Below are positions 1 through 64,000 of a DNA stretch of 64,000 nucleotides, piece after piece. The notes beneath the pieces were generated by a model that saw only the letters and a list, made by a program, of their open reading frames with translations, searched no databases and was not told the origin of the DNA. A program made the translations under genes and the position numbers. Every line of letters begins with the position of its first letter. Within the stretch, counting starts at the first letter, position 1. Source of the stretch: Glutamicibacter ardleyensis (lineage in GTDB: Bacteria > Actinomycetota > Actinomycetes > Actinomycetales > Micrococcaceae); the NCBI RefSeq assembly GCF_014644555.1, contig NZ_BMKX01000002.1, positions 124,001-188,000 on the forward strand, written 5' to 3'.

Positions 1-231
1 ATGTTCCAGAACCCATTCGTACCCGAGGGAGAGCAGATGCACGTGGCGCAATCCCGGAATTCGAGAGACCCGAGCGCGCCGTTCGACCAACAACGGACGT
101 TCGGTAATCAGCACATCTGCTTCCGGGGCTTCCTCGACCGAGTCGTTGAGGTGCCAGTAGATCGGAGTGACGCCGGGTACGTCGAGTTTCGCCAAGAGCC
201 GGCCATTGGGGACGAGCACGCGTAAAGTCAA
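1..231 (-). CDS. 2-hydroxyacid dehydrogenase, N-terminal part (runs off left edge)
   Basis: The minus strand is open from a TTG at 231 to the window edge. A strong GGGAGGA ribosome site lies 6 bases upstream of the TTG, which fixes this unusual start. The visible 77 residues read as the N-terminal substrate-binding part of a D-isomer-specific 2-hydroxyacid dehydrogenase (phosphoglycerate dehydrogenase-like). They match, in order, the start of the frameshifted copy at 6560-7479: RVLVP near the start, an ADVLITERP stretch, and LGYEWVLEH at the edge. The NAD-binding Rossmann domain would lie outside the window, so substrate cannot be judged. It is transcribed divergently from the small membrane protein at 412, the same arrangement as at 6.5-7.8 kb. 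The family assignment comes from the paralogue. Confidence 0.7.
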   Translation of the reverse strand, partial: MTLRVLVPNGRLLAKLDVPGVTPIYWHLNDSVEEAPEADVLITERPLLVERRARVSRIPGLRHVHLLSLGYEWVLEH

Positions 232-411
232 AGGGTTCCTCCCGTATGGATCGTACCGGGGCCGTAGTTGTCCGGGGTGAGCCTCAAAGCTCATTCTGCG
301 CATCTTTGCCCCGCCGTGCAAGTGCCCAGTCCTAGTGTGAAGCACGAGTTGATTAGGCGAATCGGTCGCTTCATGAGGACAATCTGATTATCAAGATGTT
401 AGAGTTTAGGC

Positions 412-621
412 ATGTCGCAGCCTGTAGAAAACGTGAAAATGTCCGGAAAAACTCAGGCGAATACCAGCTCGTCGATCTTCATGTATTTGGGATGCACAGT
501 GATGGTTCTCGGCCTCGCCAGCCTCATCTTGGGCGGTGGAATCACCGGTGGACTGGTACTTCTTTCCGGCGCTGTGCTCTATGTGGGAACCACTATCACC
601 GAGGCAATACGCACCAAATAG
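412..621 (+). CDS. small two-segment membrane protein (paralogue of 7610-7804)
   Basis: This encodes a 69-residue protein with a polar N-terminus of about 22 residues followed by two hydrophobic segments (about 25-44 and 47-62) separated by a Gly-Gly turn. It is probably an inner-membrane protein with both ends cytoplasmic. It aligns with the 64-residue product at 7610, sharing the hydrophobic core and a GGGLxxxSGAVL-type stretch. Both copies sit divergently beside a 2-hydroxyacid dehydrogenase, so the pair appears to have been duplicated as a block. No family with a known function was recognised. A third, degenerate 3' end of this gene lies at about 1890-1976. Confidence 0.65.
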   Translation: MSQPVENVKMSGKTQANTSSSIFMYLGCTVMVLGLASLILGGGITGGLVLLSGAVLYVGTTITEAIRTK

Positions 622-763
622 CAACGCCGACCGTGTGGCACATCGTGGCCGGGGGAGCGGCTCAGCCGCCGCAGGTACTCGCACCGACCAACTAAAACAC
701 AGATCCGGAAGTGTCATCCCAGCCTTGCCGTTCTGATTGGCCCTGCAGGTAGTTCTGCGATCT

Positions 764-1747
764 TTATCTTGTGATATCTCCTGCGGAATCTTCCATAACC
801 TGTGAGAGCATCGATTCGACGATTTTCAAATCTTCGCTCGGCTTCCGAACGATCTTGCCGCGCTTGTTGCTGAAGTTCTTAAAATCAATGATGACAAGCT
901 TCAAATTGTGCTCCGGGATGAGTTCTGCTTTACGGGCATCGTAGATCCTGCGCTGGTCGCCGCGTCGCCGTCCGCTCGCCGTCATCTTGTCGTCGAAAAA
1001 TGGCACCGATTCGGTGTGCTGCCTTTCGTGATATTCCACGACTATTCCGAGTTCAGCCCAATAACCGTCCACCGGAAGTGGCTTAACTTTTCCGTTCGTT
1101 ATCGATGGGTCGCCGACCAGCCAGGGGAACGTTTGCTGGCCTGTCCGCTTTGCCGCCAGCACCTGATCGCAGAGCTCGAGCACGTAGTGCTCGTCGCTGT
1201 CGGCACGTTTACTGGGCTTGGGTGCCGGCAGATGCTTCGGTGGCTCGGGCACACGCCGCGTGCTTCCCCAGCCCAGCTCCCAGCCGAGTGAATCGTCGAA
1301 GTAATCGGCATAGGCAACGGGGAGATCAGCCAGGCTATGAACTTGGGACAAAAGCATCGCGTACCAGTTGGTGTATTGCTGGTTTCCGCTCTCTTGACCC
1401 GTACTGCGCTGCAGCGAGGGCATCGCCTCAAGAATTGCTTCCGCAACGCTCACATGGCTGACGTCTTCGGGAAATTGGACGTCATTATTGAAAACGTTTT
1501 GGCCAGCCGTGGAGTACAGGCAGCGCTCTTCCGCGTTATAGGGGTCGCCGAACTCATCCTCGAAATTCCATTCCGTGACGTTGAAAATAACAATCCGCCA
1601 GGCCGTACCTGAGGCATTGATTCCGGGCAAAATACGCAGAGCGTAGTAGCCCAAACGGTGCAGCAGCCCAACGGCTTCAAGTATTCGCAGAGGAAGCTGA
1701 GAGTCCAATTGACATCCTTCGATCGAGGTTCTAATAAATGCTGACAT
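764..1747 (-). CDS. hypothetical protein with PD-(D/E)XK-like nuclease region in its C-terminal half
   Basis: A 327-residue protein starts with ATG at 1747. Residues 1-140 match nothing recognised. From about residue 205 the pattern is nuclease-like: FPWLVGD, then LPVDGY, then VVEYHERQH, a conserved D-D pair, an R-rich GRRRGDQRR segment with YDARK, and a hydrophobic strand LKLVIIDF. The spacing of an Asp strand, an E-x-Q/E-R-Q strand and a following basic helix resembles PD-(D/E)XK nuclease folds; this is inferred by pattern. It has no operon partner. It is bounded on both sides by copies of the same small-gene tail (595-672 and 1890-2025), which suggests it arrived as an inserted segment. 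A restriction or phage-defence role is possible but unproven. Confidence 0.6.
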   Translation of the reverse strand: MSAFIRTSIEGCQLDSQLPLRILEAVGLLHRLGYYALRILPGINASGTAWRIVIFNVTEWNFEDEFGDPYNAEERCLYSTAGQNVFNNDVQFPEDVSHVSVAEAILEAMPSLQRSTGQESGNQQYTNWYAMLLSQVHSLADLPVAYADYFDDSLGWELGWGSTRRVPEPPKHLPAPKPSKRADSDEHYVLELCDQVLAAKRTGQQTFPWLVGDPSITNGKVKPLPVDGYWAELGIVVEYHERQHTESVPFFDDKMTASGRRRGDQRRIYDARKAELIPEHNLKLVIIDFKNFSNKRGKIVRKPSEDLKIVESMLSQVMEDSAGDITR

Positions 1748-1889
1748 GTCCTACCGACGGTTGGGGCCAACGCCGTTCGCGCAAGGACTCATCGGCGCTA
1801 CATTTGCTCCTCGGCGCTCAACTAATGACTGCGCTCCTTCTAACTACACGTTCCGCTCAATAACTTGATAACCCAGGGAACCAGATGAA

Positions 1890-2025
1890 ATGACAGAATC
1901 GCCGGTGCTCTGATACCTCGCACCAGTGCCGCGCCCTTCGTCTGAACCGCCATCACCGAGGCGAGCCGCACACAATAGCAGCGCCGACCGTTTTGCACAT
2001 CGTGGACAGGGAGTTGGCGGCTCAG
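1890..2025 (+). pseudogene. degenerate third copy of the small membrane-protein 3' end plus downstream repeat
   Basis: The 75 bases ending at the TAG at 1974-1976 align without gaps to the 3' end of the small gene at 412-621. Shared blocks include ATCACCGAGGC and the final AATAG. A TGA replaces a Gly codon, so it cannot be expressed. The match continues past the stop (gccgaccg, then gcacatcgtgg, then ggctcagcc) into about 2025, mirroring 622-672. Together with the first copy it forms imperfect direct repeats around the nuclease-like gene at 764-1747. Confidence 0.7.
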
Positions 2026-2594
2026 CCCTCCGAGTCCGTGGCTTCCAGCTCGGCCAGGAACTTGGCGAGCCGCGCGCTGCGGGTCTTCTGGGTCCGGGAA
2101 ATCATCAGCTGATGCAGGATGTGATAGCGCGGCTGGGACTTCAACGCGGCGAAATTTTTGGCAGCAAGAGGAGATCGGTCCAGCGCATCTTGGAGATCTT
2201 GCGGTACCTGGGCGGTGGCCTGGCCTTGGTAGGCACGCTCCCACCGTCCATCTTCCTTGGCCTTCTGGATTTCCGCGAAGCCCCGTGGCCGCATGCGTCC
2301 TTGATCAATCAATTCCTGGGCGAATTCAGTGTTCTTCTGCGACCAGACAGAGTTCTTCCGGCGGGGAGTGTAGCGCTGGAGGAAAGTCGTCTCATCGCGC
2401 TTGCGGCGGATGGCATCGATCCATCCGCTGCAAAGCGCCTCGGGCAATGCTTGTGCGACAGCGAGCGAGGTTGGAGAAGTCGTTCCCTTCTTTGCCACTA
2501 CCAGCCAAACGCCATCGCTGGTTTCTTCGTGTTCGTCGAGCCAAGCGCGCCAAGCGGTGGCATCAGGAAGAATCAAAGCATCTTGTGGATCCAT
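2022..2594 (-). CDS. YdeI/OmpD-associated family protein
   Basis: A 190-residue soluble protein begins with ATG at 2594. The N-terminal half carries the family signature: an AWRAWLDEHEE region, a GVWLVVAKKG strand, EALCSGWIDAIRRK and a TFLQRYTPRRKNSVWS stretch. The C-terminal half has the FAALKSQPRYHILHQLMISRTQKTRSARL-type helices that close this family (the full motif lies at about residues 146-176). Length is normal for the family, whose biochemical function is poorly defined. The 3' end touches the degenerate repeat of the small membrane-protein gene. No operon partner is visible. Confidence 0.85.
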   Translation of the reverse strand: MDPQDALILPDATAWRAWLDEHEETSDGVWLVVAKKGTTSPTSLAVAQALPEALCSGWIDAIRRKRDETTFLQRYTPRRKNSVWSQKNTEFAQELIDQGRMRPRGFAEIQKAKEDGRWERAYQGQATAQVPQDLQDALDRSPLAAKNFAALKSQPRYHILHQLMISRTQKTRSARLAKFLAELEATDSEG

Positions 2595-2699
2595 GGAACC
2601 TATCCTGCACCTCGTTGCCCATAGTTGCTAGAGCCTGGACTCGCCGTCGGGATGGTGCCTGCCATTGCTTGCCCGAAGGACGGCGGGACGTGGCCGGAG

Positions 2700-2868
2700 A
2701 CCGTGGAGCAATTTCCTGCTCCGGTACATCATAAATCGACACGCCACGGATCATGGCGAAGAGCGCGGTCAGCCGTCGGCCGGCCATAGCGATGAGGGCT
2801 CGAGGGCGGCATTTTCCCTGCACCAGTTTGTGTCCGCAGTCCTGGTCATCGCCAAGCCCAGCATCAAT
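2700..2868 (-). pseudogene. C-terminal remnant of an IS110-family transposase (probable)
   Basis: On the minus strand a short open stretch reads GK, then ALIAMAGRRLTALFAMIRG, then YDVPEQEI. This fits the C-terminal helix of IS110-type DEDD transposases, where ALxxLARRRxxVLxAMLRDG is followed by Tyr. Upstream codons lack any recognisable transposase core and there is no start codon, so only a scrap remains. The match is short and made by eye. Confidence 0.45.
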
Positions 2869-2877
2869 GCCGGGAGG

Positions 2878-4176
2878 CTAAGTGGAGCTTGCCACACCAT
2901 GGCTGTGCGCCAGCGCGACAGCTTGGGCGCGGGAGCCGACGCCCATCTTCTTGAAGAGATTGCGCACGTGGAATTTCACCGTGTTCTCGCTAATTCCCAG
3001 CGCCTGCGAAATAGCCCGGTTGCGCTGCCCCGCTGCCAGAAGCTGCAGGACCTCGAATTCCCGGCCGCCCAGGCTCCATTCGGCGATGTCCGCCGCGTCT
3101 GACGGCGGGGCGTCCAGCGGGAGCCTCACCGAGACTTCCGTGCCCCATCCGCCCATGACCTCGATCTCGATCAGCCCGTTCAACGCCTCCACGCGCCGCA
3201 CGAGGCGGTTCAAGGCCGCCGCGGAGGGATCGATGCCGCCGCGTGCATCGTCGCGGACGTTGATCAGCAAATTCTCACCGTCGCAGTCCCACTGCACCCG
3301 GATCCGCTGGATGTCTTCCTGCTCCATCATCGCCAAGGCCAGGCCGCGCACGATGGCCCGGGCGGCATGAGCCACCTCGCCGGGCAACGCCCTGCCGTTC
3401 TTGGGCGGCTCGACGAATTGCAGGTCCACGCCGCTCAAAGTGGTCAACGGGCGCAGGTCATCGCGCAAGCGGGTGAAAGCCGAAGCGACCGGTTCCTCCA
3501 CGATGCTATTGGTGCGGTCATCCACGGTCTTGAGCCCGACCAGGGTCTTGGCCGCCAGGTCGATGGCGGCAACGCGCGCGGCCGCATCGTCCAATTGCGT
3601 GGAGCGCAAGGTCGCCAGCAGGATATCGAGGCTCGTCGCATACTGTTCCACCAGCTCGCCGGTGACCCGGACCCGCTCTGCCGAGACCGCGCGCGATTCG
3701 CGCAGATAGGACGGAGGGGCATCGGCCACCTTCTCGCGGATCCGGTTGGCGGCCAGATTCCACAGGTATCCGATCATCTCGGGCTGGCCACCGGTGGGGC
3801 GGGGCTCGATGAGCACTAGCAGCGCGTTGCTGGGCGGGTAGCGCAGGGCAAGGATCTCCCGCGGAGCTCCGCCGATCTCGGCACGCTCGCTCCAGCGGTT
3901 CTCACCGGGATGGGAACCGCGGATCCGATCCAGTTCCGCAATGCCCACCAGATCCGTGATGCGCTGGTCGCCGGCGAGCTTCCTGGGCCTATCGGTGCAC
4001 TCCTCGGTGAAAATGGCCAGGGCCGCGCAACGGATTTCCGGAGCCAGGGCATCACGCAGGCGAACGGCGATCTGCGGCAGCGCAGCCGTGGCCAGCAGCG
4101 CGATCGATTCGAGCACCCCTGGTGCCGGTGCGGCAGCTTGCAGGCCAGGGGCGGAGGAGGAGTCCAGAATGCTCAT
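2878..4176 (-). CDS. LuxR-family transcriptional regulator with N-terminal sensor and ATPase-like middle
   Basis: The ATG at 4176 gives a 432-residue protein. The first ~150 residues look like a GAF-type sensory domain, followed by a long helical segment. Residues about 270-355 resemble a histidine-kinase-type ATPase region, with RDDARGG and GGWGTEVSVRLPL, but no phosphoacceptor-His region was seen. The last 65 residues are a clear LuxR/GerE helix-turn-helix: LGGREFEVLQLLAAG, then ISENTVKFHVRNLFKKMGV. It is divergent from hxlB with 161 bases between starts, so it is the likely regulator of hxlBA; that is inferred from position. The intergenic palindrome at 4212-4227 is a candidate binding site. 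A TAG at 2878 ends it, just after the IS110 scrap. Confidence 0.85.
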   Translation of the reverse strand: MSILDSSSAPGLQAAAPAPGVLESIALLATAALPQIAVRLRDALAPEIRCAALAIFTEECTDRPRKLAGDQRITDLVGIAELDRIRGSHPGENRWSERAEIGGAPREILALRYPPSNALLVLIEPRPTGGQPEMIGYLWNLAANRIREKVADAPPSYLRESRAVSAERVRVTGELVEQYATSLDILLATLRSTQLDDAAARVAAIDLAAKTLVGLKTVDDRTNSIVEEPVASAFTRLRDDLRPLTTLSGVDLQFVEPPKNGRALPGEVAHAARAIVRGLALAMMEQEDIQRIRVQWDCDGENLLINVRDDARGGIDPSAAALNRLVRRVEALNGLIEIEVMGGWGTEVSVRLPLDAPPSDAADIAEWSLGGREFEVLQLLAAGQRNRAISQALGISENTVKFHVRNLFKKMGVGSRAQAVALAHSHGVASST

Positions 4177-4211
4177 GCAGGCCAGTGTATCGCAGCTCGG
4201 GGGACCAGGCA

Positions 4212-4227
4212 CTATCCGAAAGGATAG
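4212..4227. promoter_or_regulatory. palindrome between the LuxR gene and hxlB (candidate operator)
   Basis: The sequence CTATCC-GAAA-GGATAG is a perfect 6-bp dyad in the 161-base divergent intergenic region. A half-site-like CCTATCC recurs near 4298. Position suggests an operator for the LuxR-type regulator, though a short RNA hairpin is also possible. Confidence 0.4.
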
Positions 4228-4337
4228 GTTCAACTGCCTGTAAATGGCGTAGCGGCCACCCCTTTCTGGCCGGAGAATTGACTCATGCCCATCAAAGCCT
4301 ATCCGGTCCGCCGGGAGGCGCTGTCGAAAGGAATGGC

Positions 4338-4934
4338 ATGAACACCATGGCCGAACCCATCGCCGAAGCGATATCCCAGCAGGACGTGCTGGACACCATG
4401 GACCTGGTCCACTCGGAGATCGAGGCAACCGTGCGAGGCGTGAAGCCGCAGCAGGTCATCGAGCTCGCAGCGCAGCTGCGCGCGGCACCCAGGGTGTTCG
4501 TAGCCGGCGCCGGACGCAGCGGGCTGGCTTTGCGCATGGCGGCGATGCGCCTGATGCATCTGGGCCTGGCCGTGCACGTCGCCGGGGATGCCACCACGCC
4601 GGCCATCGCCGACGGGGACCTGCTGCTCGTGGCCTCCGGATCCGGAACCACCGCGGGCGTGGTCCAGAGCGTTAACACTGCACGGGGGGCCGGCGCCCGG
4701 ATCGCGGCCATCACCACCGATCCATCCAGCCCCATCGGGTCGGCCGCCCACGTCCTCGTGGAAGTCCCGGCCGCCGGGAAAACGGACCACGGATCGTCCA
4801 TTACCCGCCAATACTCCGGCAGCCTCTTCGAGCAGGCGCTGTTCCTGATCACCGAAATCGTGTTCCACACGCTCTGGAACGCGGATGATGCCACCGCCCA
4901 GCAGCTGTGGCAGCGCCACGCGAATCTGGAGTAG
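4338..4934 (+). CDS. hxlB: 6-phospho-3-hexuloisomerase
   Basis: This 198-residue SIS-domain enzyme converts D-arabino-3-hexulose 6-phosphate to fructose 6-phosphate, the second step of formaldehyde fixation in the ribulose monophosphate pathway. Sequence support is the N-terminal SIS loop VFVAGAGRSG (about residues 53-62), the ASGSGTT phosphosugar loop (about 97-103), a DHGSSITRQYSGSLFEQ segment, and a C-terminal helix typical of PHI enzymes. The ATG at 4338 follows GAAAGGAA. hxlA follows after 57 bases, so the two probably form one transcript read away from the divergent LuxR-type regulator. Length is normal and no disruption is seen. Confidence 0.93.
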   Translation: MNTMAEPIAEAISQQDVLDTMDLVHSEIEATVRGVKPQQVIELAAQLRAAPRVFVAGAGRSGLALRMAAMRLMHLGLAVHVAGDATTPAIADGDLLLVASGSGTTAGVVQSVNTARGAGARIAAITTDPSSPIGSAAHVLVEVPAAGKTDHGSSITRQYSGSLFEQALFLITEIVFHTLWNADDATAQQLWQRHANLE

Positions 4935-4991
4935 AGCGGCGTTTTGGCGCCAATACCAACCCACCATTAATAACCCCTGAAAGGGAACATC

Positions 4992-5615
4992 ATGAAAATC
5001 CAAGTTGCCATCGATCTGCTCAGCACCGCCGAAGCGCTGGAGCTGGCTGGAAAAGTCGCCCCGTATGTGGACATCATCGAGCTGGGCACCCCGCTGATCA
5101 AGGCCGAAGGGCTTTCGGTGATCACCGCCATCAAGCAGGCCCACCCGGACAAGACCGTCTTCGCGGATATGAAGACCATGGACGCCGGTGAACTGGAAGC
5201 GGATATCGCTTTCGCCGCTGGCGCGGATCTGGTCTCCATCCTCGGGGCGGCCGATAATTCCACGATCGCCGGCGCAGTCAAGGCCGCCACCGAGCGCGGC
5301 AAGGGCATCGTCGTGGATCTGATCGGCATCGCTGACAAGCCAGCCCGGGCCCGCGAAGTTGCTGCGCTGGGTGTCCAGTTTGTCGAATTCCATGCTGGCC
5401 TGGACGAGCAGGCGCAGCCGGGCTACGACCTGGACGTGCTGCTGAGCGCTGGCACTGCATCCCAGGTGCCGTTCTCGGTGGCTGGAGGTGTCAGCATCAG
5501 CACGATCGCCAACGTCCAGAAGTCCGGTGCGCAGGTAGCCGTAGCTGGCGGTGCCATCTACTCCGCCGACGACCCGGCACAAGCAGCCAAGGAACTGCAG
5601 GCCGCACTGGTCTAG
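4992..5615 (+). CDS. hxlA: 3-hexulose-6-phosphate synthase
   Basis: This 207-residue TIM-barrel enzyme of the OMP-decarboxylase suprafamily condenses formaldehyde with ribulose 5-phosphate. Visible signatures are KIQVAIDLL at the N-terminus (first catalytic Asp), the ADMKTMDAG motif (about residues 57-65; metal and phosphate-binding Lys/Asp), VDLIGI, EFHAGLD, and the phosphate loop VAGGVS and VAGGAIYSADD. The start is ATG at 4992 with AAAGGGAA upstream. It lies directly behind hxlB, giving a complete HPS-PHI formaldehyde detoxification or assimilation pair under the neighbouring LuxR-type regulator. Confidence 0.95.
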   Translation: MKIQVAIDLLSTAEALELAGKVAPYVDIIELGTPLIKAEGLSVITAIKQAHPDKTVFADMKTMDAGELEADIAFAAGADLVSILGAADNSTIAGAVKAATERGKGIVVDLIGIADKPARAREVAALGVQFVEFHAGLDEQAQPGYDLDVLLSAGTASQVPFSVAGGVSISTIANVQKSGAQVAVAGGAIYSADDPAQAAKELQAALV

Positions 5616-6071
5616 ACGCGGTTCCCCGTGGGGTCGTGAATATGATCTGACGGAGTATGTGCGCTGATCCTAGTGTGGGGTCGACGATGCTCATGGTGGT
5701 GAGGCCAGGCGCTGCAGACTGCGGCCCTGGCTTCATCCCTGCCACAAGGCCGGTATATGCCTATTCGTGCGGCGGTGTCCGGTTGAACTGTTCGGCTTTC
5801 CTAGGGGCCTTGGCCAGTACGGTTTGGTGCGGCGTTGCTTCGCGTCTGGACCCGGCACCTGGGCGCACACTGCGGTACTGGCAATGTCCGCCCTAGCGAA
5901 GAAACCGCGGGCTCGTTCCTAAAGACCAGCCGCCGTTTCCTTCAGTATTTGTGGGATTGAATATCCGGATCATGTTCAGAAATTTTTGAACGCTTCAAAA
6001 ACCTGACTCAGATTGACGCAGAGAAAGTACTCACCCGGTAGGTCATTGACAACCCAAACTTGTTTTCGGAT
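5616..6071. other. intergenic stretch without a supported gene
   Basis: No convincing coding signal was found on either strand. A plus-strand open stretch at 5657-5896 has no recognisable motif. The region leads into the decaying minus-strand genes at 6072-6500 and looks like eroding sequence. Confidence 0.5.
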
Positions 6072-6363
6072 TTTGGCGCCGACCATGGCACGGCTGCGGG
6101 GTGTCCAAAGCGCTGACAGTCACCAAGGCAAGTCAGGCGCACAGGGCCACATAGGTGTCGGCAAGCTGCATGGACGTCCACGCCCAGATCGCGATGGCGA
6201 AAATGCCAACGGTCAGTGCTTCCGCGGTTCCGGGTGCGACGGGTGTGAAGGCCGAAATCACTGGAATGATCCAGCCCATCCGCCGATGGCACTGCCTTCC
6301 CGGCTTCGGCGGTACCGGGGTGCTCGCCGGTTTGGTGCGGTCGTAGACCTTGGTCATTTCCAT
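6072..6363 (-). pseudogene. N-terminal remnant of a DASS/SLC13-type anion transporter
   Basis: From ATG at 6363 the minus strand reads a basic tail and then hydrophobic helices (MGWIIPVISAF; TVGIFAIAIWAWTSMQLADT; YVALCA). After a TGA it continues in the same frame with LALVTVSALD. The IWAW-T/DT-YVAL arrangement resembles the first helices of divalent anion:sodium symporters. The remaining ~400 residues are absent. Its ATG overlaps the stop of the response-regulator remnant, so the two were once an operon. Confidence 0.45.
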
Positions 6364-6500
6364 CTGTATCCCGCCCCGCGGATGGAATTAATGCGTTCGG
6401 CGCCGATCTCATCGCGCATACAACGCATGGAAACGTCCACCACATTGGAAGCTGGGCCGAGGTCCATCAACAGTGGGACGAACAGAATGGCACGGTTGTG
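6354..6500 (-). pseudogene. C-terminal remnant of an OmpR-type response regulator
   Basis: The minus strand encodes NVVDVSMRCMRDEIGAE then RINSIRGAGYRW and a stop. This is the recognition helix and C-terminal wing of an OmpR/PhoB winged-helix domain (family pattern NxVDVxIxxLRxKIG...IxTVRGxGYR). The receiver domain and most of the DNA-binding domain are missing. The TGA at 6354-6356 overlaps the start of the transporter remnant. Confidence 0.6.
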
Positions 6501-6559
6501 GGAGCCGCGTAGGAAAACAAGTTAAGGAGCCTCTGCTAACCCCGGGACTTGACACTATG

Positions 6560-7479
6560 TTAATTGATGATTCGGTTGGTGAGTTCTTCGCCGTGTGCAA
6601 AGGCGATGACCTGGTCCACTGCCAGTTCTGAGACCAGCGAGATGAACTGTGCAGTGTCTCCGGCCATGTGCGGGGTAGTGATGCAATTCGGTGCGCTCCA
6701 TAGTGCGTGGTTTGCCGGTAACGGCTCAGGATCGGTGACGTCCAAGGCGGCGTGCAGCCTGCCGGATTGCAGCTCCGGCAACAGAGCGTCGGTGTCAACG
6801 ATGGGACCTCGTCCCACATTGACCAACAGTGATCCGTCCTTCATTGCCGAAAGGAATTTGGCGTCGATGAGTTGCTCGGTTTCCCCGGTATGCGGCAGGG
6901 CAACAATTACCACATCGGCAGCGGGAAGAAATGCCCAGAGCCGGTCGAGAGAATAAATGGGGTAGCCCTGCTCGTGGACTCGTTCGGTACGGGCAAAGGT
7001 CGTTAGTTCGGCAGGTTTGAACGGCAGCAGCCGCGAACGGATTTCGCTGCCGACTCCGCCAGCCCCGAGAAGCACCACCTTGGACCCGTGCAACGAGCCG
7101 GTCCACGTCCTGGTCCACTGCCGTTCGCGCTGCTGCTGTCCGATCTGCGGCAGTCGGTGCACGGATGCGAGGACCAGGGCGAGGCAGTGTTCGGCAGTGG
7201 CATCGTCCACGGCGCCCTTGGAATTGGTCAATGACACTCGTTCAGGAAGATGCTCCAGAACCCACTCGTATTCGATGGAGAGCAGTTGGACATGCTTCAG
7301 CCCCTTGAACGCAGCTCAGGATTGCTCGGACGTTCGGTAACTAGGACGTCGGCCGTCGGGGCGTTATTGGGGTCATCATTGATGTGCCAGAGGATCGGTT
7401 CGATGCCGGGAATCGTCAACTCGTCGACGAGTCGTTGCCAGGGGACGAGAACGCGCAGGGACAAGTGCTTTCCCATCAT
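6560..7479 (-). pseudogene. 2-hydroxyacid dehydrogenase, frameshifted
   Basis: The N-terminal 60 residues (from ATG near 7479) and the remaining part are in different frames. Between 7298 and 7306 a run of four G on the coding strand is one base short. Restoring it joins ELRS to GLKHVQLLSIEYEWVLEH and the rest. The C-terminal part carries the NAD-binding loop VLLGAGGVGSEI, the active-site strand VNVGRGPIVD and the catalytic-His region ITTPHMAGD. The whole protein would be about 305 residues, normal for the family. A sequencing error in the G run cannot be excluded. It is divergent from the small membrane protein at 7610, repeating the arrangement at 1-621. Confidence 0.8.
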
Positions 7480-7609
7480 CGGTGGGTACGAGGCTATTGT
7501 GTCTGCTGCGGCCGCAACTGTACAAACTTGAGTGTCAACGATGAACTTATCCGTCCTATTTCCAGTGCATTGGTCTATGAAGAAATAATCAAGCGGATAG
7601 AATGAAAGT

Positions 7610-7804
7610 ATGACTCAAACTTCAGAGCCCACTGGCCAGAAGGCCACAGCCGGTTCCACCGCAGCAATGGTGATCGGATGGACGCAGGCTGTAATTGGCC
7701 TATTTGTTTTCGTGCTCGGAGAACCAGTAGGCGGTGGGTTGCTGGTGGTGTCAGGTGCTGTGCTCCAAGCCGGCGCGATGGTTGCCGAGTCCAACCGCCG
7801 GTAG
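7610..7804 (+). CDS. small two-segment membrane protein (paralogue of 412-621)
   Basis: A 64-residue protein has a polar N-terminus and two hydrophobic segments (about 19-36 and 40-56) around a Gly-rich GEPVGGGLL turn. The ATG at 7610 follows GAATGAAAG. It aligns with the product at 412, including the G-x-x-x-x-SGAVL core. It is divergent from the dehydrogenase pseudogene, the second instance of this pairing. Function is unknown. Confidence 0.6.
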   Translation: MTQTSEPTGQKATAGSTAAMVIGWTQAVIGLFVFVLGEPVGGGLLVVSGAVLQAGAMVAESNRR

Positions 7805-7889
7805 GCTTTGAACCGATCGGCGTTAAAGCAGTCCAGGCCCCAGCACAATGTCCCGGAGCCTAGAGTGCAGGAAAGAGGTCTAGAGGTTA

Positions 7890-8429
7890 CTAGAGCTTAT
7901 TCGCACCTCCATCTGCCATGAGGGTCTGGCCGGTGACGTACTTGGCATCGTCTGAGAGCAGGAAAGCGACAAGTGGTGCGACATAGGATTCCGGATCGCC
8001 GAAGCAGCCTAGCGGAACCTTAGTCAGCGACTGTTCGTACAGGTCTGGGAAGGCCTGGCTCCAGGCCTTGACGCCGTCGGTCAGCGCCGTAGAGGAGACC
8101 ACGTTGACGCGGATGTTGTTGGCCGCCCAATCGTTGGCGATTACGCAGGACAGGCCACGGACGGCTTCCTTGGCCGAAGCACAGGCGGCCTGGGTCGGCT
8201 GGCCGACCATGGCCGAGCCGGAGCCGAAGTTGACAATCGAGCCGCCGTTGTCCTTCAAGTGCGGGTAGGCAGCGAGCATGAACTGGCGAGTGGCCAAGAA
8301 ACCGGTATTGAACGAGAGATCCCAGGCATCTTGGTCCAGATAGGTGAACGGTGCCTGGCGGGAAGCATGAGCGTTGTTGACCAAGCCGTTCAATCCGCCG
8401 AAGTTCTCCACTGCCGTGGAGACTGCCAC
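7890..8429 (-). pseudogene. short-chain dehydrogenase lacking its N-terminal nucleotide-binding part
   Basis: The open stretch starts inside an SDR fold. The GxxxGxG cofactor loop and first ~75 residues are missing, although LNGLVNNAHAS, GGSIVNFGSGSAM, the catalytic-region helix and the C-terminal ADGGANKL are present. The usual YxxxK reads CASAK, so the catalytic Tyr is replaced by Cys. With the truncation this argues for a dead gene. The break is at about 8430, between this fragment and the 3' end of the umuC-type gene. Confidence 0.75.
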
Positions 8430-8541
8430 ATTACTTAGATGAGTTTTTACTCATTAACTTGCTAGCTCGAAACGAAGCCGTAGTTCTTGGAAAGGCAACA
8501 GGACCAGGCATCCCGGACCGTGACAAATCCCTACTCCGCGC

Positions 8542-9386
8542 TTAGATGGATTTGACGGCGAGCAGTTCTTTCCAAAGCGTCGTGTACCGGGGCTCATCAT
8601 TTCGCTCCTCATTTCCCACGCCGGACCCTGCTGCAGCCCAGCAACACCCAAGCCAATGGACTTCACACCGTGCTCGGAACGGATTTGCTGGATCAGCGGG
8701 CCAATCTGTTTCGCCTCATGTGCTGAGATGTACGGGTCAAAAGTTTCCTGCATCGCCCAAGGTTGAAGATCCATGACTACCACCCCTGCCCGCGCGTATT
8801 TCGCTCCAACCAGGATCTGGGGGAGTAGCCGTTTCGCTGCGCGGGTGAGCACTACCGGGTCAACCGTGGGTTCTGGTAGTTTCACAGTGATCGCTGGCTG
8901 GTGGTCCTGGTGCTGGTTGTAGTAGCTGGTCATCGCCCACGCCGAGAGGATCTTGGCCTGCTTTCTGGTGCTTATGCAGCCGTGCGGAGGCTCGGTGCGC
9001 GTAAATTCCCATTACTTGTTCCATGCCTACCCGGTCAGTGATGGGATCGGAGAAGCTACGGGAGAAGATCAACTGATCCTTGATCACGCGTTCTTCTTCC
9101 ATGGGATGCAGGGAATCCCGCGCAGCTCTAGGACGGTGCGCATCTGCACCACGGAGAACTTATCCCTGATTCTTACCTCGTTCGCATCGCGGAGGTCTTT
9201 GGCCGTCCAGATGCCTAACCCGCGCAGCCGTTTGGTCAACCGGGGGCCGATGCCCCACACTTCCACTACCGGCAGACGCGCCAGCAGGTTCTCGGTGGTC
9301 TGTGCTGGGGCACGATCCCACACGCACACCCCACCCAGTTCTTTGATGTGCTTGGCGGTCTTGTTCGCCATTTTCGCCAGCGTCTT
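8542..9386 (-). pseudogene. umuC: umuC-type DNA polymerase V subunit, C-terminal part (disrupted)
   Basis: On the minus strand this reads KTLAKMANKTAKHIKELGG, the thumb/HhH region VWGIGPRL, IRDKFSVVQMRTVLEL, EEERVIKDQLIFSRSFSDP, then ILSAWAMTSYYN, the little-finger and C-terminal VKLPEPTVDP and IRSEHGVKSIGLG segments, and a stop at 8542-8544. At least three one-base frameshifts break it (near 9103, near 8980 and near 8598). It continues the middle piece at 18558-18800 and the N-terminal piece at 24275-24522 once the two mobile elements are removed. The native protein acts as an error-prone polymerase in the SOS response; this copy is non-functional. Confidence 0.88.
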
Positions 9387-9398
9387 GAACCATGGATT

Positions 9399-9552
9399 GT
9401 TGCATCAAATGCAACTAGATACGTATCCATTGATGACCAATAGGGCATGCCTTCGATATGAGGCTCTCGCAGCTCCAGCCTAGCCAATGCGAGACCAGAT
9501 TGAGCATTGACAGTTGTTGCATCTATCCAAACAGTCGGGGATTAGATGCAAC
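9399..9552. promoter_or_regulatory. repeated GTTGCATC/GATGCAAC sites at the left end of element 1
   Basis: GTTGCAT-CAA-ATGCAAC is a perfect 7-bp dyad at 9399-9415. A further GTTGCATC at 9516-9523 and GATGCAAC at 9545-9552 form a second inverted pair. The last site contains the ATG (9546) of the recombinase gene. Such sites could be recombinase arm or core sites, or operators for the HTH protein. Element 2 begins with a related TTGCATCAGATGC. Confidence 0.6.
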
Positions 9553-10655
9553 ATTTTTTGGATGTCAGCAACCTCCGGCAAGTGCTATCACTCGATTCCG
9601 GAACCGCGGCCCTTCACCCTGACGAAGCGGTCTACGAATCGATGCTCGGCTCCTGGGAACAACAACAGCGAAGCCGAAGCCTTGCCGAAACCACCATCAA
9701 AGCCCGAACTTCCGCCGTCAGGCACTTCGCAGACTACGCAGGCTCCTACCCGTGGAAGTGGCAGGCGTCCGATCTAGACGAATACACGAGTCACATGCGT
9801 TCCGAACGCCTCGCGATCTCAACCATCAGACAACGACAAGGAATCTTGCAAGTATTCTGCAACTACCTGATCAGCCCCGAATACGACTGGGTCGAAATCT
9901 GCGAAGCCCAATTCGGAGATACACCATCCCAAATCTGCCTGCCATGGAACACCACAAAACACGTTGCAGACTACGAAGGTATTCCGGCTAGGCGCGCATT
10001 GACCTTCGACGAGATTGAGAAGCTGTTCAACTACGCCGACTCTAGAGTTGAAACCGCCGCCAAGGATGGCCGCAAGGGCGCATTGGCAGCACTTCGAGAC
10101 ACCCAAATGTTCAAGACCGCCTACGCCTTCGGCCTGCGACGGGCCGAACTGCGCGGTCTGGACATCCACGACCTTCATGCGAACGCACGCGTTCCCCAAT
10201 GGGGACAGTACGCCGCCATGCACGTTCGATGGGGAAAATCGAGCAAGGGAAGCGCGCCGAAACGTCGGACTGTTTTGCTCGTTCCTGAACTCTCATGGTG
10301 GGTAGATGGCATGCAGCAGTGGGTTGACGAAGGTCGCGCACTCTTTGCACCTGGAGAACTTCCGGCGATGTGGCCCACCGAACGAAAAACCCGAGTGTCC
10401 CTTGAATACATTGATCGCCGATTTACGGCCCTCCGGCATGAAGCCGGCCTCGACCCCGCATTAACGTTGCATTGCCTGCGTCATTCCTACGTCACCCACT
10501 TGATCGAGTACGGCTACGCAGATCGATTCGTCCAAGAACAGGTCGGTCACCAACATTCCTCAACGACGGCGATCTATACCTCGGTCAGCGGCGACTACAA
10601 GAACCGAATTCTCGCGGACGCATTGAGCCGCTTCAACACCCTGGAGATGCCATGA
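9546..10655 (+). CDS. tyrosine recombinase (element 1, first gene)
   Basis: A 369-residue site-specific recombinase with an N-terminal SAM-like core-binding domain (about 35-130) and a C-terminal catalytic domain. Catalytic residues are complete: Arg in FGLRRAELRGL, the HCLRHS box (His-x-x-Arg), the VGHQHSSTTAIYT box with His and the nucleophilic Tyr. A GKSSKGSAPKRR strand-turn probably holds the catalytic Lys. The start ATG follows GGGGA. The stop overlaps the next start in ATGA. It is a close structural counterpart of the recombinase at 18951 and presumably moves element 1. It points away from the left end of the element. Confidence 0.9.
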   Translation: MQHFLDVSNLRQVLSLDSGTAALHPDEAVYESMLGSWEQQQRSRSLAETTIKARTSAVRHFADYAGSYPWKWQASDLDEYTSHMRSERLAISTIRQRQGILQVFCNYLISPEYDWVEICEAQFGDTPSQICLPWNTTKHVADYEGIPARRALTFDEIEKLFNYADSRVETAAKDGRKGALAALRDTQMFKTAYAFGLRRAELRGLDIHDLHANARVPQWGQYAAMHVRWGKSSKGSAPKRRTVLLVPELSWWVDGMQQWVDEGRALFAPGELPAMWPTERKTRVSLEYIDRRFTALRHEAGLDPALTLHCLRHSYVTHLIEYGYADRFVQEQVGHQHSSTTAIYTSVSGDYKNRILADALSRFNTLEMP

Positions 10656-10996
10656 CCAAGCGAGTTGAGACCGTGTGGAACCTGCGCCGATTGATGGCTG
10701 ATCAGGGGCTTTTCAAAACCACTGAACTGATTCCCATGCTTGAGGATTTCGGCGTCAGCCTCTCCCGGGAGCAAGTTTTCCGTCTGGTCATCCAGACACC
10801 CGAGCGAGCGAACTTGAACTTCATCGGAGCGGTGTGCGCCGCACTGAAATGCACAGTCTCGGACCTGATTGAAGTTCGAGTCGTGGAGGAGAAAGCCGTC
10901 GTGAACACCGTTGAGCCGTCCCGAGGTTCCATCCGCAACATTCGGCCAAAGCCTGCCAGAATCCACCGCCCGCCACACGCTCCTCAGGGCAAATGA
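10652..10996 (+). CDS. small HTH protein (element 1, second gene)
   Basis: A 114-residue protein with a Cro/C1-type helix-turn-helix in residues 7-75: WNLRRLMADQGLF, then VSLSREQVFRLV, then FIGAVCAALKCTVSDLIE. A basic, proline-rich tail (IRPKPARIHRPP) follows. The tail has a counterpart (GLRPRRAQIPP) in the element 2 protein, so it is likely functional, perhaps contacting DNA or a partner. Start and stop overlap the neighbouring genes in ATGA, which implies fixed stoichiometry with the recombinase and the large protein. It may repress the element or direct recombination, but this is inferred only. Confidence 0.8.
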   Translation: MTKRVETVWNLRRLMADQGLFKTTELIPMLEDFGVSLSREQVFRLVIQTPERANLNFIGAVCAALKCTVSDLIEVRVVEEKAVVNTVEPSRGSIRNIRPKPARIHRPPHAPQGK

Positions 10997-13002
10997 GTAC
11001 GCCATCTCAGGACCCAAAGCTTGTCGTCGACAGAATCGTGTCGGCCTGCAAAGAACAGGTTCCCGAGCTCCCCAAATCAATGCTTGCCTCGGCAGCGACC
11101 AGTGTAGGAGGCCCGCATGCTCGTACCTGGCTTGTAAGAGAACTAGCTTCAAAACCCGATTTGCTCATTTCGGGCCGCTCGGACGCATCGCCGACAGCCT
11201 ACCGTCTGATCAAAGAACTACGGTCAAGGGGTTTCGAAAACATCCAACTGCCGCGGTGTTCCACCTGCGGGCGTGCCCAGAAACTTCCCCACAAGGATGA
11301 TAATGGAGGGAAGCGATGTGCTACCTGCAATCGTCGCGCGACTACCCCTGATTGCACATCCTGTGGCAAAGTACGCAAGAGCGGATACCGAATAATCGAC
11401 GGCGCACCCTACTGTGTTAGATGCGCGAACCAAGATGCACGCAGGCATGAAAACTGTGCTCTCTGTGGGAATCTAGACGCAATCGTCGGGAGAAAAAACA
11501 ACCAGCCAGTTTGCAGCAAATGCTATTCCCCACCACCAGTGACCTGTAGCTACTGTGGTGACACTCGCCCCGCGGCCATCCGAAACGCAGGCAAGCCGCT
11601 GTGCACGAAATGCAATCAGTCACTACGCAAAAAACCACGTGTCTGCCCTCGCTGCGGGGAATACCGAATCACGCCCTATCTGCGCGAAGACGGTCCCATT
11701 TGCCCTAGCTGCGCGGACCAATATGAACTGGGCAAATGTGCCGGCTGCTGCAACGACCAACGACCGCTCCAAGGAAACTACTGCTCCATTTGCGTGGCTC
11801 CTCGACTTCTTCGAACCTTGATCTCCAACGATGACGGCACCCCGCATCCACAGCTACTGGCTCTTGAAAGTTACCTCCTCCGCAATGAGAACAACGCCGA
11901 TGCAGTGGTCAGTTGGGCCCGCCGCAGCCCGATGAGGCGCGTCATTCATGACATGGCTACTAATCACACGCCCATTTCCCTCCGTGCAGTTGCCGAACAC
12001 CCCGCAGGAGGTGCGACTGGGCATCTCGCCGCACTGCTCATGGAATCAGGGGTTGTTCCCACCGAAAACTTCGACCGAATTAGATTAGAAGTGTGGCAAG
12101 AAGAGTACTTCGCAACGCTGCCAAATCCGACCGACCGATCACTTCTGAAACAATATTCGGCATGGATCGTCAACCCCCGATTCGCACATTCCGCACACCT
12201 AAGTACCAAAGATGAGAGCCTTCGCCACAGAGGTTCCAAAGCGCATCTCATCGCGGTCGCCGAACTCCTAGGAACGCTCGATGACCTTAATCTGGATCTC
12301 GGAACCATCCCCCAACGCATTTTCGACGCTTATGTGGCCAACCGCGGGCGGACTGGCAAACAGCTCACGCCCTTTATTCGCTGGGCGCGCACCCGCGGCC
12401 TTACCCGTTTGAACAGTGAGTACTTGAAAAGCGATTTGGGGGCATCGGGAGTATCGGGAGCTTCCGACGATGAACGTTGGGCTTGGGTGAAGAACCTCCT
12501 AGCTGCTGAGGACATCGGGTTGAGCTCGCGCGTCGGTGGACTCCTTGCGCTCATCTATGGGACGGCACTGACCCGCGTTGTCTCGCTTCGATGTGAAGCT
12601 GTCATATTAGACGGTGATTCAACGTACATTTTGCTCGGTACCGATCCGATCAAACTTCCGGACGCGGTCGGGTCGCTCCTCCGGCAGCTCTTGGACGCCA
12701 CGCCGACAGGGTTCCACGACGACGACACGTGGCTCTTCAAGGGCCGCCGCCCCGGTCGCCATCTCACCACCGCCGCGTTGCGCCTCCCGCTCACGAAAAA
12801 AGGGATCAACATACGTGCGGCAAAGAATGTCGCGCTCGTGAACCTCTCCAGGGACCTACCGCCCTCGGTCTTGGCTGATCTCCAGGGGAATTTCCGTCTA
12901 CGCCGCGGAACGCTGGAGTGCACAAAGCGGCCACGATTGGACCGATTACCCTCGTATCCGACTTACGACAGGACCCGGCTAGGCATCAATACCAAATTCT
13001 AA
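10993..13002 (+). CDS. zinc-ribbon-array protein with recombinase-like C-terminal half (element 1, third gene)
   Basis: A 669-residue protein. Residues 1-90 form a helical domain shared with the element 2 protein. Residues about 90-270 hold six CxxC...CxxC zinc ribbons, each 20-40 residues (CSTCG...CATC, CTSCG...CVRC, CALCG...CSKC, CSYCG...CTKC, CPRCG...CPSC, CAGCC...CSIC). The second half resembles a core-binding domain followed by a degenerate tyrosine-recombinase fold. LLALIYGTALTRVVSLRC aligns with the first catalytic box, but Ala stands where Arg is expected, and no HxxR or nucleophilic Tyr box is visible. It is therefore probably an accessory subunit. The start overlaps the HTH gene in ATGA. 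Confidence 0.75.
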   Translation: MSTPSQDPKLVVDRIVSACKEQVPELPKSMLASAATSVGGPHARTWLVRELASKPDLLISGRSDASPTAYRLIKELRSRGFENIQLPRCSTCGRAQKLPHKDDNGGKRCATCNRRATTPDCTSCGKVRKSGYRIIDGAPYCVRCANQDARRHENCALCGNLDAIVGRKNNQPVCSKCYSPPPVTCSYCGDTRPAAIRNAGKPLCTKCNQSLRKKPRVCPRCGEYRITPYLREDGPICPSCADQYELGKCAGCCNDQRPLQGNYCSICVAPRLLRTLISNDDGTPHPQLLALESYLLRNENNADAVVSWARRSPMRRVIHDMATNHTPISLRAVAEHPAGGATGHLAALLMESGVVPTENFDRIRLEVWQEEYFATLPNPTDRSLLKQYSAWIVNPRFAHSAHLSTKDESLRHRGSKAHLIAVAELLGTLDDLNLDLGTIPQRIFDAYVANRGRTGKQLTPFIRWARTRGLTRLNSEYLKSDLGASGVSGASDDERWAWVKNLLAAEDIGLSSRVGGLLALIYGTALTRVVSLRCEAVILDGDSTYILLGTDPIKLPDAVGSLLRQLLDATPTGFHDDDTWLFKGRRPGRHLTTAALRLPLTKKGINIRAAKNVALVNLSRDLPPSVLADLQGNFRLRRGTLECTKRPRLDRLPSYPTYDRTRLGINTKF

Positions 13003-13181
13003 GCATCCCCAGCCGGGTGTTCAGCTACCCCTGACAGCGCTCCGTCACTGAACACTTCGCCGGACGGGTCATAGGGAACACTCGACTTTCCTGTGAATCT
13101 GGGTCCGGAAGATCGGTGCGGAGATTCACGCTAAGGACGTTCCGGAGTTGAATCCGGCTTGGAGGGTGAAGTTCTGTGGAT

Positions 13182-13635
13182 CTAAGCGGCGGCCTCGTCG
13201 GCGCGTTTGATCGCAGGCTAGATGGTGGAACGGGCGATGCCGAAAAGCTAGGCAATTTCAACAGTCATGTGCGTTCATGCCTCGTGAATGGAACCCAAGT
13301 GATCTTCCTGCACCTTGGCGAGTTTGAGCTTCTTTCCACGTAGCTTGCCCTTTGCTCTTTCCACGTAACTTGCCCTTTGCTTTGGCGAAAGCCATCCCTT
13401 CGCGGATTCGGGCCCGGATCAGGTCTATCTCTAATTCGGCGACCAAGGCCAGAGCATTGAAAAGGAGCTTGCCCACGGAGTCCGAGGGGTCATAGACGGA
13501 GCCACCGATGCAGAGCTTGATCTCACGGCGAATGAGTTCATCCATTATGTCCCTTTGCATCGCGCAGGGACCGTCGTACGGGACATTTGCAAAGTAGGAC
13601 GTTTCGACCTGGCTTGACTCTCCCCTCTTGGGCAA
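13182..13635 (-). pseudogene. serine recombinase (Hin/resolvase type), truncated and frameshifted
   Basis: The minus strand reads a mid-protein segment, IKLCIGGSVYDPSDSVGKLLFNALALVAE, in which the GxLxxxLLFNxLAxVAExExDLI pattern marks the resolvase catalytic-domain end and long helix; AKAKGKLRGK follows. The N-terminal ~60 residues with the catalytic Ser are absent. A 25-bp tandem duplication shifts the frame. The C-terminal HTH (FGIARSTI) is interrupted by three stops. It is an old remnant inside element 1. Confidence 0.8.
13332..13381. repeat. 25-bp tandem duplication in the serine-recombinase remnant
   Basis: Two adjacent copies of a 25-base unit (13332-13356 and 13357-13381), beginning CTTTCCACGTA and ending CCCTTTGCT, differ at one base. 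The unit length is not a multiple of three, so it breaks the reading frame just after the catalytic domain. Confidence 0.9.
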
Positions 13636-13727
13636 GCGGCTTATGTGAGAACAGGAAAAAAGAACACCATGCTGACCGCAGCGATACGTTCGAAGACTAA
13701 AGAAGAGATCCTGAACTCTGCTTAGCC

Positions 13728-14831
13728 TTACGGAGTGCGCAACACCTTGACCGGATCCGAATGCGCCGCATAGGCAGCAGGCACTAAAGTGCTGGCTCCA
13801 GCGGCAAACAGCGCCAGCACTACGACGCCGAAGCAGAAGGCCAGCGGGGGTGCTGTGCCCGTACTCATGGTGATTCCCAGGCCCACAGACATCCCCGCCA
13901 AAGCTCCAGCAACAGCAGGGATCAGCGTACGCAGCAACATGAGCTGGACGATGTCGTTGCGCTTTGCTCCCAAGGCTCGCCGCCGCCCGAGATCCTTGCG
14001 ACGCACGAGAATATCAGCGAAGACCACGACGGCTACCAGAAGTGCACCGATGCCAAGGGACCCGTACAGCATGGAGCGTCCAAAAGCGCCCAAGTCTCCG
14101 ACGATCTCATCATGCAACTGCGCCAGTTGAAGCGGCGAGCGAACTGAAATGGCTTCAGGGTCATTCAGCTGCCCAAAGAGCCCAATTACTGAGCGCTGTG
14201 CAGCCGCCGCTTGGCTGGAATCGCTCAGGATTAGATGCAGATTCGTTGCAGTGCTGCCGGGGGGTGCCTTGAAAACCACTCCCTGGGACAAATTGTCGAA
14301 GGGCTCCAAGGGCATATACGACCCGACGATCGCGTAATCCACCGGGATTTCCCTATCCGCGATGCCAACGACCCCTACCGGGTGCTGCAGGCCGAGCTTG
14401 GCCAACGCTGTGGTAGAGACCAGCGCTTCACCTGGACCTGGATAACGGCCTGATTCCAAGCGGACGGCAGATTCGAGCTCGCCGGTGACAGCCCACGCTG
14501 GCACCGGTTCTGCCCCATCGCCGATGACCGTATTCTTCACATCAACCGGCGAACTCAATCCAACAGCCCGGTCGGACACAGAGAAATTCGCCGCCATGGC
14601 AATCAGCGAGGCGCTGATCAAGCCAGCGGACTTCTTGTCGGTGACCACCAGTTCCCGAGCTCCTGCGGAATTGATGCGCTGGGCTACCTGATCTTCTGCC
14701 GCAGCGGTTCGCCCCACGGTGGATATGGTCATGATGCACATCGCCGCGGTGATCAGGCATACCAGTGCCGAAGGCACCTTGCTGGCCCACGCCGTGGCTA
14801 GGGCTTCGCGCAGCAGTGTTCGCAGGTTCAT
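13728..14831 (-). CDS. ABC transporter permease (MacB/FtsX type)
   Basis: A 367-residue membrane protein with one N-terminal helix (about 19-40), a large extracytoplasmic domain of about 200 residues and three C-terminal helices (about 255-275, 300-325, 335-355). This is the MacB/LolC topology. The RRKDLGRRRALGAKRNDIVQL loop between the first two C-terminal helices is the family signature. Its start overlaps the ATPase stop by 4 bases, making it the last gene of the operon running from 17245. The role is probably export of the peptide at 17607 or extraction of a toxic peptide, inferred from context. Confidence 0.85.
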   Translation of the reverse strand: MNLRTLLREALATAWASKVPSALVCLITAAMCIMTISTVGRTAAAEDQVAQRINSAGARELVVTDKKSAGLISASLIAMAANFSVSDRAVGLSSPVDVKNTVIGDGAEPVPAWAVTGELESAVRLESGRYPGPGEALVSTTALAKLGLQHPVGVVGIADREIPVDYAIVGSYMPLEPFDNLSQGVVFKAPPGSTATNLHLILSDSSQAAAAQRSVIGLFGQLNDPEAISVRSPLQLAQLHDEIVGDLGAFGRSMLYGSLGIGALLVAVVVFADILVRRKDLGRRRALGAKRNDIVQLMLLRTLIPAVAGALAGMSVGLGITMSTGTAPPLAFCFGVVVLALFAAGASTLVPAAYAAHSDPVKVLRTP

Positions 14832-15472
14832 AGTTCCAGCACCTCGTCTGCCCGGCTGATGACGTAGGGGTCGTGGGTGGCGATGACAATGGTTCGCTGT
14901 TTGGCCGCGGCCGCTTCGCAGAAGATGTCCAAGACGCTAGCGGCATTGGCGGGGTCAAGGTTGCCTGTCGGCTCATCAGCCAAAATCACCGACGGGTCGT
15001 TGATCAGCGCCCTGGCCACGGCGACACGCTGGGCTTGGCCTCCGGAAATCTGGCCCGGTTTGTGGTCGCTGCGTGCGGCCACACCGAGCTGCTCCAAGAG
15101 CAGCGCTGCCCTGTCCAAGGCAACCTGGCGGTCAACACCGGCATAGATGGTCGGTTCGATGACCGAATCGATGATGGTACGCGAAGGGTCCAACGATGAA
15201 TCCTGGAAGACGAAGCCCAGCTGATGGGCCCGCACCTTGGACCGGATTGCATCCGCTGCCATTGACTGCGGCTGATCATGGAGAATCACCTCTCCGCGGC
15301 TCGGCGTGAGCATCAGGCCCAGCACATAGAGGAGCGTGGATTTCCCGCGTCCCGAAGGGCCGGTTAGCGCCGTGACTTTCCCCGGGGTGAATTCGTAGCT
15401 GAGCCCGCCAAAAAGTTCTTCGCCGTCCTTGGTGTAGCGGAACCCCAAATCTTTGACGCTCAGGACACTCAA
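14828..15472 (-). CDS. ABC transporter ATP-binding protein (MacB/LolD type)
   Basis: A 214-residue ATPase with Walker A GPSGRGKST (residues 38-46), a Q-loop in LGFVFQDSSLDP, signature ISGGQAQRVAVA, Walker B VILADEPTGNLDP and the switch His in ATHDPYV. The Walker A has Arg where Ser or Gly is usual. The signature is the ISGGQ form instead of LSGGQ. It overlaps both neighbours by 4 bases. It powers the permease at 13728, with the adaptor at 15469 as the third component. Confidence 0.92.
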   Translation of the reverse strand: MSVLSVKDLGFRYTKDGEELFGGLSYEFTPGKVTALTGPSGRGKSTLLYVLGLMLTPSRGEVILHDQPQSMAADAIRSKVRAHQLGFVFQDSSLDPSRTIIDSVIEPTIYAGVDRQVALDRAALLLEQLGVAARSDHKPGQISGGQAQRVAVARALINDPSVILADEPTGNLDPANAASVLDIFCEAAAAKQRTIVIATHDPYVISRADEVLEL

Positions 15473-16548
15473 TTCTCCTCACCTTGAGCGTTGAGCACCT
15501 GGACGTTGGTGCCTCTCTCCACCCCGGTGACAATTACAATTCCCTGCCCGCTGGCCACGATCTCGACCGGAACTGTTCCGTTCTCGGTGACAACTTCGGT
15601 GCCGCCGCCGGCGGTGGTGGTTACCGCGGCTGCTGGGATGCCGATGCCCTTGGTTTCAGGCACGACAATGACCTTGGAGCGCAGGGTGACGTTGCTGCCG
15701 GTCGGTAGTTGGTCGCATTCCTTCTTGCAGACAGCTTCGCCGTCTGGCGCGGTCAGGGTGTGGATGACATTGTCTGACTCGTCGGTGGTGGTTTGCCCGA
15801 TCTGCGCCTTCCAGGAAAGCTTTCCATGCTGGACCTCAATGATGGAGTCCTGCGGGATCAGCGCGGCTTGGTCTGCGGTCAAGGAGAGAGTGAACGTTCG
15901 CTCCCCGCTTGGAGCCAGCACCGCATCTTCGCCACCAGTCAGGGTCTTCCCTGTCCGGATGGATTCAGCGAGGTCTGCCTGGCCTGGCAGTGCGGGGATG
16001 GCAACGATCCGACCGAGCGGAATGATCCCGGTGGGCTTCTGGTTGGTTTCTTTCTGCCATTTCTTGATGGCCAGTGTGGTCTGCGAGGTGAAGCGCGTAT
16101 CCGGGGTACCGGTGAAATGCCCTTGGTCCTTGAGGAAGTCTTCAAGCTGCTTTACGTTTGCGCCGGAGGCTCCGGGGCCCATGTCCTGGTAGAAGGGTGT
16201 CGTTCCGGAAATGGCATAGACATCGGTGCCGGCCACGGAATAGAGGGCTTCGCCGGACTTCTTTTGTCCCGGAGTGGCGGCGGAGACGACGCCGGGAAGA
16301 TGGTTGCTGGCAACTACCTGGGTCGGCTGTTTCACCGTGGTGCTCAAGTTCAGTGATGACCCAATTGATGACAACTCGGCTTTGACCCAGACGGATTGCG
16401 AAGCTTCGGGAGATGCATTGGCGCTTTGCCCTACCAAAGTTGCGTTGATCGCCCAGCCGAGTGTTCCGCAAACAACCGCTACGACCAGCAAGAGCGAGAG
16501 GAACCTAGGTGAAAGCTTCTTGCTTTCGGAGGCATTTCTAGTTCCCAT
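15469..16548 (-). CDS. membrane-anchored adaptor with peptidoglycan-binding domain
   Basis: A 359-residue protein has an N-terminal membrane anchor (about 15-38). A PG_binding_1 domain (about 125-170) is recognisable from GANVKQLEDFLKDQGHF and TLAIKKWQKETN. C-terminal beta-rich segments resemble periplasmic adaptor (HlyD/MacA) barrels. Such adaptors pair with MacB-type permeases in actinobacteria. The 3' end overlaps the ATPase by 4 bases, and its start overlaps the lipoprotein stop by 11 bases. It probably docks the ABC complex to the cell wall. Confidence 0.82.
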   Translation of the reverse strand: MGTRNASESKKLSPRFLSLLLVVAVVCGTLGWAINATLVGQSANASPEASQSVWVKAELSSIGSSLNLSTTVKQPTQVVASNHLPGVVSAATPGQKKSGEALYSVAGTDVYAISGTTPFYQDMGPGASGANVKQLEDFLKDQGHFTGTPDTRFTSQTTLAIKKWQKETNQKPTGIIPLGRIVAIPALPGQADLAESIRTGKTLTGGEDAVLAPSGERTFTLSLTADQAALIPQDSIIEVQHGKLSWKAQIGQTTTDESDNVIHTLTAPDGEAVCKKECDQLPTGSNVTLRSKVIVVPETKGIGIPAAAVTTTAGGGTEVVTENGTVPVEIVASGQGIVIVTGVERGTNVQVLNAQGEEN

Positions 16549-17245
16549 AGAGTTCCTCCGCAGATGGAGAAGGAGGGCACTTCTGGTTCATTTCAGTAGT
16601 ATCGGCAGAAGCGAGATCCATGGTGTCGTAGGGGGTCCACGGTGCTGTACCGCTGGCCATCCCCTCGACGAAGGTTTCTTCGCTCGGCAAGGAACCTGTG
16701 TCCAGATTAAGGCCCTGAAGGCAAGGCACGAGCGCGTCGCGGTAGTACGCGTAGAACGTCCGCAACTGCGTGCGAGTCAGTGCCTGGCTGTATTTGAGGT
16801 CCTGAGGATATTGAAGCGCACAGGTGTAGCTGGCTTCAGCGGCAGCTTGCTCCTGGTCTTCAGTGAATTTCGTGGAGAAAGAACCGCCTTCTTCCACTGT
16901 TGTCGGGAACCCTAGATTGGTGAGGCATGTTGCTTGCTCTTCGGGCCAGACTTCTTGAGAGACATATCGGATTCGCTCGACTTCTGGCCAGGAGCTGAGG
17001 CCGGATTCTTCTTGCTTGCCCTTCACGAAGTCGTCCCAGGTGAATTCGCCATAGCCGCCGTTATCGAGCGGGTCGTCCTTGCTGCTTAGAGTTGGAGCTT
17101 CTTCACTCACTAAGCTCTCCGAGGGGGTGGCTCCCGTCGGTGCGGTCAGCTCGGCAGTAGGGTCTCCGCCGCTACTGCATGAGGCAAGGGCCAGCGAAAA
17201 TATTGCGATGAGGCTCAATGCGCGGAACTTGGGAGTTCTAGTCAT
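16538..17245 (-). CDS. lipoprotein of the ABC export operon
   Basis: A 235-residue protein begins MTRTPKFRALSLIAIFSLAL with the lipobox LASC, so Cys-23 would be lipidated and the protein anchored outside the membrane. The mature part is acidic and Ser/Thr/Pro-rich for about 50 residues, then has a folded region with four Cys. No family was recognised. It is the first gene of the minus-strand operon and is divergent from the secreted peptide at 17607. It could bind the peptide or protect its producer (inferred from location only). Confidence 0.75.
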   Translation of the reverse strand: MTRTPKFRALSLIAIFSLALASCSSGGDPTAELTAPTGATPSESLVSEEAPTLSSKDDPLDNGGYGEFTWDDFVKGKQEESGLSSWPEVERIRYVSQEVWPEEQATCLTNLGFPTTVEEGGSFSTKFTEDQEQAAAEASYTCALQYPQDLKYSQALTRTQLRTFYAYYRDALVPCLQGLNLDTGSLPSEETFVEGMASGTAPWTPYDTMDLASADTTEMNQKCPPSPSAEELYGN

Positions 17246-17606
17246 GGAATCGTCTTTCGTAAACGGTTCTTACGGGTACTGGCTTCATCTCAAAGCGATA
17301 ACAAACCCGCTGCTGTGACCTGCCTTACTCGGTAGTATATACATTGCGTGCGACTATCGAAGTAAAAGAACCTAGCAGGTGGAAAGTTTCGCATGATTAA
17401 GTATGTTGAGGTCATGAGCCCGGTGCAGCCACTGTTGCTTTGATAAGGCTAATGCTAGAAATATTCATCCAGGTCTAGAAATTTTCAATAAATCCCGGTA
17501 GGTTCATTTTCAGGTCACGCTCAGGTTGCTTTTAGGTTTTTATCGTGGCTTTGTCTTGATTTGATAATCGATGCCACGGACGCGTCATTGCTCGAAGGGA
17601 TATTCA
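17246..17606. promoter_or_regulatory. divergent intergenic region between lipoprotein and secreted peptide genes
   Basis: This 361-base AT-richer stretch holds no gene. It must contain promoters for the leftward ABC operon and the rightward peptide gene. Direct-repeat-like pieces AGGTCTAGAAAT and TAGGTTC/TCAGGTT occur around 17470-17530. A CGAAGGGA ribosome site at 17593-17600 serves the peptide. Confidence 0.5.
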
Positions 17607-17939
17607 ATGAAGAACCGTTTACGTACTATGGCGGCCACCGTCCTTGTTGCGGGACTGGCAGTTGCTGGTGCAGGCGCTGCCCAGGCAGACACGAAGAGTG
17701 GCTACAAGAACTGCGCGTCTGGCTACAGCGCAAGTCTGACAACCAAGCTCAATGCTTCAGGCGTGGGAACCCAGTCAACAACGCACTCCCACAAACATGG
17801 GGTTACCACTGTCAAGCAGACTTTCTCGGGTTTGGGGCCGAATACGTCTAATTCTCGCACCCAGTATAGCTATTGGTCGGCAACCTCTCAGCGCGTGATT
17901 GAGTATGCAACGGGCGGATGCATTCGAAACCCGGTATAA
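17607..17939 (+). CDS. secreted small peptide, candidate bacteriocin-like
   Basis: A 110-residue precursor starts at ATG 17607 behind CGAAGGGA. A Sec signal (MKNRLRTMAATVLVAGLAVA) ends at AQA, giving a mature form of about 83 residues. That form is rich in Ser, Thr, Gly, Tyr and His, with just two Cys (near its start and near its end), likely disulfide-bonded. Small size, a Ser/Thr-rich soluble body and a divergent MacB-type exporter recall lactococcin-972-type loci of Gram-positives, but the family motif is not clearly present. It is the last recognisable gene of element 1, followed by a strong hairpin. It may be a toxin, signal or surface peptide. Confidence 0.7.
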   Translation: MKNRLRTMAATVLVAGLAVAGAGAAQADTKSGYKNCASGYSASLTTKLNASGVGTQSTTHSHKHGVTTVKQTFSGLGPNTSNSRTQYSYWSATSQRVIEYATGGCIRNPV

Positions 17940-18013
17940 AAACTTACCGAGGGAGTATCTACGTCTAAAGATTCCGTGGATATTGCCTGAGGATAATTCA
18001 ATTCTAATATTCT

Positions 18014-18047
18014 CGGACCGTCTTGCCGTTCTTGGCAAGGCGGTCCG
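18014..18047 (+). terminator. hairpin downstream of the secreted peptide gene
   Basis: The stem CGGACCGTCTTGCC pairs with GGCAAGGCGGTCCG (14 bp with one wobble) around a GTTCTT loop, followed by GCATTTTAAT. It lies 75 bases after the peptide stop and probably ends its transcript. Confidence 0.8.
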
Positions 18048-18557
18048 GCATTTTAATGCTAGGTTGCGCTTCCCTGCAGATCTGGTCCACTATTGCGCTC
18101 GTTGATGGACGGCTGAAATTGACTCTTCTTCCATATACAGAGTTGCTTACGCGCTAGTGATCGTGAGGCATTATATGTTTCAAGTGGGTTGGTCAGGATC
18201 CGTGATCCTTGCGCTTTGGATCTTGTGACATTCCGTAAGAAATAGATTGCACTCTATGCCAAGTGAAGATATTCGAATGCCAGAGCAGCGGAAGCCAATC
18301 GATTGTCGCAGGTGTCCCGCGGAAGGTCCCTTACGGACAGTTCGGCGCCGCGCCGCGGAGCTCAAAAAGTGACAACTATGGAAAGAAGTCCTAAACAACC
18401 TGAATTCCCGTTTGCCCCGCCCAATTATGTGCCCGATGATGGTTCCCTTGCGGTCGGGAAAGGCTATGCAGAAGGAGCCTGAAAACGACCCTCCTGTTCC
18501 ACGACAAATTCCGAATGGATCGGGCGAATAAGCTACTCATGAATACTCGGCTATACC
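18048..18557 (+). other. right end of element 1, two tiny open frames of doubtful status
   Basis: About 510 bases without a recognisable gene. Two small open frames can be read: 18256-18372 (38 residues, basic, with CRRCP) and 18378-18482 (34 residues, with PEFPFAPPNYVPDDG). They lie almost end to end, so they might be small proteins, but neither has a convincing ribosome site. The last 32 bases (18526-18557) carry the end motif shared with element 2. Confidence 0.35.
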
Positions 18558-18800
18558 GGTAGACTTGGCGATCCCCACGCAGACGGGCAACCCGGTCAGC
18601 CTGAACACCTCAGCCTTGATCCGCTCACCCAGGGCTTGCAGCTCATCCAGTGTGCCGGACACGCCCAGAAACGCCTCGTCAATGGAATAGACCTCCACCC
18701 ACGCCGAGAAACGGCCTAAAAGCTTCATGACGCGGGCGGACATTTCCCCGTACAGCTCGTAATTAGAGGACTTCGCGACCAGCCCGAGTTCCGCGCGATA
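18558..18800 (-). pseudogene. umuC: umuC-type polymerase gene, middle part
   Basis: On the minus strand 81 codons read RAELGLVAKSSNYELYG, MSARVMKLLGRFSAWVEVYS, IDEAFLGVSGTLDELQ, LTGLPVCVGIAKST. This is the palm segment with the catalytic Ser-Ile-Asp-Glu motif of Y-family polymerases. It is open throughout but has no proper start or end of its own. It is flanked on both sides by element ends and joins the N-terminal piece at 24275 and the C-terminal piece at 9386. Confidence 0.9.
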
Positions 18801-18950
18801 TTGCATCAGATGCGAGCTAGTGGTGATTTGCCATGTCGCAATACTGGGCCTCGGGAAAATTGACGACCCATCTAATCGGTATAAATCCTTGCCGTGAGGC
18901 CAAACTTCGCGTTTAATGCATGAATAGAGCGTTTATCGAGTGGGGTTTCG

Positions 18951-20072
18951 ATGTCTGACGGGGTGCCGCATGGAGTGTCATCGCTGTATCTGGTGCGCGG
19001 TGTTTCCTTCCTTGACGCGCCTGATGCGGTCTTTGAAGCGATGTTGACTGGTTGGCGGATGCAACAAGTTGGAGGCCGTCGACTCAAGCCGAATTCAGTG
19101 GACCGGGCTCTGAATATCGTACGGCGGTTTGAAACCTACACGCTGAAGAAGCCGTGGGAGTGGTCTGCTGGTGATTTTGATGAGTGGATGACGCTGTTGG
19201 TCTCGCAGCGAGCTCTTGCGGCGTCGACAATTCGTGGATATCAAGGCGCGGTCCGCCAGTTCTGTGAGTACATATGTTCCGAGCACTACGGATGGGTCGA
19301 GGAATGCTTGGATCGTTTTGGCACTCATCCGGTGCAGGTGTGCCATGAGTGGAATAGCCTGCCCCATCTTTATGAGTATGAAGGTGGTTCTGGACGCAGA
19401 CCTTTGGACCGTGATGAGCTCCAACTGTTGTTTGACCGTGCCGATGATGAGGTCTCGTGTCTGTTGGATGGGCGTCGCAAAGGAGCGCTGCCGGCATTCC
19501 GGGACGCAACGCTGTTGAAGGTCGTGTATGCCTGGGGCCTGCGTTCGAGCGAGGCGGTGGGTCTTGATATCAGCGATTTCTATCGGAATGCCAAGGCGCC
19601 TCAGTTTGGTCAGTATGGTGTCATGCAGGTGCGTCATGGAAAGTCGAGTAGGGGAGGCCCTCCTAAGAGGCGGGCGGTGTTGTCGATTTTCGATTGGGCT
19701 GTGGAGGCATTGCAAGAATACGTAGAGCAGGTCAGGCCGCTGATGGTTCAATCGGAGACCAGCGCGCTCTGGCTCTCTGAACGCGGCACGCGATTAAGGT
19801 CCCGAGAAGTTTCTTCGCGGTTTGCGGCATATCGCGATGAACTGGGATTGGATCGAGTGTTGACTCCACATGCTTTGAGGCACTCCTATGTGACGCACTT
19901 GATCGAATCAGGTGTGGATCCAACGTTCGTGCAGCGACAGGTAGGGCATCAGTATTCGGCAACGACCGCAATCTATACGGGGATTAGCGCGGACTACATG
20001 AATACGATGATGGGCCAGGCAATAGAAAGAACACGTCAACACGTAATCAAGGACGAAGGTTCAACCTCATGA
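18951..20072 (+). CDS. tyrosine recombinase (element 2, first gene)
   Basis: A 373-residue recombinase, paralogous along its whole length to the one at 9546. Catalytic boxes are intact: Arg in AWGLRSSEAVGL, HALRHSYVTHLIESG with the HxxR motif, and VGHQYSATTAIYT with His and nucleophilic Tyr. The N-terminal core-binding domain includes SVDRALNIVRRFETYTLKKP and STIRGYQGAVRQFCEYI. The ATG at 18951 follows GAGTGGGG. Its stop overlaps the HTH start in ATGA. It presumably catalyses movement of element 2. Confidence 0.9.
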   Translation: MSDGVPHGVSSLYLVRGVSFLDAPDAVFEAMLTGWRMQQVGGRRLKPNSVDRALNIVRRFETYTLKKPWEWSAGDFDEWMTLLVSQRALAASTIRGYQGAVRQFCEYICSEHYGWVEECLDRFGTHPVQVCHEWNSLPHLYEYEGGSGRRPLDRDELQLLFDRADDEVSCLLDGRRKGALPAFRDATLLKVVYAWGLRSSEAVGLDISDFYRNAKAPQFGQYGVMQVRHGKSSRGGPPKRRAVLSIFDWAVEALQEYVEQVRPLMVQSETSALWLSERGTRLRSREVSSRFAAYRDELGLDRVLTPHALRHSYVTHLIESGVDPTFVQRQVGHQYSATTAIYTGISADYMNTMMGQAIERTRQHVIKDEGSTS

Positions 20073-20422
20073 AGCGTATTGAGTATCAATGGAAATTGCG
20101 GGAAGTCATGGCCGCTGCGGGCATGTTTTCCACGACTAAGCTGGTTCCGTTGCTGGCTGAGCGCGGTGTGCATCTTTCAACGAGCCAAGTGTATCGGCTG
20201 GCGGCCGAGAAGCCGGAGCGAATGAATATGCAGGCGCTGATCGCGCTCCTGGATATTTTCGATTGCACGTTTGAAGAGCTTGCTCCCCGTGTCGTTTCCG
20301 AGAATGCGGGAGCCGCTACCGGAACCATGGATCTCGGCGTTGAACGGGGAAGCACGGCAGCGGATCAGCTGCGAGCGAGCGGTTTGCGGCCGCGTAGAGC
20401 GCAGATTCCACCTCATGGCTGA
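20069..20422 (+). CDS. small HTH protein (element 2, second gene)
   Basis: A 117-residue counterpart of the protein at 10652. Residues 4-72 form a Cro/C1-like helix-turn-helix (WKLREVMAAAGMF, VHLSTSQVYRLA, ALIALLDIFDCTFEELA). The middle is low in conservation, then a basic tail GLRPRRAQIPPHG mirrors the element 1 tail. It overlaps the recombinase by 4 bases and the large protein by 8 bases, so the three are translated together. Its likely job is controlling the recombinase or binding element ends, inferred from context. Confidence 0.8.
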   Translation: MKRIEYQWKLREVMAAAGMFSTTKLVPLLAERGVHLSTSQVYRLAAEKPERMNMQALIALLDIFDCTFEELAPRVVSENAGAATGTMDLGVERGSTAADQLRASGLRPRRAQIPPHG

Positions 20423-23000
20423 CCAGGTATTCGAACAGCTAACGAACCTGATCTGCTCAGTTGAAAGTGCCCTTAGTCGTCCTCACGTCCAGGAAGTGGT
20501 TATCGATAGTTTCCGCCAGCTACCTGTGGCAAGACGAACCTTAGACATCTTGGAAGCCTCACCGGAGCTGTTGACATCCAAGGACCCGCACATGCCAGCG
20601 GCAGTGGCCAAGCTTCTTCAACGCCTGAGCCAAGAAGGCGCGCAACACATTCAACCTCCTGAATGCGCGCACTGTGGCCAGCAACGTCCGCTACGCCGGT
20701 TAGCGCCAGCCGGACGCATCTGCGATCCGTGCAGCGCGGCACAGAAGAAGATAAATGGCCAGTGCCATCGATGCAAAGAAGAACGGCTAGTAAGCAAGGG
20801 ACCGGCAAAAGCCAACTACTGCCGACGATGTATGAATGAATTGAGCACGGAAGCGCCGGACCGAATTATCAATTACGTCCGCATTCATCAACTCATTGCA
20901 CCCCCAATGACCCGTGCTGCTTTGGACTCGCTTCCCACCTTGAGGAACCGGTTGGTTCGACTAATGCTTGAGATCGAGAGTCATGGGGAGCTCTGGTTTG
21001 CTGAACCTGCGCAAGGCTCGAGGCAATTCTGCCGATTCTACGATCTGTTGCGTCACGCAGGGGCGCGGTTGCCAGAACGCCAGTGCGCAGGCTGCGGGAC
21101 GACGCGAACCCTAACGGAACGAGTCGAGGGACAAATTAGCTGCCGACGATGCTACCAGCAGGCGCATCGAAAGAGCTGCGACGGCTGCGGAGAGTATGCC
21201 ACCATGGAGCGTGTCCTCTCGGAGGGGAGGCGTCTGTGTCAACGGTGCACCCATCAGCTCCCAGACGAGCGTGCGGTGTGCTTTTCGTGTGGGAACCTTC
21301 GACTCATCGCATTTCGAGATATCCGAGGCCCGCTTTGCTCAACTTGCCGTCAAACCTCGAAAATCGATACGTGCAGCAACTGCGGGATTCAAGCTCCTTG
21401 CGTCTTCCAAGGAACTGAAGAGGCCTTGTGTAAGGCATGTAGTGACACGAAGAGGATCGATCAGTGCACGGAATGTCGCAATACGCGCCGTTGCCGTTGG
21501 GCAGGGACAGCTCGGGCCGTTTGCGAACAATGCTCCAATCCCCGCTCACCGTGCAGGGCGTGTGGCGAAGTGCGGCTGCGACACAAACGACATGCGAGCG
21601 GGACGGGGTATCTGTGCTGGGCTTGCGTCCCACCGATCATTGAACCCTGCACGAACTGCGGTCAGAAAGCTATCGTCAACGGAAGGCTAGGAGGCCGTCC
21701 GTTTTGTCTCCGGTGCTATCCAAAGCAACATGAAACCTTCCGCCCATGCGCAGGATGCGGAACGATCACTCGGCTCATTGCCAAACATTGTCCCCGATGT
21801 AGAGCAGATCAGATGATCCGACAGATGGTGCCCGATGACCTTGCTGCTTCTGATGAAAGAATCGCCAAACTCCGGCAACGCTGGTTTCAAGGAGCACCGT
21901 CGAAGATCATTTATGCGTTTGAACGTGGAACAACCGCTGCTACACTCATCACCAAAATTCTTGCCGACCCGTCCTTGCGAACCCATGAATTTATTGATGG
22001 CGCAGGTTCGGAGAGTCAGACCCGCTCACTGCGAGCCGTGCTCGTTGAGCATGAGCTGTTGCCACCGCGCGATGAGCTACTCGCTCGGTTCGAAGCATGG
22101 CTTGTAGCAGTCCTACGGAGCATCGCCGATCCGCAAGAGTATCGGTATGTCACCCAATACGCGCGGTGGCGGCATTTGCGGTTGCTCCGCAAGAACACCA
22201 TGCCACTGCGAATGCAGCAGATATCCTGGCGACGTATTGAAATTATGGAAGTTCTCGCTCTGCTGAAGTGGAAGCAACAGCTCGGGGGATCACTTGCTTC
22301 CTTGGCACAAAAAGACCTAGATGAATGGTTGGCCCAGGGAACTCGAATGCACATCCATCACTTTGTGCATTGGACTTCCCAACAAAACATCACGGCCAAA
22401 CTTTCTGCGCCTTCTCCCCAGCGGTCAGTTCTCAGCCCGTACGCCCTTAGCCAAGAAGAACGATGGCGTCTGTTAGCTGATGTGACTTCGGATGGGACGC
22501 TTGAACCGCGTACCAAATTCGCGGCCGGCATGATGCTGCTGTATGGCATCCGCGCTCCAAAGATTGTGCAATTGCGAATCGACGATCTCGAGATCAGCGA
22601 AGCGGCGGTCCGTGTCCGCTGGGGATCAGTGCCATTGGTGCTGCCGGCTGAATTTGCTCCCGTAGCGCGAGAGTTATCTGAGCAGCGCACTGCGCCACGC
22701 CTCTTCGTTGATAGCAGGCAGCAAGAATGGCTTTATCCAGGCACGACGGCAGGGCATCATATGGCTCCACGAAACCTCAACGGGCGATTGCGTCGGATTG
22801 GGATTCCTCCGCGGTTGGCTCGAACGAGTGCCCTGATCGCTTTGATCCAAGAGCTGCCGCCGGTGGTGTTGAGCCGTTTGACTGGGCTGGAGATCAGTTC
22901 TGCAATCATGTGGTCTGAAGCAACCGGGGCCAGCGGCAGTGCATACGCCCAAGGTGCCAGCACTCGTTTCAATGAGGGTCCGGTAGTTCTAGAGGAGTGA
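20415..23000 (+). CDS. zinc-ribbon-array protein with recombinase-like C-terminal half (element 2, third gene)
   Basis: Starting at ATG 20415 (overlapping the HTH gene), this 861-residue protein has an N-terminal helical domain, two zinc ribbons, a helical insert of about 90 residues, then eight further ribbons (ten CxxC...CxxC units in all, against six in element 1). The C-terminal ~330 residues look like a tyrosine-recombinase fold. MLLYGIRAPKIVQLRIDDL keeps the first Arg, and ARTSALIALIQELPPVVL keeps an Arg at the second-box position. The box His residues are missing and Trp stands at the nucleophile position. It is therefore probably a structural or targeting subunit and not a catalyst. 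Confidence 0.75.
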   Translation: MADQVFEQLTNLICSVESALSRPHVQEVVIDSFRQLPVARRTLDILEASPELLTSKDPHMPAAVAKLLQRLSQEGAQHIQPPECAHCGQQRPLRRLAPAGRICDPCSAAQKKINGQCHRCKEERLVSKGPAKANYCRRCMNELSTEAPDRIINYVRIHQLIAPPMTRAALDSLPTLRNRLVRLMLEIESHGELWFAEPAQGSRQFCRFYDLLRHAGARLPERQCAGCGTTRTLTERVEGQISCRRCYQQAHRKSCDGCGEYATMERVLSEGRRLCQRCTHQLPDERAVCFSCGNLRLIAFRDIRGPLCSTCRQTSKIDTCSNCGIQAPCVFQGTEEALCKACSDTKRIDQCTECRNTRRCRWAGTARAVCEQCSNPRSPCRACGEVRLRHKRHASGTGYLCWACVPPIIEPCTNCGQKAIVNGRLGGRPFCLRCYPKQHETFRPCAGCGTITRLIAKHCPRCRADQMIRQMVPDDLAASDERIAKLRQRWFQGAPSKIIYAFERGTTAATLITKILADPSLRTHEFIDGAGSESQTRSLRAVLVEHELLPPRDELLARFEAWLVAVLRSIADPQEYRYVTQYARWRHLRLLRKNTMPLRMQQISWRRIEIMEVLALLKWKQQLGGSLASLAQKDLDEWLAQGTRMHIHHFVHWTSQQNITAKLSAPSPQRSVLSPYALSQEERWRLLADVTSDGTLEPRTKFAAGMMLLYGIRAPKIVQLRIDDLEISEAAVRVRWGSVPLVLPAEFAPVARELSEQRTAPRLFVDSRQQEWLYPGTTAGHHMAPRNLNGRLRRIGIPPRLARTSALIALIQELPPVVLSRLTGLEISSAIMWSEATGASGSAYAQGASTRFNEGPVVLEE

Positions 23001-23224
23001 GTATTGCCAGCGGCGTAAGGGGATTTATGTGGTCAGTGAGACGTCTAAGTCCCACGATGCTGTTGCATACCGGGTAAAGGCCCGGCCTGACACAGAATTT
23101 GATCGGTCGGCGTACCCACCAAATTTGTAGGCTGAGTCTGGTCCTCAAAAGTGAGTTGCTCGGCGTAATCCAGCCAAGAAATCAATATTGGATCTAACTT
23201 CGGTCCGATAAGGAGTCGAGAAAG

Positions 23225-24070
23225 CTACTCATGCTCGTTGGCGCTTTGCGAAAGCTCCTGAGCAAGGCGCAACACTTCACGTGTTTCAGCTTCATGGCCA
23301 CGTTTAGCCAAGTTGCGGAAGGCTTCCTGATTCTTGCCCGGAGGATTAAACCGGTATGCGGCGTTGGGCAAAACTTCGCCAGGAATTCCTTCGCCTAGCG
23401 AATCACGAATCGAACGGTAAAGTGCTGGATGCTCATTCATGAGGCGCGGCAATATATTCAACAAGGCGAGATCTTTCTCAGAGGCTGCGGGGACGCCCGC
23501 TTCACGCTCATCTTGGCGTTTACCCTCGATATGCTCACCTAGCCGCAGTTGCCATCCGATTTGATGCACATGCGCGAGAACTTCACGCAGTGCCGATTCA
23601 TCCTTCATGTCAGTAGGCGCCATGATCTGGCCTGTTTTGCTCAGGTCCACATAGAAGCCGCGTTGTTTGGAGCGGTCGTGGCGGCGTGACCAAGATTTAA
23701 TGGTGCCCAGGTAACGAGAATTTTCTTCGTAATCTGGTGCCTCAGTGTCGAACCAATATGGTTCCTCCAGTAGAAAGTTGTGTACTGCTTCTAGTTTCTT
23801 TTCATGGCTCGCCCAGAGCTTATCCAGTTCTTCGCATCTGAAGAGTTCTCCGTCGGGGGCGTACTCGAGGGCAACTCGTCGTTCATGTATGGCTATTGCT
23901 TTTCCGGATTCCTCGAGTCCCAAAATTGCTAGTGATCGAGCCAGTGAGACATGCCCGAGTTCGAGCACGGCGATAGCGGAGTTCAGGAGGGTGTCTGCGT
24001 TTTCGAGCAACGCATCCTGTAGCTGTGCCACCTGTTCGGGTGTGAGATCGGGGAGTCGTCGTATCGTCAT
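23225..24070 (-). CDS. AbiV-family abortive infection protein
   Basis: A 281-residue, mostly helical soluble protein starts with ATG at 24070. The N-terminal region has the AbiV pattern: ENADTLLNSAIAVLELGHVS followed by ARSLAILGLEESGKAIAI, with the family's conserved A-x-x-L-A-I-L-x-x-E-E-x-G-K-A core. AbiV proteins abort phage infection by blocking late phage development. Other members are of unknown function but typically sit among defence genes. Here it is the only cargo of element 2, read toward the recombinase trio. A phage-defence role is inferred from family and mobile context. Confidence 0.75.
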   Translation of the reverse strand: MTIRRLPDLTPEQVAQLQDALLENADTLLNSAIAVLELGHVSLARSLAILGLEESGKAIAIHERRVALEYAPDGELFRCEELDKLWASHEKKLEAVHNFLLEEPYWFDTEAPDYEENSRYLGTIKSWSRRHDRSKQRGFYVDLSKTGQIMAPTDMKDESALREVLAHVHQIGWQLRLGEHIEGKRQDEREAGVPAASEKDLALLNILPRLMNEHPALYRSIRDSLGEGIPGEVLPNAAYRFNPPGKNQEAFRNLAKRGHEAETREVLRLAQELSQSANEHE

Positions 24071-24274
24071 ACGCTCAGTTTCGCAGATCGCTTCATCGCC
24101 AGCGCCCTTGACCGATTGCCTTCTTCACTATTTTTAGCCTGGAGAAATCCCGCTCGATTGAACGTCCTCCCTGTCTTATGGAGCCGTTTGTGATGAACGG
24201 GTGCTCTCTCAATCCGGATCATAGGCTCCTATCGCGGGAAGAATAACGACAAAACCAATAACACTATCTACCAG

Positions 24275-24522
24275 TATCGGTCAGCGTCGGCAGCGAGTTT
24301 GAACCACGGTGCGCCCATTTCAATGCCCAGTGCTTTGGCCTCGGCGCTGCGGGCGACCGCGCAACCGTCATTGTTAGAAAGCACGATCACCGGCCGGCCT
24401 TCCAATGTCGGATCAAAAGCCCGTTCGCAGGAGACATAGAAGCTGTTCACGTCCACGTGTGCGATGTATTCGCCCCGCTGTGCCGGGCCGGGGGAGTCTA
24501 TGTTGGTAACCATCGGTATCAC
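24275..24522 (-). pseudogene. umuC: umuC-type polymerase gene, N-terminal part
   Basis: From ATG at 24522 the minus strand reads [20 protein letters not shown] (first metal-binding Asp and steric-gate region), [17 protein letters not shown] and [20 protein letters not shown], then enters element 2 and stops (TGG TAG). These are residues 1-83 of a UmuC-like protein. A LexA-like site lies about 90 bases upstream. No umuD partner is present upstream. Confidence 0.9.
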
Positions 24523-24611
24523 TTTCGTTGATATTCGCTAAGAAGAGTTGACCCAATGACACCTTTATTGAACCCATGATCTATCTAAGCGAATTGGTTT
24601 CTTAAAATATA

Positions 24612-24623
24612 GAACATAGGTTT
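24612..24623 (-). promoter_or_regulatory. LexA-like SOS box upstream of umuC
   Basis: GAAC-ATAG-GTTT differs by one base from the actinobacterial/Gram-positive LexA core GAAC-N4-GTTC. It sits about 90 bases upstream of the umuC start, as expected for an SOS polymerase gene. It is a single site found by eye. Confidence 0.45.
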
Positions 24624-24641
24624 GACAGTTTGGATAAATAA

Positions 24642-24683
24642 ATGGGTAGCCACCCCGAACTCTTCGCGAGGTGCCTACCCATA
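24642..24683. terminator. hairpin between umuC and the ccdA region
   Basis: ATGGGTAG-C-CACC pairs with GGTG-C-CTACCCAT (12 of 13 positions) around a 15-base loop. Short AT-rich runs flank it on both sides without a proper T tract. It may act as a terminator in either direction. Confidence 0.55.
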
Positions 24684-25004
24684 AGGTGGTTGTTATTTCG
24701 TGCTTGAGATTCGGTGAATCCATGGAGGAATCCGAGGGTGACCGGCTGTGGTTCACCGCAGCATCTTCGGGTAACCATCACAGCGACTCGGCCATATCTG
24801 GACGGCTCTGGCCTCATCGGAAAAGATTAGTAACCAATACTTTGTCGCCGATTCTGGGTTTACCAAGTGCCGGAGAAGAACTATGCCTAGCTACAGCGAC
24901 GGTTCAGCAGCAGAGTGTCGGTATACACGCTGGTGGGCTGTGTTCAGAGCGAGTGCGACATGCCTGTCCAGGCAGTAGCTGTGACCATTACATCTTTTGT
25001 GCCA
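24684..25004. other. intergenic stretch without a supported gene
   Basis: No recognisable coding or structural signal was found on either strand. The codon pattern of the open frames here is irregular. It separates the umuC locus from the copper/redox island. Confidence 0.5.
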
Positions 25005-25799
25005 TTAGATGGGCAACCTGATCTCATTGGCGAACCAGTCCTGCAATTGCGTCACCCAGGAGCCCCACAGGCCGGTGGCCATCAGAATTCCAAGAAGAAT
25101 CAAGATGCCGCCGCCCACGCGCATGATCGATAGCTGGTGCCGACGCAGGAACTTCATGGCACCCATTCCGCGTCGCAACCCCACTGCGATGAAAAGGAAT
25201 GGCAGCCCCAGCCCCATGCAATAGAAGAATGTCAGTAAGGCGCCCTTCGCAGGGTTGGGGTCAAGGCCGGTACTCATTGCCAACACTGCGGCAAGTGTGG
25301 GTCCGATACAAGGTGCCCAACCAAGCCCGAAGGTCACACCCAGTACCGGGGCACCCCACAAGCCAGCCGGTGGTTTGCGGCGCATCTTCGCGTCGCGTTG
25401 CATGAAAGAAAATCCACCCATGAACACAATGCCCATGAAAATCACCAGCACACCGAGAAGCTGAGTGACCCAGGCACCTTCGAACCGCATCCATGCGGCG
25501 ATTTGAGAAAAGACCACTCCGGCGAGCACGAAGACGGCAGTGAACCCGAGGATGAACAGAGCAATACCCGCGACCATGCGGCCACGTTTCTGCTCGACGA
25601 GATCAGCACCAGATAGCCCAGTCACGTAGCCAAGATAACCCGGAACCAAAGGAAGAACGCACGGCGACAGAAACGAGACGAGGCCGGCAAGGACGGCCAC
25701 GGGAACCGCAAGCAGCAAGGATCCATCTTGGATAACCTCAGCAAAAGGGTTGCCCTGGACCGAAATTGCCAAGGTGGTGGTGAGCGGCAAATTCATCAC
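25005..25799 (-). CDS. ccdA: cytochrome c biogenesis / thiol-disulfide interchange membrane protein CcdA
   Basis: A 264-residue polytopic membrane protein (six hydrophobic segments) moves reducing power across the membrane to extracytoplasmic thioredoxin-like proteins. The two redox-Cys helices are clear: [20 protein letters not shown] (residues 42-61) and [18 protein letters not shown] (about 155-172), each with the conserved Cys-x-Pro or Pro-Cys motif. Translation can begin at GTG 25799 or ATG 25796, both overlapping the stop of the thioredoxin-like gene, so the two are coupled. Its partner here has lost its own redox motif. Confidence 0.92.
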
Positions 25800-26146
25800 A
25801 GCGACTCCTGAAGGGAGGTATCTATCAGGGCCTTAAGCGTGGCCTTTTCGGCCGCTCCAAGGACACGTGACGCGACCCGTCCCTGTTTGTCGAGCACCAG
25901 CGTGGTGGGCACTGCCTGCAATGGGACATATTGGGTCATAGCCAGCCGGATTTCACCTTGGGTGTCTTGCACCGATGGGTATGAGATCCCGAAAGTGCGC
26001 TCGAAGGATTGTGCAGCTTCTTTCTCGTCACGGATATTGATGCCGATAAATTCGGCCTTCACTTTAACTAAGGCAGCAAGCATGCCGGCGCGCAAGAAGG
26101 TACGCCGTCCCAAGCGCTGTGCTTGGGACTCGCTGAGGGTTTTCAT
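25796..26146 (-). pseudogene. TlpA-like thioredoxin protein with internal deletion of the active site
   Basis: The 116-residue reading frame from ATG 26146 starts with a twin-arginine-like RRTFLRAGMLAAL signal and jumps directly into the second half of a TlpA/ResA domain: VKAEFIGINIRDEKEAAQSF, then VPLQAVPTTLVLDKQGRVA with the cis-Pro. The signal C-terminus, first strand and the WCxxC redox motif (about 70-80 residues) are missing. The frame is preserved, so a protein may still be made, but it could not do disulfide chemistry. It is coupled to ccdA. Confidence 0.75.
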
Positions 26147-26250
26147 GTTGTCAGACTCCTGAGAGGTTTGCAGAGACGGTTTGTGAGATCGGCGCCGGTT
26201 TATACATGGTTGTAGAACTGGATTTATGCACATGCCCATGGTTTCGTGAG

Positions 26251-27777
26251 CTACTTGACGTAGGAGAATACTCCCATCATGCCGCGTTCCGCATGATAAG
26301 CATTGTGGCAATGTGTGAGCCATTGGCCCGGGTTATCGGCATTAAATTGGACGGTGACAGTTTCCCGTGGACGGACAATCACGGTGTCCTTTCGTGCCCC
26401 GGACTGCCCGATTTGGAAGGTATGGCCGTGGATGTGCATCGGGTGCCACATGTCGGTGTCGTTGATGAATTTCACTTCCACGCGCTGTCCTTCTTTCAGA
26501 TCAAAGGTATGCTCAAATGGCTTGGCCATGTCGAAACGATGGCCGTTGATGCCCCAGTCGTAGTCCTCCATTCCGCCGGTCAACCGCAGCTCGTGGACTT
26601 GGTCCGGCATCTTGACCGCAAGATTCACGGAAGGGTCGGCGGTGAGCTGTCCACCGTCAACGATCTCTCCGGTCAAGACCGTCGGGAGATCACCCCTTCT
26701 TGGGGCCGTCCCTGTCCCGGTTGCAATGAGACCGTAGGCCATTTGGGCTTTCCCTTCGGCCAAGGCCAACAACGGTGTGAAACCATCTTGGATCGTCAAA
26801 AGCGCGTCGATGCGCTCTCCCATGCCCAAGACGACGGCGTCAACCTCAGCGTGAACGACCGGGAATCCATCGGTATGGGTCACGATAAGTTTCTGTTTCG
26901 GAACTCCGACCCGGTAGGCAGTGTCGCCCGCGGCGTTGATAATACGCAATCGAACTCGATCCCCGGGTTGTGCCATAAAAACCTCGGGTTTTTCGATGGT
27001 GGTGCCGTTGAACAAGTGCAACGGATAGGCCACGTCACCGGCATCTCCGCCCAAAAAATCGCTGGTTGCACCCATGAGCATATGGCCCATCACCATGCCG
27101 CCGTCTTCGCTACCGTGGCTCATTCCACTCATCGGAGCCATCCCCTTAGCGAGCTCCTTCATCGCTTCATCAGGGGTTCCGGTGACACCATCAAGCCAGT
27201 CATCCAAGACGATCACCCACTCCTTGTCGTACTGCAATGGTTCTTGCGGATCATCAATGATCAGAGCGCCATAGAGGGCGCGTTCGCGCTGCATCTCGAC
27301 GTGGGAGTGATACCAATACGTGCCGGGATGTGCCAACTTGAAGTCATAGGAATAACTGGTCGCGGTCTCCACTGCCTCCTGTGTGAGTCCAGGCACGCCG
27401 TCGGCGTTGTTGCGTAAGGCAAGACCGTGCCAGTGGATGCTGGTGGATTCAGGAAGCTCATTGGTGAGATTCAGGTTGAGCTGGTCACCGACCATGCCAC
27501 GTAGTGTGGGGGCGACCAGCTTCTTGTCGTATCCCCATGTAGTGATCTTCTCTCCGGCCATTGCCGTGCTTATCGACTCTGCCTTCAGCGTTTTCGTGAC
27601 CGTCTTTCCGGTACTGGGGCGCAGGTTTTCGACTTCTGCGATGAGCGGGTCGGTGGGCAGGACTCGGGACACCCCGGTGGAGTTCTGGGCCTTGGGTGCG
27701 CAGGCGCTTAGGGCAGCAGCTGCGGTCGTGGCAATGGACAGTCCAAGGAAGGAACGTCGGTTGAATTGGTAAGTCAT
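26251..27777 (-). CDS. multicopper oxidase (CueO/CopA type), Tat-exported lipoprotein-like
   Basis: A 508-residue protein starts at ATG 27777. The signal region RRSFLGLSIATTAAAALSAC combines a twin-arginine motif with a lipobox-like Cys. All four copper motifs are present: SIHWHGLAL, TYWYHSHVEMQ, WHPMHIHGHTF and HCHNAYHAERGM (type 1 Cys and Met ligand). A Met-rich insert (about residues 235-265, with MAPMSGMSHG and GGMVMGHMLMG) fits cuprous-oxidase activity. It probably oxidises Cu(I) outside the membrane as part of copper tolerance with the CopB ATPase and copper-binding proteins upstream. Confidence 0.92.
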   Translation of the reverse strand: MTYQFNRRSFLGLSIATTAAAALSACAPKAQNSTGVSRVLPTDPLIAEVENLRPSTGKTVTKTLKAESISTAMAGEKITTWGYDKKLVAPTLRGMVGDQLNLNLTNELPESTSIHWHGLALRNNADGVPGLTQEAVETATSYSYDFKLAHPGTYWYHSHVEMQRERALYGALIIDDPQEPLQYDKEWVIVLDDWLDGVTGTPDEAMKELAKGMAPMSGMSHGSEDGGMVMGHMLMGATSDFLGGDAGDVAYPLHLFNGTTIEKPEVFMAQPGDRVRLRIINAAGDTAYRVGVPKQKLIVTHTDGFPVVHAEVDAVVLGMGERIDALLTIQDGFTPLLALAEGKAQMAYGLIATGTGTAPRRGDLPTVLTGEIVDGGQLTADPSVNLAVKMPDQVHELRLTGGMEDYDWGINGHRFDMAKPFEHTFDLKEGQRVEVKFINDTDMWHPMHIHGHTFQIGQSGARKDTVIVRPRETVTVQFNADNPGQWLTHCHNAYHAERGMMGVFSYVK

Positions 27778-28061
27778 GAAGCAGTCCTTTATGAAGTGTG
27801 AGTCTTGGGGGAGCATAGGAAAATAGAGGATGGCGGCCAGCTCGTGGCACGCAGTCAATCCAACGGATTACGGTTTTTACGCAGCCTCATGCCGCTTTGG
27901 CGGTCCGCCGTGTCTGCAATGCCGCTGGCCGCCGTCTGGTATTTCGACTCCTAGCTCTATGATCTTGGAGGAACACGGTGCCTAAGAGCTAACCTGCGGT
28001 GATTAGAGATCGTGACCGATGTTCGGCGGGTCGTTGATCCGGCCGAAGCATACATTTCCGG

Positions 28062-28739
28062 TTACTGAAGATAGCGGTGGTAGATACTGGTTGCCATTCC
28101 ATCCTTGGAGAATCGCTGCTCGACGCATGTCCAACCGTGCTTCTCATAGAATTTACCTGCCCCGTTGGCACCGGCCGCGGTGGCGAGCTCGGCCAACCTA
28201 GCATGGTCCGCTGTTGCACGTTTAAGGAATGCGTCCATCAGAAAAACGCCTATTCCTTCACCACGCCGATCTGGCAACACCACAAGTGATGTAATGACAG
28301 CAGGCGACGGTATCACTCTGTCGCTGGATACCGGGCTAGCGGTGCGTCCTAGCAGACGACGGGCATAGGGACGTGCGCGGGTGCCCAGAAAATGAAGAAG
28401 TACACGTGGCCGGATGGAGAGCGCCGCGAGACCCGAGAGGAGAAGTCCCCACTTCTGGTTGGCAAGTACGTCGGCGATGTGGCGGACTTGGTTGGTCGAG
28501 CCAATTAGGAAGCCTATTGGCTGTTCATCGTCACTCACGGCGACAAGGGCAATCCCGAATCGTTCGGTGAGGAACGTTTTCATCCAACGACGTACGAAGT
28601 GGTTTCCTAAGTGGGGGAATAATCCATCTGGAAGGTAGCGGATCATGTCCGAGGCCATCCTGCTCAGGTCTTGTTCTGTGGCATCTCTGATGACGACAGG
28701 TGAGCCGGTGCCGGGATTCTTTGAGGTTATTCGGCTCAT
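28062..28739 (-). CDS. GNAT-family N-acetyltransferase
   Basis: A 225-residue protein. The N-terminus has the usual VIRDATEQDLSRMASDMIRY start. Motif A is ITSLVVLPDRRGEGIGVFLM (about 145-164), with the R/Q-x-x-G-x-G/A acetyl-CoA loop. C-terminal strands AGKFYEKHGW and TSIYHRYL follow. Its ATG overlaps the stop of the upstream lipoprotein in ATGA, so it belongs to the same transcript. Substrate is unknown; the copper-island location gives no clear hint. Confidence 0.82.
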   Translation of the reverse strand: MSRITSKNPGTGSPVVIRDATEQDLSRMASDMIRYLPDGLFPHLGNHFVRRWMKTFLTERFGIALVAVSDDEQPIGFLIGSTNQVRHIADVLANQKWGLLLSGLAALSIRPRVLLHFLGTRARPYARRLLGRTASPVSSDRVIPSPAVITSLVVLPDRRGEGIGVFLMDAFLKRATADHARLAELATAAGANGAGKFYEKHGWTCVEQRFSKDGMATSIYHRYLQ

Positions 28740-29611
28740 GGGGTTTTCTCGGTGAAAGTCGCTCCGTCGTCCGTGGAGTGTGAGATACCCGTACTGGTGG
28801 CCACCCAGATCCGCACCTGTCCGCCATCGTCGCCGGTGGCGGCAATGGCAGCCGGTTGCCCGGTGACGACTCCACCAGTCTCTTGCCAAGTGCGTCCGGC
28901 ATCGCGGCTGAGCTGCACCGCACCATCCGGTTCCACTCCGACGGCGACCGATTTGCTGGCAACAGCGGTCAGCAGCAGGACCGGAGCGTCTTGGGGTAAG
29001 GTCCAGGTTTTCCCGCCATCTTCAGAACGGTGTACTCCTTGTTCGGTGGTGGCCAGCACGACTTGGGACAGCGGGCTTCCGGCGAGATGATAGGGCTGGA
29101 TGCCGGCATCTATGGTGTTCCATGTGACCGTGTCATCGGTCACCCGCAGTGTGCCGTCAAAACCGATGACGCTCTCGCCGGTGACGGCCAAGGCGTGGAA
29201 ATCGGATTTGCCTTGAAGAGAGAGCGGTTCCCACGTGGACCCGCCATCAGTTGATCGGATCAAACCCGCCGGGTCGGGCAGACCGGTCTCAGCCGACGGG
29301 TGCCCGGAAGCGTAATACTCGTCTTTTCCGGCGGTGGCGAATCCCATCAGGTCAATGGTGGGCCCGATTTTCTGCGGTTCGTCAGCTGTGGCATCGAAGA
29401 GTCCCTCATGGGTGGCCAAAAGGATGCGCCCGGAATCCGGGTCAACGCTCATGCCGTGGACGTGGCTGAAGACTGCGACGCTGGCAGCTTCTTGCGCAGC
29501 GGGTCCTTCGCTGATTGACTGCGTGCAGCCCGTGAGTAGGACCATAGAGAGCGCGGCGACGGACAAGACTGCGCGTTTTTGAGCGCGCAAAAGTGAGTTC
29601 TGTGTAAGCAT
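28736..29611 (-). CDS. BNR-repeat-like lipoprotein (F510_1955-type)
   Basis: A 291-residue secreted lipoprotein with lipobox LLTGC. The mature part is a beta-propeller-like series with Asp-box/BNR-type motifs: RSTDGGSTWEPL, RSEDGGKTWTLP, SRDAGRTWQETG and STDDGATFTEK. The start of the mature part, FSHVHGMSVDPDSGRILLAT, is shared with the paralogue at 34972. Such proteins are annotated as glycosyl-hydrolase- or photosystem-stability-like, but their function is not established. In both copies a DUF305 gene is the upstream neighbour, so the two likely act together outside the cell, perhaps in metal handling. Confidence 0.8.
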   Translation of the reverse strand: MLTQNSLLRAQKRAVLSVAALSMVLLTGCTQSISEGPAAQEAASVAVFSHVHGMSVDPDSGRILLATHEGLFDATADEPQKIGPTIDLMGFATAGKDEYYASGHPSAETGLPDPAGLIRSTDGGSTWEPLSLQGKSDFHALAVTGESVIGFDGTLRVTDDTVTWNTIDAGIQPYHLAGSPLSQVVLATTEQGVHRSEDGGKTWTLPQDAPVLLLTAVASKSVAVGVEPDGAVQLSRDAGRTWQETGGVVTGQPAAIAATGDDGGQVRIWVATSTGISHSTDDGATFTEKTP

Positions 29612-29695
29612 GGTGGTTCCTTGAATCAGTCAGAAGTGCTGGTCAGATGGGTCAGGGGAGTCGGCACCCTAGGCAGCAGCGGCAACGTGGAGTCT

Positions 29696-30301
29696 TTAGA
29701 GGTCGGCTAGCAGGGTCTTCATGGCCTGAATTTCGGTTCCCTGGCTGGAGACAACATCCTTAGCCAGCTCGACGGCTGCAGGATTCGATCCGTTGGCGAC
29801 TTCGTCCTCAGCCATAGTGATGGCCCCCTCATGGTGGGCGATCATTTGGGTCAGGAACAACCGCGAAGCTTCGGTGCCCTGGGTGGCTTCGAGGTTGGAA
29901 AGGTCCTCCGGGGTCATCATCCCGTCCATCTCATGGCTTCCGGACATCTTCATAGGCTCGCCCCAGGTCTGGAGCCAGTCGTTCATTTTCTTGATTTCCG
30001 GCCCCTGGGCGGCTTTGATGTCCTGGGCAAGCTCGGTAACCCGGGGATCCAGGTTTTTCTTGGCCAGCATGATGTCGCTCATCTGGACAGCCTGTTCGTG
30101 ATGAGGCGTCATCATCTGCGCGAACATGGCATCGGCACTATTGTGGTCGGCTGCAGCATCGGAGGCCGAAGGCGGCATGCTGCCATGATCCATGCCGGAC
30201 ATAGTGCTTTCAGGTTCGGTGGTGCCAGCGTCCGTGGAGCATCCGGACAGGACGAGTGCTGCTGCGAGAGCGGTTGCCGAAATGGAAGTCAGGCGTTTCA
30301 T
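29696..30301 (-). CDS. DUF305 lipoprotein (copper-binding CopM-like)
   Basis: A 201-residue lipoprotein with signal and lipobox VLSGC. Two DUF305 repeats carry the diagnostic helices: MFAQMMTPHHEQAVQMSDIM (about 70-89) and LTQMIAHHEGAITMAEDE (about 150-167). His-His and Met residues in these helices are the probable Cu ligands. A Met/His-rich linker (TMSGMDHGSMPP) precedes the domain. Related proteins bind copper outside the cell. It stands in the copper island between the BNR-like lipoprotein and a small membrane protein. A second family member is at 34180. Confidence 0.88.
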   Translation of the reverse strand: MKRLTSISATALAAALVLSGCSTDAGTTEPESTMSGMDHGSMPPSASDAAADHNSADAMFAQMMTPHHEQAVQMSDIMLAKKNLDPRVTELAQDIKAAQGPEIKKMNDWLQTWGEPMKMSGSHEMDGMMTPEDLSNLEATQGTEASRLFLTQMIAHHEGAITMAEDEVANGSNPAAVELAKDVVSSQGTEIQAMKTLLADL

Positions 30302-30422
30302 GTGGGTATTCCTTCAAAGTGTTCTCAAACGGGGTATCCATCAATATCCGGCCAAGACGGCACACAAGGGTGCGCACGAATAGCCGGAGCTCTCCCCGGT
30401 ATGGGGAAAGCGGCCGGCGTTT

Positions 30423-30896
30423 TTATGTGCGACTGATAGAGAGTTCGATGAGTGAGGGAGTCCACGGCAACCGGTTTGCCGGTGCAGACATGACTGGCGG
30501 GGCGCGCAGCCCCTTGCCAGGAATAATGAACCAACGCTTAGGAAGAAACCACAAGACGGCCAGGACAATGACCATGAGTACGCACATGGCAGCCATGAGA
30601 TGATGCTCGCCATTGCATGGCCCGTAGCAGGTACTATCTGCGTCGCCACCGACCGTCCCATCTGTGGCCATTACGGGTGGACCGTGATCGTGGGAGACCG
30701 CTTGGTGCGCAGAGGTCGCGCTCAGACCAGCAGTATCTGGCGCTTGGTAGGACGCTCCTAAGACATGCATCCCCAAGATTCCGAGGATGATTCCGGCCAA
30801 ACCCAGCATAAGAATAACCGGGCGGCGGCCAGCAGGATTGCCCGGCGCAGGGACAAGCAGAGACAGGAAACGACGAGGCGTCATAACCTGATTCAT
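30423..30896 (-). CDS. two-helix membrane protein (DUF6153-like)
   Basis: From ATG 30896 (weak AGG ribosome site) a 157-residue protein has one helix at about 25-45 (PVILMLGLAGIILGILGMHV), an extracytoplasmic His-rich loop (SAHQAVSHDHG, then a Cys pair CYGPC) and a second helix at about 105-125. The pattern resembles DUF6153 proteins found beside DUF305 genes in actinobacteria. The loop His and Cys residues could bind copper. Alternative upstream starts at 30932 and 30965 lack better ribosome sites. Confidence 0.7.
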   Translation of the reverse strand: MNQVMTPRRFLSLLVPAPGNPAGRRPVILMLGLAGIILGILGMHVLGASYQAPDTAGLSATSAHQAVSHDHGPPVMATDGTVGGDADSTCYGPCNGEHHLMAAMCVLMVIVLAVLWFLPKRWFIIPGKGLRAPPVMSAPANRLPWTPSLIELSISRT

Positions 30897-30995
30897 CGCA
30901 TCCTGCCTTTCCACCAGAGTGAAGGTTTTCATCTCAAGGGTACTGGCGCATCCTGTGCCCGGCAAAAGAAAGCGCTTGAAACTGGTCTAGTGTGA

Positions 30996-33167
30996 TTAAT
31001 GTATGGTGTCTGGATCGAGATTGATGCGTCGCAGCAATTGGGCGTTGAGCGCGACCACGATGGTGGACAGGGACATCAGGATCGCTGCGATGGCCGGAGA
31101 GATCGACACCCCAGCAAACGCCAGTGCTCCGGCAGCCAGCGGGACCGCAATCACGTTATAGCCGGTGGCCCACGCCAGGTTCTGGATCATCTTGCGGTAG
31201 CTGGCTCTGGATAGTTCCAGCATAGACATCACCGCCCGCGGGTCGTTGCCGGCCAAGACAACCCCCGCCGATTCTATTGCCACATCGGTGCCGGCACCGA
31301 TGGCAATGCCAACCTCGGCCCGAGCCAGTGCTGGGGAGTCGTTGACCCCGTCCCCGACCATGGCCACTTTCAGGCCGCGGGCCTGCAGCTCGGCAACCTT
31401 CTTATCCTTGTCCTGGGGCAGAACTTGGGCGAAGACCTCGTCGATGCCCAGCTTTCCAGCCACTGCTTCGGCGACCTGCTGCGCATCACCGGTGATCATC
31501 GCGACTTTGAGGCCCCGGGACTGCAACGCGGCAACGGCCTGGCGGGAATCGGCGCGGATCTCATCTTCCAAACTCAGGGCACCAATCACTTGCCCAGTAC
31601 GAACCACGTGGAGTACGGAGGCGCCTCGCTCTACCCAAGGCTGAGTCTGCTCCTGCAGTTCTCGCGGGATCGTCAGGGCTTGGGAGTCAAGCAAGTTAGG
31701 TCCGCCGATCATGATGTCGGCTCCATCGACGCTGGCGGTCACGCCACGCCCGGTCAGCGAGGTAAATTCGGTAGCAGTCGGAATCCGGATGTCTCGGGCC
31801 CGGGCCGCTGCGACGATAGCCCGGGCCGAGGGATGTTCGCTGTCCGCCTCAACTGCGGCCGCCAGTGCCAGCAAGTCGTTATCGCTGAGACCAGGGGCTG
31901 TGGAAATGCCGGTCAGAGCAGGCTGGCCCAGAGTTAGAGTGCCGGTTTTGTCGAAGAGGACCACATCGATGGTGCGCATCCGTTCCAAGGCCATGCGGTT
32001 CTTGATCAGCACTCCAGCCCGTGCCGCCCGTTCGGTGGAGATCGCGATGACCAGTGGAATGGCAAGGCCCAGTGCGTGCGGGCAGGCGATGACCAGAACG
32101 GTGACGGTGCGGATAACCGCCTCGTTGGAACTGCCCAGGAGCACCCAGGTGAGGAAAGTGATGATGCCAGCGCCAAGAGCGAAGTAGAACAGAAAAGCCG
32201 CTGCACGGTCCGCTAGCGCTTGGGCTTTCGAGGAGGAGGCCTGGGCCTCAGAGACCAGACGCTGGATTCCGGCTAGAGCGGTATCTGACCCGACGGCTGC
32301 CACCTTGATGCGCAGGGAGCTGTCCGTGGCCACAGTGCCGGCCACTACGCTGTCTCCGGGACCTCGCGGTACGGTCTTGGATTCGCCGGTGATCATCGAT
32401 TCGTCCAGTTCCGCTTGGCCTTCGGTGATTTCCCCGTCAGCAGGCAGCCGGCTACCGGAGCGGACCAGTACGATATCGCCGACGGATAGATCGCTGATTC
32501 GTACTGTGTCCGTGCCCTCTGCGGTGACGCGTTCGGCTTCATCAGGTAGCAGTTCTGCCAGAGCATCTAGTGCGCCGCGCGCCGAGCCTAGGGCGCGCAT
32601 CTCGATCCAGTGGCCCAGAAGCATGATCACTACCAGCAGGGCCAGTTCCCACCAGAAGTCGAGGTTGAAGTTGCCGATGCCTAGCGTGGTGATCCACGAG
32701 GAGAGAAAGGCGATAGTGATTGCCAGCGTGATCAGCAGCATCATTCCAGGCTGCTTGCTGCGCAGTTCTTTCCAGCCGCCCTTCAGGAAGGGCAGTCCTC
32801 CGTAGAAGAAGATCACCGATCCGAGCACCGGAGCGATCCAGGCGGCGCCGGGGAAGTCCGGGATCTGATAGCCGAAGAGGTGGGCGAACATCGGGCTGAA
32901 AATTACCACCGGGATTGAGAGTGCCAGGCTCAACCAGAACTTATTCTTGAACATCGCGGTACTGTGTCCTGCGTGCTCGCCGTGGCTGTGGACGGCGTGT
33001 TCATCGTCAACTGCCGAATGCGCATGGCCAGCCGGCGTCGCCTGGCCATGAGTTGGCTGTTCAGACATCGGGTGTCCCGTGTGACTGTCTTTGGATGCGA
33101 GAGTGCGACCCCCGTGCCCAGGGGAGACTGAGTGGCCGTGTTCCCGGTTCTCCGGTGCGTGGTTCAT
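30996..33167 (-). CDS. copB: copper-translocating P1B-type ATPase (CopB-like)
   Basis: A 723-residue heavy-metal ATPase. The first ~80 residues are His-rich (HGHSVSPGHGG, GHAHSAVDDEHAVHSHGEHAGH) and replace the usual CxxC domain, as in CopB/P1B-3 pumps. Other signatures are LDESMITGESKTV (actuator), VIACPHALGLA (CPH motif typical of the Cu(II)/Ag-transporting subgroup), phosphorylation site DKTGTLT, SEHPSARAI, MITGDA and GDGVNDSPALA. Eight membrane helices are expected. A CsoR-type operator lies about 107 bases upstream. It exports copper and heads the leftward copper genes. Confidence 0.94.
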   Translation of the reverse strand: MNHAPENREHGHSVSPGHGGRTLASKDSHTGHPMSEQPTHGQATPAGHAHSAVDDEHAVHSHGEHAGHSTAMFKNKFWLSLALSIPVVIFSPMFAHLFGYQIPDFPGAAWIAPVLGSVIFFYGGLPFLKGGWKELRSKQPGMMLLITLAITIAFLSSWITTLGIGNFNLDFWWELALLVVIMLLGHWIEMRALGSARGALDALAELLPDEAERVTAEGTDTVRISDLSVGDIVLVRSGSRLPADGEITEGQAELDESMITGESKTVPRGPGDSVVAGTVATDSSLRIKVAAVGSDTALAGIQRLVSEAQASSSKAQALADRAAAFLFYFALGAGIITFLTWVLLGSSNEAVIRTVTVLVIACPHALGLAIPLVIAISTERAARAGVLIKNRMALERMRTIDVVLFDKTGTLTLGQPALTGISTAPGLSDNDLLALAAAVEADSEHPSARAIVAAARARDIRIPTATEFTSLTGRGVTASVDGADIMIGGPNLLDSQALTIPRELQEQTQPWVERGASVLHVVRTGQVIGALSLEDEIRADSRQAVAALQSRGLKVAMITGDAQQVAEAVAGKLGIDEVFAQVLPQDKDKKVAELQARGLKVAMVGDGVNDSPALARAEVGIAIGAGTDVAIESAGVVLAGNDPRAVMSMLELSRASYRKMIQNLAWATGYNVIAVPLAAGALAFAGVSISPAIAAILMSLSTIVVALNAQLLRRINLDPDTIH

Positions 33168-33273
33168 GATGGCTTCCCTCCTGGACCCCCGAGGGCGGTC
33201 TCGAATTCTCGTCTGAATACGCCGGCCCTAACACTGGGGGCAACCGCCCGTTAAGTCCTGCGTAGGTTCAGAA

Positions 33274-33292
33274 TATACCCTAAGGGGGTATA
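33274..33292. promoter_or_regulatory. CsoR-type copper operator upstream of copB
   Basis: TATACCC-TAAGG-GGGTATA is a 7-bp dyad with a G-tract centre, matching the TATACCCC...GGGGTATA pattern of CsoR operators. It lies between the copB start (33167) and the 3' end of the copper-bundle gene. CsoR releases such sites on binding Cu(I). No csoR gene is in the window. Confidence 0.75.
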
Positions 33293-33345
33293 ACTCGAGT
33301 TTTCTGGCAAGCCTCATCTGTCCACTCGTGCCCAACAACAGACGC

Positions 33346-33753
33346 TTAGCCGATGGCCGCCAACAGCAGGGCACAAGCTTTTTCGCACCGGCGGCAAGCT
33401 TCAGCGCAGACCTGGCAATGCTCGTGCATGACAGCATGCTTCTCGCATTCGGTGGCACACTGCTGGCAGGCTGTCCGGCAGGCTTCAAGCATTGCCTTGA
33501 CTGCCGATGGGTTCTGGCCGGTTTGGCGAGTCAGAACGTTGACGGTGGCGTTGCAGATATCGGCGCAGTCGAGATTGGTCCGGATGCAGAGACGCAACTC
33601 GGCGACCATGTCTTCGGCCAAGCACGCGTCGGCACACGCGGTACAGCTCTGGGCGCATTCGAAACAGGCGGCGATACAGTCCGCAAGCTTCTGAAGGTCC
33701 GGGTCATTGGGTTTGTTGGGGTGGGTTTTCAGCATGGAGATGATGTGACTCAT
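33346..33753 (-). CDS. four-helix-bundle copper-storage protein (Csp-like, DUF326)
   Basis: A 135-residue protein with 16 Cys arranged along helices, for example LADCIAACFECAQSCTACAD, then CIRTNLDCADICNATVNVL, CRTACQQCATECEKHAV and HCQVCAEACRRCEKACALL. The spacing lines the inside of a four-helix bundle that stores Cu(I) through thiolates. No signal peptide is present, so it is the cytosolic Csp3 type. It is the first gene of the leftward copper cluster, before the CsoR-type operator and copB. Confidence 0.92.
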   Translation of the reverse strand: MSHIISMLKTHPNKPNDPDLQKLADCIAACFECAQSCTACADACLAEDMVAELRLCIRTNLDCADICNATVNVLTRQTGQNPSAVKAMLEACRTACQQCATECEKHAVMHEHCQVCAEACRRCEKACALLLAAIG

Positions 33754-33909
33754 TGATTTTGCTCCTTAGTCTCGATGGATACCGCGGACGCTACCACTTT
33801 GAGATCGTGAACTGAACCCTTTAAGCAACTTGCACAGTAGCGCAACAAACACGACCCCGCATGAGCGTCGGATACACAAATTTCAGCGATGGCCTCAGAA
33901 AGGATCATC

Positions 33910-34176
33910 ATGGAGACTCAGCGAACTCTAGAGGCCGTGGCCATCAAAGACGGCAAATGGTGGGAAATTTCCATCCCCGAACTTGACCAAGTGACCGCAG
34001 CCAAGAAGCTCAGCGAGGTCCAGGAATACGCCGAGAGTTTAGCAACAGCAATTCTCAATGTGCCCGAAGGATCGGTAACTGTGAACGTTACCTACGGGCT
34101 ACCTGAATCGTCCCGGGAATGTATCGCCTGTGTATTGCGGTACCTCATCGACCGATGTAACGCGACTGAAAGTTGA
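33910..34176 (+). CDS. HicB-like small protein, probably truncated
   Basis: An 88-residue protein begins at ATG 33910 behind AAAGGA; a frame-compatible ATG at 33889 lacks a site. The first 60 residues have the HicB-type fold pattern: LEAVAIKDGKWWEISIPELD, then SEVQEYAESLATAIL and VTVNVTYGLP. The C-terminal DNA-binding extension usually found in HicB antitoxins is replaced by an unrelated tail ending in Cys-rich codons, suggesting a frameshift near 34110. No hicA is adjacent. It ends 3 bases before the DUF305 gene. Confidence 0.55.
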   Translation: METQRTLEAVAIKDGKWWEISIPELDQVTAAKKLSEVQEYAESLATAILNVPEGSVTVNVTYGLPESSRECIACVLRYLIDRCNATES

Positions 34177-34179
34177 ATA

Positions 34180-34779
34180 ATGAAGACCAAACTCCACGCT
34201 TCGCTCGGCGCGAGCGTCCTTGCTTTGACCCTAGCGCTGACCGGATGCAGCCTTGAGAGCAACGAACAAAACTCGGAGAACTCTCCTCCAGCGTCAGAAT
34301 CCTCATCGGCCCCCGCGAACGCAGCCGATGAGATGTTTGTCACCATGATGATCCCGCACCACCAACAAGCCATCGATATGGCGGACGTCGTGCTGGAGAA
34401 GGACGGCGTAGATTCTCGGGTCACCGAAGTGGCGCAGCGGATCAAGAAAGCGCAAGGCCCCGAGATCGAACGAATGCTTTCATGGCTTGAAGGCTGGGGA
34501 GTCGATTACGACCCAGCTGCAGGCAATGGCATGGACCACGGGTCTGGTGATGGCATGATGGCCGAATCTGATATGAGCGCGCTAGAAGAAGTGGATGGTG
34601 CGGACGCGAGTCGGCTGTTCTTAGAGCAGATGATCATGCATCATGAGGGTGCCGTTGATATGGCACGCACCGCGATCGACGATGCCCAGAATGCTGACGT
34701 TCGTGATCTCGCCGAGCAAGTGATCGATGATCAAACTTCTGAGATCAGTGAAATGCGAGAACTTCTAGGGACGCTCTAA
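34180..34779 (+). CDS. DUF305 lipoprotein, second copy
   Basis: A 199-residue lipoprotein (lipobox ALTGC) with the two DUF305 helices MFVTMMIPHHQQAIDMADVV (about 48-67) and LEQMIMHHEGAVDMARTAI (about 148-166) and a Met/His linker (GNGMDHGSGDGMMAES). It parallels the protein at 29696 but is divergent enough to be an independent acquisition. A terminator-like hairpin follows at 34785, then the BNR-like lipoprotein at 34972. Copper binding outside the cell is inferred from the family. Confidence 0.88.
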   Translation: MKTKLHASLGASVLALTLALTGCSLESNEQNSENSPPASESSSAPANAADEMFVTMMIPHHQQAIDMADVVLEKDGVDSRVTEVAQRIKKAQGPEIERMLSWLEGWGVDYDPAAGNGMDHGSGDGMMAESDMSALEEVDGADASRLFLEQMIMHHEGAVDMARTAIDDAQNADVRDLAEQVIDDQTSEISEMRELLGTL

Positions 34780-34784
34780 TTCAG

Positions 34785-34825
34785 TTCCGGTCACCCGTGA
34801 GTTGTATAACTTCGGGTGACCGGAA
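34785..34825 (+). terminator. rho-independent-type hairpin after the second DUF305 gene
   Basis: TTCCGGTCACCCG pairs perfectly with CGGGTGACCGGAA (13 bp) around a 15-base AT-rich loop, 6 bases after the stop. A clear T tract is lacking. Confidence 0.75.
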
Positions 34826-34971
34826 GGCGAGCCCTTCGTATGGCGTCCGTTGCCTGAGCAGCTCACGCGCAGCATCGGAACCAGCCCGAACAAACATTCA
34901 CAGTCAGCTCACGTGAGCGGTCGAAATTTGTCAGTTCTCACCGAGTTGCCCTTATCTTTTGGAATAATTTC

Positions 34972-35814
34972 ATGAAACTATTCACCGGTATCATTGCCGC
35001 CGCAGTGCTTGCACCCACGCTCGTTGGTTGCGCCTCTCCTGAAGTGAACTCTTCTGCTACCGCGCCTCCTGTGATCGAGCATGTGCATGGCATCACACCT
35101 GATCCAGGTTCTGACGATGTACTCATCGCCACCCATAACGGAATTTTCTCGGTCTCACAGGAGGGCACCGTCGCGGGCCCGGTCGGCGGCTACGACTTCG
35201 ATGCGATGGGCTTCACCGGGCTTGGCGCCACACTGTTCGCGTCGGGTCACCCTGGTGTGGAGACTCCTTCTGAACTCGGGTCTCCAAACCTGGGCATAAT
35301 CCGAAGCGATGACTCCGGAAAAAGCTGGGCACCGGTTTCTCTGACCGGCATTGAGGATTTCCATGTGCTGACGACCGGACCTGACGGGTTTCTGTATGGG
35401 ATTGGATCGAGCCAACCGAACCTGGTCATCAGTCGAGACGACGGTGTGAACTGGGAGCCTCAGAGAGAAATCTCGGCGATCGACCTCGCGGTCACTGGCG
35501 GCGGAATTTACGCTGCAACCGAGAATGGGGTGCAGATCAGTACTGATCAGGGGGCAACGTTTCGCGTCCTAGAGGGGGCACCGATTCTCTACCAGGTCGC
35601 TGCCAAAGCTTCGGGTGGAGTTATTGGTGTCGATGTTGAGGGTTTGCTCTGGTCGCTGCCTCCTGGCGGCGAGTGGGAAAAGGGTGAACGTGTGACTGGT
35701 CAAGTACAAGCACTTGGCGTCACGAGCGATGATCACCCCGTCTTCGTCGATGACCGAGGCATAGTCGAGATCACCCCACAGGGAGCTCAGGTTCTCAGTC
35801 CCTTGGTTCGATAG
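34972..35814 (+). CDS. BNR-repeat-like lipoprotein (F510_1955-type), second copy
   Basis: A 280-residue lipoprotein with lipobox LVGCA and the same opening as the copy at 28736 (IEHVHGITPDPGSDDVLIAT). Repeats include RSDDSGKSWAPV, SRDDGVNWEPQ and STDQGATFRVL. Some of the Asp-box motifs of the other copy are weaker. The DUF305/BNR pairing is repeated on the plus strand here, with a small membrane peptide following after 7 bases. Confidence 0.8.
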   Translation: MKLFTGIIAAAVLAPTLVGCASPEVNSSATAPPVIEHVHGITPDPGSDDVLIATHNGIFSVSQEGTVAGPVGGYDFDAMGFTGLGATLFASGHPGVETPSELGSPNLGIIRSDDSGKSWAPVSLTGIEDFHVLTTGPDGFLYGIGSSQPNLVISRDDGVNWEPQREISAIDLAVTGGGIYAATENGVQISTDQGATFRVLEGAPILYQVAAKASGGVIGVDVEGLLWSLPPGGEWEKGERVTGQVQALGVTSDDHPVFVDDRGIVEITPQGAQVLSPLVR

Positions 35815-35821
35815 CCAGCTC

Positions 35822-35944
35822 ATGTCCGAATCGAACAACCCATTGAAGAAGCCGATACTTTTTATTGCCCTGGCGCTGATTGCCGCTGCGGTTGTTGCCA
35901 TTGCAAGCTTTGCAGTGATCACGTCACTGTTTCCCGTTCATTAG
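35822..35944 (+). CDS. 40-residue single-helix membrane peptide
   Basis: It begins at ATG 35822, 7 bases after the lipoprotein stop. The sequence has a polar start MSESNNPLKK, one long hydrophobic helix (about 11-35) and a short tail ending FPVH. Close spacing suggests co-transcription with the BNR-like lipoprotein. No family was recognised, and no strong ribosome site is visible. Confidence 0.5.
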   Translation: MSESNNPLKKPILFIALALIAAAVVAIASFAVITSLFPVH

Positions 35945-36002
35945 CCCGAGACATGACCAGGAAGCGCTCTGTTCTTAAACCAAATCCTTTCGAAAGGATC
36001 AC

Positions 36003-36869
36003 ATGCCCGACAATCCACTCACTCCTGACTCGCGAAGCTATCCCTCCCGAAGATCACTCCGTCTTGCCGCTGATGCAGCGGAGTCCGCGCGGGACGTGCA
36101 AATGAAATCGTCTGAGCCACCCCCTTCAGAGGAAGTAAATTTTGAAGCTCCAATCGGTAGCCTGGTCAAGCGTGCAGCTGGGCGGTCACGATTTCGCAAG
36201 TTGCTCGTTGTCACGTCCGCGACTATGGCAGCGGGAGCGCTAGCAATTTCTAGCATCACACCCGCCCTTGACATACCCGGCAACGAGCCAACGGCTGCCG
36301 GCGCAGTTACGACGAACCAGTTACTCTCACTTGATGGTATACCGTTCGAATCGGCGGACGCCACGTTTGACGCTATCAATACAGTTGAAGCGACAAGTGC
36401 ACCGTTAAGCGCTCCTAATGAACAAGGATTGATCGATCCAAACTCACTGGAAAACTCAAAAGTGCGCTACCCATTTGACCAAGAAATTCGTCTGACCGAT
36501 CCATTCGGATACCGGACCGCTCCAGTCGAACAATTTCACGATGCACAGGACATGGCTGCGCCGCACGGCACTCCAATTCGTGCGATAGCGTCCGGCGTCG
36601 TCCTAGAAGCAGGATTTGCCAATGACGGTTGTGGCTTTAGCCTAAAACTGCAGCATCTTGTCGACGATCAGACACTCACAAGTCGGTACTGTCATATGGC
36701 CAACAACTCCCACAGCTATCAAGTCGGAGACACCATAAAAATCGGTGATCTGGCTGGGCAGGTGGGCAACACTGGCATGTCGTTCGGACCGCACCTGCAC
36801 TTGGCCCTTCGTCTGAACGGTGAAGCTATCGACCCCATGCCCTACTTGGCTAAAATGGCCAAAAGCTGA
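36003..36869 (+). CDS. M23-family (LytM) metallopeptidase
   Basis: A 288-residue protein with an N-terminal cytoplasmic basic segment, one membrane anchor (about 70-95) and a C-terminal M23 domain (from about 155). Zinc-site motifs are QFHDAQDMAAP (a variant of HxGxD with Ala for Gly), the YCHMA strand, and GPHLHLAL (HxH). The start follows CGAAAGGA. M23 enzymes cut peptidoglycan cross-bridges, usually in wall remodelling. The HDAQD variant keeps His and Asp, so activity is possible. An IS30 remnant follows directly. Confidence 0.85.
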   Translation: MPDNPLTPDSRSYPSRRSLRLAADAAESARDVQMKSSEPPPSEEVNFEAPIGSLVKRAAGRSRFRKLLVVTSATMAAGALAISSITPALDIPGNEPTAAGAVTTNQLLSLDGIPFESADATFDAINTVEATSAPLSAPNEQGLIDPNSLENSKVRYPFDQEIRLTDPFGYRTAPVEQFHDAQDMAAPHGTPIRAIASGVVLEAGFANDGCGFSLKLQHLVDDQTLTSRYCHMANNSHSYQVGDTIKIGDLAGQVGNTGMSFGPHLHLALRLNGEAIDPMPYLAKMAKS

Positions 36870-36889
36870 CTTATATTTTCCTCAGTGTT

Positions 36890-37240
36890 CACGGTGGAAG
36901 CGGCATCGTAGTTCTGACCGAACTAACTGGCCCGATTTCGGCGGCACCCACCGGTGATAACGGGTCCGAGTTCGCATTCTATTACGACCTTGCCGACCGG
37001 CTCGCGGTTCCCACCTACTTTCGCTGACCCATACTCGGCTTGGCAGCGTGGTATGAATGAGCATTTCAATGGGCGGTTGCGTCGGTATCTCCCCAAGGGA
37101 ACCAGTTTTGGGGACCTCACCAGGATGAGTTGGATGAGTTCGTGGCCGAGGTCAATAACCGTCCCCGATGAGTTTTTGGTTGGGCGACTCCTGCGGAGGT
37201 GTTCAACGAGTTAGCCTGGGATCCCATCCCCACACCCTGA
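36890..37240 (+). pseudogene. IS30-family transposase, C-terminal remnant
   Basis: Pieces of the IS30 catalytic domain are readable in shifting frames: TGDNGSEFAFYYDLA (second Asp), then a stop where Phe-Ala is expected in YFADPYSAWQRG, NEHFNGRLRRYLPKG with the catalytic Glu region, DELDEFVAEVNNRP and PAEVFNELAWDP ending in TGA. At least two frameshifts are needed, and the N-terminal half is absent. Confidence 0.85.
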
Positions 37241-37344
37241 TGTTGCACTTCAAACTAGAACGTGGGAAAGTGCAAAGTACTGCTCCCTGCTTAGTAAGCA
37301 TGGCGTGAAAACCGAAATTGAACGAGAAGGAGCGAGGGGTTCAC

Positions 37345-38637
37345 ATGGTCGCAACGAAGGGCAAGATTTCACTCGTCGGGTCCGTTTCGCTCGGCACCGG
37401 AGTGATGATCGGGGCGGGAATCTTTGCGCTCGTCGGGCAGGTCGCGGGCTTCGCCGGAGACTGGTTTCCGCTCGCGTTTCTGCTCGGCGCGATTGTCGCC
37501 GGTGTCAGCGCCTACTCGTACACGCGATATTCAAGCGTGAACCCCTCTGCGGGTGGTATTGCGATGCTACTGAAAGATGCGTACGGACCGGGGGTCGCTG
37601 CGGGATCGTTTACCCTGTTCATGTACGTCTCAATGGTGGTCGCGGAAAGTCTCCTCGCCCGCACCTTCGGAACTTACCTGCTGCGCCCATTTGGCCTACA
37701 AGACTCTGCAATTCTCGTCCCCCTCCTGGGCGTGCTTGCGATCGTGGCAGCAGCCATCGTGAACTTGCTCGGTAATAAGCTCGTTGAAGGATCCGCGACC
37801 ACGACTGCGATCATCAAGATCGTGGGCATCGCACTGCTCGCTATAGCGGGACTCGTCGGTGCTGTCGCATCAGGATCCGGACTCTTCGCCCAAAGCTCAG
37901 GCGAGGCCCCCGATATCGTCGGACTGCTCGCCGGAACGGTCCTGTGTGTGCTCGCCTACAAAGGGTTCACCACCATAACCAACCAAGGTGACGACATTCA
38001 GGACGCGAAAAAGAACATTGCGCGCTCGATCGTCATTTCCCTGGCGGTCTGCACGGTCCTCTACATGCTGATCACCGTCTCGGTAGAGTCCAGTATTGGG
38101 GCCGCAGGCGCGGTAAAAGCGCGTGATTATGCGTTGGCTGCGGCAGCCGAACCGCTCTTTGGCTCGTGGGGTATCGGAATCACGGTGGCGATCGCCGTTG
38201 TCGCCACACTGTCCGGGCTGCTGGCCAGTCTGTATTCGGTATCACGCCTCTACGGAATGCTCCAAGACATGCGCCAGATGCCGTCACTGCCTGCGCGCGT
38301 CCCGCAACAGCCGCTGATCATCACGGCTGGGCTCGCGATTATCGCCACAGCCTTCCTGGACCTCACTCAGATCGCATCGATGGGAGCGTTCCTCTACCTC
38401 GCAATGGACATCGCGGTGCAATGGGGCGTGATTCGGCACCTCCGGACAAAAATCAAGGCAAAGCCGTGGGCACCGCTTCTCACAATATTGCTCAACTTCT
38501 CGATTCTGATTCCCTTCACGATTCTTAAAGTGCAAAGCGATCTTCAAACCGTAATTGTCACTGCAGCGGTTGCGACAGCCGTTATCGTCGGCCAGGTGAT
38601 CGTTATGCGGGTGAGAGCAAAAGAGGAGACGAGTTAG
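37345..38637 (+). CDS. APC-superfamily amino acid permease
   Basis: About 430 residues starting at ATG 37345, with GAAGGAGCGAGGGG upstream. Twelve hydrophobic segments are expected. The first helix pair is diagnostic: LGTGVMIGAGIFALVGQVAG (G-x-G-A-I/M-I-G-x-G-I-F of APC transporters), followed by AYSYTRYSSVNPSAGG and a LAYKGFTTITNQGDDIQDAKKNI region like helix 6-7 in this family. Substrate cannot be told from sequence. It follows an IS30 remnant; the upstream and downstream genes are unrelated. Confidence 0.9.
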   Translation: MVATKGKISLVGSVSLGTGVMIGAGIFALVGQVAGFAGDWFPLAFLLGAIVAGVSAYSYTRYSSVNPSAGGIAMLLKDAYGPGVAAGSFTLFMYVSMVVAESLLARTFGTYLLRPFGLQDSAILVPLLGVLAIVAAAIVNLLGNKLVEGSATTTAIIKIVGIALLAIAGLVGAVASGSGLFAQSSGEAPDIVGLLAGTVLCVLAYKGFTTITNQGDDIQDAKKNIARSIVISLAVCTVLYMLITVSVESSIGAAGAVKARDYALAAAAEPLFGSWGIGITVAIAVVATLSGLLASLYSVSRLYGMLQDMRQMPSLPARVPQQPLIITAGLAIIATAFLDLTQIASMGAFLYLAMDIAVQWGVIRHLRTKIKAKPWAPLLTILLNFSILIPFTILKVQSDLQTVIVTAAVATAVIVGQVIVMRVRAKEETS

Positions 38638-38800
38638 AGCCGGGAGTCCTAACTCTGAGGCCTCGCCGATGTCGGAGCCTCGTGCTGTCTCGGTTCCCAG
38701 AGCACTGATCCAATTGCGGATTTCGTCTTCACCTTCAACGTTGCGGTGCCTGTAGCTCGACCCAATAGCTATCCGTGCCATTAAAACTGTCGGCCAACCG

Positions 38801-38989
38801 GTGTCACATGACACCAATCCACATGGCCTCGCCGGTCTCGCCATCGGAGCTGGGCTCGGGGGCCTGTTTGCGACGGCCAGTGGTCTTGCAACCCCGTTCC
38901 TGGCGGGGGCACTCGTGTTCGCCCTCTGCGCTCTCATCGCATGGCCGAGCCTGCGGACATGGGAGAACGCCAACCCCGCAGTCTCATGA
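38801..38989 (+). pseudogene. C-terminal fragment of an MFS transporter (probable)
   Basis: A GTG-started 62-codon stretch holds two hydrophobic helices: LAGLAIGAGLGGLFATASG and TPFLAGALVFALCALIAW, then a short tail. This resembles the last helix pair of a major facilitator protein. Nothing upstream (38638-38800) supports the rest of a transporter, so it is best read as a remnant. Confidence 0.45.
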
Positions 38990-39163
38990 CCCAAAGCCGT
39001 GTCCCTCCACCCCGTTGCAAAGGGATGTCTCGGCCTTCCCACGGTTTCTGTCCCGGTGAAGGTTCCTCTTACGGGCGTTCCTCTCGGGGACCGGCTTGCG
39101 GGACACCAATCACCGAGGTTGAATTGAGCCTGCCTGGGTGACGATCAAAGATACGCTTGCCAC

Positions 39164-39661
39164 ATGGTCTACAACACTCATCAGCGCGAAATTGCAGCCC
39201 CCGCTAGCGAAGTAGGGCCGCTCATCGACTCGCTTGCGGGTAAGAACGATCGACTATGGCCCCGAAGCGAGTGGCCAGCAATGCGCCTGAACGGACCGCT
39301 TGGTGTGGGCGCAGCGGGAGGACATGGGCCAGTGCGCTATTTCGTGACTGCATACGAGCCCGGCAGACGGATCGAATTTCAGTTCACTAGTCCATCGGGC
39401 TTTAACGGGCACCACTCTTTCACTGCCACCAGCCTTACAGACACATTAACGCTGCTCCGGCACGAGCTTTCCATGTCGCCAAGTGGAACGGCAAAACTTA
39501 CCTGGCCACTATTCTTCCGGCCCATGCATGACGCGCTTATCGAAGAAAGCCTGGATCGCGCAGAAAACGAATTCGGCTCTTCTCCAGGTGCTGCACACCG
39601 TCGGTCACTGTGGACGAAGATCCTTCGGGCACCGTTCTCCGCACGGATGACCCGCAAGTAG
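39164..39661 (+). CDS. SRPBCC/polyketide-cyclase-like protein
   Basis: A 165-residue soluble protein. The pattern starts with HQREIAAPASEVGPLIDSLA (first strand and helices of a START/SRPBCC fold), has PVRYFVTAYEPGRRIEFQFT in the middle and a long C-terminal helix MHDALIEESLDRAENEF. Such folds bind hydrophobic ligands, but the ligand is unknown here. Isolated gene, with no operon partner within 80 bases. Confidence 0.75.
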   Translation: MVYNTHQREIAAPASEVGPLIDSLAGKNDRLWPRSEWPAMRLNGPLGVGAAGGHGPVRYFVTAYEPGRRIEFQFTSPSGFNGHHSFTATSLTDTLTLLRHELSMSPSGTAKLTWPLFFRPMHDALIEESLDRAENEFGSSPGAAHRRSLWTKILRAPFSARMTRK

Positions 39662-39742
39662 GAAGCCCGGTAAAGGTTCGTCTTATGGGAATGGAACAGC
39701 AGTTCCCGAAGGAAATCTAGTGGGTGGCGCTAAGGTGATCAC

Positions 39743-40228
39743 ATGATGACAGTTATTTCAGCCCCCGGTGATCTCGTTGTCGTAACCAATGATGGCGTGG
39801 GCGTACGGTTTGCCGGCATCGAGTCGATTGCAGATGTTCCGATCGTTTCCGCCGAATGGCTGGGAAGAGAGGGCCTAAGGATCTACTTTCAAGGGATTCG
39901 CAGCCATGAGACGTGGCAACGCGACGTTCGCTACGAAGAACAACTGGTGCAATGGGCAGACCTGAGGAATCGTGATGGGGCGGAAGCTGCGGGAGACGCG
40001 CCTTCAATGCCCGGCCAGCTCGTTCTTGGACCGGTTGGAGCGGTCATCTCGGACGACGAGGGAACCACATATCGATTGAGTGCCGGACAGGTCGCCGGTA
40101 GCGCGACGGGGTGGGAGTCCACCTGGGTATATCTTCCCGAGCCTCCGAAGGCGGCGCAGATCCTCACCCTTGAATTCACCCTCGATGATGAACTAACCGG
40201 CAAGACATGCCAAGTACGACTGGACTGA
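39743..40228 (+). CDS. hypothetical protein, 161 residues
   Basis: The ATG at 39743 begins a soluble, acidic protein. The product is predicted mostly beta strand with an ETWQRDVRYEEQLVQWADLR helix. A WVYLPEPP turn and EFTLDDEL segment close it. No family was recognised, and there are no Cys, signal or membrane segments. It has normal high-GC codon use, so it is likely real. Confidence 0.6.
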   Translation: MMTVISAPGDLVVVTNDGVGVRFAGIESIADVPIVSAEWLGREGLRIYFQGIRSHETWQRDVRYEEQLVQWADLRNRDGAEAAGDAPSMPGQLVLGPVGAVISDDEGTTYRLSAGQVAGSATGWESTWVYLPEPPKAAQILTLEFTLDDELTGKTCQVRLD

Positions 40229-40432
40229 CTCCGAAATTGCCCGTTTAGGGTTCGGCTTCCGGGCGCTCCTTTATAGGACCCCCTAGCGGAACGGTTCGAA
40301 CTGCCAAGCTGGACATACCCCTAGCGGGACGATACGCCTGTTCCGAAGGTCACGAAGCGCTCTTATTGGCCCCTAACCGAAACGGTGATCACAGCATAAT
40401 CTTTCTGAACGGTACATTCCGCGCAGTTTAGT

Positions 40433-40918
40433 TTATTGACGACGCTCCCGGTTGACGACGTTGGCCTGTGATTCCCCAGGATCCCCAAGCTGGTAGAAGT
40501 CGCTAACGCCTTCCAAGTATCGAATGATTATTGCTAGTTCCCTGCGATCAAAAGTTCCAGTGAACGCGTCAAATTCTTCATCGGTGCGACCATAAAGAAC
40601 TTGAAGCGGCGCGATTTTTTCTGGCACCAGCTCTATCAAGGTCTTGCGGCGATCGTTGGCATCAGCTGTCCGGCGAACGTAGCCTGAAGCTTCCAAGCGG
40701 TCGACAAGCTTGGTTACCGTGCTCGTCGGCATGCCCGTGGTCTCGCTGATCTGGCGTGGCGTTCGCACGCCCTTGCGCAGCACCAGCAGATGAAGCGTTT
40801 GCAAGTCAGTGACGAGCAATCCATGCTGACGAGCAACCCTTTCATTGCCAAGGACAGCATCTACTAGCTGTCGCTGCAAGGCGGCGCGAACCTGCCCCAC
40901 TAGATCGTTGCTGCTCAT
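40433..40918 (-). CDS. MarR-family transcriptional regulator
   Basis: ATG at 40918 (with GGGAG upstream) gives 161 residues. The winged helix is clear: LVTDLQTLHLLVLRKG, PRQISETTGMPTSTVTKLVD (recognition helix), RLEASGYVRRTADANDRRK (wing). Flanking helices form the dimer interface. It is divergent from the NAD(P)-binding gene at 41001 with 82 bases between, so it likely controls that gene and itself; this is inferred from position. No Cys-based sensor is obvious. Confidence 0.9.
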   Translation of the reverse strand: MSSNDLVGQVRAALQRQLVDAVLGNERVARQHGLLVTDLQTLHLLVLRKGVRTPRQISETTGMPTSTVTKLVDRLEASGYVRRTADANDRRKTLIELVPEKIAPLQVLYGRTDEEFDAFTGTFDRRELAIIIRYLEGVSDFYQLGDPGESQANVVNRERRQ

Positions 40919-41000
40919 TGCTGCACTCCCTGCTAACGTTAGTTCCGAATCGGGAATATCCTGATTTAGTAACATTTTACCCGATGAGAGAAGAAGCTGC

Positions 41001-41633
41001 ATGAGAATTCTGGTGCCAGGCGCAACGGGAACGGTCGGAAGCGAGGTCGTAAGGCAAGCGCTAGAACGCGGTCACCAGGTAGTAGCAATTGCTCGCAACC
41101 CTGCAAATCTCGTCATTGAACATTCTCGACTCACTAAAGTGTCAGCCGACATCCTCGATGCGAAAGTCGTGGAACCGCTACTGGACGGCATCGATGCCGT
41201 CGTGAGCACCGTGGGGATCGGTGCCTCAAAAACTCCGACTACGCTCTATTCAGCAGGAACGAGAAGCCTTCTTGCAGGCATGAACAAGCATGGTGTCGAA
41301 AGGATAGTCGTCATATCCTCGGAAGTTGCCGAGCACTGGGCGCATCAGGGGCCGCTCAAGCTCTGGATTGTTCTGCCACTGCTGCAGAAGTTCCTTGGAG
41401 CAACTTACGATGACATGCGGCGGATGGATATCGCTCTCTGGGAGAGCCACGCAAAGTGGACCGCGATTCGCGCGCCGCGAATCAGGAACGCCCCCGCCAA
41501 AAAGCGGTACCGGCTCGACACTGAGCCGCTCCCGCGAGGTTGGATGATCACCGCATCAGACTTGGCCAGTGCAATGCTCGACGTCATTGACAATGATGAC
41601 CTGGCCAGACGGCATGTCTATGTCTGCAATTGA
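41001..41633 (+). CDS. NAD(P)-binding atypical SDR (NmrA/YwnB-like)
   Basis: A 210-residue protein starting MRILVPGATGTVGSEVVRQA, the glycine-rich GxxGxxG nucleotide loop of extended/atypical SDRs. Further strands are VVAIARNPANL, DAVVSTVGIGA and ERIVVISSEVA. The typical YxxxK pair is not evident, as in other NmrA-like members that sense or reduce without classic catalysis. Likely repressed by the divergent MarR-type regulator. Confidence 0.85.
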   Translation: MRILVPGATGTVGSEVVRQALERGHQVVAIARNPANLVIEHSRLTKVSADILDAKVVEPLLDGIDAVVSTVGIGASKTPTTLYSAGTRSLLAGMNKHGVERIVVISSEVAEHWAHQGPLKLWIVLPLLQKFLGATYDDMRRMDIALWESHAKWTAIRAPRIRNAPAKKRYRLDTEPLPRGWMITASDLASAMLDVIDNDDLARRHVYVCN

Positions 41634-41902
41634 GCAAGAATCAATCTGGCACGCATCTCCGCTTGGCTCGCTACGAGCGATGGCACCGGTCCCGCAATCA
41701 TCTGCAGCTCACAGCGGGGGTCGCGCTAGTAGCTGGCGCTTGCTCGCAGACTGTCATTGTGTCGTATCTGCTGGGGGCAGCGTTTGCCTGAACAGGTGGT
41801 ACTCGCAACTTCCTGGAAACTCTTGTAGATCCAATGGTCTCAGAGCTGGCAGCTGTGCAGATCTTCTCTACGAGCTATCAGAAATTCGGAAGAACTAATC
41901 TC

Positions 41903-42682
41903 ATGGAGAAATTCACACAGAATAATCCGAAATCCCGCTCCGATCGTTCACGCGCGACGATATCGCGCCGCAGCATGGGGATCTCTGGAGTGCTATGGAA
42001 GACGCTCGGACTGTTTGCGATTCTGCATTTCGCCGCCCTTGCTGGAATTTTCTGGGCAGTTGAACCCGCATTGAAGAGCGGCCATACGTACGATCCAATC
42101 GCATCACCCTGGATAGTTGGCCTACTGGGCAGTTTCGTTGCCGGGGGCTGGCTAGCCATCGTCGCCAAGAGGACCGCCAGCGTCTTATTGATTGTGTGCT
42201 TCGCAGCCTCGGAGGGGTTATTTCTCGGAGGGTTTTCGGCTTACTTCGAGGTCGTATTTCCAGGGTTCGCGATTCAAACTGCATTCGCGACCCTTTCGGC
42301 TGTCATCGCGGCATTGGCGCTATTCGCTGTCCCTCGGATCCGAATTGCCGGTCGATCGGCTCAATTCATATTTGTTGCGCTTGGTGCTTATTTTGTGTTC
42401 GCACTTCACAATGTTGCGGTGAGCGGCTTGGAATTCCTGCCGGATCACATCGCGTGGGGTAGGGGTTCAGTGACAGTGCTGAGTGTACCTCTTGGCCTCA
42501 TTTTTGCACTGCATGTAGTGGCTTCAATGGCTTACTCACTCGTTCTTGAATTCGAGCGAATTGAGTACACGCCTCGACCTTTAAAGCCGAGTCAGCACGA
42601 ATGGCGCGCCGCATTCAAAGTCATGGCCACCATTTTCTCTCACTGCATCGAAACACCGCGAGCACTCGCTAGCCGAAAGTAG
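41903..42682 (+). CDS. Bax inhibitor-1/YccA-like membrane protein
   Basis: From ATG 41903 (behind GGAAGAA) a 259-residue protein with seven hydrophobic segments. The signature segment VCFAASEGLFLGGFSAYFEV matches the EGxFLGGxSxxFE pattern of actinobacterial BI-1/YccA proteins, and PGFAIQTAFATLSAVIAALA follows. The family forms calcium-leak-type or stress-related membrane proteins. The N-terminal 30 residues are basic. The 250 bases before it hold no gene. Confidence 0.8.
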   Translation: MEKFTQNNPKSRSDRSRATISRRSMGISGVLWKTLGLFAILHFAALAGIFWAVEPALKSGHTYDPIASPWIVGLLGSFVAGGWLAIVAKRTASVLLIVCFAASEGLFLGGFSAYFEVVFPGFAIQTAFATLSAVIAALALFAVPRIRIAGRSAQFIFVALGAYFVFALHNVAVSGLEFLPDHIAWGRGSVTVLSVPLGLIFALHVVASMAYSLVLEFERIEYTPRPLKPSQHEWRAAFKVMATIFSHCIETPRALASRK

Positions 42683-42689
42683 GGTCGCC

Positions 42690-42887
42690 TTGCTACCCGC
42701 AGCCGTCATCACGTTGCTCTTGGCCTTGTTGTTTCTCGGAATTTTCGCGTGGGAACGTCGAGACCGAAATCGAACCTGCGCACAGGAAAGCAAGTTCTTC
42801 AGAAATTAGGTTCTCGTCGCCTTCTGGATTTGTGCATTCTTCTTTGCCGTTTTTACACTTGGAACCATACAGCAATGGATCAAGTAA
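42690..42887 (+). pseudogene. small two-helix membrane protein with in-frame amber stop
   Basis: A TTG at 42690 (AGGG upstream) opens a frame coding a helix LLPAAVITLLLALLFLGIF and a basic loop WERRDRNRT. It then meets TAG at 42807, and the same frame continues with a second clear helix VLVAFWICAFFFAVFTLG and TIQQWIK, ending TAA at 42885. Hydrophobic helices either side of one amber codon suggest a recent nonsense mutation or a readthrough site. No family was recognised. Confidence 0.45.
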
Positions 42888-42990
42888 AGCTGTGGATTGC
42901 CCCTCGGGGTGGCAACGAAAACGTAGCACTATCAAGGAACCTCAAGCAGCTCTTGGCCTGTCCGGTAGAGGTCCCGTGGACGGGCAGCCG

Positions 42991-43194
42991 TTAGAGGTAT
43001 CGAAGAGCGCCAGATGCTGGAGTGAGAGTGCATGATTCCAGTGGAGCGTTCGGGTCGCTGTGTTCGATTTCGTACTCGCACTCTCCGCAACAGTAACCGT
43101 CATTTTCAGGCATATGATCTTGCCATATATGACCGCATCGCACACACCTGCTTTCCAAAGCCCGATATTTGCTGAACGTCGTCTTCGCACCCAA
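42991..43194 (-). CDS. small Cys-rich zinc-ribbon-like protein
   Basis: A 67-residue frame starts at TTG 43194. A GGAGGT site 6 bases upstream supports this start over any ATG. The sequence shows CVRCGHIWQDH followed by CCGECEYEIEHSDP, giving a C-x2-C ... C-C-x2-C metal site like a short zinc ribbon. No family name was recognised. It is transcribed alone, between a plus-strand remnant and a kinase-like gene. Confidence 0.55.
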   Translation of the reverse strand: MGAKTTFSKYRALESRCVRCGHIWQDHMPENDGYCCGECEYEIEHSDPNAPLESCTLTPASGALRYL

Positions 43195-43258
43195 GACTGC
43201 ACCTCCAGGTCGTAGCTACAAAAACTGGCTTCGTTGGTATTCAAGCACTGGCCAGTAC

Positions 43259-43840
43259 TTATGAGTTAGTGCGTTGAAGCATCGTCACGATTCTCTTGGC
43301 AGTTGTCTCGGGTGATTCGCTACCTGTAATCATGGTTTCAGTGGCCAGGCTCCGTGTTCCTTGGTCATCTAGCCATTCAGCAAGAAAATCATGTCCTGAG
43401 CTGATCCAGTCCGTTGCTTTTGAAACCAAGGACCTGTTGCGCAGCGTGCTCAGTGCTTCGGCCCGGTCTGCCGAAGGCAAGACGAGCAAGATGCAGGGCG
43501 CATCCTTCAAAGCGGTCCTAACGCGTTGGAGATGATGCTCATTTTTGTACGAGGTGTGGCCCGCGCCTAAAGCGATAACCGCATCAGGGTGGTCATCCAG
43601 TACGCGACATACAGCGTGCGCTCGAGCAGCTTCCCATTCTCGTTCGGCGGCAACGCGCCCGACTGTTGAACTTCTATGAGAGAGTTTTTCGAGGTTCCAG
43701 CCGGATTCCTCGTAGTAGGGTTCGGCGATTTCATCTATATCGACAAACGGAACGGACAAACTGGCCGCAACTATTTGGCCTAGGGTAGTTTTCCCTGTGG
43801 CGGCCGGACCAATCAGAATTAATGGCGTATCGAGGCTCAT
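43259..43840 (-). CDS. P-loop kinase-like protein (shikimate kinase-like)
   Basis: A 193-residue protein starts MSLDTPLILIGPAATGKTTL (Walker A GPAATGKTT, residues 11-19). Next come VPFVDIDEIAEPYYEESGW (shikimate-kinase-like DxD region), VIALGAGHTSYKNE (corresponds to the GGG loop) and LLVLPSADRAEALSTLRNR. Walker A and core order match shikimate kinases, but the substrate Arg/Gly motifs differ. It may phosphorylate another small molecule. Confidence 0.8.
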   Translation of the reverse strand: MSLDTPLILIGPAATGKTTLGQIVAASLSVPFVDIDEIAEPYYEESGWNLEKLSHRSSTVGRVAAEREWEAARAHAVCRVLDDHPDAVIALGAGHTSYKNEHHLQRVRTALKDAPCILLVLPSADRAEALSTLRNRSLVSKATDWISSGHDFLAEWLDDQGTRSLATETMITGSESPETTAKRIVTMLQRTNS

Positions 43841-43976
43841 GAGGCAATTTTGCCATTGGGAGGACTGATGTAAATCCTCGATTTGAACAGGAGAGGCATT
43901 AGTGTCCCGCAGAGGGTTCCCCTTGCGGGCATGCGATCTGGGCTGACGCCTGTGACCGAGTGTTCAGTGCGTGCTG

Positions 43977-43982
43977 TATAGT
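43977..43982 (+). promoter_or_regulatory. -10 element of a leaderless promoter for cmtR-cadD
   Basis: TATAGT lies 7 bases upstream of the ATG at 43990, so transcription would begin at or next to the start codon. TTCAG repeats at 43962 and 43982 flank the element and could be the regulator's operator. No ribosome site is present, which supports a leaderless message. Confidence 0.55.
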
Positions 43983-43989
43983 TCAGAGC

Positions 43990-44349
43990 ATGCTGACTAT
44001 TGCTTCGCGTCTCGACGTGATGAACCGCCTGGGTCGTGCACTGGCCGACCCCACTCGATCCCGGATCATCTTGACCCTGCTCGACCATCCCGCTTACCCG
44101 GCGGAACTGGCCCGAGATCTGGACCTGACACGCCCGAACGTGTCCAACCACCTGGCATGCCTGCGCGATTGCGGGATCGTCGTCTCCGAGCCCGAGGGTC
44201 GTCGGACACGATATGAGATCGCCGATTCGCACCTGGCGCAGGCGCTGACGGCACTGGTCGATGCCACCCTGGCAGTGGACGAAGACGCCCCGTGCATCGA
44301 TCCCGCCTGCTCGCTTCCCGGATGCGACGCAGCTGGGGTGGGCGCATGA
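43990..44349 (+). CDS. cmtR: ArsR-family metal-sensing repressor (CmtR-like)
   Basis: A 119-residue winged-helix protein. Helix-turn-helix: AELARDLDLTRPNVSNHLACL. The Cd/Pb-binding Cys pair is CLRDCG (Cys-x3-Cys in the recognition helix), as in Mycobacterium CmtR. A Cys-rich tail (APCIDPACSLPGC) supplies further ligands. Its stop overlaps the cadD start in ATGA, so both are on one message. Metal binding would release the promoter and induce cadmium export. Confidence 0.88.
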   Translation: MLTIASRLDVMNRLGRALADPTRSRIILTLLDHPAYPAELARDLDLTRPNVSNHLACLRDCGIVVSEPEGRRTRYEIADSHLAQALTALVDATLAVDEDAPCIDPACSLPGCDAAGVGA

Positions 44350-44948
44350 TCCTCACCTCGGTCTTGCAGGCGATGGGCCTGTTCGCAGCGACCAACATCG
44401 ACGACATCATCGTGCTCTCCCTCTTCTTCGCGCGAGGGGCAGGCCAGCGCGGCACTACCGCCCGCATTCTGGCCGGCCAGTACCTCGGATTCGCCGGCAT
44501 CCTCGGTGCCGCGGTCCTGGTGACCATCGGCGCCGGAACATTCCTGCCCTCGGCAGCCATCCCGTACTTCGGTCTCATCCCTCTGGGCCTCGGCCTCTGG
44601 GCCGCATGGCAGGCCTGGCGCGGAGACGATGACGACGATGGCGACGAGGCCAAGGTTGCCGGCAAGAAGGTCGGCGTGTGGACAGTCGCAGGCGTCACCC
44701 TTGCCAACGGCGGCGACAACATCGGCGTCTACACCCCTGTCTTCCTCAGCGTGGAACCTCTCGCAGTAGTCGCCTACTGCATCGTCTTCCTCGCGCTCGT
44801 CGCGGTCCTGGTGGCCCTGGCAAAGTTCGTCGCCACCCGCCCCCCGATCGCCGAAGTGCTCGAACGCTGGGAGCACATCCTCTTCCCCATCGTTCTCATC
44901 GGCCTCGGCATCGTGATCCTCGTCAGCGGCGGAGCCTTCGGACTCTGA
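44346..44948 (+). CDS. cadD: cadmium resistance transporter CadD
   Basis: A 200-residue membrane protein with five or six helices. The CadD/LysE-like signature is AMGLFAATNIDDIIVLSLFF (residues 8-27) and its repeat GVTLANGGDNIGVYTPVF (about 113-130), both with the Asn-x-Asp/Asp-Asn metal residues. An acidic cytoplasmic loop (GDDDDDGDE) lies between. It follows cmtR with a 4-base overlap. It probably exports Cd2+. Two strong hairpins follow the gene. Confidence 0.9.
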   Translation: MILTSVLQAMGLFAATNIDDIIVLSLFFARGAGQRGTTARILAGQYLGFAGILGAAVLVTIGAGTFLPSAAIPYFGLIPLGLGLWAAWQAWRGDDDDDGDEAKVAGKKVGVWTVAGVTLANGGDNIGVYTPVFLSVEPLAVVAYCIVFLALVAVLVALAKFVATRPPIAEVLERWEHILFPIVLIGLGIVILVSGGAFGL

Positions 44949-45124
44949 CGTAGCGGCAGCGATCCAAACGGCCCCGACCGGGCGCACCCCTCTCGGTTCA
45001 GACCGCGACACCAACCTGCAGCCAGTCCTGCGTGATCGCGGCAACAAGACCGCCACGGAGCGCTGCAAAAACCCCGCCACCAAGCGAACGAAGCCACAAG
45101 TTTCGGGAAAACAAAAACATTGAA

Positions 45125-45162
45125 AAACCGCCGATCCGAGCAGCTGCTCGGATCGGCGGTTT
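45125..45162. terminator. 38-base perfect palindrome after cadD
   Basis: The arms AAACCGCCGATCCGAGCAG and their exact complement form a 19-bp stem without loop. It lies 176 bases beyond the cadD stop and is followed by TCC; it can fold as a bidirectional terminator or cruciform. Confidence 0.75.
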
Positions 45163-45170
45163 CCACTTCC

Positions 45171-45288
45171 CAAAAACGGTCGTTTTTGAAACGAACAGCG
45201 AACCCCGGCGACACGCCGGGGTTTTTTATTACAGAAACGTCTTTCAAAACCGAAACGTTGCACAACCTGGCTGTGTACCGTTTTTGAT
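45171..45288 (+). promoter_or_regulatory. candidate res site of the serine resolvase, with a terminator inside
   Basis: CAAAAACG-GT-CGTTTTTG is a perfect dyad at 45171-45188. Related arms recur at 45246 (CAAAACCGAAACG) and 45278 (CCGTTTTTGAT), immediately before the resolvase start. Repeated inverted arms upstream of a resolvase are typical of res sites. A terminator, CCCCGGC-GACAC-GCCGGGG plus T6 (45203-45227), lies between and ends cadD transcription. Confidence 0.5.
45203..45227 (+). terminator. rho-independent terminator
   Basis: A 7-bp GC stem CCCCGGC/GCCGGGG with a 5-base loop is followed by six T. It is a classic intrinsic terminator for rightward transcripts from cadD. Confidence 0.9.
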
Positions 45289-45369
45289 ATGGCAGTCATT
45301 GGATACGCGCGAGTGAGCACGCGCGAGCAGAACCCGCAGGCGCAGGCGGCCGAGCTGCGCGCGGCCGGG
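45289..45369 (+). pseudogene. serine recombinase (resolvase), 5' part, interrupted by IS21-family element
   Basis: ATG 45289 begins AVIGYARVSTREQNPQAQ with the catalytic Ser in RVST. The frame runs 27 codons before the IS21 left end. The other part is at 48120-48606. Removing the element plus one CCGGG copy restores AAGAEQIFTDRGESS. The intact protein would be a Tn3-type resolvase that resolves the res-like repeats upstream. Confidence 0.9.
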
Positions 45370-45530
45370 TGCCGAATAGCGCTTCCGGGTACTTCTGTTC
45401 TTGCAAGAAGGTACTGCTGTTCTGCCGAGTTGGTACGGCTGGTCACCGAGCGCTGATTTTCTAGTCATGGATATTCCCCGATGTGAACCACACAAGGTTC
45501 CAGGGAGTATCCCTGACCCAAGGAGAATCC

Positions 45531-47138
45531 TTGAAAATGGATTATCGGCGCATCATGCAGATGCTCTTCGATGGATACACCTACACGGAAATCACGGCCG
45601 CGATGAACTGTTCTCGAAGAGATATTTCAGCAGCCAAGAAAGCCATCGACTCCCACCAGATCACCGCACAGAACCTCGCTGGGATCACCCACGCCAGGTT
45701 GGTGGAGATTTTCCCGGACCGGCGCAAAGTGATCAGCTCGAACTATTCGGAGCCGGACTTCGCCCTGGTTGCCGAGCAGCTGCAGCGCAATCGGTTCTTC
45801 ACGCTGCAGCAAGCCTGGGTGAAATACACGGATCTGGATGATGGGCTGAGAAAATACGGCTATTCCCAGTTCTGTTCAAAGTTCCACCAGCACGCGCGGA
45901 CCCATGATTTGGTGGCGACGCTGCAGCATGAGCCGGGCAAGGCCATGTTCGTTGACTGGGCTGGTCCGACCTTGACGGTGGTTGACGCGGTGACTGGCGA
46001 GCAGTTCAAAGCGTTCTTCTTCGTTGCCTCGTTGCCCTTCTCGTCCATGGTGTTCACCAAGGCGTTTGCGAACATGAGGCAAGATGCATGGAATCAAGCC
46101 CATGCTGACGCGTTGGAGTTCTTCGGCGGCGTTCCGCAAATGATCGTTCCAGATAATGCCAAGACCGCCACCCACTTCCGGCAGGAGCGACGCACCGGTG
46201 CCAAGGGCGGTGCCCGCGAAGTGGTGGTCACCAAGTCCTACGCTGCGTTGGCTGATCACTATGGGACAGCGATCGTGCCGGCACGGCCGGGAAAGCCCCG
46301 AGACAAGGCCCATGTTGAGCGGATGGTGCAGGTCATCGAAACAATGATCCTGGGGTATCTGGCCGATGCGGACTTCGAGAGCTTCGAGCAGCTCAACGAG
46401 GCAGTGCAAGACAGGCTGGAACATGTGAATTCCAAGGTGCACCGCACCAATGGGATCAGCCGGGCCGAACTGTTTGCCAGTTCAGAGAAATCCTTGCTCA
46501 GACCCTTGCCGCCGCACCGGTTCGAGCAGGTTGAATACAAGCAGTTGAAGGTGGGCCCGAATTATCACGTGCATTGCGATTACCAGTATTACTCGGTTCC
46601 GTATCAGCTGGTCGGGCGCACGTTGAGCACGCAGCTGACGCAAACCAAGGTGACGTTGATCGACGGGACGCTCGTGGTGGCCGAGCATCCGCGCCTGGGC
46701 GGACGCCGAGGCCAGCATTCCACGCTGGAAGCCCACATTCCGCCGCAGCATAAGGATGTTTCCGGTCTTTGGAGCCGGGAGTGGTTCATCGCTCATGCAC
46801 AGTCTTTCGGCCCTGCAACCGTTGATGTCATCACGGTCGTGTTGGATCGTGCCGTTGTTGAAGCGCAAGCATTTGTCGAGTGCCGCAATATCGTCAAGGG
46901 GTTGGGGGTCAAGCACCGTAGCTTGCTGGAGCCAGCCTGCGAGTATCTGTTGGAGCGCGGTGGATATTCCTCATACAGCGGGTTGAAGCGGATCATCGCA
47001 ACGATGGCTCACGAAGAAAAGCAGCGGGGGCCTGCGGTTCCGGTTCCGGAAGCCGCCAAGGACTTGTCCGCGGAATCTGAGCGACTGCGTGAATTCGTCA
47101 GGGCACCTGGCTATTACTCGATGGGCGGTGGCCAGTAA
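45531..47138 (+). CDS. istA: IS21-family transposase IstA
   Basis: Starts at TTG 45531 (AAGGAG 5 bases upstream) or ATG 45537; about 535 residues. An N-terminal helix-turn-helix (YTYTEITAAMNCSRRDISAAK) is followed by a DDE integrase core: MFVDWAGPTLTVVDAVTGEQ, GVPQMIVPDNAKTA, and KPRDKAHVERMVQVIE. The C-terminal helical region includes RTNGISRAELF. IstA makes the strand-transfer cuts with IstB assistance. The TAA overlaps the istB ATG by one base. Confidence 0.95.
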   Translation: MKMDYRRIMQMLFDGYTYTEITAAMNCSRRDISAAKKAIDSHQITAQNLAGITHARLVEIFPDRRKVISSNYSEPDFALVAEQLQRNRFFTLQQAWVKYTDLDDGLRKYGYSQFCSKFHQHARTHDLVATLQHEPGKAMFVDWAGPTLTVVDAVTGEQFKAFFFVASLPFSSMVFTKAFANMRQDAWNQAHADALEFFGGVPQMIVPDNAKTATHFRQERRTGAKGGAREVVVTKSYAALADHYGTAIVPARPGKPRDKAHVERMVQVIETMILGYLADADFESFEQLNEAVQDRLEHVNSKVHRTNGISRAELFASSEKSLLRPLPPHRFEQVEYKQLKVGPNYHVHCDYQYYSVPYQLVGRTLSTQLTQTKVTLIDGTLVVAEHPRLGGRRGQHSTLEAHIPPQHKDVSGLWSREWFIAHAQSFGPATVDVITVVLDRAVVEAQAFVECRNIVKGLGVKHRSLLEPACEYLLERGGYSSYSGLKRIIATMAHEEKQRGPAVPVPEAAKDLSAESERLREFVRAPGYYSMGGGQ

Positions 47139-47875
47139 TGCTCAGCGACGCAGACCAGAAGAAGATCAAGGACTTGCGGCTGACGGCCTTCGCGCAGAAG
47201 TTCTTCGAGCTGACCGGCGAACAAGCCAACGAGCGGCTGACCCCGGAAGAAGTGTTCATGCAGGCTGTTGAGCATGCGGTCGATACCCGTCGAGGCCGGC
47301 GGATCGACAAGTTGATTTTACAGGCCGGATTCCCGTTGCCGACCGCATCGATTGCCCAGATCCATTATCTTCCCGGCAGGAAGATTGATGAGGTCAGGAT
47401 GCGCCGGTACCTGAGCCATGAATGGCGGGCTGATCCGAAGAACCTGTTGATCATTTCACCAACGGGCGGTGGCAAGACGTACTTGGCGTGCGCGATAGGG
47501 GTGGCTGCCTGCCATACCGAGCACACGGTGTTTTATCGTCGGATGGACGATTTGGTCAGGGACTTCCGCCTTGCGCGGGAAGATGCCCGTGATTACCAAC
47601 GGCTGCTGATCAAGCTGCGTACTGTTGACGTGTTGATCATTGACGATTTCATGACCGTGGGTATTGACCAGCAAGGGGCCAGTGAACTGTTTGCGGTACT
47701 TTCTGACCGTGAGTACACGTTGCCGACGATTATCGCTTCGCAGACTGATCCGGAGTACTGGGTTTCGGTAATCCCGGACAGGATTGCCGGGGATTCAATA
47801 GTGAATCGGTTGGCCACCAATACCAGGTGGTTGCCACTTGGAGCGTTGGACATGCGTAAGCAACTTGGAGATTAG
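47138..47875 (+). CDS. istB: IS21-family helper ATPase IstB
   Basis: A 245-residue AAA+ ATPase with Walker A SPTGGGKTYLACAIG (about 108-122), the VDVLIIDDFMTVGID Walker B strand, and YTLPTIIASQTDP with sensor residues. The N-terminal helical region is typical. It assembles on target DNA and recruits IstA. One-base overlap with istA couples their translation. Confidence 0.95.
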   Translation: MLSDADQKKIKDLRLTAFAQKFFELTGEQANERLTPEEVFMQAVEHAVDTRRGRRIDKLILQAGFPLPTASIAQIHYLPGRKIDEVRMRRYLSHEWRADPKNLLIISPTGGGKTYLACAIGVAACHTEHTVFYRRMDDLVRDFRLAREDARDYQRLLIKLRTVDVLIIDDFMTVGIDQQGASELFAVLSDREYTLPTIIASQTDPEYWVSVIPDRIAGDSIVNRLATNTRWLPLGALDMRKQLGD

Positions 47876-48119
47876 GCCCGAAAATCCAAGGACTTCTGGG
47901 AATAGGTTTCGAAGCCCTGAATACTCCTAGGTCCTTGATGATCCTCGGATCCTGATGGCTCAATCATATCGTTCTGGGTCCGGCACGCGCCGGGCTCAGA
48001 ACGATGCCAATGCCGATGCAGCGGTACCAACAAGCCGGAATTGCGGTACCCGGTAGGTGGAATCGAGTCGTACCAAGTCGCCGGAACGGGCGTACCATTT
48101 CGCCCTATTCGGCACCGGG

Positions 48120-48606
48120 GCCGAACAGATATTTACTGACCGTGGGGAGTCGAGCCGGGAAGCTGCGCGGCCGCAGTGGCTCGCGTGCAAAGCGCAATTG
48201 CAGTCGGGGGATACGTTGGTCATCCGTGCCCTGGATCGCGTGGCAGGTGAAGAGCGCATGGCTATTGAGATTATCCGCGAGCTGGTGGAGCGCGGCGTGA
48301 GGATCAAAAGTCTCACCGAGCCATTCTTGGACGTGGACATATCTACGCCGATGGGCGAAGCCATAGTGGGCATCATGGCGGTGATGGCTCAGCTGCGAGT
48401 TTCTATGATCCGGGAGAACACCCGCAGGGGATTAGCGCACGCGCGCCCAGGACAGGGTCGGCGGCCGGCCGCGCGTCATGGATGCAGACCGCACCGCGAC
48501 GGCGCGGCAGCTGCGCGAGGAAGGGAAAAGTTATGCGCAGATCGGCAAGATTCTTGGTGTTAGTGCAGCGAGTATTTACCGTTCATTATCGAGTGAAAAT
48601 CCTTGA
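48120..48606 (+). pseudogene. serine recombinase (resolvase), 3' part, frameshifted
   Basis: After the element, the frame reads the resolvase body: VIRALDRVAGEERMAIEI, then EPFLDVDISTPMGEAIVGIM and RENTRRGLAHAR. Then a one-base shift near 48445-48455 moves the C-terminal HTH (RVGGRPRVMDADRTATARQL; YAQIGKILGVSAASIYRSL) into another frame, ending TGA at 48604. The resolvase is therefore dead twice over: by IS21 and by frameshift. Confidence 0.88.
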
Positions 48607-48614
48607 TCCATAAT

Positions 48615-48630
48615 GATAACTAATGTTATC
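48615..48630. promoter_or_regulatory. operator-like dyad upstream of the HTH/zeta toxin pair
   Basis: GATAAC-TAAT-GTTATC is a perfect 6-bp dyad 44 bases before the HTH gene start, overlapping an AT-rich promoter-like stretch. It is a likely autoregulatory site for the HTH antitoxin-type protein. Confidence 0.55.
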
Positions 48631-48673
48631 TTTGAAGTGAAGAAATGTTTGTTTTGAGGTTTAGGAGGTTGCC

Positions 48674-49132
48674 ATGAGTCAGGTGATGGAACGGCCGCAG
48701 CATGATGATATGCGTGCGCGGCTGCTGAAAGCTCGGCAGCGTGTAGAGGTTGACGCGCTGGACTACAAGCGCACTTTGAAGGCTGCTGCTGGCGGGATGA
48801 CTCAGCGTGAGATGGCGGCGCTGCTGGGTATGTCCCAGCCTGCGGTGGCGAAGGCGTTGCAGCGTGCCCAGGCCGTGCCGGCGGTAGTGGGCGAGTTCAA
48901 TGCTGCAAGCCCCTATGAGTTGTGCCAGCGGTACGCGGCCGGGTTTATTGATCGTGCCGAAGTGGTGCGTCAGTTGGTTGCGTGGCCGTACAAGCCAACC
49001 CCTTGGGCGAATGAGTACGGCGAGTACGAAGAGAGCATGGATGGAACCTGGCAAGAGGTTGTCGAAGCGGCCGATAACGGCTTGATTGACGATGCGATCT
49101 ACGATGAAGTTTTGAAGAGGACGGCCGGTTAG
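48674..49132 (+). CDS. HTH protein, presumed partner (antitoxin) of zeta toxin
   Basis: A 152-residue protein. The HTH (GGMTQREMAALLGMSQPAVAK, residues 39-60) is followed by a helix-rich tail with SPYELCQRYAAGFIDRAEVV and an acidic C-terminus. The start follows TTTAGGAGG. It lies 26 bases before the toxin gene and overlaps no other gene. Unlike the small epsilon antitoxin of plasmid systems, it carries a DNA-binding domain, so it may combine repression with neutralisation. The pairing is inferred from neighbourhood. Confidence 0.75.
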   Translation: MSQVMERPQHDDMRARLLKARQRVEVDALDYKRTLKAAAGGMTQREMAALLGMSQPAVAKALQRAQAVPAVVGEFNAASPYELCQRYAAGFIDRAEVVRQLVAWPYKPTPWANEYGEYEESMDGTWQEVVEAADNGLIDDAIYDEVLKRTAG

Positions 49133-49158
49133 ACGGCGACCAACCGAAAGGTGAATCG

Positions 49159-50157
49159 TTGGCTAACGACGAATCGATAGAACGACATTACGCAGCTCTG
49201 CGTCAGGTGATGGCTGATCCCGATATGAACCCGCGAGGGCCGTATGCCACGATCAGTCAAGAGCAGTATTTCGATAACAGCGGAGCGCGGCCGCGCGAAA
49301 CGAGCGAGCGGCGCGCGCTGCATCGCCAGTGGATTCAGGAAGTCTTGGATAAGTCATCTGAACGCGGCGAAATCAAGCACGAGGGAAGAGCCATTGTGAT
49401 GGCTGGACCGCCCGGGGCTGGCAAAGGCACTGTGCAGTGGGAGCACTTGAATGATGTTCCTGGTTATGTGCAGTGTGACCCGGATATTTTCAAGGAGAAG
49501 ATCATCCAGCACGAGCTGGATAGCGGCAATCTGGATCGTCTGAAAACTCCATTGGTGAAAGAACTTGAGGCCCAGGGGTACAAGTTCGCGCCGATGGAGT
49601 TTGCTGCGTTAGTGCATGAAGAATCCTCGATGCTCAGCTCTAAGCTGCAAAAGGCGCTGCGCAAGGATGGAACGAACTATGTCATTGATACGGTGCTCAA
49701 ATCGCAAGGGTCGGCGCAGGAAGTCGCCGTTACTTTGGACAAGCGCGGCTACACCTACGATGTGGTGAGTGTGCAGGCCACCTTCGAGGAGTCCAAGGCC
49801 GGAATTTATGGCCGGTGGCAGGCCGGGCGCGAAGCTTTTGAACGCGGAGAGAGTCAATTTGGGGGCCGTCCGGTGCCATCTGATTTTGCGAATAATCTGG
49901 TCACGCCGGAGGGCAAGTCTGCTACCGAGGAAGCGGCCAGATGGTTGGCTGAGAATGGCAAGGGGGTTACCAGTTTCAACCAGTTCCGTCGAGGTTCTGC
50001 CATCCCTGAAATTGACCAGGTGAAGCAGGATGGCAAGCTCATGGCGCGTCGTGCAGCGACGGCACGGCAAGGTTTCCCTAAGGGCCACGGGGTGCCGAAA
50101 ACTATAGGAAAGTCGAACCGATCCAGTCGGGATCGCGGAACCGGGATCGGAGACTAG
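49159..50157 (+). CDS. zeta-toxin family protein
   Basis: A 332-residue protein starts at TTG 49159 behind GAAAGGTGA. The P-loop is VMAGPPGAGKGT (about residues 81-92). Zeta features follow: YVQCDPDIFKEKIIQ, FAALVHEESSMLS with the DxFK and HEE regions, VIDTVLKSQGSAQE, and the YTYDVVSVQA strand with downstream Arg residues. Zeta toxins phosphorylate UDP-N-acetylglucosamine and block wall synthesis. The 60-residue basic C-terminal tail (SNRSSRDRGTG) is unusual. It forms a toxin-antitoxin module next to the resolvase, suggesting plasmid origin. Confidence 0.88.
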   Translation: MANDESIERHYAALRQVMADPDMNPRGPYATISQEQYFDNSGARPRETSERRALHRQWIQEVLDKSSERGEIKHEGRAIVMAGPPGAGKGTVQWEHLNDVPGYVQCDPDIFKEKIIQHELDSGNLDRLKTPLVKELEAQGYKFAPMEFAALVHEESSMLSSKLQKALRKDGTNYVIDTVLKSQGSAQEVAVTLDKRGYTYDVVSVQATFEESKAGIYGRWQAGREAFERGESQFGGRPVPSDFANNLVTPEGKSATEEAARWLAENGKGVTSFNQFRRGSAIPEIDQVKQDGKLMARRAATARQGFPKGHGVPKTIGKSNRSSRDRGTGIGD

Positions 50158-50246
50158 CGGCGAATACTCCCCGGCCTCCGATGCTTTTCATATTCTGGCA
50201 TCGTGAGCGGGGGCGGTTCGATTGCTAGTGGTCTCTGATGGGGGTT

Positions 50247-50645
50247 TTAGCCCAAGAACCCAAGAGATTCTGGTTCTCCATCATCCAATGTCCGGTGTTC
50301 TTCCAGATCGAAAACTACTGAATGGCCATCCCACTGTCTGATGATTTCGTCGGGAATACCTAACGCATAAACAGCTCTTGTTGTGCCATTCGCTGCCAGC
50401 CCCATTATTCCTAGTTTGTATGGCGGTCCAGCATAATCGCCAGTGTCGATGTCCTCTATTTGGGCATCGTAGAGATTTGCTAAGTAGAAGTGTGGATTGG
50501 ATTCGTTGTCTTCATCGAAATTCACATGAAAACACGCATATCTGGCATCTGGATGGCGGGTCTTAACCAGATTCATGATGCGATCGTACATCGCTGATAC
50601 TTCGTGTTCTTCCAGTGTGCAATCGTAAGGGTAGTTTAAGGTCAT
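50247..50645 (-). CDS. hypothetical protein, 132 residues
   Basis: Starts at ATG 50645. A soluble, acidic protein with helices NLVKTRHPDARYACFHVNFD and an IRQWDGHSVVFDLEEHR segment. No family, signal peptide or membrane segment was recognised. Codon use fits the region, so it is likely real. It is convergent with the zeta toxin gene. Confidence 0.6.
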   Translation of the reverse strand: MTLNYPYDCTLEEHEVSAMYDRIMNLVKTRHPDARYACFHVNFDEDNESNPHFYLANLYDAQIEDIDTGDYAGPPYKLGIMGLAANGTTRAVYALGIPDEIIRQWDGHSVVFDLEEHRTLDDGEPESLGFLG

Positions 50646-50908
50646 TGCTGTGCTCTCTTTCTGGGGAAGCGGTCGGCAATCCGCCTATGAGGCAAAGCTA
50701 TCCCACCTCTCGATGCAATAACAGACTGAGGCCGTGCACAGGCCGCGATCACTCGTCGTAAGTGAACTCATGTACCGCAGCTTGTGGCTTGTGTGCGGGC
50801 GGTCGATTGGTTCCTGCTGTCCAGCATGTGTGCGAAAAAGCAGCGGAGCGAGAGGGCTTTTTTCGTGCACATGTGGGCAGGAGGCTACTCACGTAACCAG
50901 GTGTAAAA
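50646..50908. other. non-coding stretch upstream of the terminator and intron
   Basis: No coding signal was found. A weak hairpin AAAAAGC...GCTTTTTT at 50835-50860 may terminate transcription in either direction. The strong hairpin at 50909 follows. Confidence 0.45.
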
Positions 50909-50948
50909 AATGGGCCGGTACTCACCTTTGGGTGAGTGCCGGCCCATT
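50909..50948 (-). terminator. strong terminator hairpin abutting the group II intron
   Basis: An 18-bp stem (AATGGGCCGGTACTCACC with one wobble) and TTTG loop. In minus orientation it is followed by TTTTTTAC, so it is the intrinsic terminator for the minus-strand gene whose 3' end is at 52921. The intron starts at its other side (about 50947). Confidence 0.9.
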
Positions 50949-52909
50949 GCGTACGCCCAGCATGGGCATTTACTTGGAGGTGAAAGTCCTCTGGCCGGGA
51001 AGATGGTTTAAGGCCTAGCTGAAGGCAACTGCGTCACCGCGAGGTGGGGTGGGAAGGAAGCCGGAGGCAAACCTCTGCACCGAGGAACACGAATCACATG
51101 TGAGGCATGTCTGTCGGGGTAAGCCAGCGCAAGATGGTGAAGCCCGCTCCATCGAAACGGCAGATGTGTATATGTGGCGGGCGCAGGGAGAAAGTGAATG
51201 CTCTTATCTGGGGAGGTCTGTCCCAGTGCACCACCTGTCTTCTGACTGAGTGGGGCGGTTCTGGCCGAGAGGTCAGTAACTGATGGGGCAGAAGTCAGCA
51301 GAGGTCATAGTACCTGCCTAGGAATCGCGTCGGGTGAGGAACCTGATCGTTTGCCTGAGACCCATTGTGGTTGATGAGGGAGGCAGGGAAGGGCTGAACG
51401 CTGGGAATTGATGGACTGAAGCATGAGTTCTCGTGCTCACGTGATTATCGCAGAAAACCCACGGACGTGGTGGGGCAGAGAGGGGATGGTACCGGTGAAT
51501 CCGGGAGAGTATTTTCTTGCGTGTAGCGTTGAGCCGGCGGCTGATGGGAAAGACATCAGGGATCAACAAGTTGATCTGTGGGAGCAAGTGTTCTCGCGAG
51601 GTAATTTGTTGATTGCATTGAAACGTGTTGAGCGGAATAAGGGTTCTGCTGGTGTTGATGGGCTTGAAGCGCATGAATTGCGTGATTGGTGCCGTGAGCA
51701 TTGGATCGAGACTCGGAAGTCGCTTGATGCTGGAACGTATGCGCCGTTGCCGGCGCGTCAGGTGATGATTCCGAAGCCTGATGGTGGGGAACGGATGCTG
51801 GGTGTTCCGTCTGTGTTGGATCGGTTGATTCAGCAGGCTCTCGCGCAAGTGCTTTCCCCGATTTTCGATGAGGGGTTCGCACCGATGTCTTATGGATTTC
51901 GGCCGGGCAAAAGCGCCCATGACGCTGCTTCGATGGCTCGTAAGGTTATTGAGCAGGGGTATCGGTGGGTTGTGGAGGTTGATCTGGATGCATTCTTTGA
52001 TCGGGTGAACCATGACGTGCTGATGTCCAGGGTTGCGCGGAAGGTGAAAGACAAGCGGGTTCTGAAGCTTGTTCGGAAGTATTTGACGGCTGGGATCATG
52101 GCGCAGGGTGTTCGTCGGGAAACGGTGGAGGGCACTCCGCAGGGGTCGCCTTTATCGCCGTTGCTCTCGAACATCATGTTGGATGATTTTGATCAGGAGT
52201 TCTGGTCGAGGGATCACCGTTTTGTGCGGTATGCCGATGACATCAGAATTTTTGTGAAGTCGAAACGTGCTGCCGAACGGGTGTTGGATCAGGCGACGAA
52301 AGTCCTTGAACAGCGCCTGAAGTTGAAGGTTAATCGGCAGAAATCAGTGATCAATCCGGCGAGTGTTGCAACGTTGCTGGGTTTTGGTTTCTACTTCGTC
52401 AAAGGTTCGAAGGTCAGGATCAGGGTTGTTCCGAAGGCGTGGATACGCATGAAGGAGCGGATTCGGAGGTTGACTTCTCGGCGGTGGAGTGTGTCGATGG
52501 AGTACCGTATCGAGCAGTTGAATCGTTTTGTTCGGGGTTGGATGGGTTATTTCCGGTTGTCGATGACGGCGGATAAATTTGCCACACTCGATCAATGGTT
52601 TAGACGTCGGTTGCGTCAGATCCGTTGGGTTGAATGGAAGCGTCCTCGTACTCGGGTGGCGAATCTTCGCCGTCTGGGGATTGTCAAGGATAAGGCTTAC
52701 CAGTGGGGAAACAGTTCACGTGCGTATTGGCGTGTGGCGAAGTCCCCGATTCTTCATCGTGCCTTGCCAACTTCTTATTGGGAGGAGTTGGGTGTGCTGT
52801 TCTTTCGCCGTGCTTGGGATCGTTTTCAGTGACTTGGCGAACCGCCGGATGCGGGCCCGCATGTCCGGTGGTGTGAGAGGCGGGGGCTAGACACCCCCGC
52901 CTACTCGAT
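50947..52909 (+). mobile_element. group II intron (class C type)
   Basis: About 1.96 kb. The 5' end reads TTGCGTACGCCCAGCATGGG, close to the GUGCG start of these introns. Before the end lies domain V (GCCGGATGCGGGCCCGCATGTCCGG with GAACC, read in pieces around 52841-52870). The domain VI stem GGCGGGGGC/CACCCCCGCC follows, and the intron ends CTACTCGAT. The encoded protein fills the middle (51423-52832). The placement directly behind a terminator hairpin is the known target preference of class C introns. Ends are accurate to about 3 bases. Confidence 0.85.
51423..52832 (+). CDS. ltrA: group II intron reverse transcriptase/maturase
   Basis: A 469-residue protein. Reverse transcriptase blocks run in order: LLIALKRVERNKGSAGVDG, MIPKPDGGERMLGVPSVLDR, YGFRPGKSAHDAA, VVEVDLDAFFDRVNHDVLM (first Asp pair), GTPQGSPLSPLLSNIML, FVRYADDIRIFVKS (catalytic YADD), then maturase domain X with IEQLNRFVRGWMGYFRLS. 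No HNH endonuclease follows, as in class C introns. A later ATG at 51486 with GAGGGG upstream may be the real start. It splices its host intron and reverse-transcribes it into new sites. Confidence 0.93.
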   Translation: MSSRAHVIIAENPRTWWGREGMVPVNPGEYFLACSVEPAADGKDIRDQQVDLWEQVFSRGNLLIALKRVERNKGSAGVDGLEAHELRDWCREHWIETRKSLDAGTYAPLPARQVMIPKPDGGERMLGVPSVLDRLIQQALAQVLSPIFDEGFAPMSYGFRPGKSAHDAASMARKVIEQGYRWVVEVDLDAFFDRVNHDVLMSRVARKVKDKRVLKLVRKYLTAGIMAQGVRRETVEGTPQGSPLSPLLSNIMLDDFDQEFWSRDHRFVRYADDIRIFVKSKRAAERVLDQATKVLEQRLKLKVNRQKSVINPASVATLLGFGFYFVKGSKVRIRVVPKAWIRMKERIRRLTSRRWSVSMEYRIEQLNRFVRGWMGYFRLSMTADKFATLDQWFRRRLRQIRWVEWKRPRTRVANLRRLGIVKDKAYQWGNSSRAYWRVAKSPILHRALPTSYWEELGVLFFRRAWDRFQ

Positions 52910-52920
52910 TATGTGCTCGT

Positions 52921-53061
52921 TTAGAGCTCTGCTGCTGGTGTGGTTTGGTCGGCCTTTTTGCGAGGCCGGCGACGGGATGGTGAGCCAATTTTGTTCAGCT
53001 CGGTTTGCGTCCATCCCTTCTTCAATGCAGCGGCGAAAGCTTGCTTTTCGGCGGCCTTGGC
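52921..53061 (-). pseudogene. 3' remnant of a minus-strand gene (mobile or plasmid type)
   Basis: The minus strand reads AKAAEKQAFAAALKKGWTQ then ELNKIGSPSRRRPRKK, a basic tail ending AAEL and a TAA at 52921, with an in-frame stop just upstream at 53062. A GWTxxELxKIG-type segment is the basic C-terminus of a larger protein. Its terminator is now 1.97 kb away at 50909, separated by the intron. Confidence 0.5.
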
Positions 53062-54065
53062 TTACGGTGACGGAATCAGCTGCTTCGGCAGAATCTGACG
53101 CTACATCTGAGCTCACTGATGAAGTTAGTAAGTCGGCCAAGGCCACCGACGAAGCCAGTGAGGCTCGGGTTGAGGACTCAAATGAGGCCCCAGCGTCCGA
53201 GCCAGCCTCAGAAGCAACCGAACCGACGCCAGCTCGGGTGCAGGAGGAATCGAAATCCGTTAATCCGGAAGTCAAGAGTGTGGCTACCGTACTCCCCGAA
53301 TCGCCGAAGCAATCATCAAACAGTTTCGGCCTGGTTTCCAGCGATGACCGCTGGGACGAAATCAACGCCCTCTTACCTGAAGGTTCCGAAGACTGGAGCG
53401 ACGAGCAATGGGAAGTGTTTGTCGAGACCGAAGCTGGGGAAGAGTACTTTCGACAGCTCAATGAACTCCTAGAGGAAGAGTACCCCGTCGAGGATGACTT
53501 TGAACTCTCCGAGGAGGAACAAGCCTTCTGGGACTTAATCCTCGATACCCTCCCACAGGACAGCCTTGAATGGGATGATTCCGAGTGGGAAGAGTACTTC
53601 CGCAGCGACGCTGGCCTTGAGTTCATCGAGCAGCTGTTGCCAATCATCGCTGACAGTGTAGAAACCGATGAAGATGCAGCTGGTCCTCAAGCCTTCCTCG
53701 AAGAAGTCTTTGCCGATGATCCTGAGCTACGTGCGTACTACCTCGAAATGTACTTGGGGATTACACCGGAAACGACGGATGGTTCAACTGGTGGCTCCGA
53801 AACTGTGGACGAACCTGACGTTTCAGAAAGCGAACGACCCGTTGCTGACGCTGAAATCAAGCCCGTAGGTTCAATCGGCAAGACAATCGTTACCAAGGCG
53901 CAAAAGGCAAGCAAGTCCACTGAACCCGTAGCGGTTGTTGAGGCCTCAGCGCCTGCACTGGCCAACACAGGTTTTGATGGTTTCTGGGCTGCTGGGGTTG
54001 GGATACTGCTAGCCATTGGCGGTGTGGTATTTATTGCCCGCTCACGCAAGGCTTCTGCGAAGTAG
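53025..54065 (+). CDS. acidic LANTG-anchored cell-wall protein, 5' end disrupted
   Basis: A 346-residue frame from ATG 53025. After an odd N-terminus with no hydrophobic signal core (RRKLAFRRPWLTVTESAASA), the protein is highly acidic, with two related copies of an ExxxWxxL/xxxEWDDSEWEE region (about 100-190). It ends with the sorting signal LANTG, helix FWAAGVGILLAIGGVVFIA and RSRKASAK. LAxTG is recognised by class E sortases in actinobacteria. The signal peptide appears lost at a junction near 53065, so this copy may not be exported. Confidence 0.75.
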   Translation: MQRRKLAFRRPWLTVTESAASAESDATSELTDEVSKSAKATDEASEARVEDSNEAPASEPASEATEPTPARVQEESKSVNPEVKSVATVLPESPKQSSNSFGLVSSDDRWDEINALLPEGSEDWSDEQWEVFVETEAGEEYFRQLNELLEEEYPVEDDFELSEEEQAFWDLILDTLPQDSLEWDDSEWEEYFRSDAGLEFIEQLLPIIADSVETDEDAAGPQAFLEEVFADDPELRAYYLEMYLGITPETTDGSTGGSETVDEPDVSESERPVADAEIKPVGSIGKTIVTKAQKASKSTEPVAVVEASAPALANTGFDGFWAAGVGILLAIGGVVFIARSRKASAK

Positions 54066-54096
54066 CTTAAGCCGATAACGGTCCCGTAATGCAGCT

Positions 54097-54132
54097 GACG
54101 CTGGGAACCACCAAAGGGTGGTTCCCAGCGTC
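54097..54132. terminator. bidirectional terminator between the surface-protein gene and the flavin reductase gene
   Basis: GACGCTGGGAACCACC pairs perfectly with its complement (16 bp) around AAAG, followed on both sides by AT-rich sequence. The two genes are convergent. Confidence 0.88.
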
Positions 54133-54145
54133 AACTATTTGTGTA

Positions 54146-54694
54146 TCAGTGGCCCAGATGCGAGCCGGAATTCAAGTGGTGCCACGAACGGTTGTGGTAA
54201 ACCAATGCGTCACCAAGCTCGTCTGGTTGCGAGTCGCGTGCAATGTGTGACTGCAGTCCGCGAGCCACGATGACCGTTGAGGTCCCTGCTTGGATGCGTT
54301 CCACAACCTCGCACCGTACCCAAGCTCGGACGTTATCAAAGACAGTTTCGCCGGTGCTCAAACGAGTCCATGTCTGGTCCTGGGCAAAACGATCTACCCC
54401 GCTGGTAGCACCCAACTTAGCCAGCTCAATGTCATGCACATCCAAGGAATGAACAACGACCGTCTGAGCGCGAGAGAGTACGTCAGAGGCAGAGGAGAGC
54501 GCCGAAATTGAGAAGACTAGCAATGGCGGATCTACGCTGATGGAGGCAACCGATGTTGCGGTGAGGGCAACTGGGCCCTGGCCAGCATCGGCAGTGATGA
54601 CACTGACCCCACCCGGGTGCCCTCGAAAGACTGCTTTGAAGTCTTCTGCGGGCAGGGAGTCGGTTGCGTCTATCGAGACTTTAGACACTGGCAC
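54146..54694 (-). CDS. flavin reductase family protein, partner of the methionine synthase
   Basis: A 182-residue protein with the flavin reductase (FMN-binding split-barrel) signature: FKAVFRGHPGGVSVITAD, ALTATSVASISVDPPLLVFS and the C-terminal LVYHNRSWHHL. The start overlaps the mesD-type gene by 14 bases. In the known MesD/MesX system oxygen and an electron source are needed, so supply of reduced flavin is a plausible role; this is inferred from context. Confidence 0.88.
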   Translation of the reverse strand: MPVSKVSIDATDSLPAEDFKAVFRGHPGGVSVITADAGQGPVALTATSVASISVDPPLLVFSISALSSASDVLSRAQTVVVHSLDVHDIELAKLGATSGVDRFAQDQTWTRLSTGETVFDNVRAWVRCEVVERIQAGTSTVIVARGLQSHIARDSQPDELGDALVYHNRSWHHLNSGSHLGH

Positions 54695-55721
54695 CGACGA
54701 GCTCCTCGCGCAGGATTCCGGCTCCGGCGCTTAAAGCACTGAGCTTTGCCAGCGAGACATCGCGAGGGAATGGAGCCATGCCACAGTTGGTGCTGGCAAT
54801 GACCTTGTCTGCGTCAACAAATTCCAGCGCCTTACGTAGAGTCTGTGCGACTTCTTGTGGGGTCTCAATGGCAACATTGGCTACGTCGATGGCACCGAGC
54901 ATGACCTTCTTGCCGCGAACCATCTCAACTACTTCAAGCGGCACGTTGGAATGGTGAGATTCCAAAGAAACGGTGTCGATGGTTGAAGCCTGCAACAGTG
55001 GGAAGGACTTCTCATAATGGCGCCACTGAGCGCCCAGAGTGGCCTTCCAATCGTTATTGGCCTTGATGCCGTAACCGAAGCAAATGTGCGCAACGGTTTC
55101 TGCCTTCAAACCTTCGCAAGCACGCTCCAGCGCTGCGATGCCCCAGTCAGCAACTTCATCAAAGAAGACATTAAAGGCTGGCTCATCAAACTGGATGACA
55201 TCCACGCCGGCTGCTTCGAGTTCCCTGGCTTCCTGGTTCAGGATGGTAGCGAACTCCCAAGCGAGCTTTTCGCGACTCTGGTAATGAGCATCATACAAAG
55301 TATCAACCATGGTCATCGGGCCAGGCAGAGTCCACTTGATGGGCTTGTCGGTAAATGTGCGAAGGGCCTTTGCGTCCTCGACAAAAACTGGCTTTTCACG
55401 TTCCACGGCACTAACGACGGTAGGCACGCTCGCGTCGTAGCGGTTGCGGATTCGCACCGTCTCGCGCTTTTCAAAATCAACACCGCTCAGGTGCTCGATG
55501 AATGTGGTTACGAAGTGCTGACGGGTCTGTTCGCCATCACTAATGATGTCGATGCCACGCTGGTTCTGTTCGAGGACCGCAGCACGCATGGCGTCTTGCT
55601 GGCCTTCGCGCAATTGCTCGCCTTCAAGCTTCCATGGGGACCAGAGCTTTTCAGGCTCGGCAAGCCAGGAAGGCTTGGGTAGGCTGCCGACAATTGACGT
55701 GGGGATAAGCGGGGAAGTCAT
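54681..55721 (-). CDS. mesD: core methionine synthase (MetE C-terminal-like, MesD type)
   Basis: A 346-residue protein equivalent to the C-terminal catalytic half of MetE. Signatures are IVGSLPKPSWLAEPEKLW, ISDGEQTRQHFVTTFIE, KWTLPGPMTMVDTLYD, VIQFDEPAF, VAHICFGYG (zinc His-x-Cys), a SLESHHSN Glu region and STNCGMAPFPRDVS (third Cys). The N-terminal MetE domain is naturally absent. Core-MetE proteins of the MesD family make methionine from homocysteine without folate and need MesX (DUF1852), encoded directly upstream at 55740. Confidence 0.88.
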   Translation of the reverse strand: MTSPLIPTSIVGSLPKPSWLAEPEKLWSPWKLEGEQLREGQQDAMRAAVLEQNQRGIDIISDGEQTRQHFVTTFIEHLSGVDFEKRETVRIRNRYDASVPTVVSAVEREKPVFVEDAKALRTFTDKPIKWTLPGPMTMVDTLYDAHYQSREKLAWEFATILNQEARELEAAGVDVIQFDEPAFNVFFDEVADWGIAALERACEGLKAETVAHICFGYGIKANNDWKATLGAQWRHYEKSFPLLQASTIDTVSLESHHSNVPLEVVEMVRGKKVMLGAIDVANVAIETPQEVAQTLRKALEFVDADKVIASTNCGMAPFPRDVSLAKLSALSAGAGILREELVGASV

Positions 55722-55739
55722 ACGTTATCTTTCGGATTC

Positions 55740-56732
55740 TTAGGCGACAGGAGTCGGGTAGGAAGAGGACCACTGATCGAGCAGTTGGCGATTCGGGATG
55801 ATGAAGTGCTCTTCGGTGAACTTGCCTTGGATCTTGCCCAACTGAGTTCGTTCTTCGCGGTCATAAAAGACACGGGTGGGGGAGAAGTCCTCGCCGCCCA
55901 GGCTCGGGTGGTACACGGAAGGTGCTGCTGAATTGGCGTTGTAGATTTCCGGACGGTAGATCTTCTGGAACGTCTCCATGGTGCTGATGAGGCTGATCAG
56001 CTGAAGGTTCGTGTAGTCATTGAGCAGGTCGCCGCGGAAGTAGAAAGCCAATGGCGCAACAGCGCCCGGCGGCATGAAGTAACGTACGCTCAAGCCCATT
56101 TTTCCGAAGTACGCGTCGGTCAATGAATTTTCATCCTGCTGGTATTCCAAACCGAGCACTGGATGGCTGTTGCCGGTGCGGAAATAGGTCTTGGAAGTCG
56201 AGACGCTGATGCAGACCACTGGCAGCTGGGCAAAACGCTCACGGTATGCCTGTGAGTTCAAGAAATGCTGGAAGAGCTGTCCGTGGAGATCGCCAAAATC
56301 TTCCGGAAGCACCGGAGCTCCGCTGTCATTGCAAGATGCTGGGAGCACGACGCTGAAGTCGTAATCGCGGACATAAGAAGAGAAATTATTGCCGACCATG
56401 CCCTGGGACCGAGTACCCGTGAGTTTATCCACGATCGTGGTTTCAAGCACTTCTAAAAGCGGGAATTCCTGATCGTTATTATCGGCAGCAAAATGCACAT
56501 TTGCTGAAATGATTTCCAATTCCAGGGAATAGCGGTCACCCTGGGGATTGTCCCAGTGAGCCAGGGAATTGAAGCGACGGTTGATCATCGTCAGGGCATT
56601 GCGAAGGTTCTCTTCGCGACGCTCTCCGCGTGCCAAATTGGCGAAGTTTGTCGTGGTTCGAGAATTCGCCGAAGGCGAGTAATTCTCGTCGAATCTTGTG
56701 GTGTTAATGCTGAAATTTAATGCGTCTGCCAT
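55740..56732 (-). CDS. mesX: DUF1852 protein (MesX type), partner of core methionine synthase
   Basis: A 330-residue protein from ATG 56732. DUF1852 features visible are SINTTRFDENYSPSANSRTT, NFANLARGERREENLRNAL, EFPLLEVLETTIVDKLTGTRSQGMVGNNFSSYVRDYDFSV-type central segments (about 93-132), and the C-terminal SLGGEDFSPTRVFYDREERT. MesX is needed by MesD-type synthases. The ribosome site upstream is weak (GGCC). Transcribed first in a mesX-mesD-flavin reductase operon, divergent from a LysR regulator with a dyad at 56809. Confidence 0.85.
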   Translation of the reverse strand: MADALNFSINTTRFDENYSPSANSRTTTNFANLARGERREENLRNALTMINRRFNSLAHWDNPQGDRYSLELEIISANVHFAADNNDQEFPLLEVLETTIVDKLTGTRSQGMVGNNFSSYVRDYDFSVVLPASCNDSGAPVLPEDFGDLHGQLFQHFLNSQAYRERFAQLPVVCISVSTSKTYFRTGNSHPVLGLEYQQDENSLTDAYFGKMGLSVRYFMPPGAVAPLAFYFRGDLLNDYTNLQLISLISTMETFQKIYRPEIYNANSAAPSVYHPSLGGEDFSPTRVFYDREERTQLGKIQGKFTEEHFIIPNRQLLDQWSSSYPTPVA

Positions 56733-56808
56733 GACGGCCAATCTGTATTTGGGAGGCCTGGGCAGGCCGAGGGGATGTCGTTGCGTCAATCATGCAGGGT
56801 GATTCTTG

Positions 56809-56827
56809 ATATCGGGTAACTCGATAT
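56809..56827. promoter_or_regulatory. candidate LysR operator between mesX and the LysR gene
   Basis: ATATCG-GGTAACT-CGATAT is a perfect 6-bp dyad with 7-base spacer in the 122-base divergent region. A second, weaker TATGGATTCATA dyad lies just downstream at 56831. Dyads of T-N11-A type are LysR binding sites. Confidence 0.6.
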
Positions 56828-56854
56828 AACTATGGATTCATATAGACTCTGGCT

Positions 56855-57796
56855 ATGGTTCAGGGAACGAATGGTCTGACACTGCAGCAGCTTCGCTATT
56901 TTGTGGCGGTGGCCTCCGAGGGCTCAATCTCGGCTGCCGCCGACCTCATTTACGTCGCGCAGCCCAGCATGTCCGCGGCGATGAAAGAGCTTGAATCACG
57001 AGTGGGGCGCACCTTGCTGATGCGTTCGGCCAGGGGAGTGACGCTCACCGCCGAAGGTGCTGAATTCCTCGGCTACGCCCGACAGGTCCTGGAGCAGGTG
57101 GAGCTTCTTGAGCATCGGTACCTCGGCCGCCCCTCGGCCCGGCGGCTGCTGGGCGTCTCCACTCAGCACTACTCCTTTTCGGTGGATGCCTTCGTGCGGA
57201 TGGTCCAGGCCAGCGGGGCCGAGGAGTACCAGTTTTCGCTGCGCGAGACCCGCACCGAGCAGATCATCGAGGACGTGCGCACGCTGCGCAGCGACATCGG
57301 GATCCTGTACCGCAACGACTTCAACCGGAAGGTCATCGACAAGCTGCTGCGCGAATCGCGGCTGGTCTTCCACCCGCTGTTCCTGGCCGATCCGCACATT
57401 TTCATCTCACGCAGCAACCCGCTGGCCACCCGAACCCAGGTCACGCTCGAAGACCTCGAAGACCTGCCCCGGCTGACCTTCGACCAGGGGGCGAACAACT
57501 CGTTCTACTTCGCCGAGGAGGTGCTCTCCACGCGCTCCAGCCAGCGCGAAATCCAGGTCTCGGACCGCGCCACCATCTTCAACCTGATGATCGGCTTGGG
57601 CGGGTACACGATTTCCACCGGCATCATCAGCGACGAGCTGGACCCCTCCATCGTTGCCATCCCGTTGGCCATCGAGGAGCGCATCGAAATCGGCTGGATT
57701 GACCACGCCGCCATCCCGCTCACCGACCAGGCCCAGCGCTACCTGCAAGAAGTCCGCACCGTGGTCGCCAGCTTCGGGGTAGAAGTGCTCGGCTGA
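56855..57796 (+). CDS. LysR-family transcriptional regulator
   Basis: A 313-residue protein. The N-terminal helix-turn-helix LQQLRYFVAVASEGSISAAA, then YVAQPSMSAAMKELESRVG, LTAEGAEFLGYARQVLEQ; C-terminal periplasmic-binding-like sensor domain. Start ATG 56855 directly follows the operator dyad region. Divergent from the mesX operon, so likely its activator, perhaps responding to a methionine precursor; inferred from position. Confidence 0.9.
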   Translation: MVQGTNGLTLQQLRYFVAVASEGSISAAADLIYVAQPSMSAAMKELESRVGRTLLMRSARGVTLTAEGAEFLGYARQVLEQVELLEHRYLGRPSARRLLGVSTQHYSFSVDAFVRMVQASGAEEYQFSLRETRTEQIIEDVRTLRSDIGILYRNDFNRKVIDKLLRESRLVFHPLFLADPHIFISRSNPLATRTQVTLEDLEDLPRLTFDQGANNSFYFAEEVLSTRSSQREIQVSDRATIFNLMIGLGGYTISTGIISDELDPSIVAIPLAIEERIEIGWIDHAAIPLTDQAQRYLQEVRTVVASFGVEVLG

Positions 57797-58031
57797 GCCG
57801 CCAGCAGCGTAACGCCCGGTCACCGAGCACCGGCACATCGTCACAAACTTCCAGCAAAACCCCTGCATCACGCCGATTCATCTCAAAAGGTCGCGTCATA
57901 AAGTGCTGTCGGCCACCGCGTCATCATGACAACGAGAAGTCATATGAAGCCTGGCGGCCTTGTATGAAGCCGGCCGCCCGATAACGCTTGCACCGTTTGC
58001 GGCAGATAGCCAACCATGGAAGAACAACAAA
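57797..58031. other. non-coding leader and gap between the LysR gene and riboswitch
   Basis: No gene found. The region upstream of the riboswitch must contain the promoter of metY-metB. A tandem ATGAAGCC repeat (about 57942 and 57963) and a GGCGGCC/GGCCGCC dyad are visible; meaning unknown. Confidence 0.4.
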
Positions 58032-58116
58032 CCATCAAGAGCGACTAAGAGATCTGGCTCGTTGACGTCGCAGCAACCATCGGGAAACCGAAAGGTGCTA
58101 CTGCCAGGAACGATGG
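58032..58116 (+). promoter_or_regulatory. SAM-I (S-box) riboswitch upstream of metY-metB
   Basis: The core fits the S-box: P1 CCATC/GATGG, then AAGAG, GAGATCTGGCTC (P2), TTGACG...GCAGCAACC (P3 side with the AACC motif), and AAAGGTGCTA followed by CCAGGAA (P4 and closing). AAGAG, GCAACC and GGTGCTA are diagnostic. Downstream, CCTCG (58181) can pair with CGAGG that overlaps the ribosome site (58194), so SAM would block translation. This would switch off the trans-sulfuration genes when SAM is plentiful. Confidence 0.82.
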
Positions 58117-58205
58117 AGCAGTTCCGAACGCGCTTTCGCGCTGTGCTTCGTGCCGCCGCACGATGCCAATCGGTGCACTCCCTCGCAGATAATCGAGGAG
58201 GAGCC

Positions 58206-59507
58206 ATGAGCCAGGAAACCGACGCGGTGCACGCAGGGTACCGCCCGAGCGGAGACTTCCGCCCGATGCTGCCGCCACTGCACAATTCCGCGGCCTACCA
58301 ATTCGCAACGCATGCCGAAGCGGTGGAGAAGTTCGCGCTGCGCCAGGCCGGCTTCACCTACTCGCGCACCGGCAACCCCACCGTTTCGATTCTCGAACAG
58401 CGCGTGGCCGCTTTGGAAGGCGGGGCCCACGCGGTGGCCACCGCCACCGGGCAGGCAGCCGTGGCCCTGTCCCTGCTGGCCCTGACCCAGGGACCCAAGC
58501 ACATCGTGGCCTCTTCCTCGCTCTATGGCGGCACCGTGGACCTGTTCACCGACACCTTCGCGGACTTCGGCATCCGCATCAGCTTTGTCGACCAGGCCGA
58601 TCCGTCCGCTTGGGCCGCTGCCATTGAGTCGGACACCCGGGCGTTCTTCCTGGAGTCGGTCTCCAACCCGCTGTGCACCGTGGCCGATCTGCCCGCCATC
58701 GCGGCGATCGCCCACGAGCACAACATCCCGGTGGTGGTCGACAACACCCTGGCTACACCGCTGAATATTAGGCCGCTGGATCATGGCGCCGACATCGTGG
58801 TGCACTCGGCCACCAAGGGCCTGGCCGGACACGGCTCGGTGCTCGGTGGGGTCGTGGTGGACTCGGGGAAATTCGACTTCTCCGATGCCGCCCGCTGGCC
58901 ACAGATCGCCGCCCCGCGGGTGCGTCTGAACAACACCTCGCTGCTTGAGCGCCACGGACCGGCCGCCTACGCAATGCTGGTGCGTTCCAAGTTCCTGCAC
59001 GATCTGGGCCCGACCCTGGCCCCGGCCAGCGCCCAGAGCATCCTGGCCGGAATCGAAACCCTGCCGGTGCGCGCCGCCCACGTGCAGCGCAGCGTGACCA
59101 GGCTGATCGACGCGCTTGCCGAGTATCCGGGCATTGCCGCCATCCACCACCCTGCGCTGCCCGAGCACCCCAGCCACGAGCTGGCCCGGGCGCTGGCGCC
59201 GAAGGGCACCGGCTGCGTGCTGGCCATCGAGCTGGCCCACCCATCCCTGGTTTCCCCGGTGATCGACGGGCTCAAGCTGATTTCCCTGGCCGCGAATGTG
59301 GGGGACACCCGCACCATGGTCTCCCACCCGGCCACCATGACGCACTGCCGGCTCTCCGCACAACAGCTGGCCGACGCCGGCCTGAACACCTCCACCCTGC
59401 GCCTGTCGGTCGGTCTGGAAGACCCCGCCGACCTGCTCGCAGATATCACCCAGGCACTGGATCTGGCATTGGACCAGGCCCTGGCCCCACAAACCCAAGG
59501 AGCATGA
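58206..59507 (+). CDS. metY: O-acetylhomoserine aminocarboxypropyltransferase (MetY-like, PLP enzyme)
   Basis: A 433-residue cystathionine gamma-synthase/MetY fold protein. PLP signature: GPKHIVASSSLYGG, FFLESVSNPLCTVADL, PVVVDNTLATPLNI and the HSATKGLAGHG lysine motif (Lys in TKG). Likely makes homocysteine from O-acetylhomoserine and sulfide. The start at ATG 58206 follows CGAGGAGGAGCC. The stop overlaps metB in ATGA. Under the SAM riboswitch. Confidence 0.88.
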   Translation: MSQETDAVHAGYRPSGDFRPMLPPLHNSAAYQFATHAEAVEKFALRQAGFTYSRTGNPTVSILEQRVAALEGGAHAVATATGQAAVALSLLALTQGPKHIVASSSLYGGTVDLFTDTFADFGIRISFVDQADPSAWAAAIESDTRAFFLESVSNPLCTVADLPAIAAIAHEHNIPVVVDNTLATPLNIRPLDHGADIVVHSATKGLAGHGSVLGGVVVDSGKFDFSDAARWPQIAAPRVRLNNTSLLERHGPAAYAMLVRSKFLHDLGPTLAPASAQSILAGIETLPVRAAHVQRSVTRLIDALAEYPGIAAIHHPALPEHPSHELARALAPKGTGCVLAIELAHPSLVSPVIDGLKLISLAANVGDTRTMVSHPATMTHCRLSAQQLADAGLNTSTLRLSVGLEDPADLLADITQALDLALDQALAPQTQGA

Positions 59508-60715
59508 TGACTGGCTTCAACACCCTCGCCGTGCACGCCGGCCAGCACAAGGATCCGCACACCGGGGCGGTCGTGCCCCCGATCTACCAGACCAGCACCT
59601 TCATCCAGGACGGCATCAACGTGCTGCGTTCCGGGCATGAATACTCCCGCGGCTCGAACCCCACCCGCAACGGGTTCGAATCCCAGCTCACCGCGCTGGA
59701 AGGCGGCACCGCCGGCTTCTCCTTCGCCTCGGGGATCGCCGCCGAAGACGCGCTGCTGCGCGCGGTGCTGGAACCGGGCGACCACATCATCCTCGGCGCC
59801 GACGGCTACGGCGGCACCAACCGGCTGATCTCCAAGCTGCACGGCAAATGGGGGATCACCTCTTCCGCGGTGGACATCACCAGCCTGGATTCGGTGCGCG
59901 CCGCGGTGCGCCCGAACACCGCGCTGCTCTGGGTGGAGACCCCGTCCAACCCGCTGCTGGGCATCGCCGACCTGGCCGGCTGGGCCGCCATCGCCGCCGA
60001 GCACGGCGCCCTGCTGGTGGTGGATAACACCTTCGCCACCCCGTACCTGCAGCGGCCTCTGGATTTCGGCGCCCACGCGGTGGTCCATTCCACCACCAAG
60101 TACATCGGCGGGCACTCCGACGTGCTCGGTGGCGCGGTCATCGTGGCCGACCACCTGCACCGCGGGCAGAGCCTGGCCGAAGCCGTGGGCTACCAGCAGT
60201 TCGCCGGGGGAGCGGTCTCCGGTCCGCAGGATTCCTACCTGGCCGCCCGCGGGCTGAAGACCCTGGGCCTGCGCATGGAACGCCACGGGGCTACCGCCTC
60301 CACCCTGGCCCGCTGGCTCGATGACCAGCCCGAGGTCACCCGCGTCTACTACCCGGGACTGGAACGCCACCCGGGCCATGAACTGGCCAAATCCCAGTCC
60401 GCGGCCGGCCGCGGCTTTGGCGGGATCCTCTCGTTGCAGCTCTCCGATGAAGCAGCAGCCCGCGCCTTCGCCCAATCCATGGAGTACTTCCAGCTCTCGG
60501 TCTCTCTGGGCGGCGTCGAATCCCTGGTCTGCTACCCGCGCGAAATGACCCACGCCTCACTGATCGGCACCGAGCTGGAAATCCCGGCCAACCTGGTCCG
60601 CCTTTCGGTGGGCATCGAGGAACCGGAGGACCTCATCAACGATCTCACCGCCGGGCTGGCCGCCGCACGCTCCGCTGTCATGAACGTCCCACGCCCCGCC
60701 ATGGCTTCCGCCTAG
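59504..60715 (+). CDS. metB: cystathionine gamma-synthase/lyase family PLP enzyme
   Basis: A 403-residue PLP enzyme. Motifs: FNTLAVHAGQHKDPHTGAVV, YQTSTF, RGSNPTRNGFE, LLWVETPSNPLLGIAD, LVVDNTFATPYLQRP and the Lys region HSTTKYIGGHSDVLGG (Lys of TKY). The Cys-Met/trans-sulfuration signature and the C-terminal SVGIEEPEDLINDL are typical of MetB. It overlaps metY by 4 bases; both respond to SAM. It may make cystathionine or break it; sequence alone cannot decide. Confidence 0.85.
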   Translation: MMTGFNTLAVHAGQHKDPHTGAVVPPIYQTSTFIQDGINVLRSGHEYSRGSNPTRNGFESQLTALEGGTAGFSFASGIAAEDALLRAVLEPGDHIILGADGYGGTNRLISKLHGKWGITSSAVDITSLDSVRAAVRPNTALLWVETPSNPLLGIADLAGWAAIAAEHGALLVVDNTFATPYLQRPLDFGAHAVVHSTTKYIGGHSDVLGGAVIVADHLHRGQSLAEAVGYQQFAGGAVSGPQDSYLAARGLKTLGLRMERHGATASTLARWLDDQPEVTRVYYPGLERHPGHELAKSQSAAGRGFGGILSLQLSDEAAARAFAQSMEYFQLSVSLGGVESLVCYPREMTHASLIGTELEIPANLVRLSVGIEEPEDLINDLTAGLAAARSAVMNVPRPAMASA

Positions 60716-60774
60716 TTATCCACATTCGTCAGCAGCACAACCCCAACATTGCGCGAAGGCACCATGCTGTGTTC

Positions 60775-62508
60775 ATGACAGCATCCATGAACGCAGCCTT
60801 GAGGCAGCTGGCGGAGGCAGCCAGCTTGGTCGCCTCCGCCACGGCAGCGCTCGCCCAGCCAGATCTTCCCGCTGGGCACGCCGCCTACTTTGCGATGCTC
60901 ACCGAACACCTCGGGCAACAGCTCACCCGCGCACAGATTCACGCCGCCGAAGCGGCACGCCGCACCGGTGCACACAAACTCGACCAAGAGTCTCTCCAAA
61001 CGATCAGCGACGCGGGCCCGAAACCCACCGCGCAGGATGTGGACGCCACCGTGGGGCGCACCACCAGCGGACGCACACACTTTAGGCACACCGCGGACCT
61101 CTTGCATGGCTGGTTGGGTATCCCGTTGTCTACCGCACGGGATCGCTTGGTGCAGGCCGATTGCCTGATCGCCGGGGTCAACGATGCCGGCCAACTCACC
61201 GCACCATGGCTGCCTGAACTCGCCAAGCAGTTTACCGACGCGAACACGGACCCGCGGCTGGTCGTGGCCGCCTCAAAGAAGATCCATGCCGTGCGTAATG
61301 ACTTAGGCCAGGACCACGTGCGCGAAGCGGCGAAGACAAAATTACAGGCCGACGCGGTTCACTTCATCAAAAACGAGCCGGAGACCGCGCGGAAGCATCT
61401 GTCGGATCTGGTGGCGGAGGTCAAGTCTGGAACCCGTGAAATGGAGGCGCTGCTTGCGGAAATCGGTTTTTTCAAAGTCGGCACCCGCAACGGACTAGTG
61501 GAATATCTACTTCGCGTACTGCCCGCGCAGGCCGCGGTCATCGAGGCGTTCCGGCAGCAGCTAAACAACCCGAAGACGATCGCGGGGAATCGCGACGCGC
61601 TCCGGGAGCTGGATTCTGAGCTAACCGGAGAACCAGCCAGTCAATGGGACGATGTCAGTTCCATGCCCGACTGGGCGCGAGCCGACGCCACACAGTCGGA
61701 GGAAGCCGGCGACGGGGAACTTCTTTCATCCACCGCCGAGGAACCTGACGAGCAGCCCGCAGGGCAGGTCAACAACGAACCGACCGCAGAACCGGCGGCC
61801 CGCACACCGCGCCTTGAGCAAATGGACGCACCATGGGAAAATCTGAGCCCCGAGCGGAGACATCTGATCGGGTTCATGGCGCTGCTGCTGATCGATCGCA
61901 CAGGTTCAGGGGGTTCGCCAGGTAAACAACCCGGGTTGGCCACCCCGCAGGTGAGCATCATCATTGACTACGAGAAGATGGTCGAACGCGGCAAGGACTT
62001 CGAGGTGACTTCCTCTGGCCTGGCCTTATCGGTGGGCGAGACGCGCGCGGCGTTGTGCAATGCGGGAGTGTATCCGTTGGTGCTCAATGGCAAGAGCCTT
62101 CCGTTGGATTTGGGGCGGACTCAACGGTTATATTCCAAGGCGCAGGGTCGTGCGATCCGTGCCGCCTACCGGGGTTGTTCATATCCGGGGTGCAGTATGC
62201 CTGCCGAACGGTGCGAGCTGGATCATTTAGATGCATGGGAGAAGGGCGGAAATACCGATCTCTGCTCCTCGGACCTGGGCTGTCCTGTGCACCATATTGA
62301 ACGGCACTGTGGCTTGTTCCACGCGGTAAAAATTCCAGGATGCCGTCCGATGGTGTTGCTGTCTCAGGAGCTGGATCCGGAGCAGCGTTTGCGGGTGAAC
62401 ACGTTTTTCCTGACACCCGATGAAGCCTTGGAGGCAAATGCATTGGCCGATTCCATGACCAGGTTGTGGCGTGCAGGGAAGCTCGATGTAGAAATAGTCG
62501 ACCCCTAA
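60775..62508 (+). CDS. DUF222/HNH-domain protein
   Basis: A 577-residue protein (a GTG start at 60769 would add two residues). The N-terminal DUF222 helical domain (about 1-290) is followed by an acidic disordered linker of about 85 residues (about 290-375). The C-terminal HNH region holds QGRAIRAAYRGCSYPGCSMP then CELDHLDAWEKGGNTDLCSS and CPVHHIERHCG, the Cys/His zinc-HNH pattern. Common in actinobacteria as repeated paralogues, some within inteins or mobile DNA; function is unproven. Confidence 0.85.
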   Translation: MTASMNAALRQLAEAASLVASATAALAQPDLPAGHAAYFAMLTEHLGQQLTRAQIHAAEAARRTGAHKLDQESLQTISDAGPKPTAQDVDATVGRTTSGRTHFRHTADLLHGWLGIPLSTARDRLVQADCLIAGVNDAGQLTAPWLPELAKQFTDANTDPRLVVAASKKIHAVRNDLGQDHVREAAKTKLQADAVHFIKNEPETARKHLSDLVAEVKSGTREMEALLAEIGFFKVGTRNGLVEYLLRVLPAQAAVIEAFRQQLNNPKTIAGNRDALRELDSELTGEPASQWDDVSSMPDWARADATQSEEAGDGELLSSTAEEPDEQPAGQVNNEPTAEPAARTPRLEQMDAPWENLSPERRHLIGFMALLLIDRTGSGGSPGKQPGLATPQVSIIIDYEKMVERGKDFEVTSSGLALSVGETRAALCNAGVYPLVLNGKSLPLDLGRTQRLYSKAQGRAIRAAYRGCSYPGCSMPAERCELDHLDAWEKGGNTDLCSSDLGCPVHHIERHCGLFHAVKIPGCRPMVLLSQELDPEQRLRVNTFFLTPDEALEANALADSMTRLWRAGKLDVEIVDP

Positions 62509-62691
62509 GCAACGAATCGCCTCGAACCGCCAAAGCTGCGCGGCCCTTGCCACCCGGCGCTCCCGGCCTCCAGACAATGCCCGGTGGCCGCGTCCGGAAA
62601 ATCATGCGGCGTAATCATGTTGAGCGTGCGAATCTTGATCGTTTTGTCGTCATAATTGGCGCGAGGGTGATCGTTTTGCCAAGATGAGTTC

Positions 62692-63696
62692 ATGTCTTCT
62701 GATCTTCCTGTTCACTCCGCACCCGAGTCGGCCGGCGAGGAACGCAACGCCAAGGTTGCCGTCACCCTCTTCCCGCTGCTGGTTCTCGCCGGCGGAGCCA
62801 TCGCACTACTCACCCCCGAAACCTTCACCGGCTTCTCCAAGCTGATCAATCCGTTGCTGATGGTCATCATGTTCGGCATGGGACTCACGCTGACCTGGCC
62901 GGACTTCGCCCTGGTAGTGCGCAAGCCGCTGCCGGTGGTCCTGGGCGTCATCGCCCAGTACGTCATCATGCCGCTGCTGGGCCTGGGCATCGCGATGTTG
63001 CTGCAATTGCCACCAGCACTGGCCGCCGGCGTGATCCTGGTCGGCTGCGCCCCGGGCGGCACGGCATCAAACGTCGTCACCTACCTCGCCAAGGGCGACG
63101 TCGCACTGTCGGTAACGATGACCTCGATCTCCACCCTGCTCGCCCCGATCTTCACCCCGCTGCTCACCTTGTGGCTGGCCGGACAGTACCTGCCGGTGGA
63201 CGCCGGCACCATGGCACTGTCCATCGTGCAGATCGTCCTGATCCCGGTAGTGCTCGGACTGGTGCTGCGTGCGATCATTCCGCGTCTGGTCAACGCGGTG
63301 CTGCCGGCCCTTCCATGGGTTTCGGTCATCGCGATCACGTTTGTGGTGGTCATCGTGGTCGCCGGCAGCTCGGCGGCGATTTTCAGTGCCGGCCTGCTGA
63401 TCCTGCTGGCGGTCATCCTGCACAACGCCGGCGGCATCGCGCTGGGCTACGGCACCGCAAAACTCTTCAAGCAGCCGATCGCCAGCCGCCGCACCATGGC
63501 CGTCGAGGTGGGGATGCAGAATTCTGGTCTGGCCTCCGGTCTGGCCAAGCAGTTCTTCACCCCCGAGGCTGCCCTTCCCGGCGCCGTGTTCTCCGTCTGG
63601 CACAACCTGTCCGGCGCGCTGATCGCAGCGTACTGGCGTCGCAGCAGCGCAAAGAATGCTCAACGTGCGGCCGCGGAGGCGCAAACGGTGAAGTAA
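62692..63696 (+). CDS. bile acid:sodium symporter (BASS) family transporter
   Basis: A 334-residue membrane protein with nine or ten helices. Family motifs are MFGMGLTLTWPDFALVVRKP, VGCAPGGTASNVVTYLAKGD (sodium-site region) and MAVEVGMQNSGLASGLAKQFF. The C-terminal helix ends WHNLSGALIAAYWRR. Usual length. Likely moves an organic anion with sodium. The terminator hairpin at 63719 follows. Confidence 0.9.
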   Translation: MSSDLPVHSAPESAGEERNAKVAVTLFPLLVLAGGAIALLTPETFTGFSKLINPLLMVIMFGMGLTLTWPDFALVVRKPLPVVLGVIAQYVIMPLLGLGIAMLLQLPPALAAGVILVGCAPGGTASNVVTYLAKGDVALSVTMTSISTLLAPIFTPLLTLWLAGQYLPVDAGTMALSIVQIVLIPVVLGLVLRAIIPRLVNAVLPALPWVSVIAITFVVVIVVAGSSAAIFSAGLLILLAVILHNAGGIALGYGTAKLFKQPIASRRTMAVEVGMQNSGLASGLAKQFFTPEAALPGAVFSVWHNLSGALIAAYWRRSSAKNAQRAAAEAQTVK

Positions 63697-63718
63697 CCAA
63701 GCCCCTGCGCACCATGCA

Positions 63719-63757
63719 CGCAGCGCCGGCCCCAGAAATTCTGGGGCCGGCGCTGCG
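63719..63757. terminator. bidirectional terminator
   Basis: A 19-bp perfect palindrome centred on AGAAATTCT with arms CGCAGCGCCGGCCCC and complement; followed by GCGGTTTAAAAC. It separates two convergent genes. Confidence 0.9.
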
Positions 63758-63776
63758 CGGTTTAAAACGTGGTGGT

Positions 63777-64000
63777 TTAGTGGGTGAGCAGATCGTTCGG
63801 GTAGCGGACCCCCACCGATGCGCGGATCGTATCGAAGAGTTCCATGGTTTTCACCGAGTGCTCCCACGGCATGGTGGGGGACGCGGTGAGTCCCTGCTGA
63901 ATGCAGCGGGTCGCCTCACGGAACTCGTACCCGTAGTTCTCGCCTACCGCCTCGAACTCTTCCACGCGTGCCGGCCCGTCGGTGGGGTGAACGATCAGTT
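63777..64000 (-). CDS. Gfo/Idh/MocA-family oxidoreductase, C-terminal end (partial)
   Basis: Runs off the right edge. The visible 74 residues (LIVHPTDG, VEEFEAVGENYGYEFREA, CIQQGLTASPTMPWEHSVK, LFDTIRASVGVRYPND) match the C-terminal end of Gfo/Idh/MocA sugar-type oxidoreductases, with the G-x-x-S-x-x-M-P-x-x-x-S-x-x-x-x-x-x-x-D signature near the end. The substrate cannot be judged. Confidence 0.75.
   Translation of the reverse strand, partial: LIVHPTDGPARVEEFEAVGENYGYEFREATRCIQQGLTASPTMPWEHSVKTMELFDTIRASVGVRYPNDLLTH

Follow-up and report, generated by a model that had tools for sequence, protein, structure and literature searches.

Described systems with the same gene content

Faure et al. 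(2023; PMC10293859) gave the name Tsy to a trio of genes for a tyrosine recombinase (YRec), an HTH protein and TnsF, and reconstituted the system in E. coli. According to the sections of that paper available to us, to which our statements on it refer throughout, TnsF of Tsy combines zinc fingers with a recombinase fold, with a GIY-YIG nuclease as an optional part, and was established by experiment as the target selector in both Tn6022 and Tsy. For ZooTsy, the same sections report that TnsF has to be catalytically active, that circles and simple insertions are produced by two active recombinases, and that both ends are required, end 1 being long and end 2 short. A second group, described in the available portion of PMC6305408 from Antarctic Arthrobacter plasmids, comprises the 'XER modules', possible novel integrative elements that carry a three-gene core (XerD-like, XRE and XerC-like) with variable cargo in umuCD.

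Two elements within one umuC gene

In the window, a stretch of 64,000 nucleotides from Glutamicibacter ardleyensis, comparison with the umuC genes of the congener G023 (loci L041 and L042) indicated that a single umuC gene is split by two elements at conserved codons. On the minus strand lie its 5′ part (24277..24522; Pfam IMS, UmuC model positions 2-59), its middle part between the two elements (18562..18788; UmuC model positions 62-146) and its 3′ part (8454..9387), which according to frames and junctions is itself split over several frames. Element 2 (18789..24276, plus strand, 5488 bp) separates codon 80 of umuC from codon 81 (site A), and element 1 (9388..18561, plus strand, 9174 bp) sits inside codon 156 (site B). 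Both joins are exact and without target duplication when set against the G023 umuC genes, which are uninterrupted at both sites. An earlier sequence-only reading had placed a recurrent three-gene module in a range ending at 23000, which covers both trios, but the elements themselves end at 18561 and 24276.

Each element carries a tyrosine recombinase (P1), a small HTH protein (P2) and a large zinc-ribbon protein (P3), all on the plus strand. In element 1, P1 with its active-site residues occupies 9546..10655 (Pfam Phage_integrase 1.1e-21), P2 of 114 aa occupies 10652..10996 (Pfam HTH_26 7.2e-8; start set by the ATGA overlap, Pfam run on the frame from 10643), and P3, which by motif counts and alignment has six zinc ribbons and a dead recombinase-like tail, occupies 10993..13002. 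The counterparts in element 2 are P1 at 18951..20072 (Pfam Phage_integrase 4.6e-25), P2 at 20069..20422 (Pfam HTH_26 1.5e-11) and P3 at 20415..23000, a protein of 861 aa with ten zinc ribbons and a dead recombinase-like tail according to motif counts, alignment and model. Coordinates and Pfam matches thus agree with the trios proposed earlier, as do the proposed gene overlaps of 4-8 bp (P1/P2 4 bp and P2/P3 4 bp in element 1; 4 bp and 8 bp in element 2) and the numbers of six and ten ribbons, which correspond to CxxC counts of 12 and 20.

The integrase-side end of element 1 (9388..9412, plus strand; AACC...), defined by the junctions and by comparison with relatives, bears the inverted motif TTGCAT-N3-ATGCAA, which extends slightly beyond this interval, and the far end (18546..18561, plus strand) closes with ...TACCGGTA at the junction. 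In element 2, the junctions define an integrase-side end at 18789..18813 (plus strand; TTCC..., with TTGCATCAGATGC) and a far end at 24262..24276 (plus strand; ...CTACCAGTA). The predicted circle junctions would join ...TACCGGTA to AACC... in element 1 and ...TACCAGTA to TTCC... in element 2.

Behind the trio, element 1 contains a serine resolvase fragment (13258..13635, minus strand; Pfam Resolvase 2.4e-9) and cargo that Pfam assigns to an FtsX-like permease, an ABC ATPase and a protein with a peptidoglycan-binding domain (13728..16548, minus strand). The cargo of element 2 is an AbiV-family (HEPN) abortive-infection-like gene (23225..24070, minus strand; Pfam HEPN_AbiV 1.6e-32), for which PADLOC returned no match although Pfam did. 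Some relatives carry cargo genes resembling metal resistance.

The third protein and its relation to TnsF

In P1 of both elements, R, HxxR, GH and Y are all readable, in line with the earlier claim of a catalytically complete recombinase in each; the family-wide count of P1 residues took in GLR, the second Arg, GH and Y and left out the HxxR His. Among 46 aligned P3 proteins, by comparison, the nucleophile Tyr was found in none (W in 34, H in 10) and the HxxR His likewise in none, one row having a gap. The first Arg is absent from the element 1 tail and kept in that of element 2, as had been read from the sequence. His and Tyr are indeed missing from both tails, but the missing Tyr of element 1 is partly a frameshift, because the reading frame of the last ~37 residues of its P3 differs from that of relatives, whose conserved tail corresponds to the frame of 12851; relatives without this frameshift have a Trp at the nucleophile position. 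By sequence, each element has one catalytically complete recombinase.

The predicted recombinase fold of the P3 tail finds tentative support at moderate model confidence: Foldseek ranked XerD, XerA, XerH and Cre at the top (best E 1.5e-4), while the model itself reached a pLDDT of 67-74 and the matches a TM of 0.1-0.3. Sequence comparisons gave weak signals, namely an hhalign probability of 0.5 out of 100 (E 0.11) for the P3 tail against the P1 profile, a Pfam Phage_integrase match under the cut-off on the element 2 tail and none reported on the element 1 tail, and weak matches in a sequence search of solved structures (XerD E 0.32). Element 2 P3 had no match among 50,697 phage records.

The N-terminal zinc fingers of P3 are homologous to TnsF, the compared protein being the TnsF of a Tn6022-like element. 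The element 1 ribbon array matched this TnsF in a plasmid collection (tblastn E 1e-4), one-against-one blastp with P3 gave 8e-15, and the P3 family profile scored 50.1 bits on it versus ≤4.2 for 500 shuffles, with the array aligned across six ribbons; P3 and TnsF tails gave no sequence alignment (-1.1 bits). TnsF of this kind is also catalytically inactive and a target selector (PMC10293859), but its partners are TnsABC and TniQ of a DDE system, whereas the partner here is a tyrosine recombinase.

The trio is the gene content of Tsy transposons as PMC10293859 presents it (YRec, HTH, TnsF), and the elements are thus not the 'undescribed class' that the sequence-only reading had suggested: a family with this trio already has a name, which by that reading's own yardstick largely overturns the suggestion, and the cousins in umuCD have been reported as XER modules (PMC6305408). 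Here as in Tsy, the same three genes stand in the same order, the third protein joins zinc fingers at its N terminus to a recombinase-like part, and the insertion lies within a conserved stretch of a gene for DNA metabolism; the long end 1 and short end 2 of ZooTsy may also have their counterparts in the integrase-side end, with its conserved motif, and the short far end. However, the Tyr is missing from the third protein here in all 46 rows, and since TnsF catalysis is essential in ZooTsy and lost here, the mechanism cannot be identical. Moreover, the elements come from Actinomycetota, and their targets are umuC, umuD and others instead of comM. The P3 members examined are thus dead and aimed mostly at umuDC, a departure from ZooTsy as far as the available text describes it. 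No GIY-YIG domain was found among the window ORFs scanned with Pfam.

The window elements resemble the XER modules in that a core of three genes has entered umuCD together with cargo. The XER-module plasmid pA40H2 encodes a P3 relative (32%) and shares 96% DNA identity with locus L105 across 4.6 kb. The available portion of PMC6305408 gave no account of ribbons, dead tail, exact sites or family breadth, and in the available literature on Tsy and XER modules we found neither a dead tail in a tyrosine-recombinase element nor the umuC codons or the breadth of an actinobacterial branch.

Other systems were compared and rejected. In SEs and GInts, as the available parts of PMC10214605 and PMC5385486 describe them, active recombinases are likewise assisted by a recombinase-fold protein with an incomplete site and by a small protein. 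Tfp, which belongs to the multi-recombinase SEs, has the fold but no RHRY, and GinC of GInts is said by PMC10214605 to lack RHRY too, whereas according to PMC5385486 GinC lacks just the first Arg. SEs leave a 6-bp footprint (PMC10214605). Both types were rejected on gene content, having four genes and two active RHRY recombinases where the present elements have three genes and one. RIT elements were set aside because they contain three recombinases with the catalytic Tyr (PMC10214605), and in Tn554 both TnpA and TnpB, accompanied by TnpC, have RHRY (PMC10214605); with one RHRY recombinase per element, the earlier distinction from Tn554 and RIT stands. Tn554 and actinobacterial Tn554-like elements do resemble the trio in pairing a normal with an abnormally long recombinase, in some with a small third protein (PMC3414803). 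In the Arthrobacter FB24 plasmid pair, however, the long recombinase has one CxxC, no ribbon array and an apparently intact motif, without an intervening HTH gene, and a Tn554-like identity was rejected. The gamma-mobile-trio was likewise rejected: on element 2 P1 the NCBIfam models scored far below their cut-offs (GmtY 26.4 against 340 bits, GmtZ 19.3 against 600 bits), neither of them was listed for P3 or for the P1 of element 1, and no GmtZ exceeded the cut-off in the host's own genome.

Relatives, target choice and mode of insertion

Relatives were found in 112 of 395 genomes of the host's taxonomic family. The complete trio stands in the same order in 44 of 46 loci fetched via a match to P3, P1 or umuC, some with a broken gene, and the co-occurrence of the three genes exceeds chance. 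Pairwise identities within P1, P2 and P3 correlate with one another when compared as matrices (Spearman 0.57-0.59; 0/500 permutations; 41 loci). In four clades examined, 23 of 30 loci sit inside umuC or directly after umuD; of the other seven, at least three sit elsewhere. The sites are clade-specific: umuC codons 80/81 (A), 101/102 (C) and 156 (B), and directly after umuD (D). An 8.9-kb element occurs 99.9% identical at different targets in two genomes; such near-identical copies, together with the exact ends, bear out the earlier view that these are mobile elements.

We consider it likely that each element is a Tsy-type tyrosine-recombinase transposon whose target is read by the dead P3 and whose strand exchange is performed by P1. 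The TnsF-like P3 would bind the umuC target and recruit P1, and the active P1 would circularise the element and then insert the circle; with a P3 unable to cleave, all strand exchanges would have to fall to P1, possibly one strand per junction with replication completing the rest. P2 may serve as a DNA-binding helper or regulator, the integrase side with its conserved inverted motif may be the complex end, and the far end (TACCrGTA) the short one. The idea that the large protein selects the target, raised from the sequence alone, remains the best reading and draws on the TnsF homology. A point against it is that target choice by P1 alone is possible. P3 could then be an architecture or directionality factor like SE Tfp, with P1 itself recognising the umuC site, for which Tfp and GinC set a precedent as recombinase folds without RHRY (PMC10214605). 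The target clade tracks P1 identity as well as P3 identity, and the secondary sites of L093 and L086, judged by eye, look like the primary site beside the integrase end. This alternative nevertheless appears unlikely, given that the P3 array is homologous to the TnsF array, whose target binding has been demonstrated (PMC10293859).

The single complete recombinase per element would also suit a mixed complex of active and dead recombinases in which exchange is limited to one strand pair and the junction is resolved by replication, with the donor kept. The element ends, the same to the last base in three copy pairs at different targets, are consistent with such a route, and copy-out has been proposed for SEs (PMC10214605), but in ZooTsy, where both recombinases are active, circles form and insertions are simple (PMC10293859), and AGATGA on both sides of locus L111 would fit a conventional shared core; we hold this route to be conceivable but somewhat improbable. 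That the two window elements are decaying remnants, immobile today, seems doubtful as well: the frameshift in element 1 P3 and the decayed umuC 3′ part point that way, whereas element 2 keeps three open frames and both ends, and relatives have moved recently.

Returning to the reading in which P3 selects the target, it connects an actinobacterial element that has received little study with a target selector of known biochemistry and points to a branch in which target choice and catalysis are divided over two proteins. We tentatively suggest, as a proposal that may well not hold, that Actinobacteria hold a large Tsy-type branch in which just one recombinase is active, the zinc-ribbon reader is permanently dead and its ribbon number (3 to 10), set by the target, forms a modular address code for conserved codons of mobile SOS genes (umuC, umuD and yedK). 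Should target choice indeed depend on the ribbon arrays, these would offer natural, modular readers of DNA for programmable insertion.

Pseudomonas ILEs, a different kind of element, insert in rulB, a umuC homologue (PMC4542609), at a position that maps to umuC codon ~50. They resemble the present elements in site-specific entry into a umuC homologue and in having one conserved and one variable side, and differ in their three recombinases with tetR, their 3-bp repeat and the codon used (PMC4542609). Such unrelated entry would suit a umuC that is a general insertion hotspot and not a specific target of this family, but one site and one orientation are reused within each clade, and other members use SRAP, dprA or DUF6349 genes, which makes a general hotspot very improbable. 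The insertions described here nevertheless strengthen the case that mobile elements of more than one kind dock in umuC.

Two Tsy-like elements in one umuC gene

ORF and Pfam analysis confirmed the two gene trios at the positions assigned to them by the sequence-only reading. Each comprises a tyrosine recombinase (P1), a small Cro/C1-type HTH protein of 114-117 aa (P2) and a zinc-ribbon protein with a dead recombinase-like tail (P3). The details of that reading were also borne out: P1 is catalytically complete, with R, HxxR, GH and Y all present, P3 carries six ribbons in element 1 and ten in element 2, and the claimed gene overlaps of 4-8 bases are 4 and 4 bp in element 1 and 4 and 8 bp in element 2.

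The three ORFs flanking the trios were determined by UmuC model matches to be fragments of a single umuC gene, at 24268-24522 (model positions 2-59), 18537-18806 (62-146) and 9084-9371 (149-236), with the remainder of the gene downstream. The junctions were located against a congener genome (G023) with two umuC copies uninterrupted at both sites; one copy (L041) is complete, and the other (L042) is 97% identical to the window across 1.6 kb of flank but has a different end in the 3′ part. This comparison placed element 2 at 18789-24276, inserted at umuC codons 80/81 (site A), and element 1 at 9388-18561, inserted at codon 156 (site B). The rejoined 60 bp at site A differed from L041 by two substitutions without gaps, and the coordinates of the same comparison gave an exact join at site B; therefore, neither insertion was accompanied by a target duplication. 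In this they differ from the rulB elements, which have a 3-bp repeat (PMC4542609), and from SEs, for which excerpts of PMC10214605 give a 6-bp footprint. Independently of the insertions, the umuC 3′ part (8454-9387) is split into different frames. A second element-1-type copy, with 81% DNA identity over 3.6 kb, lies on contig C11 of genome G000 (L008, L040), again at site B, in a different and more diverged umuC whose two fragments are about 20.6 kb apart.

A TnsF-like third protein lacking the catalytic His and Tyr

The trio had been proposed as an undescribed class of mobile element, which does not hold, as the YRec-HTH-TnsF class is already known as Tsy (PMC10293859, Faure et al. 2023). The main text of that paper describes TnsF as N-terminal zinc fingers with a XerH-like part, and reports for ZooTsy, the reconstituted example, that any missing component impairs transposition, that circles form, that the activity of both recombinases is required, and that TnsF binds a conserved comM motif; in Tn6022, comM is again the gene selected, by a dead TnsF that serves a Tn7-type transposase. 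We compared P3 with a Tn6022-like TnsF of an Acinetobacter plasmid, so called from its match to P3 and its gene position adjoining TnsA, a DDE transposase, TniB and TniQ. Six ribbons of element 1 P3 aligned with it at 28% identity (E 8e-15 in a direct pairwise comparison and 1e-4 when the plasmid collection was searched), the match of element 2 P3 was weaker (1e-5), and the P3 family profile scored 50.1 bits on it versus at most 4.2 for 500 same-letter shuffles, while the two tails were unalignable by sequence. From this ribbon homology and the target role of TnsF, we read P3 as a TnsF-like target selector, with P1 as the putative sole catalyst.

The catalytic positions were examined in an alignment of 46 P3 rows of at least 450 aa, which excludes L050 and L099 and includes element 1 with its shifted tail. 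In agreement with the sequence-only reading, the key His and nucleophile Tyr are missing from both window tails, and the same applies across the relatives: at the nucleophile position, 34 rows have W, 10 have H, one has I, one has P and none has Tyr, and the HxxR His is found in 0/46 (one row being a gap). The second Arg position holds R in 36 rows and K in nine, and the first Arg is retained in 12. The P1 Tyr is retained in 45/46 rows, the remaining one being a gap. ZooTsy needs an active TnsF according to the PMC10293859 main text, whereas P3 here lacks the nucleophile Tyr in 46/46 rows. The original observation is correct and concerns a class already known, from whose known example this branch departs in a mechanism-relevant way. 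In element 1, the conserved P3 end (12889-13002) runs on in a frame other than that of the ORF, and this copy may therefore be inactive.

AlphaFold modeled element 2 P3 with a mean pLDDT of 73.8 and a pTM of 0.33, and its tail alone with 67.1 and 0.42, respectively. Foldseek ranked XerD (1a0p) first for both models (E 1.0e-3 for the whole protein and 1.5e-4 for the tail, probability 1.00), followed by XerA, XerH and Cre, and the whole-protein model also matched LIM-domain proteins. This ranking supports the tyrosine recombinase fold claimed for the P3 tail, but the TM-scores were low (0.1-0.3), and Pfam Phage_integrase scored 18.5 bits on the element 2 tail, below its 27.1-bit cut-off, and was unreported on that of element 1, so the predicted fold is not proven.

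Spread and targets of the branch

Element 1 P3 had matches in 112/395 genomes of the same family (E ≤ 0.001), and element 2 P3 in 37/396 phylum genomes, a count that includes the window's genome and many weak or tail-only matches. Element 2 P3 also matched 242 of 72,556 plasmid records, chiefly of Streptomyces, Rhodococcus and Arthrobacter, and none of 50,697 phage records. Among the hosts of the nearest relatives (15 loci) are Microbacterium, Nesterenkonia, Kocuria, Haematomicrobium and Paeniglutamicibacter. A search for co-located trios used 46 loci: 40 from the 112-genome list (the best matches, with long-frame and multi-copy loci added), five via a umuC search, and the other copy carried by the window's genome. 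P1, P2 and P3 occurred in order at 44/46, with a gene split or truncated in some, the exceptions being a remnant (L050) and a locus without P1 (L094); since loci were selected by P3, P1 or umuC, this is no unbiased rate. The identities of the three proteins co-vary (Spearman 0.57-0.59, 0/500 permutations, 41 loci with full enough genes). Adjoining the complete trio of L121 is a divergent second ORF with a P3-like tail (16664-17662).

Targets were tallied for four clades, A-D. Clade A (element 2 type) occupies umuC codons 80/81 in 4/6 loci; clade B (element 1 type) codon 156 in 8/10, with one exception outside umuC (L086) and one cut by a contig end (L088); clade C, in opposite orientation, a site after codon ~101 (site C) in 6/7; and clade D lies directly behind umuD in 5/7, plasmid pA40H2 and truncated L114 included. 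Altogether, 23/30 loci are in umuC or right behind umuD, both window elements counted, and 18/25 without those found through umuC (L047, L048, L050, L052, L054). P3 carries ten ribbons in clade A, six in B and C, nine in D and about three in most others, except in the broken genes of L047 and L114 and in L096 and L097 (6), L116 (7.5) and L117 (4.5). In pWW0 (L146, 5500-8500), position 6488, where Pseudomonas ILEs are reported to enter rulB, corresponds to UmuC codon ~50, separate from sites A, B and C. XER modules, which excerpts of PMC6305408 place in the umuD-umuC interval of plasmids from Arthrobacter, are the same kind of element. Among the matches listed in the open-access literature, no text described a dead tail in elements of this kind, the codon positions in umuC or how widely the branch extends. 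The words 'actinobacteria', 'umuC' and 'umuD' are absent from the main text of PMC10293859, but some members of the present branch may be among its 1,099 TnsF homologues.

Other targets were also found. An 8.9-kb element, 99.9% identical in L107 and L108, occupies umuC in the latter and an apparent dprA gene in the former (PF02481 at 1.1e-50 on one flank, no Pfam match on the other). The L093 element, 97.8% identical to that of L092 over 7.4 kb, separates the halves of a DUF6349 gene, whose sequence beside the integrase end, CACGGGTGACG, is similar to umuC CACGCGTCATG. L101 and L102 are inserted in an SRAP (yedK) gene; these are a three-ribbon relative on two contigs of one genome, and yedK is again an SOS-associated target. 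In L100 and L121, a dif-like sequence lies 70-80 bp ahead of the P1 ORF, which suggests use of chromosome-dimer sites. In L111, AGATGA stands on each side of the element within a long palindrome (1404-1448 and 17395-17439); a 99.6% identical element lies at the end of a umuD gene.

Element ends and cargo

The integrase-side end, next to P1, starts with AACC or AAGC in most clade B and C copies (L090 has one base different), with a TTGCA-N5-TGCAA-like inverted motif inside the first ~35 bp, and TTGCATCAGATGC is common to clade A and L111/L112 there. A simple pattern search of the integrase-side ends of L105, L110 and L113 did not find the inverted motif. All six site B junctions seen, among them a remnant in L047, have TACCGGTA as their far end; element 2, L052, L054 and L092-L094 have TACCAGTA, L095 has CACCAGTA, and L107-L109 have TACCAATA. 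The ZooTsy circle junction given in the PMC10293859 main text joins ...AATCCCAGTC to AAGTTCTGAT..., and its far end with CCAGT is similar to those here, a faint likeness and not a test.

Element 2 has one recognized cargo gene, which belongs to the AbiV family; the cargo of element 1 includes an ABC-type system together with what look by eye like small exported proteins. Visual inspection likewise pointed to metal-handling genes in relatives L092 and L108 and to a TerC-family gene on pA40H2. Within a serine resolvase fragment of element 1, a 25-bp tandem duplication (96%) was observed at 13331-13380.
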